From NCBI GenBank assembly GCA_026388665.1, contig JAPLJJ010000011.1, positions 1 through 45,508 on the forward strand: 45,508 bases of DNA. Direction: 5' to 3'. Shown piece by piece: positions 1 through 45,508 of this stretch; position 1 is the stretch's first letter, and each line of letters begins with the position of its first letter. The notes below the pieces were generated by a model. The model searched no databases. It saw nothing but the letters and a program-made list of their open reading frames with translations, and had not been told where the DNA came from. The stretch is from Deltaproteobacteria bacterium. GTDB lineage: Bacteria > Desulfobacterota > Desulfomonilia > Desulfomonilales > Desulfomonilaceae. Position numbers and translations under genes: made by a program.

Positions 1-456
1 CTCAGCCCGGAAAGGACCAATGAACTCATGAAACAGGCGTCTACCTGCGGCGCTTCACTTGAAGGACGTCCATATGTAGCGGTAGCGTCTCTCGAAGGCA
101 TGCTCGTCAATCAGCACCTTGGCGAAGCTTACAGGTTCCAGATTTGGGGGAAACAAAATAATGATTTTGTGTTGATTGAGGAAAGAGAAGCTCCCGAACC
201 TGGTGGAGGGGCGGAACGATGGAATGAGATGGTTGGTACCCTCAAGGATTGTAGGGCCGTGCTCGTGAGTGGAATTGGCGAGAGCCCCAGGAAGGTCCTT
301 GAAGAAAACGGCATTGTTCCGGTTGAAATGAACGGTTTTATTGCAGAAGGTCTGGAAGCGCTCTTTGAAGGAGGCAAACTCTCTGGCCTCAAGTCGAGGC
401 GTCCCGGAAATCGAGAGAGTTGCGGTTGCTCAGGAAACGGGCTTGGCTGTGGATGA
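1..456 (+). CDS. nifB: NifB C-terminal part (NifX/dinitrogenase iron-molybdenum cofactor domain), 5' truncated by window edge
   Basis: Frame is open from base 1 (LSPERTNELMKQAS...). YVAVASLEGMLVNQHLGEAYRFQIW... matches the NifX-like domain at the NifB C-terminus; the protein ends in Cys-rich CGCSGNGLGCG. Confidence 0.8.
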   Translation, partial: LSPERTNELMKQASTCGASLEGRPYVAVASLEGMLVNQHLGEAYRFQIWGKQNNDFVLIEEREAPEPGGGAERWNEMVGTLKDCRAVLVSGIGESPRKVLEENGIVPVEMNGFIAEGLEALFEGGKLSGLKSRRPGNRESCGCSGNGLGCG

Positions 457-568
457 TCTGAAAATTGGGCTCACATATTTTCCCGTTGGACTTTCTCCAC
501 CTCATCCCAAAAAACGAGGCCTTCAACAGGTCGCCATATTCTTAGTCCAACGGAGACTAGTGGATTTC

Positions 569-964
569 TCATCCTACATACTGGGATACAAACCGGAGAT
601 ATCCTTGTGAGCCTCCTCGCCCGTTCCACTTTTCCACCGACCTGCGTATCTTTTTGAGACACGACAGTGTGTCATCGAGGCTTGTCAGTTGGTCAAGATC
701 CAGTGTCAGGTCTATCGTCTGTTTCTCACGGCCCATCCGCCATTCGCAGATCGTTCTGACACGATCAAGCACTTCCGCTTCGTCTTCCTCCAAAGAAATT
801 TCTTTTGGAGTATGACCGAGTGACTCAGCCCGATATAAACCTATCAGAGCGTCAAGGGCTTTCATGACCGTATAATCGGTAAGGGCAGGGCGATCTTCAT
901 ATACGTTTACGATAGCAAATTCGATGTTTTGGAGAACATCCAGATGTGTATCGAAAAGGCCCAT
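569..964 (-). CDS. conserved hypothetical protein (131 aa)
   Basis: ORF with an upstream AAGGAGAT-like RBS; no close antisense competitor. Confidence 0.65.
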   Translation of the reverse strand: MGLFDTHLDVLQNIEFAIVNVYEDRPALTDYTVMKALDALIGLYRAESLGHTPKEISLEEDEAEVLDRVRTICEWRMGREKQTIDLTLDLDQLTSLDDTLSCLKKIRRSVEKWNGRGGSQGYLRFVSQYVG

Positions 965-1178
965 GTTTCAAATCTCCTTTTGTTTCCTCGGGCAGCTTTC
1001 CAGGCTCGTAGAGTAGGGTGTTTCTTCGATGATCTCGTATAACTCTGCGAAGACACTCCTGTCACCTGAGTCATGCCAGCCAAAAAAATTCGCGGCAGCT
1101 ACCGATAAAACAACCGTCCTCTTCAGATCACTTTACTATCTTTAGGTTTTTGTCGCCCTTGCTAACCGTTTGAACTTG

Positions 1179-2780
1179 TCAGGAACCGGATCGCTGTTTA
1201 TCCACGACTTTTATAGTCGCTTTCCCTTTCTTGGGGTTCACGTCTATGAGCGTAGCGTGGCCGGATTTAATCTTAACATTTGGTATAGATCTGTGAGTGT
1301 CAGCAAGTCCTTTTAGGCGTGGTAACACAATCGTATAAACCCCTGGGGCTAGGGCGATGTCTTCATCAGGGGGCACACTGACTGTCGCTTTGTCATTCCG
1401 AATTTCTATTTTCTCAAATGTCGAAGTGCGGAGGGCTTTCTTATAACGAGCCATAGCCGCATCTAACTGTGCAGGCGTTTCAACCGCAAGAAAAAGCCCG
1501 CCTGATTTTTTCGCGAGCGCAGAATAGGTGGCGTGCCTTTTCGAAGGCATCCCAAGAGTCAGGACATCCACTGTAACTTTAGTTCCCGGGCTTTGACGAT
1601 TCAATACCTTCAGCGTATCTTTTGTAGGACATTTAGCCTGACCGCAGGTCACAAGCAACAACCTCGGAACACCGGATCCTGCGCTCACAAAATCCTTTTT
1701 GATTGAGTTTATTACCGCTCCACAGGGGTTGGTCAATTTTCCGACCCCTAAGCTGTTAAGTTTTTCCTTAAATCCTTTGAAAGGGTGTTCAGACCAATCA
1801 TATGCCGTGTGAATCGGACATGGCCCCTTTTCCTTGTCTGAGTTTGACTTGCATGAAAAATCCTTCATTGCAATTTTTGAACCCGGCCCAGCAGCTTCCG
1901 ATATCCCTAGGACTGCTTCCCTGGCTATCTTTATCCTTGCAGGGTTCCAATTCTTTGATTCCCGATTCATTACTTCGGAATTATCCACGATGACCATGAG
2001 CGCCCACTTAGTCAAAGCTCCGGTGTAGTTGTGAATCTGCACTCGAATGGATCCTGGAAGTTGGAATTCTTCTGAGACCGACCCCTTGCCTGATTTCTCG
2101 GGATTAGGCGACACACTGGTGTCGGCCTTGGCGGTAGAAGGCTGGGCGCCAGATTCCGCCTTGCCGCCTTCCGTGGTTTTCCCTTTCGGCTCAGTTATTC
2201 CCGCCGAGCTGTCACTCGGTTTTACAGGAGATGAGGGGGAGGATGCAGACCCGGCTTCAGTTGGTTTTACGCCTGAAGCAGGCGTGGATGTCGATTGTGA
2301 GGATGAGACCACCCCACCTTTAATTGAAGACGCTTCGTCAGGATTGGAATTCAGAGACTTGGGCTCATTCAGTTTGATGTCTTGCGATGAGCCTGTGAGA
2401 CCAGATTTCGCGGGTTCGGAATTTCTGGATGTTTCCGTTAATAGACCTAACTTGTCTCTGTTTTCCGGCTTCACTTCGGCGCTGGGAGCCGATGGCGCAA
2501 CTAGGGAGACACCCGGACTAGGGGTGGACATATTTTTTTGGTCCGGCGCCACCTCAGCCGAGTGACGAGGCTGTCCCGCCACAAACAGACCAGAGGATAC
2601 TCTTCGGATAGTGGAAACCACTTCATTTCGGTAGACGGAAATAATAGCTGTGGCCACTATCAGCCCAACTATTAGAAGAGTCAGAGCTAATCTTGTCGGA
2701 CCGGATCGGGAATTGTCCGGCTTAATAAGATCGTCATTAGTATTTCGCGAGTCTTCTGAATGATTGTCGGACGCAGCCAT
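1179..2780 (-). CDS. membrane-anchored von Willebrand factor A-like domain protein with long Ser/Pro/Lys-rich linker
   Basis: Start placed at ATG 2780 (MAASDNHSEDS) preceded by AAAAAGGAGCTTACA. N-terminal TM helix (ALTLLIVGLIVATAIISVY), low-complexity linker, then vWA-like core (ALMVIVDNSEVM...LLLVTCGQ). The track start at 2816 is a TTG inside rnpB. Confidence 0.75.
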   Translation of the reverse strand: MAASDNHSEDSRNTNDDLIKPDNSRSGPTRLALTLLIVGLIVATAIISVYRNEVVSTIRRVSSGLFVAGQPRHSAEVAPDQKNMSTPSPGVSLVAPSAPSAEVKPENRDKLGLLTETSRNSEPAKSGLTGSSQDIKLNEPKSLNSNPDEASSIKGGVVSSSQSTSTPASGVKPTEAGSASSPSSPVKPSDSSAGITEPKGKTTEGGKAESGAQPSTAKADTSVSPNPEKSGKGSVSEEFQLPGSIRVQIHNYTGALTKWALMVIVDNSEVMNRESKNWNPARIKIAREAVLGISEAAGPGSKIAMKDFSCKSNSDKEKGPCPIHTAYDWSEHPFKGFKEKLNSLGVGKLTNPCGAVINSIKKDFVSAGSGVPRLLLVTCGQAKCPTKDTLKVLNRQSPGTKVTVDVLTLGMPSKRHATYSALAKKSGGLFLAVETPAQLDAAMARYKKALRTSTFEKIEIRNDKATVSVPPDEDIALAPGVYTIVLPRLKGLADTHRSIPNVKIKSGHATLIDVNPKKGKATIKVVDKQRSGS

Positions 2781-2801
2781 TGTAAGCTCCTTTTTAGAGT
2801 A

Positions 2802-3163
2802 GTCCGGGGTGGACAATAAGCCGAATTCTGTTTCCGGAAAACCGGACGACGATCATTCATCTAGGGTGACGGTTACCCGCCACCTCAAGCGACCAACCCG
2901 GAAGCATCGGACGGGCCGTCCTCAAGCGCCTCCCTATTTGGTCTTGCTCCGGATGGGGTTTGCCTGGCTTCCCGTGTTACCACGAGAACCGGTGAGCTTT
3001 TACCTCACCGTTTCACCCTTACCTTCGTTTCCGAAGGCGGTTTGCTTTCTGTTGCGCTTTCCTCGGGGTTTCCCCCACCGGGTATTACCCGGCATCCTGC
3101 CCTATGGAGTTCGGACTTTCCTCCCGCGCGATTTGCGCCGGCGATCGTCTCGCCACCCCGGAC
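2802..3163 (-). ncRNA. rnpB: RNase P RNA (bacterial type A)
   Basis: Minus strand has P1 pair GTCCGGGGTGG...CCACCCCGGAC, the conserved GAGGAAAGTCCGAACTCC-type block, GGTAAGGGTGAAACGGTGAGGTAAAAGCTCACC, and the ACAGAATTCGGCTTATTG 3' motif. Confidence 0.95.
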
Positions 3164-3170
3164 AATTCGC

Positions 3171-3199
3171 GTTATATAGCGGGATCTCTTAAAAAGCAA
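3171..3199 (-). promoter_or_regulatory. putative sigma70 promoter of rnpB
   Basis: Minus strand TTGCTT-N17-TATAAC; the predicted start site, about 7 nt downstream, falls at the 5' end of the P1 stem. Confidence 0.6.
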
Positions 3200-3288
3200 G
3201 GGGTCTGTATCTTCATAAAATCCTTGAAATACTTGCGATTATAAATTATAATTAAATAGATTGGTTATATTTTTACCGGAGCCCGCGA

Positions 3289-4803
3289 ATGATTCGAATT
3301 TGTACGGTTATTTTTCTGAGTTTGCTTGTAAGCGCGCAGTGGGTTTTTGGGGCTATCCAGGTGGAAAATACCGATCTCTTGGTGGAGGCGCTTAACGGAA
3401 CTAATTTTCAAAGACTAACCTTTGAGACACCCGCTAATAACCTAAAGTTCGCCACTACCAGGGGTGAGAAGGTTGACTTACGACAACTTCATGGCCGAGT
3501 GGTCATTCTGACATTTTGGACTATCAGCACCCCGAAATGGCCTGCCGAGATGAGGTCCCTGGAGAAGCTATTAAATAAATATGGTGTCCACGGGCTTGAA
3601 ATTATTGCGCTGAATCTGGTGGATCCCATCGAAAAGATCAAGATGTTCCTTCGTGCCAACCCGACTAATTTGTGTATTGCATTTGACACGGATAATTCTC
3701 TATCTGTGAGCCGTAGGAAGTTCGTCGGAGACGTGTTTACATCTTTTGTAACAGACCGCAATTCTGTGGCGATTTACGAAATTCCGGAATATCCCACCAG
3801 CTATATCATAGACAGGGATGGACGAGTTTTAGGATTCTTTGTGGGAACAACGGACTGGAATGCAATACGGTTGGAGAACGTTTTCCCCTCATTTATAAAG
3901 CGCCCCAACCTGGAACTGGCACAAGAGAATGGGTTTTTTGCAACAGACGCGCGACAGGGAATAGGGGTACCGCCTCAAGCCCCAGCAGTAGGTCCCACGA
4001 AAAGAGGCCCTTTGCAGGCCCCACTCGGACCTCAGGCCCCTGAGCCGGTTGCTGATGAAAAGCCTGGCCCGGATGTCAAGTCGTTACCGTTTCAACCGGC
4101 CCGTGAGATGTCTGCCGAACAACCCAAACGAACCAACAAGAGCGGTCAAGGCGCCTCGGTAACAACCAAGCCTGAGCCTACACCAGGAATAGACGCTGAC
4201 GTTGGCGCCGCCGTTCCCAAGACTCGCCCTAAAAAGAAAACCGGATCAGGAAAAGCTTCTGTGGGACAAACTCAAGTAGAGAGAGTCCCAACCCCGTACG
4301 GATCAACATCCACCGATCCTTTTGTCACTTCACGAGGCCGACCAGCGCTTCCTCTTTCAGGCTCAGGCCAGCAACCACAGCAAAACATCAGTGGTTCGAG
4401 TGGAACCCCGGCAAAGAAACAGGCCCCGTTACCGGCGGCTAAGCCTTACTACCCGTCACAGACCAGCCCTGCTCCGGTTAAACCGGATTCTTCCGGGCGG
4501 GTTTTGGCCACGATCCCTGGGAGTGGAGGAAATGCGCCCGCCCCGTATGCGGACTTTCCCCGGAGCGGGTCGTCAGATCTTCCGGCCGCTCAACCATTGC
4601 CCAACCGTAACCTGATAGGTGGATCAATACTCGATTCTTTTGGAGATTCTCAGAAGATAGCCACAGGGACTCAGCCACCTGCATCTAAAGATGCTGACGC
4701 GCAGAATCAGCCTGCCAACGTTTTCGAGCAAATAGGTCAGGATGTCTGGGCATTGGGAGAAGGGATCCGCGGCGCTTTTTCGAAGGTTCTGGGATCACGC
4801 TAG
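3289..4803 (+). CDS. exported TlpA/redoxin-like thioredoxin-fold protein with long Pro-rich C-terminal region (CXXC absent)
   Basis: Signal peptide (MIRICTVIFLSLLVSAQWVFGA), redoxin-like block (VDLRQLHGRVVILTFWTISTPKWPAEMRSLEKLLNKY...YPTSYIIDRDGRVLGFFVG), GGAG RBS. Confidence 0.8.
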   Translation: MIRICTVIFLSLLVSAQWVFGAIQVENTDLLVEALNGTNFQRLTFETPANNLKFATTRGEKVDLRQLHGRVVILTFWTISTPKWPAEMRSLEKLLNKYGVHGLEIIALNLVDPIEKIKMFLRANPTNLCIAFDTDNSLSVSRRKFVGDVFTSFVTDRNSVAIYEIPEYPTSYIIDRDGRVLGFFVGTTDWNAIRLENVFPSFIKRPNLELAQENGFFATDARQGIGVPPQAPAVGPTKRGPLQAPLGPQAPEPVADEKPGPDVKSLPFQPAREMSAEQPKRTNKSGQGASVTTKPEPTPGIDADVGAAVPKTRPKKKTGSGKASVGQTQVERVPTPYGSTSTDPFVTSRGRPALPLSGSGQQPQQNISGSSGTPAKKQAPLPAAKPYYPSQTSPAPVKPDSSGRVLATIPGSGGNAPAPYADFPRSGSSDLPAAQPLPNRNLIGGSILDSFGDSQKIATGTQPPASKDADAQNQPANVFEQIGQDVWALGEGIRGAFSKVLGSR

Positions 4804-5050
4804 TCCATTTTCACCGTAGCCTATGGACCGTTACGTACGGCTAATGATAGGTAGGGTAGGCAACGTCCTCGTCTCTCGGAGATCGGCGGCAATCCTGGGC
4901 CACACTTCTGTGTACTTGTCCTGGAAGCAGCCTGCATGTTTAAGCCTCACACCACGCGCCTCTTTTCATTGATCATATTTATTGCTAAATTTAGACGATG
5001 ATTGTGTATTGGTTACGTAGGACATGATTGCGTGGCGTTAGGATCTAAAT

Positions 5051-5974
5051 TTGTTTAATTTGGCTCAAGAATTGCCCGAGAATCTCAAAACCGCCGTCAG
5101 AATATTTTTGCGTCGCAGTTTGCCGTTCGCTTTCACTGTTTTGCTCACATGTTGCGCATCGACCAATAACCTGATTCCGGAATCCGACCTGCATTCGCTT
5201 TTAAAGATAGTGGAGAAGAAGGCTTATGTTGTTGGACAGTTCCAGGCTGACTTTCACAAGATAAGAAAATCTAACCTGTTTCAACATGAAGCTCGCGTTA
5301 ATGGACGACTGATTTTCCAAAAGCCCGGACGCTTTCAACTGAATTTGACTGGTGATGTTCATCTCGAAATCATGTCTGATGGCGAGTTTGTAGCGCTGAT
5401 TCACGACAACAGGGATTTGGAATTTTTCAGGATACAGGGGGAACGAGATCTTTCAAAGTTCGCTGACCCGATGATGTTACTGGTGAACAGCCTAAGCAAT
5501 GGAGATACCACAAGATTCGCTAACATGCGTCAGAATAAACAGGAAGATTTGACGGTCTTGGAAATCGAGCCGGGAGACTTGACCGAATTCGAGGCGATTG
5601 AGAAGGTCCGGGTCAAGTTTTCAGGGCAGGGAACAATACAATTGATCGAGATGTTCTTTCACAATGGAAACGTGGAGCGAACCCTTTTCGATTCCTGGTC
5701 TCTTCTGGCGCAAGATGATCCCAAGATCAGGACGATGAATGAAAGGATAGAGAAGCTATCCGCAATGGCTGGGTCAAATCTCACGAGAAACACGTATCAA
5801 CTCGAGACGGATGAATCATTACTTGCAGATCCAGTCACCGATCCCCCCGTCAGGAAACCACTTTCCGCGCCTTTGTCCAGCAAATTGGAATTAAGAAGAA
5901 ACAGCGCGCTTCCAACTAATGAGTTGACGGTTCAATCTCGTTTGGGAAGCCTGGAACCGGGGGGCTTAAGATGA
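5051..5974 (+). CDS. LolA/LolB-fold-like outer-membrane lipoprotein carrier candidate, predicted lipoprotein
   Basis: TTG start with AGGA upstream; hydrophobic leader ending LLTCCAS; FQADFHKIRKS...VNGRLIFQKPGRFQLNLTGDVHLEIMSDGEFVALI resembles LolA/DUF4292-type folds. Confidence 0.6.
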   Translation: MFNLAQELPENLKTAVRIFLRRSLPFAFTVLLTCCASTNNLIPESDLHSLLKIVEKKAYVVGQFQADFHKIRKSNLFQHEARVNGRLIFQKPGRFQLNLTGDVHLEIMSDGEFVALIHDNRDLEFFRIQGERDLSKFADPMMLLVNSLSNGDTTRFANMRQNKQEDLTVLEIEPGDLTEFEAIEKVRVKFSGQGTIQLIEMFFHNGNVERTLFDSWSLLAQDDPKIRTMNERIEKLSAMAGSNLTRNTYQLETDESLLADPVTDPPVRKPLSAPLSSKLELRRNSALPTNELTVQSRLGSLEPGGLR

Positions 5975-6126
5975 GTCTTTGTTACAAAAGCGTAAGCTGT
6001 TAAAGGCGAAACCAGAAGAAGAACCAGGATACACAATGCGCCGCTCAATATTACCAGAGGGATCATAGCGAACAAGAACCATATGGTCCTAATTTGTTGA
6101 GCCCTTTGCTTCCACAATGTCGTCAT
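5932..6126 (-). CDS. small single-TM membrane protein (64 aa), tentative
   Basis: One strong hydrophobic helix (IWFLFAMIPLVILSGALCILVLLLVSPLTAYAFV); fits between flanking genes but has a weak RBS and overlaps the convergent upstream gene by 43 nt. Confidence 0.4.
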   Translation of the reverse strand: MTTLWKQRAQQIRTIWFLFAMIPLVILSGALCILVLLLVSPLTAYAFVTKTHLKPPGSRLPKRD

Positions 6127-6140
6127 TGACTCGCTGGTTC

Positions 6141-6497
6141 TTATTTCGCTGTGTAGATATCAAGTGGGATCCGAAAACCGTTGTCGGTCTCTAGTATACC
6201 CGACATTTTGCCATCGGAAACAATATGGCCAGTGAATGTGTGACCGTCGTTATGACCGGCCTGAACCTTGTTTCCATTAACGGTCCCTTTGAAATGCCAT
6301 GTGGATTTGTGCCCCAGAGGATCATAAAGATAGGCAACACCTGAAAGATTTTCTCCTTTCTGTTCCGCCACCGCCTTAACCTGATGTCCCATATAAGCAG
6401 CTTCCCATCTGCCTGTAAGGTTCGCTGCCACTGCATGCTGAGCCGTAAGCACAACTACCAATAAGAAAAACAACAACAGACTTTTTCGGTTCATCAT
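6141..6497 (-). CDS. small secreted protein of unknown function
   Basis: Clear signal peptide (LLLFFLLVVVLTAQHAVAA) followed by a beta-rich NLTGRWEAAYMGHQV... body. Confidence 0.65.
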   Translation of the reverse strand: MMNRKSLLLFFLLVVVLTAQHAVAANLTGRWEAAYMGHQVKAVAEQKGENLSGVAYLYDPLGHKSTWHFKGTVNGNKVQAGHNDGHTFTGHIVSDGKMSGILETDNGFRIPLDIYTAK

Positions 6498-6560
6498 TCA
6501 AACCTCAAATCAAAAGTATTTATAATCATGGACGAATTTAATTTATAAGACGAAATGACG

Positions 6561-6950
6561 CTACGGAACGTCTAGTCGTATCCTTCCTGTAAGGCTCCTG
6601 ACTGCTTGTCTGGCGGACTTTCCCGCTCTACCGGCATCCCCGATAATCAGGGTTGCGAATTTACTATCTTCTGAACGAGCAATCAATAGTTCCGGGTTCA
6701 ATGTCTCGATCTTTCCGTAACTTTCCAGGCTTACATCCGCCTGGTCCAAATATTCGACACATTCAGGATCATTTTCCTCGATGGCGAACAGGGCCATTTG
6801 GGCGAGGCTCAGAACAAAATGACGATCCGGTTGCGCTGAGCCTTCTTTACAGAAGACCTCCACCTGGCCTTCCGGTTCCACAATTAAAACAATTTGGGGA
6901 TTCGCTGCGAATAACGGAGTTTTCGGAATAGGGTTAATCAGTAGTTTCAT
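6561..6950 (-). CDS. hypothetical protein (129 aa)
   Basis: ORF between co-directional genes; no recognised domain. Confidence 0.55.
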   Translation of the reverse strand: MKLLINPIPKTPLFAANPQIVLIVEPEGQVEVFCKEGSAQPDRHFVLSLAQMALFAIEENDPECVEYLDQADVSLESYGKIETLNPELLIARSEDSKFATLIIGDAGRAGKSARQAVRSLTGRIRLDVP

Positions 6951-6985
6951 CTGACGATTCTGAATTGTTACGTTCTCTGCCGGGC

Positions 6986-7774
6986 CTAACTGTTATGTTG
7001 TCCACGACCCTTACTTTTTATTGACAGTGACTGCCGGAAAACCTCAGCCAAAAGTATCGAGGTCGCGTTGGAAACGTTCAGGGATTCAATAGCGCCAGTT
7101 ATGGGAACCTTGATCATGACATCACAGTTTTCACGAACTAACCGCCTCAGACCAGCTCCCTCGGTGCCCATGACAAAAACGATCTTCGGCGCCAGGTCAG
7201 CTTCGAAGTAGTTGACTCCATTCTGAGCATCCGCCCCGTAAACCCAGCAGCCAATTCTCTTGAGCGCTTCTATGCTCCGACTAAGATTCGTGACCATACA
7301 GATTCTCACGTGAGCGGAAGCGCCCGCAGAAGCCTTTTCAACGGAGGATGTTACAGAAACCGCCCTATCCTTCAATAGAACAACAAGATCAACGCCGAAA
7401 CAGCACGCGCTCCTCAAGATGTTCCCCAGATTATTCGGATCCTGAACCTGATCCAGGATTAGGACCGTAAATCTTTCTTTCTTGTCCAGCTCTAAGAGGT
7501 TAGTTTCAAAATCGTTATAGGGAAATGGTTCGACGCGGGCTGCTATTCCCTGATTCTTGACATCACGGGTCAAGGAGTCGAGTTCAATTCCGGATAGGTG
7601 TCGTATGCTAAGTTTTAATCTTTCAAATTCAGGACCAAGACGTTTTTCCGCTTCAGATCCTTTTGCAAGGAAAATTTCGTAAACTTTTCTATGGCCTGCC
7701 TTTATGTTTTCCACGACTGGATGCACACCATATATAAGTGTGCGGCCTGTGTCGCCATGTCGAATTTTGCTCAA
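6986..7774 (-). CDS. rlmB: 23S rRNA (guanosine-2'-O-)-methyltransferase, TrmH/SpoU family
   Basis: [70 protein letters not shown] motifs. Confidence 0.92.
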
Positions 7775-8016
7775 TCGTTTTTGTTTTCCACCTTAACATC
7801 ACTTTTAATTTTAGGGGGCGGCCCCGAAGGCAACGAACCGCCTATTTTGCCTGCGGCTATCTCACGAAGTGACATGACAACTTCACGATTATCTCTAGAT
7901 GTCACAAGTAGAGGCGCTCCTCTCTTCAATTCCTTGGTCCTTTTGGACGCCAGAACTACAAGGGCAAACCTGTTTTCCACTTGATCCAAACAATCTTCGA
8001 TAGTGACTCGAGCCAT
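7771..8016 (-). CDS. rpoZ: DNA-directed RNA polymerase omega subunit
   Basis: [30 protein letters not shown]; overlaps rlmB by ATGA. Confidence 0.93.
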
Positions 8017-8046
8017 TATTTACACCTTCTTATCTATTGGATTTGG

Positions 8047-8937
8047 TCATTCGATATTTTGTGTCTGTTCCCGGATCTTCTCGACTTCAGATTTAATCTG
8101 AACAACATAAGAAGAAATATCGGTTGAAGCCGATTTAGCCCCCAACGTATTAACCTCTCGGTGGAGTTCCTGTAATAGGAAATCCAGCTTTCTACCTAGA
8201 GGTGACCCTTCTTTTCCAAAAGAGAGAAACTGATCCACGTGACTTCTCAATCTGGTCAGTTCCTCGCTTACGTCGGATCTTTCAGCAATCAAAGCGAGTT
8301 CTTGCAACATCCTGTCATCATCGATCCCTAACCCGCCTGTCAGTTCCCGTACTTTTTTCTCCAACCGTGTTCGCGAGTCCGACGAAACCTGATCGACCAA
8401 CGGTGAAATCATATCGGTGGTTTCACGAATTGAAAGAAGGCGAGTCTCAATATCCCTCCAGAGAGTGGCCCCTTCGGTTTGCCTCATTTCGTCCAGTACG
8501 GAAAGAGCCAATTGCACGCTATTTTCAACCAGACTCCATTCCTGCTCAAAGCCCTCAACATTATCGGCTGACGATATTATCTCTTTGAGGATCAGCATGT
8601 CCGATACAGTTATTTCACCTGTTAGATTGAAACGGTTCTTTAATTCTAGCAAACAGCTATAATAACGGTCTGCAAGATCAGTATCCACTGAAAGTTCTAT
8701 TAGAGCGCCTTTTCCTCCTGAGCGTGTAACCGTGATTTCGAACTTGCCTCGATTGATTTTGTCGGAAACCATCTTCCGAATTTGCGGTTCGAAGCAACTG
8801 TACATCTTGGGCAGCCTGATGAACATGTCAAGGAACCGGTGGTTAACCGCCCTGATCTCGGTCACGACCTCGACATTCCCGGCAACGTGGTTTCCACGGC
8901 CAAAACCTGTCATACTCTTTATCGATTTTTCGTTCAA
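8047..8937 (-). CDS. yicC: YicC family protein (endoribonuclease)
   Basis: SMTGFGRG N-terminal motif and conserved C-terminus LGAKSASTDISSYVVQIKSEVEKIREQTQNIE. Best start is TTG at 8937, overlapping the upstream TGA, with GGAGA RBS. Confidence 0.9.
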   Translation of the reverse strand: MNEKSIKSMTGFGRGNHVAGNVEVVTEIRAVNHRFLDMFIRLPKMYSCFEPQIRKMVSDKINRGKFEITVTRSGGKGALIELSVDTDLADRYYSCLLELKNRFNLTGEITVSDMLILKEIISSADNVEGFEQEWSLVENSVQLALSVLDEMRQTEGATLWRDIETRLLSIRETTDMISPLVDQVSSDSRTRLEKKVRELTGGLGIDDDRMLQELALIAERSDVSEELTRLRSHVDQFLSFGKEGSPLGRKLDFLLQELHREVNTLGAKSASTDISSYVVQIKSEVEKIREQTQNIE

Positions 8938-9464
8938 CGCTGTTTCTCCAGCTTTTGTTTGTAACTTTCTCTGATACGGTTGAGGACGTCTAGAAGGACT
9001 GAATCGGAATAGTCCGGGTATGTCCACTCTAGCGGTCGATAACTCGCCCGGCGGAAAATCAGGGTTAAGTCAGCGAAAATCCCCGTATTCAAATAGACCC
9101 TGTGAGCGTTATTCTTGCCGGTAGCGAGGACAAAGTTTCCAAGGGTCATCAACCCCGGATCCAAATTGAACTGCCTTCGGCCCTCCTTCGAATATCGTTG
9201 TTCTATTTCATTAGTCGCCAGTTTGATTTCAGCCAAACCGGACGGATCCACCATGTTTGCAAATGAGATTATCCAGCGCCTGATTCCCTCGCCAAGTTCC
9301 ATGTCATAGTATGTAGTGAACTCGAACTTCAGCGGACCAACTGCATCTTCGACGGACCCGAATATACACTCCAGATCTTTTTGTAAAACCTCGAGAGGAT
9401 TTTCTTTCGCGCTCAAAAGGCTTATAACCAGTTCAGCCGAATCTGGATCTACTGGAATACTCAA
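8934..9464 (-). CDS. DUF4416-like protein
   Basis: 176-aa ORF with features typical of DUF4416 (ETTYYD-like FTTYYDMELG, NLDPGLMTLGNFVLATGKNNAHRVYL). Confidence 0.75.
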   Translation of the reverse strand: MSIPVDPDSAELVISLLSAKENPLEVLQKDLECIFGSVEDAVGPLKFEFTTYYDMELGEGIRRWIISFANMVDPSGLAEIKLATNEIEQRYSKEGRRQFNLDPGLMTLGNFVLATGKNNAHRVYLNTGIFADLTLIFRRASYRPLEWTYPDYSDSVLLDVLNRIRESYKQKLEKQR

Positions 9465-9511
9465 TTCTGATTCCTTACCATCCCTCCTGATCTAAGAGTT
9501 TTGTAACTTAG

Positions 9512-9886
9512 TTACATATTTCTGATTTTTTCTTCTTCCTCTTCAGAAGTTTTACATTCTATGCAATGAGAAGTAACCGGTCGCGCTTCAAGTCTCTTGA
9601 CATCAATAGGTTCCCCACAGACTTCACAAAGACCGAACGTGCCATCTTCGATCATGGTTAGGGCCTTTTTGATCTTATTAATCAATTTTCGCTCGCGATC
9701 ACGAATCCTAAGCTCAAAGTTTCGATCAGATTCAAGAGAAGCTCGATCTGTTGGGTCCGGAAAGGCAGATTTCCCTTCCCCTTCCGTCATATCGTCTACT
9801 GTACGCTCGGCTCCGCGCACCAATTCGTCGAGCTGTCGTTGCAGAATCCCTCCAAAATACTCAAGGTCTTCACTGTTCAATTTCAT
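9512..9886 (-). CDS. DksA/TraR family zinc-finger regulator
   Basis: MKLNSEDLEYFGGILQ start with GGAGGGCG RBS; coiled coil; CEVCG...HCIEC zinc finger. Confidence 0.88.
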   Translation of the reverse strand: MKLNSEDLEYFGGILQRQLDELVRGAERTVDDMTEGEGKSAFPDPTDRASLESDRNFELRIRDRERKLINKIKKALTMIEDGTFGLCEVCGEPIDVKRLEARPVTSHCIECKTSEEEEEKIRNM

Positions 9887-10029
9887 AACGCCCTCCGTCG
9901 GTTCGTCCCGGCACAGTTTGGCTTCAGAACAAACCCTCTCTCTCAATTTCCGGTCGCATTGAACGGATCGAAGAAACAATTATGTGCCCAGAGATTAGAA
10001 CCGCGACATCTAGGTTACTAGCTCTCCAT

Positions 10030-11007
10030 TTAAGACACGAATCGAACCTGTCCTTTTCCAAGTAAATCATGCAAATGTATTATCCCCAGCCACTTACCGT
10101 CATGATCTGTGACTGCTAAGGCCGTGATCAACTTTCTTTCCATAATTTCCAGAGCTTCCGCAGCGGTACGGTCAGATCGGATTCCCAGAGGATTCTGAGT
10201 CATCAAGTGCCGGGCTTCTTTCTCAAATAAGTCGGCCCCGTCAGCCAGGGCTCGTCTTAGGTCACCATCCGTAATTATACCTAGTACCGCATTTTCGGAA
10301 GTGACCATTGTCAATCCCAGATTTTTTCCGTTTATTGATTCTATTATTTCAGGCATTTTCGCTGAAGGAGACACCTGGGGAACAGACACGCTTTCAAGTG
10401 TCATGTCCTTGACCTTCAAGTTTAATCGTTCACCCAAGCTTCCCGCTGGATGACTTCTTAGAAAATCTTCTTTGTTAAACCCGCGTCGCACCATCAAGGC
10501 TACCGCCAGAGCGTCTCCCAGGGCCAACATAGCCGTAGTGGAGGCTGTAGGCGCCATATTGAGAGGGCAAGCCTCGCGGTCTACTCGGCAATCAAGTGTT
10601 ACTTGAGCCATACGAGCCAGAGTTGATGATGTGTTACCGGTCATAGCGACTATTCCGGTGCCCCATTTTCTCACGGTAGCTGCTAACGAGGTTATTTCAG
10701 TTGTCTCTCCACTGTTGGATATCGCGATTAACGCGTCATCACGCCCTACAATTCCTACATCTCCGTGCAAACCCTCTACAGGGTGAACAAAGATCGCTGG
10801 AGAACCGGTGCTGGTGAATGTAGCTGCTATTTTTCTGCCTATAATTCCTGACTTTCCTACACCCGTAACTATAATGCGTCCTCGGAGCGAATACAAAAGA
10901 TCTACAACCGATTCGAAACTCTTATCAAGCCTTGCGATCACAGACTTAATTCCCTGAATTTCAATTTCCAGGGCTTCCCGAGCAATATCCAAGGTTGATT
11001 TAGTCAT
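10030..11007 (-). CDS. kdsD: KpsF/KdsD arabinose-5-phosphate isomerase
   Basis: SIS domain (ITVTGVGKSGIIGRKIAATFTSTGSPAIFVHPVEGLHGDVG) plus tandem CBS domains. ATG at 11007. Confidence 0.93.
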   Translation of the reverse strand: MTKSTLDIAREALEIEIQGIKSVIARLDKSFESVVDLLYSLRGRIIVTGVGKSGIIGRKIAATFTSTGSPAIFVHPVEGLHGDVGIVGRDDALIAISNSGETTEITSLAATVRKWGTGIVAMTGNTSSTLARMAQVTLDCRVDREACPLNMAPTASTTAMLALGDALAVALMVRRGFNKEDFLRSHPAGSLGERLNLKVKDMTLESVSVPQVSPSAKMPEIIESINGKNLGLTMVTSENAVLGIITDGDLRRALADGADLFEKEARHLMTQNPLGIRSDRTAAEALEIMERKLITALAVTDHDGKWLGIIHLHDLLGKGQVRFVS

Positions 11008-11008
11008 G

Positions 11009-12370
11009 TCAAATATTCCTAACAAGGGCTTCGGACACTTCTTCGACAACCTGGTCAACCAATTCTTGATCTTTCCCTTCTACCATAACTCGACATAGGG
11101 ACTGAGTTCCGGAATACCGAACAAGAATCCGCCCTGAGTTTCCTAGCCTTCTTTTACAATCTTCGATTACTTTTTTTATCACCGGCACTTCATCCAAATT
11201 TACACGACAACTTACAGGTAAGTTTTTTAGTACCTGCGGGTATTTCTTAATCCAACCCGTTAATTGCGATAGAGGCGTGGATGTTCGGTTCATGATCGCG
11301 GCAACACGCAGCGCGGAAAGTATCCCGTCTCCTGTGGTCGAATAATCGAAGAAAACAAGATGGCCGGACTGCTCGCCGCCGAAATTGTAACCTTCACTCA
11401 GCATTTTTTCTACCACATAGCGATCGCCTACAGGGGTCCTTACCATATTGATCCCTTTCTCTTTCATGGCGATCTCCAATCCGAGGTTGCTCATTACAGT
11501 GGCAACGAGAGTGTCTCGCTTAAGCAAGCCTCGGCTGAACATATCCCAGGCCACCATACCCATTATACGATCACCATCTATGACATTTCCTTGCTCATCC
11601 GCAAAAATTGCGCGGTCTCCATCACCGTCAAGAGCAACTCCCAGGTTGGCCCCTTGCTTCAATAGTTCCTTTGTCATCTGTTCCGGATGAAGTGAACCAC
11701 AATCAAGATTTATATTTTTCCCATCAGGGGCTGCCGAGAGACAGATTACTTCAGCTCCGAGTTCCTGAAATACTTGAGGCGCTGCTTTGAATCCTGCTCC
11801 GTTAGCGCAATCTACGGCAATTTTTAATCCTTTAAGGTCAACGTCCTTGGGGAGACTATTCTTCAAGAATACCAGGTAACGCTCCAAAGCATCGTCAAGA
11901 TTGAAAACCCTCCCCAGTTTATGAGGGTGAGCGGCCTCCCGTTCAAGTGTTTCTGAAACAAGAACACTCTCTATGGCCAGTTCCTGATCATCGTCAAGTT
12001 TTAGCCCGCGTTTACCGAAGAACTTGATCCCATTATCCTCAAACGGGTTGTGTGACGCTGAGATGACCGCTCCTGCATCGCACATCATGTCGGTAGTGAG
12101 AAAAGCCACTGCAGGCGTAGGAATTTCCCCGACTAACAAAACATCCACTCCCATTGAACAAATACCGGCTGCCAACGCCATCTCCAGCATTGAACCTGAA
12201 AGACGGGTATCTTTTCCTATCAAGATTTTACGATTATTGGACTCAAGTGTGCCCAGAACAATTTTAGCGACCGCTTTACCGAGTCTTAGGACCGTTTCAG
12301 CGGTAATAGGTTCTTTGTTGGCCACGCCCCTTACACCGTCAGTTCCAAAAAAACGTTTGTTCATGACCAA
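11009..12370 (-). CDS. glmM: phosphoglucosamine mutase
   Basis: FFGTDGVRGVAN, GKDTRLSGSMLE, VISASHNPFEDNGIKFFG, ALDGDGDRAIF motifs. Confidence 0.95.
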   Translation of the reverse strand: MVMNKRFFGTDGVRGVANKEPITAETVLRLGKAVAKIVLGTLESNNRKILIGKDTRLSGSMLEMALAAGICSMGVDVLLVGEIPTPAVAFLTTDMMCDAGAVISASHNPFEDNGIKFFGKRGLKLDDDQELAIESVLVSETLEREAAHPHKLGRVFNLDDALERYLVFLKNSLPKDVDLKGLKIAVDCANGAGFKAAPQVFQELGAEVICLSAAPDGKNINLDCGSLHPEQMTKELLKQGANLGVALDGDGDRAIFADEQGNVIDGDRIMGMVAWDMFSRGLLKRDTLVATVMSNLGLEIAMKEKGINMVRTPVGDRYVVEKMLSEGYNFGGEQSGHLVFFDYSTTGDGILSALRVAAIMNRTSTPLSQLTGWIKKYPQVLKNLPVSCRVNLDEVPVIKKVIEDCKRRLGNSGRILVRYSGTQSLCRVMVEGKDQELVDQVVEEVSEALVRNI

Positions 12371-12652
12371 CCTTTACTATCATAAGTACGGTTTTGATTA
12401 TGAATGGTGGGGTTTAAAAGCGCGGTTTTATGCGACATGAAAAACTGCAAGCCGGGAGGCGGTCTCGACAAAACCGTTCAGTATTATTCTTCTGAAGGCC
12501 GCCTTAGTGTAGAAAAATTTGTTGATGGTGTTTTGCAACTTATTATTTTTTTCGCTTTAACGCCAGAAAATTAATAACATTTAATTATAAGAACTATCTC
12601 AGCTTTTTTCAACTTTTTAATTGTGACGACTACATGTGGCAATCTATGTTAT

Positions 12653-12660
12653 GGTATAGA
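12653..12660 (+). promoter_or_regulatory. putative extended -10 element directly upstream of der
   Basis: TGGTATAGA (TGn + TATAGA) ends 6 nt before ATG 12667. Confidence 0.35.
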
Positions 12661-12666
12661 ATTCGT

Positions 12667-14025
12667 ATGGCAAGAAACCCGAAAACTCTCGTAGCATTAG
12701 TGGGACGACCAAACGTAGGAAAATCAACCCTGTTTAACAGGTTGCTAGGTTCCAGGAAAGCGATTGTCGACGACACTCCGGGACTTACTCGTGATCGAAA
12801 TTATGCAAATGTGACTTTGGATGAGAAAGCTTTCGTCATAGTGGACACAGGGGGCTTCGAGCCTCAGACGGATGACGAGGTGCTAGCTCAAATGAGAACT
12901 CAAACGATGGTCGCAGTTGAGCAGGCTGACATTATCGTATTCATGGGAGACGGTCGAATCGGGCTGACACCTTCGGACAGGGAAGTTGTCAGAACACTTC
13001 AGAAAACCAACAAGATGGTTTTCTACGTCGTCAACAAAATCGATTCCGAAAAATCAGAGTCCCATGCCGTAGACTTTTTCCAGCTTGGGGTGGAACCCCT
13101 CTATGCTTTGAGCGCGATGACAGGCTATGGGATGCGTGAGTTTTTGGATGCTCTGCTTGATGAAATAGACTCTGACATTTCTAATCCTGTGGAAGACACC
13201 TTGTCAGCGGTGGCTATCCCACGGGTCGCCGTCGTTGGAAGACCCAACGTCGGTAAATCAACCCTTATCAATTTGCTGGTAGGGGAGGAACGTCTTGTTG
13301 CCAATCCTACCCCAGGGACAACTCGAGATTCGATTGACACCATTGTAAGGCGCAATCGCAAAGAATATCTTTTTATCGACACAGCAGGGATCAGACGCCG
13401 TGCCCGGATTGTGGATCGAGTTGAAATTTTCAGCGTGGTAAAGGCTTTCAGAAGTATTGACAGATGCGATGTCGCGCTGGTCTTGCTTGACGCTGAGGAA
13501 CTTGTAACTGATCAGGACGCGCGTATTGCGGGTTATGCTCACGAGAAGGGACGCTGCGTAATACTGGCGATCAACAAGTGGGACATGATCCAAAAAAATT
13601 CCAAGACCTTTGAATTCTGCGTCAGTGAAGTTCGAAGAAATCTCAAATTCTTGGATTTCACCCCCGTGGTTTCGATTTCCGCTCTTAAGGGAACGCGTTG
13701 TGTTAAGGTGTTTGACCTGATAGACGACCTGTTTAACCAGTATAGAAAAAGGGTTTCAACCGCTACCCTGAACAAGTTCCTCGAGACCGTCTTGTCGGAG
13801 CATCCACCAGGAATGCGGAGCAAATATCGAAAGACCAAAATATATTATATGACTCAGGGCGATGTGGCCCCACCTACTTTTACATTATTTTGTAATTATC
13901 CTGAAGCTATACATTTTTCATACAGGAGGTTTCTCGAAAATCGACTCCGAGAATATTTCGATTTTGGAGGGTCCCCTCTAAAGTTAATTTTTAAGGGGCG
14001 GGTCGGTAGGACCCGATCTCGATGA
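12667..14025 (+). CDS. der: ribosome biogenesis GTPase Der (EngA)
   Basis: Two G domains (GRPNVGKSTLFNRLLG and GRPNVGKSTLINLLVG) with DTPGLTRD and TPGTTRD, plus KH-like C-terminus. Confidence 0.95.
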   Translation: MARNPKTLVALVGRPNVGKSTLFNRLLGSRKAIVDDTPGLTRDRNYANVTLDEKAFVIVDTGGFEPQTDDEVLAQMRTQTMVAVEQADIIVFMGDGRIGLTPSDREVVRTLQKTNKMVFYVVNKIDSEKSESHAVDFFQLGVEPLYALSAMTGYGMREFLDALLDEIDSDISNPVEDTLSAVAIPRVAVVGRPNVGKSTLINLLVGEERLVANPTPGTTRDSIDTIVRRNRKEYLFIDTAGIRRRARIVDRVEIFSVVKAFRSIDRCDVALVLLDAEELVTDQDARIAGYAHEKGRCVILAINKWDMIQKNSKTFEFCVSEVRRNLKFLDFTPVVSISALKGTRCVKVFDLIDDLFNQYRKRVSTATLNKFLETVLSEHPPGMRSKYRKTKIYYMTQGDVAPPTFTLFCNYPEAIHFSYRRFLENRLREYFDFGGSPLKLIFKGRVGRTRSR

Positions 14026-14075
14026 GAATTAACTCTATTCCCGGCTAACCGGCAAACATTTTAGAAACCTGGACA

Positions 14076-16244
14076 ATGGAGCGAACAGACAACAGGATCG
14101 TTCGTTTTGGCGAAATTCTGGATATGGTCAAGTCCTACTACCAGGACGCTGACCTGGATCTGATACGAGCAGCCTACGTTTATTCAGCAAGAGTACATCA
14201 GGGCCAGACTAGAATGTCTGGAGAACCGTACCTGACACACCCTGTCGCGGTAGCTGCAATTCTAGCGCAGATGAAGCTTGATGAAGCCTCAGTCGCTACT
14301 GGCCTTCTGCATGACACAGTCGAAGATACCCTATCTACGTTCGAAGATATCGAGAGTTATTTCGGAACAGAAATAGCCACACTTGTGGACGGTGTCACAA
14401 AAATCAGCAAAATAGCTTTTCAGTCCAAAGAAGAACGACAGGCCGAAAACTTTCGAAAAATGATCCTGGCCATGAGCCGAGACATCCGAGTGCTTCTCGT
14501 TAAACTCGCAGACCGTCTTCACAACATGAGAACCCTCACACATATGCCGCGAGAAGCCCAGGTAAGAATATCGCGAGAAACAATGGAAATCTATGCGCCT
14601 CTCGCTGCCCGGCTCGGCATCTATTGGATGAGGACAACTCTTGAAGAACTTGCTTTCAAATATCTGGAACCCGACCGTTATGAATTCATCCTGAAACGGC
14701 TGGAAGAATCTGTTGAGGAAAGAGAAAAATACGTAAATGAAGTTCTAACGGTAATTACCGATAAGCTTGAAAAAGAGAATATTAACACGATCATAAAGGG
14801 TAGAAACAAAGACATCTATAGTATCCACAGGAAGATGCTGTCTCAAAGGCTGGAATTTGAGCAGTTGCACGATCTGACAGCGTTCCGAATAATTCTCGAC
14901 TCGGTCAGCGAATGTTACACGGTCCTAGGATTAATACACGCCATCTGGAGACCGGTTCCCGGACGCTTCAAAGATTATCTAGCGATGCCCAAGAGTAATG
15001 GTTACCAATCATTGCATACCACAGTCATTGGGCCGGAAGGACACAGGATAGAGATCCAGATTAGGACCCATGAAATGGATCTAATAGCTGAGGAAGGTAT
15101 TGCTGCCCATTGGTCCTATAAAGAAGGCAAATCAGTCACACCCGAAGACACGAGGGTTGTGAACTGGCTCCGCCAGATGATGGAATGGCAGCAAGACCTC
15201 GATGACCCAAGAGAATTTCTTGAAAATGTTCGAGTCGATCTGTACCCGGATGAAGTCTACGTATTCACACCAAAGGGTGACGTCAAGGAATTTCCACGGG
15301 GTTCTACCCCCTTGGATTTCGCCTATTCAATTCATACTGAAGTCGGACAAAGTTGTATCGGCGCCAGGGTGAACGGAAAGATGGTGTCACTCAAGTACGA
15401 GCTTACGACCGGTGACACAATAGAGATCATTACCTCCACGCATCAAAAACCTAGCAAGGATTGGCTGAAGCACGTAAAAACAGGACGAGCCAGAACCAAG
15501 ATTCGCCATTACTTGTTATCGCAAGAGCGTGAAAAGGCTATTGAACAAGGTCGGGAGACGGTTGAGCGAGAACTTCGCAAATGGCGGATTGACCTTAACC
15601 GTGTAGAAAAAGAGGGCGCAATTCTTAAAATCGCACAGGAGTTCAATTTCAAAACTGAACTCGATCTCTATGTGGCAATTGGGCACGGACGACAATCAGC
15701 GAAAATTATAGTAACCAGGCTGGTACCGTTAAGTGAGCGGGAACAACCGAAGACACTGGCTCTTGAAGAAAAACTCAATACGCCAAGACGTCCCAAAGGG
15801 AAGAGCGGGGTTAAGGTCCAGGGATTATCAGACATGTTGGTTCATTTCGCGAGATGCTGCAATCCGCTGCCTGGTGACTCAATCCTGGGGTTTATTACCC
15901 GAGGTAGAGGTGTGACGATTCACAAGACCGACTGTGCGAATTTACCAGACTCGGATCCCAAGAGAATACTAGAAGCGAGTTGGGATGATTCACAACCCCT
16001 TCAGCGGACTGTTAAGATCGGTTTATTGTCGGACAACAAGCCTGGTATGCTTGCCGCAGTAAGCGGAGTATTCACTTCAAACGACTCTAATATCATCCAG
16101 GCGAATGTGAGTTCAATTGATGACACCAACGCCAGAGGGGTATTCCTGGTAGGGGTCCGGAACGTCGAGCATTTGACTCGAATCATAAACGCCCTGAAAA
16201 AAGTTAAAGGAATTCGGGAGGTCGAACGATTGGGAACTATATGA
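14076..16244 (+). CDS. bifunctional (p)ppGpp synthetase/hydrolase, RelA/SpoT family
   Basis: HD hydrolase (GLLHDTVEDT), synthetase (RFKDYLAMPKSNGYQSLHTTV), TGS (VYVFTPKGDVKEFPRGSTPLDFAY), ACT domain. Confidence 0.95.
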   Translation: MERTDNRIVRFGEILDMVKSYYQDADLDLIRAAYVYSARVHQGQTRMSGEPYLTHPVAVAAILAQMKLDEASVATGLLHDTVEDTLSTFEDIESYFGTEIATLVDGVTKISKIAFQSKEERQAENFRKMILAMSRDIRVLLVKLADRLHNMRTLTHMPREAQVRISRETMEIYAPLAARLGIYWMRTTLEELAFKYLEPDRYEFILKRLEESVEEREKYVNEVLTVITDKLEKENINTIIKGRNKDIYSIHRKMLSQRLEFEQLHDLTAFRIILDSVSECYTVLGLIHAIWRPVPGRFKDYLAMPKSNGYQSLHTTVIGPEGHRIEIQIRTHEMDLIAEEGIAAHWSYKEGKSVTPEDTRVVNWLRQMMEWQQDLDDPREFLENVRVDLYPDEVYVFTPKGDVKEFPRGSTPLDFAYSIHTEVGQSCIGARVNGKMVSLKYELTTGDTIEIITSTHQKPSKDWLKHVKTGRARTKIRHYLLSQEREKAIEQGRETVERELRKWRIDLNRVEKEGAILKIAQEFNFKTELDLYVAIGHGRQSAKIIVTRLVPLSEREQPKTLALEEKLNTPRRPKGKSGVKVQGLSDMLVHFARCCNPLPGDSILGFITRGRGVTIHKTDCANLPDSDPKRILEASWDDSQPLQRTVKIGLLSDNKPGMLAAVSGVFTSNDSNIIQANVSSIDDTNARGVFLVGVRNVEHLTRIINALKKVKGIREVERLGTI

Positions 16245-16299
16245 TTTAAGAGATATCACAACATTTTTCATCAATCGCGGGTTCCCCCCGGGTAAATCT

Positions 16300-16494
16300 T
16301 TACGGGGCTTTTGAAACCATGTTCGCACGTATACAGCGCGTGCAAACCTTGGCTCGCCTCACCCTACCGGACGGCTCAATAATTCTCAACTTCTGAAGGT
16401 TCGGTAATGATATCTTCTTGGTGCGGTTGTGAGCGTGACTGACATTGTATCCTCTCAGCGGTTTTTTGCCACACACTTCGCAGACTCTGGACAT
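16300..16494 (-). CDS. rpmB: 50S ribosomal protein L28 (four-cysteine form)
   Basis: [27 protein letters not shown]...KVCTRCI. Confidence 0.94.
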
Positions 16495-16533
16495 ACTATC
16501 TCTCCTGTAAGAAATGCTTGATTCTTAATAAGA

Positions 16534-16956
16534 TTACTTGGACATTTCAATAAAGGCCATCCTTAACTGAAAAAGGGTGTCATCTATCAACTTTTTTTCT
16601 TGTTCAGTCAGGTTTCCTTTGGTCTTTAATTCGAGTATCGCTATTACATCAATTGTTTGACGAGCGCCTTCCAGGTCAGGTTCTATAGGCTCCTTCATGT
16701 CAGGCGTACGCAGAACACCAAGTTGAAACAATGCTGTTTGAGCCAAACTGGCGATCAAGGATGAAAAATCGACCGGCGGTCTTGTCGTCGTTTGCTGTTT
16801 CTTCCGGAGTTCTTGTGTCCCTATTTCTTCACTGTTCTCGGGCTTGTCCGGCTTTCCCGACTCCTGAGATTGTGAGGATTCTCCTCCTGGGGAGAACCGC
16901 CTCTTGTCCCTAACTTTAAACTCTTGAGTTTCTTCGTTTTCGTAATCCGACATCAT
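16534..16956 (-). CDS. DUF1844 domain protein
   Basis: VDFSSLIASLAQTALFQLGV...ARQTIDVIAILELKTKGNLTEQEKKLIDDTLFQLRMAFIEMSK. Confidence 0.85.
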   Translation of the reverse strand: MMSDYENEETQEFKVRDKRRFSPGGESSQSQESGKPDKPENSEEIGTQELRKKQQTTTRPPVDFSSLIASLAQTALFQLGVLRTPDMKEPIEPDLEGARQTIDVIAILELKTKGNLTEQEKKLIDDTLFQLRMAFIEMSK

Positions 16957-17023
16957 GTCTCTCCTCTTTACACTCGTAATTTGGGGAGTTCACGCTAAAA
17001 CACTGTATGTTACAAAAAAATTG

Positions 17024-17977
17024 TTATGTTTTCAAGAAATTATTGCGTGGACGCAAAGGATTGAGCTTCTCGAATTCCTCCACTAGTTTTCTAGATACGC
17101 CGTCAATCTTTTCAGGCAGCACGATATTAACCCGGGCAAGAAAATCGCCTCGAACCGGGTCTTTTAAAGAAGGGAATCCCTTGCCTCTAAACCTGAACGA
17201 CGTGCCATTTTGAACCCCGGTGGGGATCCGTAAGGCGACTTTCCCATCAGGCGCCGGAATTTCTATCTTAGCCCCAAGCATTGCTTCTCCAAGGGTTACA
17301 GGGATATCTAAAAAGATGTCCTTTCCTTCACGCCTGAAAAACCTGTGAGCCTTGACTAACATTTTCAGAAACAAGTCCCCTGGCCGGCCCCCTCGAGAGG
17401 GTGGATGCCCCTGACCATGGACCCTTATACGAGATCCTGTGTCTACACCCGCCGGGACATATACTTCCAAGGTTTTGTACGGAGTAGTAAGTGCTTTCTT
17501 GACCCCATAGTAGGCATCAACAAAAGTTACTTCCAAGTTTTGTTCAAGGTTGGAGATCTTGGAATTGGCGCCGTCTGTTGAGCGCATTCGATGAGTCTGT
17601 CCAAACAATTCGGAAAACCAGTCCTCGGCAGGAGAAGGTCCTTTTGCCCCGAAGAAATTCGTTGAATCGCCTCCGAAATTAAATCGACGATATGGACCGG
17701 CGCCAAAACTGGATCCATTTCTAAAAAATTGCTCGAAACCTGCTTGCGAATAAGTGCCGCCTCCTGATGCATACGTGTCGTATTCCCGTCTCCGTTCTTT
17801 GTCGCTCAGGATCTCATAAGCTAAGGATATCGCTTTAAAACGAGTTTCCGAGGCTTTGCTGTTTTCGTTCAGGTCGGGGTGATAACGTCGAGCGAGTTTT
17901 CGATAGGCTGACTTTACCTGCTCGTCATTCGCGTCTCGTGATACCCCTAACGTCTTGTATGGATCTAAATTCTCCAT
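17024..17977 (-). CDS. DnaJ/CbpA-type co-chaperone (J domain plus DnaJ C-terminal domain, no zinc finger)
   Basis: DPYKTLGVSRDANDEQVKSAYRKLARRYHPDLN; C-terminal beta domains. A TTG at 17998 is an alternative start. Confidence 0.9.
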   Translation of the reverse strand: MENLDPYKTLGVSRDANDEQVKSAYRKLARRYHPDLNENSKASETRFKAISLAYEILSDKERRREYDTYASGGGTYSQAGFEQFFRNGSSFGAGPYRRFNFGGDSTNFFGAKGPSPAEDWFSELFGQTHRMRSTDGANSKISNLEQNLEVTFVDAYYGVKKALTTPYKTLEVYVPAGVDTGSRIRVHGQGHPPSRGGRPGDLFLKMLVKAHRFFRREGKDIFLDIPVTLGEAMLGAKIEIPAPDGKVALRIPTGVQNGTSFRFRGKGFPSLKDPVRGDFLARVNIVLPEKIDGVSRKLVEEFEKLNPLRPRNNFLKT

Positions 17978-18162
17978 TAGTTTTTTGAATCGCTCCAATC
18001 AAAGGAACTCTTAATTTCAGACTCTAACCGTTCTCTTGGACCGGCGCTTTATGTCAAGAAACACTGATTCACGATATTGATTTCAAACCCAAGATAATCT
18101 TGCAGCTCATGAAGCGCCAAAAATAGACTGCGTTAAGGTCCGGTTTGACAGATTTTGGTTGG

Positions 18163-18603
18163 TTATTCGGTACACTCAATCCTAACGCAGCGGTCGGGTT
18201 CTTCCTGTGACTTTGGGAGATACAGGTCGAGAATGCCATCGACGTATCTTGCCTTGGCCTGTTCAGCGTCAATTGCGCCTGGAATATTGAAACTACGCTC
18301 AAAATACCCTTCTACCCTCTCAATAGTGTGATAAGCAGCGTAGTCCATTTCGGTCTGTTCCACGCGACTCCCTGAAATTACTAATCGTCTCCCGAGAATT
18401 TCAATGTTTATATTGTGTCTGCCAACACCAGGTAGCTCGGCTCGGATAATGTACGCGTCATTCGTTTCTAGAATGTCGACAGCCGGTAACCAGCAGGTTC
18501 GCCGTTTGGGCTGGGAATCCTCTGCGGGCAAGTCACCGAAACGACTGACCCTCTCCTGTATATTCAACAAGTCTCTCAATGGGTCCCATCTGATAAGAGT
18601 CAT
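18163..18603 (-). CDS. Hsp20/alpha-crystallin family small heat shock protein
   Basis: PAVDILETNDAYIIRAELPGVGRHNINIEILGRRLVISGSR...FERSFNIPGAIDAEQAKARYVDGILDLYLPKS. Confidence 0.92.
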   Translation of the reverse strand: MTLIRWDPLRDLLNIQERVSRFGDLPAEDSQPKRRTCWLPAVDILETNDAYIIRAELPGVGRHNINIEILGRRLVISGSRVEQTEMDYAAYHTIERVEGYFERSFNIPGAIDAEQAKARYVDGILDLYLPKSQEEPDRCVRIECTE

Positions 18604-18755
18604 TCCTAAATCTCCGCCTAGAAACTCTAAGGTATTGATGTTGTTCAGTCAATTAACCCATGTGAAGAGTAAGTCGTTTTCATTATATAGTCAAGAGCAA
18701 ACCTTGTTACATGTTTTGCTGTGAATGATTGGACTGGTCCCAGAGCAAATGTGAG

Positions 18756-19781
18756 TCAACGATTCACGTTAGGCAAGAGGTATCCTGACTCCTGAAGTTT
18801 TTGCAATAGGACACGCCCGGAACTGGAAGGGACCGCTATCGAATGGTTCTCAAGACGCCCGTTTGGTTTCGCAGGGAAGATTCCGGAATTCAGCTTAATT
18901 TTTGGATTGAGTTCAAGGATTAGTCTGGGCGAAACATTCACGAATTTGGCGATCTCTGCCACTGGAAGATCTTTGGCCAGTTGAATGCTTGTAAGGTTGT
19001 CATATGTCACAGGCGCCGGATCTGATATTTTTAATCCATACACGGAACGGTGGGTTCCAATTATTTTGAATGCGGCCCATCTGGAAAACATATCTTCAAT
19101 ATTGTCAGGTAGAGGAATATCCCACACACTTGATGAATTCCACTTTTCGATCAAATCCTTTGCGGTCTTGGCAGACAGAACATATGCAACTGAGGACATC
19201 AGCCAGCCTGCGCCCAAATCCTGTTTAAGATTTTTTATGCGATACGAAAAACAAAGTGTGGCCAAATTAATATCCAGTCTATCGTCTCGCCAAGTGTCAT
19301 CATGCATTTCCACTCCTTCAGCGGAACTGCACGGCCGATCTAGCGCCCAGCTCCCAGCAGGCGAGAGACGCGAGTTCGATGACCGACTAATTCCGGACAG
19401 GACAGGCGATAGCCAGGTAAAATCCTTGGGTATCCCCTGCTTGGAGAATGCTTCATCGAATATCCACGAATACCTCCGCTTTTCGTTCAACCATTCCGCC
19501 AAGACGCTACGAGCATCGAATAGTAGAAAATTGATTTGGAATTCAATACGCGCCTTAACATCGGGCCGTGTTATTGGAACCACTTCTCCTGCCAGTTCCA
19601 ATCCACCTGTGAGCACAGAATCAGGTATATAAAAATAGGGGCAACTGGCGTTTGAAGGATTCGTCTTGGCGCCGGAGACCGATGCGGCATAGCACTGACA
19701 GCACATCAGCAACGCCAATGTGATATGGAGTATGTAAGCGAGATAGCTGTTTGTTACGCGTTTACGCCTCAAAATAGGCAT
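18756..19781 (-). CDS. MltD-like lytic transglycosylase-fold protein with degenerate active site
   Basis: Signal peptide; collinear with E. coli MltD from the goose-type lysozyme fold to the first LysM-like segment (IPKDFTWLSPVLSGISRSSNSRLSPAGSWAL..., SSVWDIPLPDNIEDMFSRWAAFKIIGTHRSVYGLKI, AKDLPVAEIAKFVNVSPRLILELNP). Confidence 0.75.
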   Translation of the reverse strand: MPILRRKRVTNSYLAYILHITLALLMCCQCYAASVSGAKTNPSNASCPYFYIPDSVLTGGLELAGEVVPITRPDVKARIEFQINFLLFDARSVLAEWLNEKRRYSWIFDEAFSKQGIPKDFTWLSPVLSGISRSSNSRLSPAGSWALDRPCSSAEGVEMHDDTWRDDRLDINLATLCFSYRIKNLKQDLGAGWLMSSVAYVLSAKTAKDLIEKWNSSSVWDIPLPDNIEDMFSRWAAFKIIGTHRSVYGLKISDPAPVTYDNLTSIQLAKDLPVAEIAKFVNVSPRLILELNPKIKLNSGIFPAKPNGRLENHSIAVPSSSGRVLLQKLQESGYLLPNVNR

Positions 19782-19784
19782 GAT

Positions 19785-21524
19785 CTATTGTTTTGGCAAT
19801 GATTCAGGTGTCCCTAGTTTGCGTAGTTTTTCCTGAACTAAAACATTGTACGGGTTAATGGATAACGACCGCTGGTAGGCTTGCCGGGCTTCATCCGGAC
19901 GGTTTCTGGCAACCAGAACGTCACCAAGATGCTCAGCTATAATGGGATCATTCTTCACCTTCTGGCTCGCCTTTTCCAGATACTTGAACGCCTCATCAAC
20001 CTTGCCTGCCTTGAATAAGACCCACGCTAAGGAATCCGCTATGTAGCCATCATCGGGTTTTATTTCAAGAGCTTTTCGGACAAGTTTTTCCGCTCGATCT
20101 ATATCCTTACCCATTATTGCAAGCGTATATCCGATAAAATTCATCGCGCTTGGGTCGTCAGGCTTATCCTCGAGTATCTTTTCCATTGTCGAAAGGCTGA
20201 ACGAACGCATTCCACTCTTCTCAAAAGAGTTCCCGAGTGAGTACATGAGTTTCACATTGTCCGGCGCTATTTCGAGCGCTTTCTTATATTCTATTATAGA
20301 CTCGTTATACCGGTATAACTCTTCAAGAATCGACCCCTTGATATGATAGATATCAGCGTCCCGAGGCTCCTCATCAATCGCTTCATTGATATACTTAAGA
20401 GCTTTAGTAAAATCCTTAATGTTAAGAAACATTAGAGTGAGAACAATCCTTGAGTTGACAAAAGACGGCTGTCCTTTTTGAATCTGAACGAATTCTCTTT
20501 CCGCCTCTTCCGGTTTGCCTTGCTCCCTCAAAACACGGCCCAAGTGGAATCTAACCTGATCCCAACCTGGTTTACTCTGTAAGATTTTGTCAAATAGCTC
20601 TCTAGCTTTGTCAAACTGTTTTTGTTCAGCTAGAAGCAACGCCATTTTTATCTGAATTCCAAGATTGGACGGCGCCAACTTAGATAATTCTTCGAGGGTC
20701 TGATAGGACTCACCAAATTTTTTCTGGCTGGCCAGGACCTGTGCCAGGTTCAACCTTGCAGCCAAATTAAATGGATCAAGGGTTAACGCTTGCCTGTAAT
20801 GCTCCTCAGCTTTGGGGAATTGTTTTTGGATCACATATATTCCGCCCAGTTCAACATGAGCTTGAGAGGCGCTTTCTCCCCGTCTTTCAAGAAGGCTCTT
20901 GAAAATCTCAATTGCCTTGTCATACTGCTCATCTTCGATATAAACCTTACCCAGATAAAAATATCCCTCTTTCTCATCTGGAAACCGCTCTATCATAAGG
21001 CTAAAAGTCTTCTCCGACTCCTTCAGCAGCCTGTGAGACGCCTGTAGAGAACCCAGGAATATATAGAGGTCCCTATCGTCAGGCTTAAGATCCAGTGCTC
21101 GGTTATAAGCTTCGATGGCCTTGTTCGAGTCCCCGGTGACAGTATAGATCTTTCCCAATATTGTGTAAGCCTCTGAAGACTTGGGGTTTAACGTCACCGC
21201 ATTCTTGGCCATGACTATAGCGTCGGCTATCTTACGATTTCTTGCCAGGATGGCCGCGATTCTAGTGTGCAGGTAGTCTGATCCAGGATCCAGGTCAAGC
21301 GCTCGTTTGAAATAATTCAACATGCTTTCGCTGTCGCCTTGGGCTTCTGATTCTTCTCCCAGTAAAAAGAACAGACCGGGGTCCTTTTCCATGTCGGGAG
21401 CGACAACCGTTTTCTTGTGACCTGTATCGTCTACTCCAATTAGGGCAGCGCCTGTTGAGACCAAAACCAACACCAGAAACAGGCTGAGGAAAACACAACA
21501 GGCATGAGGAGTCTTTTTTGTCAT
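19785..21524 (-). CDS. exported TPR-repeat protein
   Basis: Signal peptide followed by many TPR motifs (e.g. AIEAYNRALDLKPDDRDLYIFLG). Confidence 0.88.
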   Translation of the reverse strand: MTKKTPHACCVFLSLFLVLVLVSTGAALIGVDDTGHKKTVVAPDMEKDPGLFFLLGEESEAQGDSESMLNYFKRALDLDPGSDYLHTRIAAILARNRKIADAIVMAKNAVTLNPKSSEAYTILGKIYTVTGDSNKAIEAYNRALDLKPDDRDLYIFLGSLQASHRLLKESEKTFSLMIERFPDEKEGYFYLGKVYIEDEQYDKAIEIFKSLLERRGESASQAHVELGGIYVIQKQFPKAEEHYRQALTLDPFNLAARLNLAQVLASQKKFGESYQTLEELSKLAPSNLGIQIKMALLLAEQKQFDKARELFDKILQSKPGWDQVRFHLGRVLREQGKPEEAEREFVQIQKGQPSFVNSRIVLTLMFLNIKDFTKALKYINEAIDEEPRDADIYHIKGSILEELYRYNESIIEYKKALEIAPDNVKLMYSLGNSFEKSGMRSFSLSTMEKILEDKPDDPSAMNFIGYTLAIMGKDIDRAEKLVRKALEIKPDDGYIADSLAWVLFKAGKVDEAFKYLEKASQKVKNDPIIAEHLGDVLVARNRPDEARQAYQRSLSINPYNVLVQEKLRKLGTPESLPKQ

Positions 21525-21571
21525 TTGTTCCTCGGGCGAAATTAGCGGCTAATACTTACATTCAAGAACAT

Positions 21572-22234
21572 TCATCCGTTGCGTATGTTAGCGATGGCGA
21601 CATCATAAGGCGGCCTTCCAAAAACAGCGCTACCCGCTACAAGAACATTTACCCCAGCTTTAGTCAAGTCAGACGCATTTTGCGGGATTACTCCTCCATC
21701 CACTTCAAGGAGTATGTCATAACCGGATTCATCAATCATTTTTCTAATAGCTCTTATCTTGGGAAACATAGTCGGAATAAAAGACTGGCCACCGAACCCC
21801 GGGTTTACCGTCATGACCATTATAACATCCAACTCAGCAAGCACGTTCTCGATTGCACATACGCTGGTCGACGGATTCAAGGCGACCCCTGCTTTCATCC
21901 CTAACTCCCGAATCTTGACCAGAGTACGATGCAGATGCACACACGCCTCCGGATGCAAACTGAGAATGTCTGCGCCCGCCGCGTGAAAATCTTCCACATA
22001 TCGATCCGGCGACGAAATCATGAGATGCACATCCAGCGGGACATCTGCGCAACGTTTCGCTGCCTCAACCACCAAGGGTCCAATCGTTATGTTTGGAACA
22101 AAGTGTCCATCCATGACATCTATGTGGAGCCAGTCGGCTCCGGCAGCCTGAATAGCTTTGATTTCTTCCCCCAAACGTGAAAAATCGGCCGACAAAATAG
22201 ACGGAGCTATAAGAACGTTCGATTTACAATTCAT
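21572..22234 (-). CDS. rpe: ribulose-phosphate 3-epimerase
   Basis: APSILSADFSRLGEEI, WLHIDVMDGHFVPNITIGP, MTVNPGFGGQSFI, LLEVDGGV. Confidence 0.95.
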   Translation of the reverse strand: MNCKSNVLIAPSILSADFSRLGEEIKAIQAAGADWLHIDVMDGHFVPNITIGPLVVEAAKRCADVPLDVHLMISSPDRYVEDFHAAGADILSLHPEACVHLHRTLVKIRELGMKAGVALNPSTSVCAIENVLAELDVIMVMTVNPGFGGQSFIPTMFPKIRAIRKMIDESGYDILLEVDGGVIPQNASDLTKAGVNVLVAGSAVFGRPPYDVAIANIRNG

Positions 22235-22269
22235 AAAAATCTCCCATAACCAATGACGCGAAGAAAAAG

Positions 22270-23283
22270 CTAAAGCTCGACCCCTTCGATTTCATATCCA
22301 CACTTCGGACACCGGCCTTCCTTGATAGCATATTTCTGAATCGAGTAACCTATTCGATCAATCAACATATAAGAACAACCGGGACAATATGTCTTCTCGC
22401 CGGGTTCCCAAGGTAAATTACCTGTATATACGTAATAAAGACCTTCATCCAGGCCAATCTGGCGAACGTGCCTAAGGGCAGTGGCGTCGGTCGGTGGTAA
22501 ATCAAGTTCTTTATAACGTGGAAAGAATCTGCTCACGTGCCAAGGGGTTTCTCTTCCCAGTTCGTTCTTGATGAAACAAACCATTTCTTTAATCTCCGAC
22601 GTTTCATCATTCATTCCGGGAATAAGTAGTGTAGTCACCTCTAACCAGGCGCCTATTTTTTTAATGTATTTTAATGAATCAAGAACTCCATTGAGACGAG
22701 CCCTGCAATACTGAGTGTAAAACTTGTCGTTAAAAGCCTTGAGATCTACGTTTGCCCCGTCGATAAGGCCCCTCGAATCATCGAGCATTTCTCGACTCAT
22801 ATAACCATTGGTCACAAAGACATTGAGAAGCCCGGCTTTTTTTGCCAGGATCATGGTATCACGAGCCAATTCGTAATAAATGGTGGGTTCAGTGTAGGTG
22901 TAAGCTATGCTTTTGCATCCGCTTTCAACCGCCATATAGACTATCTGTTGCGGGGTGTAGTCTCTTCCGGAAATGTCGCCGGATTCATTAGGAGCTTGCG
23001 ATATTGAGTAATTCTGACAAAAGGTGCATCGGAAATTGCATCCCATCGTGGCTATCGAAAAAGATTTCGTGCCGGGCGCAAAATGAAATAACGGTTTTTT
23101 TTCTATAGGATCAACGTTTGTTGACACCACTTTGTCGTAAACAAGGCTGAACAAGGTCCCGTTCTTATTTTCACGGACCCCGCAAAAGCCGCGCTCTCCG
23201 TCCTCAATTTTACAGTTTTGACGGCACAGTTTGCATCGTACAGCGTTCGTGCCCGTTTTTTCATATAAAGCAGCTTCTATCAT
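22270..23283 (-). CDS. amrS: AmmeMemoRadiSam system radical SAM enzyme (AmrS)
   Basis: CKLCRQNCKI...RGFCGVREN N-terminus, radical SAM CNFRCTFC, C-terminal CX2C pairs. Confidence 0.88.
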   Translation of the reverse strand: MIEAALYEKTGTNAVRCKLCRQNCKIEDGERGFCGVRENKNGTLFSLVYDKVVSTNVDPIEKKPLFHFAPGTKSFSIATMGCNFRCTFCQNYSISQAPNESGDISGRDYTPQQIVYMAVESGCKSIAYTYTEPTIYYELARDTMILAKKAGLLNVFVTNGYMSREMLDDSRGLIDGANVDLKAFNDKFYTQYCRARLNGVLDSLKYIKKIGAWLEVTTLLIPGMNDETSEIKEMVCFIKNELGRETPWHVSRFFPRYKELDLPPTDATALRHVRQIGLDEGLYYVYTGNLPWEPGEKTYCPGCSYMLIDRIGYSIQKYAIKEGRCPKCGYEIEGVEL

Positions 23284-24725
23284 CGTACAAAATCCTCTAA
23301 TCTTTTTGACAATCGAAGGATTAGGTTTTCAAAACCACCGTTTGACATCACTATTATGACATCATCAGGTCGAAGTTCGAGTGTTAGGAAATCAATGATA
23401 GAATTCGCGTCTGGAAAGGCTCGAGCTATTTTGCCTCTTTTTGTAAGTTCGCCCGCAAGCAGGCTTGAACTGAACAGGTCCCCCTCCGGCGCTTTCCAGG
23501 GATCCGGCGGGTCTCGTAGCGCTATTACATCTGCCGGAAGAAAAGATTCAATATAGTTCTCTTGAAATATCGATCTACGACTGGTGTTTGTGCGAGGCTC
23601 AAAAACCGCGATGAGTCTTTGTTCCGGAAATCTGAGACGAAAACCTGCCAGAGTCTCACGAACTTCTGATGGATGGTGCGCAAAGTCATCAATCAAAGTT
23701 ATGCCGGAATTAAGTCTGGTTACTTGTTGTCGTCTGGTGACACCCTTGAAAGATCCCAAAGACATGAAGGCATTCTGAGGCACTACACCGACTTTCGCGA
23801 CCGCAGCGATTGCAGCCAGAGCATTTAGAACGTTGTGCCGTCCTATCACTGGCAGAATCCCTGATGCGATCTCAGTGGCGCCTCTCTTGAAAACCGCGTG
23901 CATCCCAGCTCCGGTATCCCTTGCTTCGGCTATACCCCAAGTCGAATCAGGACGAAATCCGTATGTTTCAGCGTTAGAATGATTCGCTTCAAGAATATCA
24001 CGAATAACGGAGTCGTCATTACAAGCCAGTATTAGTCCGCTGTCCGGGATAAGTCGCAGAAATTTCTCAAATTCACGCCGTATTTGCCCAAGGTCCTGAT
24101 AAATATCAGCGTGATCGAACTCGCAAGATGTTACTATCCCTACAAACGGTTTGTAATGCAGAAATTTGGGCTGTTTGTCAAAAAATGCCGAATCATACTC
24201 GTCTCCTTCGAGCACAAAAAGATTGCTTTGCCCAAATCGAGAACCAGCGTTGAAGTTGATAGGCAACCCACCGATTATAAAACCGGGATCGAGCCCCTGA
24301 TCGTAGAGGATCCAGGAGATCATCGAGCTCAAGGTTGTTTTTCCATGGGATCCCGCGACTACAAGACATAGTTTGTCCGTCAGAAAATATTGCTCAATCG
24401 CGCCAGGCATTGATGTAAAAGGAATTTGAAGATTCAGAGTAGCCCGAGCCTCCGGATTATCCCTCCTTATAACATTCCCGATAACTACGAGATCAGGCCG
24501 CGGGACTAGGTTTGTAGGCGAATAACCCTCGTGGATTTGCACCCCCAACCCAGCAAGATGGTCGCTCATGGGTGGATATACTGCCTGGTCCGAACCTGTG
24601 ACAACACGACCCCGGGACAAAAAAAGGCCAGCCACGCCAGCCATTCCTACACCACAAACACCTATAAGGTGGACGTGACTAGGCTCGTTCGGCAATTGAC
24701 ATTTAAAGTCGGAATGATCAGTCAA
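23280..24725 (-). CDS. mpl: UDP-N-acetylmuramate:L-alanyl-gamma-D-glutamyl-meso-diaminopimelate ligase
   Basis: Mur ligase motifs (HLIGVCGVGMAGVAGLF, VAGSHGKTTLSSMISWIL, LEGDEYDSAFFDKQPKFLHYKP, IDDFAHHPSEVRETL). TTG at 24725 fits a GAAGGA RBS; TTG 24731 is the alternative. Confidence 0.9.
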   Translation of the reverse strand: MTDHSDFKCQLPNEPSHVHLIGVCGVGMAGVAGLFLSRGRVVTGSDQAVYPPMSDHLAGLGVQIHEGYSPTNLVPRPDLVVIGNVIRRDNPEARATLNLQIPFTSMPGAIEQYFLTDKLCLVVAGSHGKTTLSSMISWILYDQGLDPGFIIGGLPINFNAGSRFGQSNLFVLEGDEYDSAFFDKQPKFLHYKPFVGIVTSCEFDHADIYQDLGQIRREFEKFLRLIPDSGLILACNDDSVIRDILEANHSNAETYGFRPDSTWGIAEARDTGAGMHAVFKRGATEIASGILPVIGRHNVLNALAAIAAVAKVGVVPQNAFMSLGSFKGVTRRQQVTRLNSGITLIDDFAHHPSEVRETLAGFRLRFPEQRLIAVFEPRTNTSRRSIFQENYIESFLPADVIALRDPPDPWKAPEGDLFSSSLLAGELTKRGKIARAFPDANSIIDFLTLELRPDDVIIVMSNGGFENLILRLSKRLEDFVR

Positions 24726-24782
24726 ATACAATCCTTCAAATCCGTACTATTCCAAGACCGCACCCCAGGAAAGGTTGAACCC

Positions 24783-24968
24783 TCAACCCTCGGCCGGAGA
24801 GTAATAACACCGCTTGGGCGAAATCACCAGACCCTTCTTTTTCAAAGAATCTATGATCTTGGAAACTTCGTTGGAATCCATGTCGGCTGCTTTCGCTACA
24901 TCACCTGGTCTAATAGGTTTCCCCGCGTTTTTCATCGCCTCAAAAACCGTCTTCTCTTTTTCGTCCAT
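24783..24968 (-). CDS. small winged-helix DNA-binding protein (61 aa)
   Basis: ATG 24968 with GGAGGTGG RBS; GDVAKAADMDSNEVSKIIDSLKKKGLVISPKRCYYSP is wHTH-like. Confidence 0.8.
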   Translation of the reverse strand: MDEKEKTVFEAMKNAGKPIRPGDVAKAADMDSNEVSKIIDSLKKKGLVISPKRCYYSPAEG

Positions 24969-25164
24969 TCGCCCACCTCCAAGATTGTATTTTTGCTCTG
25001 TGTTGTTGCCTTGTATAATCCTCAATTTGCGCTTTAGTTTATGATAACCCATTAACAGAGGCCACAATATAAGTCACTCTGTTTTCTGTTGATCGTTGCG
25101 CTTAGATCTGGCGTCTGGTAAGAACTTCCAATCCATTACAGTTCCAAACGCGAGGAGAAGGGAA

Positions 25165-25731
25165 ATGCTGGAAAAATATAAAAAATTATTGAAAACAAAA
25201 GATGGTGTTTCAATTCTCTTGCGGCCCCTTCAGGCTTCCGACGAGCAACAACTACGATATTTCTTGGCGCGTATTCCGGACCAGGAAAGATGGTTCTTGC
25301 GTGATGACACGGCTGACACTAAGGCTACCACTGAGTGGATTCGCAACCTTGACTACAGCAAAATCGTCCCGTTGGTCGCAGTGAATACCGATGATGGGAC
25401 AATAATCGCAAATATTCAGTTGCATCGACCCGTCGCTGAGTGCCTCAGTCATATCGGCCATGTCCGAATAATGGTAGATCCGGCCTATCGTCGGCAGACA
25501 TTGGGCCCCAAACTCTTACTTAACGCTGTTCAACTGGCAATGGACATGGGTATCGAGAAATTGGCGGCAGAATTAGTGGCAGGCGTCCAGGAACCCGCCA
25601 TAAAGGCCGCTCTGAAACTCGACTTCTTTGAACAGGCGCGACTCAAGGACTATGTGAAGGATCGGGACGGCGCCTATCACGACTTGATAATAATGGTAAA
25701 AACCCTGCAGGGTGATTGGGATGATTTTTGA
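25165..25731 (+). CDS. GNAT family N-acetyltransferase
   Basis: ATG 25165 with GAGGAGAAGG RBS; VSILLRPLQASDEQQL...GHVRIMVDPAYRRQTLGPKLLLNAVQLAMDMGIEKLAAEL. Confidence 0.85.
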   Translation: MLEKYKKLLKTKDGVSILLRPLQASDEQQLRYFLARIPDQERWFLRDDTADTKATTEWIRNLDYSKIVPLVAVNTDDGTIIANIQLHRPVAECLSHIGHVRIMVDPAYRRQTLGPKLLLNAVQLAMDMGIEKLAAELVAGVQEPAIKAALKLDFFEQARLKDYVKDRDGAYHDLIIMVKTLQGDWDDF

Positions 25732-26201
25732 TGGACCAACCATCTCGCGGATTACCCCAGTGGGACTTAGACAAATTGTTGGATGTCGCCAAAGTTGTCA
25801 GGGACAATGCTTCGGTTCCTTTGAGTCGATTCAGAGTCGGCGCCGCTGTCCTGACAAAAGGTGGCGCAATCTTTGAGGGTTGCAACACTGAATGTCTCAT
25901 ACCAGTCCTGGGTGTGTGCGCAGAAAGAAACGCTATCAATCACGCGCTGATTCACGGATACAGCGACTTCCTCGCAGTGGCCGTAGTTTCTGATCTTTAT
26001 GCCCCCCTGTTACCGTGCGGAACGTGCTTGCAATACATGCAAGAGTTCGCCAGGCAAAAATCACGAGACATCCTGATAATAGCTGAAGGCCGATCGGGGG
26101 AAAGGGTTATTACCAGCCTGGATGAACTCTTTAGAGGCGGGTTCCCTCCTGAAACGTCCGTAAAAGATATTCAGGAATCTTTCAGGTGGTCTTCGGATTA
26201 A
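25731..26201 (+). CDS. cdd: cytidine deaminase
   Basis: SRFRVGAAVLTKGGAIFEGCNTE, VCAERNAINHAL, PCGTCLQYMQEF; ATG overlaps upstream TGA. Confidence 0.9.
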   Translation: MDQPSRGLPQWDLDKLLDVAKVVRDNASVPLSRFRVGAAVLTKGGAIFEGCNTECLIPVLGVCAERNAINHALIHGYSDFLAVAVVSDLYAPLLPCGTCLQYMQEFARQKSRDILIIAEGRSGERVITSLDELFRGGFPPETSVKDIQESFRWSSD

Positions 26202-26300
26202 ATTATTCAAACTTTCCGATATGTTAACTTGCCAGGATCCAACTAATAGATTATAATAACTGTAATGAACCCATAGGGCATTGATGACAGTGGAGACAAG

Positions 26301-29045
26301 ATGACTGATAAGGCATTCTCAGCCGAACTTTCTAATACTGAAAATTTATTTAGCGTTGCGAATGTAACTTCACAAGGACTTGTATTCACGCGTTTTTTTT
26401 CTTCGGAAGATAAAGATCCTTTCGATCTTGTGGATTGGAAGAAAAGATCCGCAGTTATCCGAAACGAAAAGGGACAAATAATTTTTGAACAGAATAACGT
26501 CGAAGCCCCGTCGTTTTGGTCGGACATGGCTGTGACTGTTGTGGCTTCCAAGTATTTCAGAGGTCGACCCGGCGCGGCGGACAGAGAAACGAGCGTAAAA
26601 GACCTTATTTTTCGTGTTGCGAACACAATAGCCAGTTGGGGGGCGGACCAGGGATATTTCGCGTCGGAACAGGATGCTCGAGTTTTCCGAGATGAACTGA
26701 TCGTCATTCTCATAACTCAAAGGGCCTCGTTCAACAGTCCTGTATGGTTCAATGTTGGGATCGAAGTGGCTCCTCAGTGTTCCGCGTGTTTCATCCTTGG
26801 CGTCGAAGACACGATGGAGTCAATCCTGCACTGGTATACTCAGGAAGGCATCATATTCAAAGGTGGTTCAGGTGCAGGCGTAAACCTATCCAGGCTTCGA
26901 TCAGCGCTGGAACCGCTGAGAAGTGGAGGCACAGCCTCAGGCCCTGTCTCTTTCATGAAGGCCGCTGACGCGTCCGCCGGCGTGATCAAATCAGGCGGAA
27001 AGACACGTCGCGCCGCCAAGATGGCAATATTGAACATAGATCATCCTGATATTCTCCAATTCGTCAGGGCAAAAGCGTTTGAGGAAAAAAAGGCGCAGGC
27101 GCTCATTGAATTTGGTTTTGATGGATCTTTTGAAGGTGAGGCGTATTCCACGGTCGCGTTTCAAAATTCGAATCACTCCGTACGAGTGACGGATGAATTT
27201 ATGGAAGCGGACGAGAAGGATTCCGACTGGGTCACAAGATATATTCTGACCAAGGACGAGGCTGACACATACAGAGCCAAGGATCTCATGCAGGAGATAG
27301 CCGCCGCTGCTTACGCGTGCGGTGATCCCGGATTACAGTTCGACACAACAATTAATAGTTATAACACTTGCCCGGAAACAGGCCCAATATCAGCGTCCAA
27401 TCCATGCTCAGAGTATATGGGAGTGGATGATTCCGCGTGCAACCTCGCTTCAATAAAACTAACCGCTTTTCTCGAAGCGTCCGGCGCATTTGATATTGAA
27501 GCCTTCTCTCATGCCATTGACACGATTGTTACTGCGCAGGACATAATTATCGACCGATCATCCTATCCGACCCCGGCCATAGCTCGGAACGCTCGAAACC
27601 TCAGAGCGCTCGGTCTTGGGTTCGCAGACTTAGGCGCTTTGGTAATGGGGTTGGGGTTACCATACGATTCGGATGGCGCGAGGGCCTGGGCGTCTGGCCT
27701 TTCCGCGTTAATGACATCTGAAGCGTACTTGCAGTCATCCCGGATCGCTTCAGTTAGAAGACCGTTTCGAGAATTCGAACTTAATCGGTCGTCGATGTTG
27801 AAAGTTCTCAAGAGGCACAAGAAAAGCGCGTATGAAATTGATGAAAACGCTGCGCCAAAAGAAGTCATTGAAGGAGCGCGTCTGACATGGGACCTCGCCA
27901 TCGAAAGGTGTAAAAAAGGCGGATTCGCCAACTCTCAGGTCACAGCAATTGCTCCAACAGGGACAGTCTCGTTCATGATGGATTGCGACACAACCGGTAT
28001 CGAACCTGAACTGGCCCTGGTCAAACACAAATCACTATCCGGCGGTGGAAACCTCACAATAGTAAACAAAATGATACCTAAGGCCCTGGAACGACTGGGA
28101 TACGAATTGCTACAAATTCAGGAGATTATTGCCACCATCCAGGAAACCGGTTCCATAGAACACATCGAAGAAGTCGCGCCCGAACATCTTCCAGTATTTG
28201 ATTGCGCTTTCAGATCTCCGAACGGAGAACGCCACATTTCTCCTGAAGGACATGTCAGGATGATGGCCGCTGTTCAGCCGTTCATATCAGGAGGTATTTC
28301 GAAAACGGTTAATCTCCCCACTGATTGCACTGTTGAGGATATCGAAGAGATATTTCGATTGTCATGGAAGCTTGGGCTAAAATCGATCACTGTGTACCGC
28401 GATGGTTGTAAAACTGCTCAGCCTTTGCACTCTGGTTCGTCCCTTCCAACTCCAGTGCTATCCCGTCCTGTGAGAAGACGATTGTCTGTGGATTGCAAGA
28501 GCATAAGACACAAGTTCGAAATAGCGGGTCACAAGGGTTACATTCATGCCGGTTTTTATGATGACGGGAAAGTCGGAGAAATATTCATTAGAATGTCTAA
28601 AGAGGGAAGCACGATCTCAGGTCTAATGGATACAATAGCCACTCTTACATCCATCTCCCTGCAATATGGGGTGCCGCTCGAAGATCTTGTAAACAAGTTC
28701 AGTCATGTTCGATTTGAGCCATCGGGTTTTACCAGCAACCCCAAAGTTCCGATAGCGAAGTCCCTGACTGATTATATTTTCCGGTACCTCGGGACTAGCT
28801 TCCTGGATGAACAGGCGCAGGAAGCCGCAGGGTTGACTTCCACTATCGAACACACTTTCTTGGGTCCACCCGAACTTGAACAAGAATATGATTGGGGAAG
28901 ATCCTCAGGCAAGGTTAGCAGGCCAAGGTCGCATTATAATGCTCAGTCCGACGCGCCCGCCTGCTCGGATTGCGGAGCGATCATGGTTCGTAACGGGTCC
29001 TGTTACAAATGTCTTAATTGTGGTTCTACGACCGGATGTTCATAG
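26301..29045 (+). CDS. nrdJ: vitamin B12-dependent (class II) ribonucleoside-diphosphate reductase
   Basis: FNSPVWFNVG, QCSACFILGVEDTMESI, GGSGAGVNLSRLRS, NPCSEYMGVDDSACNLASI, TAIAPTGTVSFMMDCDTTGIEP, C-terminal CX2C zinc-ribbon. Confidence 0.95.
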   Translation: MTDKAFSAELSNTENLFSVANVTSQGLVFTRFFSSEDKDPFDLVDWKKRSAVIRNEKGQIIFEQNNVEAPSFWSDMAVTVVASKYFRGRPGAADRETSVKDLIFRVANTIASWGADQGYFASEQDARVFRDELIVILITQRASFNSPVWFNVGIEVAPQCSACFILGVEDTMESILHWYTQEGIIFKGGSGAGVNLSRLRSALEPLRSGGTASGPVSFMKAADASAGVIKSGGKTRRAAKMAILNIDHPDILQFVRAKAFEEKKAQALIEFGFDGSFEGEAYSTVAFQNSNHSVRVTDEFMEADEKDSDWVTRYILTKDEADTYRAKDLMQEIAAAAYACGDPGLQFDTTINSYNTCPETGPISASNPCSEYMGVDDSACNLASIKLTAFLEASGAFDIEAFSHAIDTIVTAQDIIIDRSSYPTPAIARNARNLRALGLGFADLGALVMGLGLPYDSDGARAWASGLSALMTSEAYLQSSRIASVRRPFREFELNRSSMLKVLKRHKKSAYEIDENAAPKEVIEGARLTWDLAIERCKKGGFANSQVTAIAPTGTVSFMMDCDTTGIEPELALVKHKSLSGGGNLTIVNKMIPKALERLGYELLQIQEIIATIQETGSIEHIEEVAPEHLPVFDCAFRSPNGERHISPEGHVRMMAAVQPFISGGISKTVNLPTDCTVEDIEEIFRLSWKLGLKSITVYRDGCKTAQPLHSGSSLPTPVLSRPVRRRLSVDCKSIRHKFEIAGHKGYIHAGFYDDGKVGEIFIRMSKEGSTISGLMDTIATLTSISLQYGVPLEDLVNKFSHVRFEPSGFTSNPKVPIAKSLTDYIFRYLGTSFLDEQAQEAAGLTSTIEHTFLGPPELEQEYDWGRSSGKVSRPRSHYNAQSDAPACSDCGAIMVRNGSCYKCLNCGSTTGCS

Positions 29046-29541
29046 TGGGACGTATCTGTAATTGATTGATCCGGGATCGGGCGACTGACGCTCGTTGAAG
29101 GTCTCAGCGCCTGTACATTCCCTTCTTGATGAAATAATACGCCACGATCTCCCCTATTCTCAGTCACAAAACAGGCAGTCAACGACTACCTCACCGCGTT
29201 GTCTCAAACAATCATCTCGAGTTGTCTTGATACATTGCGGCTTCTTTTTGACTCAAGAACAGGATTTTATGCAGCAGTCAACTTCGTCGTCCAGCGAAAT
29301 AACATTTACTGGAGCGAGAAAAGTCAAGAGCATCAGAGTCAATGTGATAAACGCCTTTTTCATTGTCACACAAGTTTCTTCAATGGTCGTTGGATATTTC
29401 TGAACTCATTATGATGAGCCTACCATATTTATTGCTGAAAATTAATCAATGTGATTGCGGTAGGATCCAATTTTTCATTTTGGGCAGTCGATTTTATTGA
29501 CGAGTTCAATAATTTCATATTAAAGTGATTTTTTTAAGAGA

Positions 29542-29616
29542 GGCGGCTTAGCCAAGTGGTAAGGCGACGGTCTGCAAAACCGTTATTCGGCGGTTCAAAT
29601 CCGCCAGCCGCCTCCA
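29542..29616 (+). tRNA. tRNA-Cys (anticodon GCA), CCA encoded
   Basis: GGCGGCT...AGCCGCC acceptor pair, anticodon arm ACGGT-CT-GCA-AA-ACCGT, T arm GGCGGTTCAAATCCGCC, discriminator T and CCA. Confidence 0.96.
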
Positions 29617-29726
29617 ACCTGCCATCTACTCAGCGTTCCCATAAATTTGATTAATCGGTTTGCTGACTTTAGAAACATCTCGCCCTGGGTCTATTTACGA
29701 TTTTTTCGTCCAACACCTTGCCAAAA

Positions 29727-30479
29727 CTAACTTCTGATCTTGATCATTTTTAATCGAGCCCAAGTTTCTTCGGAATACCAGATATCAATCATTTCATCCC
29801 GATATTTATCATCTTTTTCCCGCATGCATGCGGCGGTATCCGATCTGAGCAGGTTTTTTATGCTCCGGAACGCCGGGCCAAACCTGGACACAAATCCAGA
29901 AGCTACTTTGTTAGATTCCTGCCCCAATAATTCTTCCGTGGTCACCTGGTCCACAAGCCCCATGTCCTTGGCCTGCTCCGCTGAGTACATACCCCCTGTT
30001 ACAGCTATTATTTCGGCTTTACGATCACCCACACAGTATCGCAGCATCTCTGCGCTCCCCGGAAACAACGAAGATCCAAACGTGATTTCATTGAGGCTCA
30101 TCCTAGCCTTGCCTGTAACCAGTATCCGATAATCGCACGCAGTGGCCAGCATAAACCCGCCAGCGACTGTGTGACCATTCAAAGCCGCAATCACAGGCTT
30201 CGGATATGTAAAAATATTAGTGTAAAGATCGGCGAATTTTTGAACGAAACGGTGGAAATCTTCCTTGGGATAGTTAAGGAATTCCGGGATATCCAACCCG
30301 AACGAGAAAAAACTCCCCTGCCCTGTTAACATAACAGCCTTAACACCATTATCGGCCAATATATCCTCAAAATTCTTGCGCAGTTCTTCAGCAAGAGTTT
30401 CGTTTATTGCGTTCACTTTACCCCTACTGATAGTTAGCGTAGAGACAGCGCCATCAATCGATTTTGTTACAAAACCCAT
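29727..30479 (-). CDS. enoyl-CoA hydratase/isomerase family protein
   Basis: Crotonase fold motifs (GQGSFFSFGLDIPEFL, KPVIAALNGHTVAGGFMLATACDYRI). Confidence 0.88.
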   Translation of the reverse strand: MGFVTKSIDGAVSTLTISRGKVNAINETLAEELRKNFEDILADNGVKAVMLTGQGSFFSFGLDIPEFLNYPKEDFHRFVQKFADLYTNIFTYPKPVIAALNGHTVAGGFMLATACDYRILVTGKARMSLNEITFGSSLFPGSAEMLRYCVGDRKAEIIAVTGGMYSAEQAKDMGLVDQVTTEELLGQESNKVASGFVSRFGPAFRSIKNLLRSDTAACMREKDDKYRDEMIDIWYSEETWARLKMIKIRS

Positions 30480-30546
30480 TTATAGTCTCCTCCTAAAAGA
30501 GTGTGCTGTATTGGTTACGTTTAGCGCTGAACTGAAACTCGGCTGG

Positions 30547-31323
30547 TTACAATTCCACTGTTGGCCCGACTTGGTGCTGAACAGCGCAAAAGATCGCGCC
30601 TTCTTGTGCTAGAAACGCCTGTAAACTCTCCCGAGCGCGCTGTTCCGCCAATTCTTCAGTGTTGTTGGTTTCCGACATGTGCGCCAAAATGATTACACGC
30701 AATTCATCGCTAACAATACGTTCCAGAAGTTCCGCGCTCTGTTCATTGGAAAGGTGACCCAGCCTGCTTCGAATTCGCTGTTTAAGTTCCCAGGGATATG
30801 GCCCATCACGTAACATGACCGGATCGTGGTTACTTTCCAGGACGACGGCGTTTAGACCGGTTAACAGGTTCGCCACAAGACCCGTGGCGACTCCCAAATC
30901 CGTTGCGATTCCTAGACTGGCAGAGCCGTTTGAGATACGAAAACCCACGGGATCAGCGCAATCATGGGGCACAGAGAACGGATGAATTCTAAAACCGGCG
31001 AAATCGAAGGCTCTGCCTGTCTCAAACGTCTCTCGCCGGTGCAGTTTACCAAGAGCTTTCTCAGCTACCTTAAATGTCTTGTTATTAATGAAGACCGGGA
31101 TCTTGAATTTTCTAGAGAGAACACCAACACCTTTCACATGGTCCACATGGGCGTGCGAAACTAGTATCCCTTTCAAAGATCCGGGATCCATGCCGACGTT
31201 ATCCAATCGCTCAACAATCTGTTTCCCGGAAAGTCCCGCGTCTATCAGAATAGAAGCGTCGCGGTTGCGAATCAAAAATGAATTCCCGGAACTGCCGCTT
31301 GCTAAAGGCGTGATCTTTATCAA
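30547..31323 (-). CDS. MBL-fold metallo-hydrolase (YycJ/WalJ-like)
   Basis: PLASGSSGNSFLI, LVSHAHVDHVKGVGVLSRKF, LESNHDPVMLRDGPYPWELKQRI, LAHMSETNNT. Confidence 0.9.
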   Translation of the reverse strand: MIKITPLASGSSGNSFLIRNRDASILIDAGLSGKQIVERLDNVGMDPGSLKGILVSHAHVDHVKGVGVLSRKFKIPVFINNKTFKVAEKALGKLHRRETFETGRAFDFAGFRIHPFSVPHDCADPVGFRISNGSASLGIATDLGVATGLVANLLTGLNAVVLESNHDPVMLRDGPYPWELKQRIRSRLGHLSNEQSAELLERIVSDELRVIILAHMSETNNTEELAEQRARESLQAFLAQEGAIFCAVQHQVGPTVEL

Positions 31324-31418
31324 TTGCTCGAAACCTCTCTTGATGTCCCAAACAGAAATTTGGAGCGGAAAATATCGCTGGAGACTAAACGTGTCAAGAT
31401 TTTTCGGGAATTAGGCAT

Positions 31419-32225
31419 CTAGCCGCTGCAGGACACCGAATCACCGGAAGAAAGCTTCTTCTCTCTCCTAGATCCGTGGCGGAACGCGTAAACTTTAGCC
31501 CCGAAAAAAAAGACCTGCGCCGAGTAGTAAACCCATACAAGAAGAATGACAAGCGAACCAGCGGCGCCGTAAAGAGAACTGAGTCTGGTGATGTTGAGGT
31601 ATAGGGCAATTACAAATTTACCCAACAATAAGAGCAAGGAAGCAAGCAAACAGCCGGGCCAGATGTCCATCCAAGCGACTTTTGTCGCGGGTATGAGCTT
31701 ATAAGCGAGAGCGATCAGGACTGGAATTATGGCTAGCGATATCAATGAGTTGACCTTATAGAGATATATACCGGAGATTGGAAAGGCTTCTGATATCAGA
31801 GCGTCAATAGTAGAAAGGACTGTGGTCGCAGCCAGAGAACCGAGAAGTAACAGCCCAATTCCAGCCACTATGAGGAAAGAAACTAAACGCATCTCAATAT
31901 ATCTGAGGATACTCGAGCCACGCTCGGTCCGAACATTCCAGATGGTGTTCAGGCTGCTCTGAAGCTCCATAAACACGGCCGTCGCCGTAAAAATCGCAGT
32001 GACCACGCTCAAGGTCGGGAAACCTGTCCCGCCAATTTTCCCCCTTGTTGATTCCAGAAGCGAAAATACGTAAGCGCTATCGGCAGGCGTCACGAATCGC
32101 TCAAGAATCGTTGTAAGTTCTGATGTGGCGGAGGCGGCGTCCACCATAGTTTCTGCGATCGTCAGAGCAATCAGAAGCGCCGGGCCGAGGGAAAATATCG
32201 TGTAAAAAGCAAGAGCCGCGGCCAT
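31419..32225 (-). CDS. YihY/BrkB family inner membrane protein (N-terminus probably extends upstream of 32225)
   Basis: AAALAFYTIFSLGPALLIAL, multiple TM helices, VYYSAQVFFFGAKVYAFRHGSRR. Upstream in-frame translation continues the family N-terminal helix. Confidence 0.85.
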   Translation of the reverse strand: MAAALAFYTIFSLGPALLIALTIAETMVDAASATSELTTILERFVTPADSAYVFSLLESTRGKIGGTGFPTLSVVTAIFTATAVFMELQSSLNTIWNVRTERGSSILRYIEMRLVSFLIVAGIGLLLLGSLAATTVLSTIDALISEAFPISGIYLYKVNSLISLAIIPVLIALAYKLIPATKVAWMDIWPGCLLASLLLLLGKFVIALYLNITRLSSLYGAAGSLVILLVWVYYSAQVFFFGAKVYAFRHGSRREKKLSSGDSVSCSG

Positions 32226-32378
32226 CCGAATAGCATTATCATGAATCCATGCCTCGATGGTTTCTTTTATCAGGAGCCAAATCTCGCGTACTATCTTGCG
32301 AGGGATATTCCAGAGTCGAACCTGACTATTTGCGATAACACATCTATTCTGGTTTACGCTTTGTTTGAGAAACTTTGT

Positions 32379-32885
32379 CTATTCCAAGAACTTACCCACC
32401 ATAACTGCGCCAAATATCAGACATACCAACCAGGCCTGAATTATGGGCCACAACTTCTTAGGCGCGGATTGAGCTATTTCACGTGCAACATCTGATACCT
32501 TGTCACGCGGAATCCTTTGAATTATGGTGTTGACCAGATCCGTGAATAAATCAATCGTATTAGTGATCAATACAGGGCGAGCGTTTATGGATTGAAGGAT
32601 GAGGAATGTTTTGGCGCCCGAACGTACCCCGTCGACATTTTCGATTTCCGGCCAGTCCAGGTGTGTAGATCTAAGAAATTTTTGAACTGTGACGCCGTTT
32701 GAGTCCAAGGTTATTTTTCGAGCGAGTATCTCCAACCCAAGATATAAAAACGGCGCAAGTATAAACAAGAAGAGGTAGCTATTACTCTTGGTTATGTTGA
32801 GAAAAATTAACACTATTCCTGAAATCATCGCTAATATTATGGGCGGTGTCATCCTGGAATCAACTTTGTAGACGCGATTCTCCAT
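32379..32885 (-). CDS. bacterial PH-domain-like membrane protein
   Basis: Two TM helices near the N-terminus, KITLDSNGVTVQKFLRSTHLDWPEIENVD resembles bacterial PH domain, C-terminal TM. Confidence 0.65.
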   Translation of the reverse strand: MENRVYKVDSRMTPPIILAMISGIVLIFLNITKSNSYLFLFILAPFLYLGLEILARKITLDSNGVTVQKFLRSTHLDWPEIENVDGVRSGAKTFLILQSINARPVLITNTIDLFTDLVNTIIQRIPRDKVSDVAREIAQSAPKKLWPIIQAWLVCLIFGAVMVGKFLE

Positions 32886-33009
32886 GTGTAGGTTCCTCAG
32901 GTTCTTTATAATATCTTCCTGATCTGTTATGTTTATGGTATCATTTTAAGGTTATAAGATGCAGTCGTTTTTCAGAAATGTTTTCACAATTACGCTGTGA
33001 GGTTCTCCC

Positions 33010-34323
33010 ATGTTGTTACGGAAACCGTTCAGGTTTGGATTTAGTTTATTTCTTTGCCTTGTATTTCTCTTGGTCAGCCATGAAGGCTACTGCGCGGATT
33101 CAAGCGTAAAGTCTCCGGATTATAAGGAACTAAAACTCTTTAGACAGGTTATGGAAATTGTACGTAAGAATTATGTAAAAGACGTCACCGACAAGGAACT
33201 CATCCAGGGAGCGATAGGCGGAATGCTGCAATCGCTGGATGCCCATTCGTCATTCCTCACTGAAGAAATGTTCAAAGAGCTACAGGTGGAAACCAAGGGC
33301 GAATTCGGGGGCTTGGGAATCGAGATTACTCTGGATGGTGGAATTCTAACAGTTGTTTCGCCTATTGAGGATACCCCCGCGTTTAAGGTCGGCATTAAAC
33401 CGGGCGATAAAATTATAAAAATAAATGGCGAACCCACCAAGAACATAACGCTGCACAGCGCGGTTCAGCAAATGAGAGGCCCCAAAGGCACAAAAGTTAA
33501 TTTGACCATAATGCGAGAGGGCTTTAAGAAGCTGAAGGACTTCACGATAACAAGAGACATCATCCATGTTCAATCGGTAAAAAAGGAAGCTTTGGATTCC
33601 GGGTATGCCTATGTCAAGATTGTTAGTTTTCAGGAGACAACCGACACGGACTTGATGGCGGCAATCAAGGAACTAGGGGATGATGAGAAAATTAAGGGGT
33701 TAATTCTGGATCTGCGTAATAATCCTGGCGGTCTTCTGGATCAGGCCGTTAAGGTAACTAATCTGTTTATAAACAAAGGCCTCATAGTCTACACCGACGG
33801 TCGAGTCAAAGATCAACGAATGGATTTCAGAGCTTCACCAGCGGGGACCCATTATAAATTCAAGATGGCCGTGCTTATCAACGAAGGCAGCGCAAGCGCG
33901 TCGGAAATCGTAGCAGGTGCTTTGCAGGATCACGACCGAGCCTTAATTTTGGGCACGAAATCCTTTGGAAAGGCTTCGGTCCAAACTATCATTCCGCTTG
34001 ATAACGGTTCCGGGCTGCGTCTCACAACCGCGTACTACTACACCCCCAAGGGACGCCATATTCAGAAAACAGGTATTCTACCGGATATTGACCTGAAGAC
34101 GGAGGTTCAGAAGAAAGAAGAGGAAGAAACGGCTTCCGAAGAGGCAAAGAACGGTAAGAAAAACGAAAAGCGCAGTAGATTCACTAAGGAAACAAAGGCT
34201 GATCTGGAAAATGATGTCGTGGTTAAAAAGGCCCTAGAATGGCTGCAATCCAAAGTGGACTTGAAAAAGTATAAACAGGAACACGAAAAACCAGCAGAGG
34301 ACACCACTGCCTTAAACAAGTAA
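33010..34323 (+). CDS. S41 family C-terminal processing peptidase
   Basis: Signal peptide; PDZ domain; catalytic region LINEGSASASEIVAGALQDHDRALILGTKSFGKASVQ. Confidence 0.95.
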   Translation: MLLRKPFRFGFSLFLCLVFLLVSHEGYCADSSVKSPDYKELKLFRQVMEIVRKNYVKDVTDKELIQGAIGGMLQSLDAHSSFLTEEMFKELQVETKGEFGGLGIEITLDGGILTVVSPIEDTPAFKVGIKPGDKIIKINGEPTKNITLHSAVQQMRGPKGTKVNLTIMREGFKKLKDFTITRDIIHVQSVKKEALDSGYAYVKIVSFQETTDTDLMAAIKELGDDEKIKGLILDLRNNPGGLLDQAVKVTNLFINKGLIVYTDGRVKDQRMDFRASPAGTHYKFKMAVLINEGSASASEIVAGALQDHDRALILGTKSFGKASVQTIIPLDNGSGLRLTTAYYYTPKGRHIQKTGILPDIDLKTEVQKKEEEETASEEAKNGKKNEKRSRFTKETKADLENDVVVKKALEWLQSKVDLKKYKQEHEKPAEDTTALNK

Positions 34324-34354
34324 ATCAACTGTAATTCTGCCGTCTAAACAGACA

Positions 34355-34382
34355 ACCGGATTGGCTCGATCGCCAATCCGGT
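34355..34382 (+). terminator. perfect 11-bp stem-loop downstream of the S41 peptidase gene (terminator or 3' stabiliser)
   Basis: ACCGGATTGGC-TCGATC-GCCAATCCGGT; no U-run follows. Confidence 0.45.
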
Positions 34383-34591
34383 CATCTTAGAATCCCATCA
34401 GCCCCTGAAAAAACCCACAGAGAAAAGACGTTAGAAGGGAATTAAACCAAAGAGTTCACACGGAATTTTGTGAAATCGCACTAGGGGAACGGGTGAAATC
34501 GCCCAATATTTGAGCTGGAATCTTTTTGTGTATTTTGCAAATTTTCAATCACGAGAGCGCTTATTATACAAAATGATCAACAGGCTCCTAA

Positions 34592-35761
34592 TTGACTGAC
34601 AAAAATCCCTTTGTGTTGCAGGTTCTAGTATTCGCACTGGTTTGCGCGGCGTTTACAGAGATCTATATCACGCAGCCCGTGCTGCCGGTCCTCCGTGTCG
34701 AATTCGGTGTAGACGCAACCACGGCGTCCTGGACAATTGCAGCGGTAGTTTTGGGCATAGCCCTTTCAAACCTCCCTTTTGGAATGCTCTCTGACCGGTA
34801 TCCCTTGAAGCCGATAATACTGATTGGTGGATTTATTGTGGCTTCATGCGGTTTCTTCTGCGCTATTACCGAAAGCCTAACGTTCCTGATTGCCGCCCGC
34901 TTCGTTCAGGGTCTATTCATACCCTCTCTGACCACCTGCATTGCCGCATACTTGGCAAGGAGCCTGCCTGCGGAATCTCTCAATGTGGTCATGGGCTCTT
35001 ACATATCAGCAACCGTGGCAGGTGGCCTCTTGGGTCGTCTACTCGGTGGATGGATACATCCTCCACTGCACTGGCGTTTTGCTTTTGTGAGTTCATCTCT
35101 CTTAGTTTTAGCAGCGACCGGCGCGGCGTTTCACTGGCTGCCACGTGACGAGCGTAATATTACGAATAATTCCGGTGGTCCAGGTTTTATCCAGTTGATT
35201 AAGACAAAGGAGTCGCTGCGAACCTATCTCGCAGCATTTGGAGCTTTCTTTGTGTTCTCATCTATTTTTAACTACATGCCGTTTTATCTTTCCGGACCGC
35301 CCTTTGAAGCAAGTACAGAGGTCATCACACTACTCTACCTCTCCTATGTGATAGGAATAATAATCGGCCCTCTGGCAGGAAAACTAAGCAACCGTTTCGG
35401 TAATGGTTTAACAATGGTCCTCGGCGCTATAATTCTAGGCGCGTCTGTAGGAGCAACGCTTTTCAAGTCCCTGCTGGTTATTACCTTTAGTCTCGTAGGG
35501 GTTTGCGCCGGCTTTTTCTCGATTCATGCTTCGGCCGCGGGCTCCCTTAACCGCAATCTTACATCAGGTCAGGGGCGCGCTAATTCTCTTTACGTCTTCT
35601 TCTACTATTTGGGTGGCGCAGTCGGGATAACTCTGAGCGGCTATGGTTACTTTTTCTATGGTTGGTATGGCGTTGCGGGCCTTGCTATTACGACTCTCTT
35701 CATTCCTTTTGCGGTCGGCGTGAGCGAACTCGTCAACGAGAAGAAAATCGGAGAAAGTTAG
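34592..35761 (+). CDS. MFS transporter
   Basis: 12-TM pattern with GMLSDRYPLKP motif A; YITQPVLPVL N-terminus. Start appears to be TTG. Confidence 0.88.
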   Translation: MTDKNPFVLQVLVFALVCAAFTEIYITQPVLPVLRVEFGVDATTASWTIAAVVLGIALSNLPFGMLSDRYPLKPIILIGGFIVASCGFFCAITESLTFLIAARFVQGLFIPSLTTCIAAYLARSLPAESLNVVMGSYISATVAGGLLGRLLGGWIHPPLHWRFAFVSSSLLVLAATGAAFHWLPRDERNITNNSGGPGFIQLIKTKESLRTYLAAFGAFFVFSSIFNYMPFYLSGPPFEASTEVITLLYLSYVIGIIIGPLAGKLSNRFGNGLTMVLGAIILGASVGATLFKSLLVITFSLVGVCAGFFSIHASAAGSLNRNLTSGQGRANSLYVFFYYLGGAVGITLSGYGYFFYGWYGVAGLAITTLFIPFAVGVSELVNEKKIGES

Positions 35762-35862
35762 GGATGCAAAGCTTGGATGTTTAATAAAATAAACAGATAC
35801 TTGCACAGGTGTAGCTCTCGCCTGCGCATAAATGTAATTAACGTTGAGTAGTAGTGAGAGGC

Positions 35863-36051
35863 TTATAAGGTTTTATAAGGTCCGTAAAACCAGGACTGAT
35901 TAGGGTCATCCATCATAATTTTGTACATTGCCTCATGGGTGGCTTGCATGAAATTCTCCAGCACCGGGGGTGGAGAAATGGTGCTATGTGGCTCTGTTGT
36001 CACATTATCCGTGCTGTTTTCCAATTCTGCTTTAGAGTCCTCTAGTTCCAT
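35863..36051 (-). CDS. small acidic protein (62 aa), tentative
   Basis: AGGTAGGAC upstream of ATG; no competing ORF on the other strand with a better RBS. Confidence 0.4.
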   Translation of the reverse strand: MELEDSKAELENSTDNVTTEPHSTISPPPVLENFMQATHEAMYKIMMDDPNQSWFYGPYKTL

Positions 36052-36216
36052 GTCCTACCTGCTTGGGCAAAACTTTTTCTTTAATAAATCATGGGAGGTG
36101 ACTTTAACATTGGGCGGTCATGAGGTCAAGTATTACTTCATCAATTTATGGCTTCATGAAGTGTCTCTCATTTCAATACCTCATACCCCGTGGTGCGGAC
36201 CTTATACACGTTGTTA

Positions 36217-37368
36217 TCACACGAAGCGTTTTTTTATGGCCTGGATATACTCCGGGATGCCTCCGGGTAAATCCTTCTCAATTTCACGTTTGGCCGCCTC
36301 CAGACGAGAACGAACACCTGGCTCGTATATATCATCAAGACTCCTGAGAGCCCCGCCTCGCCTACCTAACTGGAACATTAAACGTTCTTCGTACGGCAGG
36401 TTTAGATAACGGTGAATTACTGCCAGCATCTTTTCTTTGTCTTCCGGGAGCTTGCCTTCAACTTCCTCCAAGAGATTTAAGATGTGATCACTAGCAATTG
36501 TGGTCGTTATATTTTCTAGTCGCTGGATAATATCGCGAATTTCCGTGACTATGCGATCTTCGTCCGGGGGATTGAACAGGCCCTGTTTCGTCATTTCGGC
36601 CAGCGGTGTGTTATGTCGCACATAGAGCGATCTAAACCTTACAAAAGCAGGGTTAACACCATTGATCACGCGGGCCGTTTCATGAGTGTGATCCTCTGAT
36701 AATTCAACTCCGCCAATACCTGGGATGACATACAGGGAGAGCGAGATTTCGGCTTCGACAACCCGTTTTCCGCCTTCCAGGAGTTGTTCTGATTTGCAGC
36801 CCTTATCAATCAGCTTCAGCACTTTGTCGGAACCGGACTCCATGCCTACATGAAGCCTCGTCAAACCACATTCTTTGAGCCTGATGTATTCATCCACCGT
36901 TTTTAATTTTAGGGTTGAAGCTCGCGCGTAAGATGTTACTCGTAATACCTGTGGAAAATTCTTCCGTATATGATTCAGGATCTCTATCAGAGAATCGGTT
37001 GAAAGCATCAAGGAATTCGCGTCCTGGAGGAAAACCGTTTCGCCCCCGGAAGCTATCCAGTAAGCAACCGAACGAAAGGAATCAGGAATGGTCGCATCTC
37101 TGAAGACCGACGAAATCACTCTGTTGGTGAACTCGCCGGCGTCTCCCATTTTCCATGATATCTCTTTGATCTCATTATAAATGGCAGCCATAGAATCAAT
37201 GTCCTTCAGAATTTCTTCAACAGGCCTACGAGAAAATTTCTTTCCTTTATAAGTTGAACAAAAGGCGCATCGATTCCATGGGCAATTCCTTGTTACCCTT
37301 AGAAGGAGGCTCCCGGCTTCACTTGGTGGTCTTATGGGACCTTGTTCAAAGGCTAATTCTTTTTGCAT
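36217..37368 (-). CDS. radical SAM protein
   Basis: RVTRNCPWNRCAFCSTYKGK cluster motif, GLTRLHVGMESGSDKVLKLIDKG, SLYVIPGIGG. Confidence 0.88.
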   Translation of the reverse strand: MQKELAFEQGPIRPPSEAGSLLLRVTRNCPWNRCAFCSTYKGKKFSRRPVEEILKDIDSMAAIYNEIKEISWKMGDAGEFTNRVISSVFRDATIPDSFRSVAYWIASGGETVFLQDANSLMLSTDSLIEILNHIRKNFPQVLRVTSYARASTLKLKTVDEYIRLKECGLTRLHVGMESGSDKVLKLIDKGCKSEQLLEGGKRVVEAEISLSLYVIPGIGGVELSEDHTHETARVINGVNPAFVRFRSLYVRHNTPLAEMTKQGLFNPPDEDRIVTEIRDIIQRLENITTTIASDHILNLLEEVEGKLPEDKEKMLAVIHRYLNLPYEERLMFQLGRRGGALRSLDDIYEPGVRSRLEAAKREIEKDLPGGIPEYIQAIKKRFV

Positions 37369-37528
37369 GAGTCCACACCATAATTATAAATGCAGAAAAT
37401 TCGCTTTCGCGATTTTTCAAACTTATTCCCCCCTGCACTAAAGTATCTCTATTACTTATTATGATTAGAGGACAAATTGTCAATCAGGATGCTGCACATA
37501 GAGGTCTAAGAAAGATCCGTTTGGCGCT

Positions 37529-37822
37529 CTACCCGCAGGCGGCCCAGGGTTCAACTTGATTTTGATCTTCCAAGGGTACAGCGTGCATGTCGGTTTTACC
37601 CTGAAAGGCCCTCAGAGTTCTGGCCAACACCCTACAATGTTCGCAGGGGTTATAGGTTGATTGATATTTTTGTACCCCTCCGCGAGATCGGGTTGCGATT
37701 TCAATCTTGAGATCTTTAATTTCAGAATAGATCTTCAGACAGTGCCGAATTGACCACCGCCCTTTGAAAACGCGACAGGTAACAGCGTATTTTTCCAGCC
37801 AATTATCTTTTTCTCTCTCCAT
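37529..37822 (-). CDS. hypothetical protein with CX2C motif (about 97 aa)
   Basis: ATG 37822 preceded by GAGGGAGGCGGTC; MEREKDNWLEKYAVTCRVFKGRW...YNPCEHCRVLARTL. Confidence 0.55.
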   Translation of the reverse strand: MEREKDNWLEKYAVTCRVFKGRWSIRHCLKIYSEIKDLKIEIATRSRGGVQKYQSTYNPCEHCRVLARTLRAFQGKTDMHAVPLEDQNQVEPWAACG

Positions 37823-38038
37823 GACCGCCTCCCTCGGATTGGTTTGAAAGACACACCTTAACCTTGGGATCCATAACCTTCTCATTGATTGAAAACCTTT
37901 GAATCGTTGGACAATGTCCTTCTTTATATGTTCCATTTCGGCGATCTCTGTGATGATGTTTTCTCGTCCACAAATTGCGATTGACTAAACCTACTTTTCA
38001 TGCTAGTTTCCTGATAATTAGATGTATGGGTAAAAGCT

Positions 38039-39424
38039 ATGGCTAATGAGCGTCCCGGTTCCGTAAAATTCAATAAGCCTCGAAACGGATTGTCGATCCG
38101 AGTTTTGGTAATCGCGGCTTGTTTGATCACCGCCGGGACTGCTGTTTGTCTCTGGCCGAGCTTCAATCTTAGGCTCCCCTTCGCCTGCGATATCAGGTCA
38201 ACATCCGCTGACCTGAATGTCCCAACACCAGGCCCAACCTGCGCCGTAAAAACGGAAAAGCCACAAGAGGAAGATATTGATCCCGGACTGAACGGATCGC
38301 AGGAAGCGACCGACGTGACAGCCCCCGGCGACACTCTAGTCTCTGTTCTGAACGATAATCTGTCGGACGAAACTGTAATCAGACAGGTCGCCCAGAACCT
38401 CGCCGCAACAATTCAAAGTTCCTTGAGCATACCCTTCACGGCAGACACTGTCTTACCCTCCGGTCGACGCTATAGCATCACCATTGATCGGGACGGACGA
38501 TTTTTACAGGCCGTCCTCGAATTGGAACCCGCTCATGTGTTTCATGCCGCTCGTGAAGAAGGTGGAATTCGGTCTTGGAAAGAAGAAGTAGTGCTTGACT
38601 TCAAAACCGAAGTGATCTGCTTCCAGATGAAAGGCAGTCTGACGGAATCTTTGTTGAGCGCGGGAGAGGGACTTGAATTGGCTTTGAAATTGGCCAATGT
38701 GTTCAGATGGGATATTGATTTCCATTCGGAATCGGTCAGGGGTGATACTTGTCGTGTCCTATTTGAGCGACGTTACGCTGATGACAGGCCATCAGGTTAT
38801 GGACGTATCCTTGGGGCCGTGTATGAGGGCAAGAAGACAGGAATTAAGTCTGCGGTTTTATTCAATAACGAATATTACGATGAGAGTGGCGTTGAACTTA
38901 AGAAGAACTTCTTGAGATCACCTCTGAGCGTGATCAAAGTTACGTCAAGATATGGATATCGTCTGCATCCGGTATTTAAGGTTTGGCGCAAACACAACGG
39001 TGTCGATTATGGGGCTTCTCAAGGCACTCCTGTATGGGCAGTCGCCGGTGGAGTCGTGACATACTCGGGCTGGAGCAATGGATACGGTAATTACGTCTGT
39101 ATAAAGCACGACAACGGTTTCGAGAGCCGATATGGGCATCTTCAGCGGTTCTTTGTGGCTAAAGGACAGAGGATCAAACAGCGGCAAAGGATCGGCCTTG
39201 TTGGACAGACCGGTATTGCGACAGCGCCACATCTTGATTTCCAGTTGCTGGTCGCCAATAAACACGTGAACCCATTGAAAGTGACCATGGTTAAGAGTTT
39301 GAAGGCGGTTCCGACACCATTAGCGCCACGTTTTGCTATGCTGGCCCAAGACAGATTGATGGGCCTCAAAGGAATTATGCTGACCAAGGGTTCCAATCAA
39401 TTAACCAAGCTTGCCGTTGAATAA
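38039..39424 (+). CDS. M23 family metallopeptidase (LytM-type)
   Basis: TSRYGYRLHPVFKVWRKHNGVDYGASQGTPVWAVAGGVVTYSGWSNGYGNYVCIKHDNGFESRYGHL...PHLDFQL. Confidence 0.92.
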   Translation: MANERPGSVKFNKPRNGLSIRVLVIAACLITAGTAVCLWPSFNLRLPFACDIRSTSADLNVPTPGPTCAVKTEKPQEEDIDPGLNGSQEATDVTAPGDTLVSVLNDNLSDETVIRQVAQNLAATIQSSLSIPFTADTVLPSGRRYSITIDRDGRFLQAVLELEPAHVFHAAREEGGIRSWKEEVVLDFKTEVICFQMKGSLTESLLSAGEGLELALKLANVFRWDIDFHSESVRGDTCRVLFERRYADDRPSGYGRILGAVYEGKKTGIKSAVLFNNEYYDESGVELKKNFLRSPLSVIKVTSRYGYRLHPVFKVWRKHNGVDYGASQGTPVWAVAGGVVTYSGWSNGYGNYVCIKHDNGFESRYGHLQRFFVAKGQRIKQRQRIGLVGQTGIATAPHLDFQLLVANKHVNPLKVTMVKSLKAVPTPLAPRFAMLAQDRLMGLKGIMLTKGSNQLTKLAVE

Positions 39425-39605
39425 TCACCTCTCTTTATCTTTCTCAACATTAACCATCAGCACATCATTTAACCCATTGCAGTTTTGAGCTTTAGTTCCG
39501 CACTAGTATAACAATTCCGCATATCTTCCCTGAATCCTTGACCGATTAGCCACAACCGAGTATACTAACCATGATGTCTTGTGCCCCAAATGGAGATAGT
39601 CCCAA

Positions 39606-40118
39606 ATGAAGAAATTCTTTATAGCGCTAGTGGTTTTTCTTTCACTGAACGCTGTTTCAAATAGTTTTGCGTTCCTCGATTATTTATTTTCCGGGTCGTC
39701 GAGCAGAGACGCTATCGATAATTCCGCGGTGGGCGACTTGCGCGCATGGTGGACAGGGAACCCTGCATATACGTTCAATCCATACTATTCCGGACAACAA
39801 CCCCAGGCGCCGCAAGGACAACAACAGGCCGGGCAAGCCCCTCAGGTTATGCAGCCCCAGCTCCAGCAGCCAACTATCAACTATTACCCACCTTCCCAAG
39901 GTGGTTCTTCATACCAGTATGGGCCTCAACAATATCCGGCTCAACAAATGCCTCAACAGGCTCCCCAACAGCAAATGCAGTACGGTCAGCCTCAACAACA
40001 GTTCTATCAGCCGCAGCAACAACAAACGTATCAGCCCCAACCCCAAGGTATGCAGGCAGCGCCACCTCAATACCAAATGGGGCCACAATCTAATCAATAT
40101 CAGGGTAACCAGCAGTAA
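39606..40118 (+). CDS. secreted Gln/Pro/Tyr-rich low-complexity protein
   Basis: Signal peptide MKKFFIALVVFLSLNAVSNSFA, short conserved-looking segment, then about 120 aa of Q/P/Y/G-rich sequence. Confidence 0.75.
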   Translation: MKKFFIALVVFLSLNAVSNSFAFLDYLFSGSSSRDAIDNSAVGDLRAWWTGNPAYTFNPYYSGQQPQAPQGQQQAGQAPQVMQPQLQQPTINYYPPSQGGSSYQYGPQQYPAQQMPQQAPQQQMQYGQPQQQFYQPQQQQTYQPQPQGMQAAPPQYQMGPQSNQYQGNQQ

Positions 40119-40360
40119 TTATTGCGAAATATATGTAAGACTGAAACATTAGCCTCCCGCAGGACTTCAACCCAGCGAGAGGACTGATAAATTCGGTGGC
40201 GCCACCCGTCATAAAATTCAGGAATTGTTTTCCCGAAGGTTATACACCCTCCGAGAGGATGCATTCATCCGAAGGATTGCCCTTTGCAATATGACAGGAC
40301 TTGGTTCCGAGAGAATAACCAGATGGGACGTTTTGTTATGTGGGGGAAAACTGACTTCGG

Positions 40361-41179
40361 CTATTCAGAGGCTGATGCGAGAGATTTTAATCTTGCGGCC
40401 GCTAGCCTGCCATGCGCAGTGTGTGGGTTGTTCTTGACGATCTTCTGAAAAATTATCTTGGCGGATTTCGCGTCACCCATCTTCTCGAAGGCCTGTCCTT
40501 GCTTGAACTGAGCGCTTAAATCTTTCTTCGAGCCGGGATATTCCTTGATGACTCGGTCAAACAGAAGCACGGCTTCTTCGAAACGCCCCTGTTCCAGCCT
40601 GACCTCTCCTATCCAGTAAACCGCGTTTGGCGCAAACTGACTTTTGGGGTTCTTTTTTAGGAAATCCTCAAATTGTGTCACCGCTGTTTCCAGCGCGCCA
40701 CTCTTGAAGGTTGCGTATGCTGAGCGATAAACCTTTTCATCCGGGGTCAAAGGAATGTTTCGGACCTCGGTGACTTCGTCCGATTGATCGAGCGCCACTG
40801 CCGAAGTTGATCCTTTTCGGTTCCCAGCGGTATCAGCTTTGTTCGAGTCCGGAGATTGGGTAGAGGATGCGCTCGTCTGACTATCAATCCCTAGCTGTTT
40901 CTCTATCTGACTGATTCGTTCCTGGAGGTTCTTTATGGACTTGTCCATGCCTCCGCCTGCTTCGAGTCGCTCAAGCGAGTCCCGCATTTTTTGGAGTTCC
41001 ACCTCCAGGTCTTGGACTCTGGAAACCGCTGCAACAGAACTTGACTCTTGATTGCCCACTGAGTTGGCGGGTTTTACATAAGGCAGAGTGGGGCTTAAAG
41101 TCCTGGTTAAGCAACCACCACACAAAAAACAGGAAAAGATTGCTATGATAAAAACGAAGCGCGCCATTTTAAGCTTCAT
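40361..41179 (-). CDS. cpoB: Tol-Pal system protein YbgF/CpoB (predicted lipoprotein)
   Basis: LCGGC lipobox, coiled coil, TPR domain EKVYRSAYATFKSGALETAVTQFEDFLKKNPKSQFAPNAVYWIGE. Confidence 0.9.
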   Translation of the reverse strand: MKLKMARFVFIIAIFSCFLCGGCLTRTLSPTLPYVKPANSVGNQESSSVAAVSRVQDLEVELQKMRDSLERLEAGGGMDKSIKNLQERISQIEKQLGIDSQTSASSTQSPDSNKADTAGNRKGSTSAVALDQSDEVTEVRNIPLTPDEKVYRSAYATFKSGALETAVTQFEDFLKKNPKSQFAPNAVYWIGEVRLEQGRFEEAVLLFDRVIKEYPGSKKDLSAQFKQGQAFEKMGDAKSAKIIFQKIVKNNPHTAHGRLAAARLKSLASASE

Positions 41180-41673
41180 TTGGAAACACGGACATACACT
41201 CGCCTGTTCTTGGCCCAGGCTTCTTCATTATGATTTGGATCAACCGGTAGTTCTGAACCGAACGAAACCGTGCTCATTCTGTTACCGGCTATTCCTAGAG
41301 CAGCCAGACGCTGGACTACGGTCCCTGCCCTCCGTTCACCCAAGGCAAGGTTGTACTCTGCTGTTCCCCTCTCGTCGCAATGCCCTTCCGCTACTACAGC
41401 AAGAGTCGGGAAACGTTTGAGTACCTCGGCGTTGTAATCGATCGCCGCCTGAGCGTCTGGAGTTAGAGTATAGTTGTCAAAGTCAAAGTAAATCGGTTTA
41501 AGACTGGCCTGCACACCCTGAAGCTCACCCTCCGCGATAGCTCCCTGTCCTGCCATACCAAGTCCTGGCGAAGGCATATCATTCGGTTTAACAATCTTTT
41601 TGGCGCACCCACCCGTCAAAGCGACTACGAGCAGTAGGGCGGCGGCGTATATTATCAGGTGGCGAGTATGCAT
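41176..41673 (-). CDS. pal: peptidoglycan-associated lipoprotein Pal
   Basis: Lipobox LTGGC; OmpA-like IYFDFDNYTLTPDAQAAIDYNAEVL...AEGHCDERGTAEYNLALGERRA. Confidence 0.95.
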   Translation of the reverse strand: MHTRHLIIYAAALLLVVALTGGCAKKIVKPNDMPSPGLGMAGQGAIAEGELQGVQASLKPIYFDFDNYTLTPDAQAAIDYNAEVLKRFPTLAVVAEGHCDERGTAEYNLALGERRAGTVVQRLAALGIAGNRMSTVSFGSELPVDPNHNEEAWAKNRRVYVRVSK

Positions 41674-41705
41674 TTCTCTTCATCTCCTTTTCTCCAAGGA
41701 TCCAA

Positions 41706-43028
41706 TTACTTAAACCTTGGAGACCATGCCGGACTACGACCGGGGATGCTGGAAACCGGCGTCTGAACTGTACCTTTAGCATCCATCACGAATATGCGTT
41801 TAACTCCATCCCGGTTTGACGTAAAAGCGATCATTCGTCCATCCGGCGACCAGGAAGGGTCCTGGTTCGAGCCCTTATTCGTCAGAACTCTAAAATCGCT
41901 GCCATCCGGCCTGATCACACAAACCTGAAAACGACCATCGATCTTTGCTGTGAACGCCAGCAGGTCACCACGACGCGACCAATCCGGGTCCGTGTTATAC
42001 GAGGTGGATAGAGTTATACGCCTTGGATCTCCTCCATTTACTGGGACAGTATAAATCTGGGGAGATCCTGCCTGGTCGGAAACATATGCTACGTAAGCGC
42101 CGTCCGGTGACCATGTGGGTGAGATATCATTTCCTAATCCGTTAGTCAATTGTTTTATTATGTGACTTTGAGTATTTATAATAAATATCTTAGGTATAGC
42201 TTTAACACTAAGAGACAACGCTATCAGGTTTCCGTCCGGAGAGAAATGACCTGAAGCGTTCAGACCTTTCCTGTTGGATACAGGGATTAATCTTTGGCCA
42301 TCGACGCTGACGTACCATAGGTCCGGATTACGATTTATATAGGAAGTAAAAATTAGACCTTTGCCGTCAGGGGCCCAGTCAGGAGACATGTTTATCGTCT
42401 GAGTATTTGTCAACTGACGGAGATTATTTCCATCGAAATCCATCGAAAAGATTTCTCTGGACTTCGAATCATCGACAAAGGCTATCTTGGTTGTAAAGCA
42501 ACCTGGCAGATTCGTAATTTTCTCCATTAGTCTGTCGTCAAACATATGAACAATATAGCGATAGTCCGCCGGGGAACCGCTATATCTCTTTCCCAATTCG
42601 AGTCTTTGGAGACCGATGTCATAAAGTTTGCATTCAACAGTTAGTTGATTGCCATTGACGAAAAAGCTACCCATTACCAGGGCCTGAGCGCCGGTTTTCG
42701 CGAGATTAACCAAATCCGGTTCACCCCCCTGGTTGAGCGGGAGGGGTTGAGGCGCTTCAATTATTTCAAATAAGCCACTTAATATTAAATCATTTTTTAC
42801 GATTGAGGCTAACTCGGCCCCATTTAGAGGACCGGGCTGATTTGTCGAAAATTCAGGGATGATAATTGGCATTTTGCCGAGGTTCGGATTGTCCACATCC
42901 AGCAAGAGCTTACCAAAGGCGGGCTGGGAACAAATACAAATCAACAAGATAGCTGACAACAACACTTGACACGCAAGACAAGACACCGTTTTGGCTGGAG
43001 CATTGTCGTCGAGTCTGGTTGGCTTCAT
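41706..43028 (-). CDS. tolB: Tol-Pal system protein TolB
   Basis: Repeated WSPDG-type beta-propeller motifs and TolB N-terminal domain. Confidence 0.95.
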   Translation of the reverse strand: MKPTRLDDNAPAKTVSCLACQVLLSAILLICICSQPAFGKLLLDVDNPNLGKMPIIIPEFSTNQPGPLNGAELASIVKNDLILSGLFEIIEAPQPLPLNQGGEPDLVNLAKTGAQALVMGSFFVNGNQLTVECKLYDIGLQRLELGKRYSGSPADYRYIVHMFDDRLMEKITNLPGCFTTKIAFVDDSKSREIFSMDFDGNNLRQLTNTQTINMSPDWAPDGKGLIFTSYINRNPDLWYVSVDGQRLIPVSNRKGLNASGHFSPDGNLIALSLSVKAIPKIFIINTQSHIIKQLTNGLGNDISPTWSPDGAYVAYVSDQAGSPQIYTVPVNGGDPRRITLSTSYNTDPDWSRRGDLLAFTAKIDGRFQVCVIRPDGSDFRVLTNKGSNQDPSWSPDGRMIAFTSNRDGVKRIFVMDAKGTVQTPVSSIPGRSPAWSPRFK

Positions 43029-43918
43029 TGCAATCCACCGGGCGTGAACCTCAAAGCTAGTCCCCCGGCGGCTCGAATCCTTTCAGAAACCTCAGTGGAC
43101 ATGGGAGGGTATGGAGCAGCTTGATGAATCGCTCTCATGGCCGAACTATCGAAGAGTCGATCCCCCGAACTGTTATCTATCGAAGCCTCTATAAGTCTGC
43201 CATCATCAGAAAGCTGAACAGAGATGATTGTGACCTTTGGGGCTCGCTGTTCATCCCCTATGACTGACCAACGCGAATTTATCCTGTTTCTGACAGCGTC
43301 GAACCAGCGTGAAATCTCCGCATCGCCCGAAGAACCGCTACCCGAAACCTTGCTCCCAGCCCCAGCAGGGGTTTCTAGTCCTTTATCACCCTGTTTCTTG
43401 CTGGTATCTGCTTTTTTGTTCTCAAGGTCATTCTTTATAGCGGCCAAGCGTCTTTCCAGGAAATCAGTTGGATTGGCTTTCTTTTCGGTTTCATTCTTAG
43501 CCTTTTCTGTTTTTGGCTTGACCTCTACCGGCTTTTTCTTAGCCTCGATTTTGTCAGGATTTTGTTTTCTCTTTTTCATCTGGATCACGGGCGTTGAAAG
43601 TTCGGCCTTTGCAAAAACAGTTTTCAATTGTTCAGGTTGTGGACTGGTGTTCCTGGCTGGTTCGGAAGACTCAAGAGAGGAAACCGGAGACGCCTGCTCA
43701 ACTGGAGGCGCCTGCAATTGTTCAATAGGGCTTTGGGTTATCGGCCTTGACTCCACTAACCTCACGCTCGTTACCCCAAGCTCCGGAACCCTGGGGCTGA
43801 TCTTAAAATATTTTGCGCCCACGATGATCAGCGCTAGCGCAAGGAGGTGGATACCCGCAGATATCGCCAGCATCTGCGGGGATGTCCCTCGCCGATGTTT
43901 CAGGAGGTCTGTGATCAT
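43025..43918 (-). CDS. tolA: TolA/TonB C-terminal domain protein
   Basis: N-terminal TM, Lys/Glu-rich central region, C-terminal TonB/TolA-like ...VSVQLSDDGRLIEASIDNSSGDRLFDSSAMRAIHQAAPYPPM. Confidence 0.85.
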   Translation of the reverse strand: MITDLLKHRRGTSPQMLAISAGIHLLALALIIVGAKYFKISPRVPELGVTSVRLVESRPITQSPIEQLQAPPVEQASPVSSLESSEPARNTSPQPEQLKTVFAKAELSTPVIQMKKRKQNPDKIEAKKKPVEVKPKTEKAKNETEKKANPTDFLERRLAAIKNDLENKKADTSKKQGDKGLETPAGAGSKVSGSGSSGDAEISRWFDAVRNRINSRWSVIGDEQRAPKVTIISVQLSDDGRLIEASIDNSSGDRLFDSSAMRAIHQAAPYPPMSTEVSERIRAAGGLALRFTPGGLQ

Positions 43919-44352
43919 TTAGTTGATTTACTAGAACCCTCCTCCGGCGTAGTGATCATTCCGAGATTGGAAACACCCGCGGTTTTCAGGCTACTCATAA
44001 TTCTGACTACAACTCCATACGGTACTGCCTTGTCCGCCCGTAAAAAGACTTCCCGATTAGGTCTGTCTTTAGTGGCCTCAATAATGGTCGAAGCCAACTG
44101 GTCCTCCGAAACCGCCTTATCATTGACAAAAATCGACCCTGGCCCTGAAACTGAAATGATTACTTCATCGTGTTGCTGGGTTTTTTCGATTGGTTCGCCT
44201 TTAGCCGACGGGAGTTCTACTGACACCCCCTCTTGGAGCATAGGCGCAGTGACCATAAATATGATCAATAGAACGAGCATTACGTCAACCAGCGGGGTTA
44301 CGTTTATATCGGCCATAGGGGCTCGATTACTTCTATTAAGGCTAAACGCCAT
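43915..44352 (-). CDS. tolR: TolR/ExbD family protein
   Basis: RAPMADINVTPLVDVMLVLLIIFMVTAPML. Confidence 0.95.
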   Translation of the reverse strand: MAFSLNRSNRAPMADINVTPLVDVMLVLLIIFMVTAPMLQEGVSVELPSAKGEPIEKTQQHDEVIISVSGPGSIFVNDKAVSEDQLASTIIEATKDRPNREVFLRADKAVPYGVVVRIMSSLKTAGVSNLGMITTPEEGSSKSTK

Positions 44353-44394
44353 CTGATCGCCTCCTAAAATTCAACACATGAAAACCCCGCAAAT

Positions 44395-45144
44395 CTATTT
44401 TCGTTTCCAGTAGATGCGTTCAATAATATTGACCAGCTCTGACGAAAAATTATCCATTTCGGTCGAGATCACATTAATCCGTCCCAGGAAGTAGTTAAAA
44501 AAGATTACGGCCGGGATGGCTGCGGCAAGACCGGCAGCGGTGGCGATCAGGGCTTCAGCTATTCCTGGGGCGACAACCGCTAGTGAAGCGCTTTTCATAA
44601 CTCCAATGTTACGGAATGACTCCATTATGCCCCAGACAGTTCCGAATAGACCAATAAATGGGGCTGATGAGCCAGTTGTGGCCAGGAAATTGACTCCCCT
44701 CTCCATTTTGGCACGCTCCGCCGTAACCGCCTGTTGTAAGGAACGTATGATATTGTCCATACCGGTGCGTTCATACTCCGGTTCTCCATTGGCGTCCGGC
44801 GTCCCTTTTTGGGCACCGGATTGGATGCGGGACAAACGGCTTAATTCGGCGTAACCGGCTTTGAAAACCTGGGCCAATGGACTGTGGGTGAACTGTTTGG
44901 CTTCAGTGTATAGGAGTGAAAACTTCCGCGATTCCCTGAAAGCGTCAAAAAAGAGTTGAGTGTGCTTTTTCGCTCTTGAAAGCGTAATCGCCTTAGTAAG
45001 AATTATTCCCCAACAAATAATCGAAAAAATCAACAATATCAGCATTACGCCTTTAACGACGAGACCGGCCCCTATTATAATTGACCACAAGCTCGAATCA
45101 TTCAAATTTTGGACCGGCAGCGCCGCCAGATGAGCGTTAAGCAT
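44395..45144 (-). CDS. tolQ: TolQ/ExbB family protein
   Basis: LATTGSSAPFIGLFGTVWGIMESFRNIG...VAPGIAEALIATAAGLAAAIPAVIFFNYF; ATG 45144 with AAGGGGA RBS. Confidence 0.94.
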   Translation of the reverse strand: MLNAHLAALPVQNLNDSSLWSIIIGAGLVVKGVMLILLIFSIICWGIILTKAITLSRAKKHTQLFFDAFRESRKFSLLYTEAKQFTHSPLAQVFKAGYAELSRLSRIQSGAQKGTPDANGEPEYERTGMDNIIRSLQQAVTAERAKMERGVNFLATTGSSAPFIGLFGTVWGIMESFRNIGVMKSASLAVVAPGIAEALIATAAGLAAAIPAVIFFNYFLGRINVISTEMDNFSSELVNIIERIYWKRK

Positions 45145-45508
45145 AGCTAGTTCCCCTTTCAATCAGTCCCAGACTAATTAACCCATTAGAGTTGTTATGT
45201 CAAGTTTTACTCGTATTTATTATATGTTATATAATTTTATTAAATCATCTTAGTGGTCTTTTTAGGTATAGTATTAAAATATTCATCTTTTAATTGAGAC
45301 AACTCAAAGCCGCGGTTGTTCCGCGCGCTGCCGCACCCTCTTGTAAGTAAGCTAATTTGGCAAGACAACACTGGAGTTCATAAAAAAGGCAAGGGCAGGC
45401 CCCTGCGAACCAACAACCTATTGGTTCAGAATCGAGGCCAACACTGGGCAGGAAGAACAAGGAACATTTTTAATATGAGGCCCTACATAACGTGCGCCGG
45501 TATATCCC

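Follow-up and report, generated by a model that had tools for sequence, protein, structure and literature searches.

A conserved, probably non-catalytic relative of the lytic transglycosylase MltD encoded next to a TPR-scaffold gene in the Desulfomonilaceae

The window analysed here, the whole stretch of 45,508 nucleotides from a member of the Desulfomonilaceae (Desulfobacterota), encodes at positions 18756..19781 of the minus strand a pseudo-lytic-transglycosylase of 341 amino acids related to MltD, hereafter pseudo-MltD, and comparison with active relatives strongly supports the view that this protein is catalytically dead. As judged from aligned sequences, the protein retains the scaffold but has been stripped of its chemistry and of most polar residues of the active site. 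We infer a partner function for pseudo-MltD and give a probability of about 0.5 to the reading that it is a "degenerate LT factor", which would bind proteins together with the neighbouring TPR scaffold and thereby control or place hydrolases.

The open reading frame, recognized by ORF reading and homology, starts with ATG and lies on the minus strand exactly where a preliminary description of this DNA had placed it, and the spacing of 3 nt (19782-19784) reported there between the stop codon of the TPR gene and this ATG is correct. Direct reading of the sequence before the ATG revealed no clear Shine-Dalgarno sequence, and translational coupling of pseudo-MltD with the TPR gene is plausible. 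The protein comprises a signal peptide or N-terminal helix, the dead SLT-like domain at about residues 52-255 and a LysM-like segment at about residues 260-320.

Pfam and NCBIfam scans of pseudo-MltD detected neither an SLT nor a LysM domain, the Pfam SLT model missing the protein. Collinearity with E. coli MltD through the SLT domain and the first LysM-like segment, as originally suggested, was established by profile-profile comparison with nine MltDs headed by the E. coli protein (E=8.8e-36), and a still closer match (E 1.9e-57) was obtained between the pseudo-MltD group and active short paralogues of the same family. A phmmer search of the PDB matched residues 102-296 to P. aeruginosa MltD (8rhe, E=2e-6). 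The LysM-like segment is collinear with MltD in the profile alignment but has no Pfam LysM match, and its residues 268-293 are conserved among the orthologues. An AlphaFold model built from 16 sequences (mean pLDDT 77) predicts the lysozyme-like SLT fold of the family 1 lytic transglycosylases, and Foldseek returned only six matches with E <0.001, all of them P. aeruginosa MltD (probability 1.00) with moderate TM-scores of 0.45-0.58. The structure prediction thus agrees with MltD in overall fold, as far as that part of the proposed check goes, with the active-site loop modelled at low confidence: pLDDT falls below 50 at residues 133-142 and 162-166, beside the former active site, and given these values and the moderate TM-scores the active-site geometry is not readable from the model.

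The glutamate of the LPIVESAF motif is, as checked by alignment, residue 125 of E. coli MltD, whose replacement inactivates that enzyme (PMC10931528). In pseudo-MltD the aligned position is Leu128 (codon at 19396..19398, minus strand), GIWQ has become GSWA and AYNSG has become AYVLS, precisely as first noticed. This column holds Leu (13), Ile (2), Phe (1) or Met (1) in the 17 orthologues and never Glu, which occupies it in every one of the 27 active relatives in the alignment (11 active paralogues and 16 MltDs). Further MltD residues lost in every orthologue row are Gln143 (A, S, G or other), Asn196 (V, I, M, A or L), Thr227 (A, I, V, L or P) and Tyr230 (L, M or I), with Thr148 of the PST motif replaced by Cys in 17/17; Glu226 is gone in 16 rows and kept in one, and Gly198 is gone in 15 and kept in two. 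Hence pseudo-MltD lacks the GxWQ motif, the PST threonine, AYNxG and E-T-x-x-Y by which family 1 lytic transglycosylases are recognized, and the orthologues keep Gly140, Trp142, the D and R of DxRxD and the Ala-Tyr pair. An alignment slip that masks the glutamate was considered and rejected, since the surroundings of position 128 contain no conserved Glu, and an acid at position 120 is equally frequent in active MltDs. The non-catalytic reading proposed at the outset is consistent with every sequence test, including the inspection of orthologues for retained active-site residues. Two cysteines, C151 and C177, do not vary across the 16 orthologues aligned, C151 standing where the PST motif of MltD has its Thr; their conservation alone suggests a possible Cys151-Cys177 disulfide spanning the former active site.

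An orthologue of pseudo-MltD is present in 17/18 genomes of the family at 42-71% identity, in one genome (G008) as contig-end fragments only, and genome G016 carries a sister Glu-less group only, without the orthologue; most of the genomes compared are MAGs. Among 395 genomes of the phylum, the orthologue is found with E 1e-153 or better inside the family and 1e-33 at best outside, and the ES..GxWQ and AYNxG motifs are retained in all 23 nearest outside-family homologues read, so that the dead MltD paralogue is confined, among the genomes searched, to one family, apparently the Desulfomonilaceae. Within the genus, dN/dS is about 0.07-0.12 for moderately diverged, computable pairs and reaches 0.26 in the closest pair; most remaining pairs are saturated at synonymous sites. 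These values indicate that the gene is maintained under purifying selection. A decaying pseudogene was ruled out, the frame being open in all orthologues at a dN/dS of about 0.07-0.26.

In a tree rooted at the midpoint, the 16 full orthologues group together as a single clade (100/99); its sister is a second Glu-less group with nine members (98/98), and both are nested in a family-specific expansion that includes active members. With this rooting, the simplest history would be a single loss of the glutamate followed by duplication. The second group (L031:3667-4692, from the same genome as the window, G000:C35, with L035, L037, L043, L044, L048, L049, L050 and L067) has Leu (6), Val, Ile or Gln in the Glu column and often lies beside an HU-like gene, outside the TPR block. 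It resembles pseudo-MltD in the loss of Glu, Gln and Asn at the same positions, and differs in keeping the Gly of AYNxG, in lacking the invariant Cys and in having the HU-like gene in place of the TPR neighbour. An active short paralogue and a classical MltD coexist with pseudo-MltD in the same genome.

Directly upstream of pseudo-MltD, at 19785..21524 on the minus strand, lies the gene for a TPR-scaffold protein of 579 amino acids with about 15 TPR helix pairs, an LbcA-like C-terminal half and no lipobox. The pairing of the two genes, first suspected from their spacing, holds well beyond the window, as the TPR gene is immediately upstream in 15/15 other genomes with both genes on a contig. 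The usual block runs Mpl - radical SAM - Rpe - TPR - pseudo-LT - Hsp20 - DnaJ - DUF1844, interrupted where a contig ends or a gene has diverged. In the window, the upstream genes for Rpe, a radical SAM protein (AmmeMemo-like) and an Mpl-like protein, named by sequence reading and conserved in order, occupy 21572..24731, and the downstream Hsp20, DnaJ and DUF1844 genes, assigned by domain matches and gene order and conserved in order in most relatives, occupy 16534..18603, all on the minus strand.

The best natural PDB match of the TPR protein by sequence is LbcA (PA4667), with residues 251-573 aligned to 203-524 (phmmer 1.1e-31), which supports an LbcA-type C-terminal TPR domain, TPR similarity being only partly specific. 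LbcA binds CtpA through its N-terminal region (PMC11021448), and this region is unmatched by sequence in the TPR protein. The model of the TPR protein consists of about 15 regular helix pairs from residue 49 on, and Foldseek placed LbcA at rank 6, with human OGT among those ahead, so the fold is not LbcA-specific. The TPR protein was therefore rejected as a proven LbcA orthologue, with the adaptor region unmatched and the fold search unspecific.

The TPR family occurs in 67/99 relatives (E <1e-40). A strict lipobox test is passed by 2/15 members within the Desulfomonilaceae, without conservation, and by 35/50 N-termini outside the family, where several more resemble lipoboxes by eye. Outside the family, a DUF4292/LolB/LolA-like gene is commonly next after the TPR gene (adjoining in 31/50, with one query protein), and lolB and ipk are the operon partners of lbcA in P. 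aeruginosa (PMC6050968). At the Desulfobacterota loci L103-L115 and L126-L163 a gene for an LbcA-like TPR lipoprotein commonly precedes a DUF4292/LolB-like gene, an arrangement that resembles lbcA-lolB of Pseudomonas. In the Desulfomonilaceae this slot after the TPR gene is occupied by the pseudo-LT, and DUF4292-like proteins give only weak matches, elsewhere in some of these genomes. The active "long" MltD-like paralogues at L038, L040 and L046 have another gene immediately upstream, which encodes a small TPR protein in L040 and L046; TPR-LT gene pairs thus occur twice in this Desulfomonile-type family.

Envelope genes are also found at 33010-45162 of the window, namely a CtpA-family protease, an M23 peptidase (38039-39424) and a Tol-Pal-like set with a TolQ/ExbB type protein, a TonB C-terminal type protein, TolB, an OmpA-type lipoprotein and a TPR protein. 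The S41 protease of the CtpA family, which has a PDZ domain and is encoded at 33010..34323 on the plus strand, is a candidate pathway member, its gene unlinked in most genomes. A general linkage of ctpA with the TPR gene was examined and dismissed: the two genes are near each other in G071 and G075 alone, separated by about 12 kb in the window and in G001, and far apart in the near-complete G010.

According to the preferred reading, that of a degenerate LT factor, pseudo-MltD would be exported and would keep its lysozyme-like fold. Protein partners, of which the adjacent TPR protein is the likeliest, would be bound by the former cleft, now remodelled and largely non-polar, or by a different surface. 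Together the two would form a soluble unit in the periplasm that controls peptidoglycan hydrolases or determines their placement, by analogy with dead LytM domains. Against this reading, any contact between pseudo-MltD and the TPR protein is putative, adjacency alone is weak in a conserved block that includes unrelated housekeeping genes, and the second pseudo-group does not lie beside a TPR gene in the same arrangement.

Among the alternatives, the one that survives best, itself tentative, is a non-catalytic, lectin-like protein whose affinity for peptidoglycan glycan would reside in the LysM-like segment or in the cleft, and which would tether the soluble TPR protein to the cell wall. The collinear LysM-like segment with its conserved residues speaks for it, and an alternative anchor would make sense for a TPR protein without the lipid anchor usual elsewhere. 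However, the residues at Q143, T148, N196, E226, T227 and Y230, and mostly at G198, are now hydrophobic, small or Cys, which argues against a glycan held in the old cleft, and the Pfam LysM scan gave no match; the weak LysM-like segment alone might still hold glycan. Of the original proposal of a peptidoglycan-binding or regulatory protein, the regulatory half thus fits better and the peptidoglycan-binding half is less supported.

As a more speculative part of the preferred reading, the TPR protein may serve a CtpA-type protease as LbcA-like adaptor, with pseudo-MltD as its anchor, decoy or recognition subunit. A further reading, about as doubtful as the lectin-like one, is a soluble module of two proteins, an LbcA-like TPR scaffold and a dead MltD that has replaced the LolB-type neighbour. 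As a degenerate LT factor and counterpart of the degenerate LytM factors, this MltD would be the subunit of a CtpA-type protease or of a hydrolase complex that provides targeting, a decoy or an anchor. The unmatched CtpA-binding region, the Foldseek ranking that does not favour LbcA and the absence of general ctpA linkage weigh against the adaptor role, also as a component of the preferred reading, and any link of the TPR/pseudo-MltD pair with CtpA is speculative.

It is unlikely that pseudo-MltD is an inhibitor or partner of active MltD-like paralogues, as a surface mimic that competes for partners or in mixed complexes: potential targets are present in the genome as the short paralogue and the classical MltD, and the former group is close in the profile comparison, but the genes are unlinked, any oligomer interfaces are hypothetical and nothing in the proposal is particular to the conserved TPR linkage. 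Still less probable is a function unrelated to the neighbours, with a position that reflects only an old, stable operon; the block does mix unrelated roles (Mpl, Rpe, DnaJ, Hsp20), but the slot after the TPR gene is otherwise commonly filled by an envelope gene (DUF4292/LolB-like), and the TPR and pseudo-MltD proteins are both predicted to be exported. Highly improbable is an enzyme with its catalytic acid at another position, for although D166, D167 and D170 are invariant, the equivalent D-x-R-x-D acids are present beside E125 in active MltDs, and no new conserved Glu has appeared near position 128.

In the open-access PMC literature we found no earlier description of a conserved pseudoenzyme of the lytic transglycosylase family, which is weak evidence of absence. 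A natural, family-wide dead MltD whose cells also contain active paralogues and whose TPR partner gene is fixed would make the non-catalytic role of MltD-type proteins directly testable, and the present survey suggests that LbcA-like TPR scaffolds occur widely across the Desulfobacterota.

Compared with known systems, pseudo-MltD resembles MltD of E. coli (b0211) and P. aeruginosa (8rhe), both family 1 enzymes, in its collinear layout and in the kept G-x-W, D-x-R-x-D and Ala-Tyr, and is unlike them in having lost the catalytic Glu, the Gln of GxWQ, the Asn of AYN, the PST Thr and E-T-x-x-Y, and in having no conserved lipobox, a short C-terminus and the invariant C151 and C177. Dead LytM domains are established regulators of cell-wall hydrolases. 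With the degenerate LytM factors EnvC, NlpD and DipM, pseudo-MltD shares a dead peptidoglycan-hydrolase domain, here proposed to regulate live hydrolases, whereas theirs is an endopeptidase LytM fold as opposed to a lysozyme-like LT and their regulation is demonstrated; pseudo-MltD contains no dead LytM/M23 domain, its fold being MltD-like by Foldseek, and the comparison concerns the working principle only. In Caulobacter, a dead LytM domain regulates autolysins that include lytic transglycosylases (PMC10336132). The LbcA-CtpA system of P. aeruginosa is matched by the C-terminal half of the TPR protein and by the presence of a CtpA-family protease in the window; it differs in that the TPR protein has neither a lipobox nor a matched N-terminal CtpA-binding region, and that the neighbour is pseudo-MltD rather than lolB. 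Cross-link hydrolases are substrates of LbcA-CtpA, and MltD was recovered among the proteins bound to the trap yet was not degraded (PMC6050968), while in E. coli NlpI-Prc does degrade MltD (PMC10931528). A Sel1-repeat protein inhibits MltF (PMC10746161), and this IltA-MltF pair (PA3978) is alike in that a helical-repeat protein binds and controls a lytic transglycosylase, and unlike in its Sel1 repeats, its active LT target and the lack of a pseudo-LT. Taken together, the LbcA-CtpA, NlpI-Prc, Sel1-MltF and dead-LytM cases indicate that encounters between MltD-type proteins and repeat-protein adaptors have precedents in known systems.
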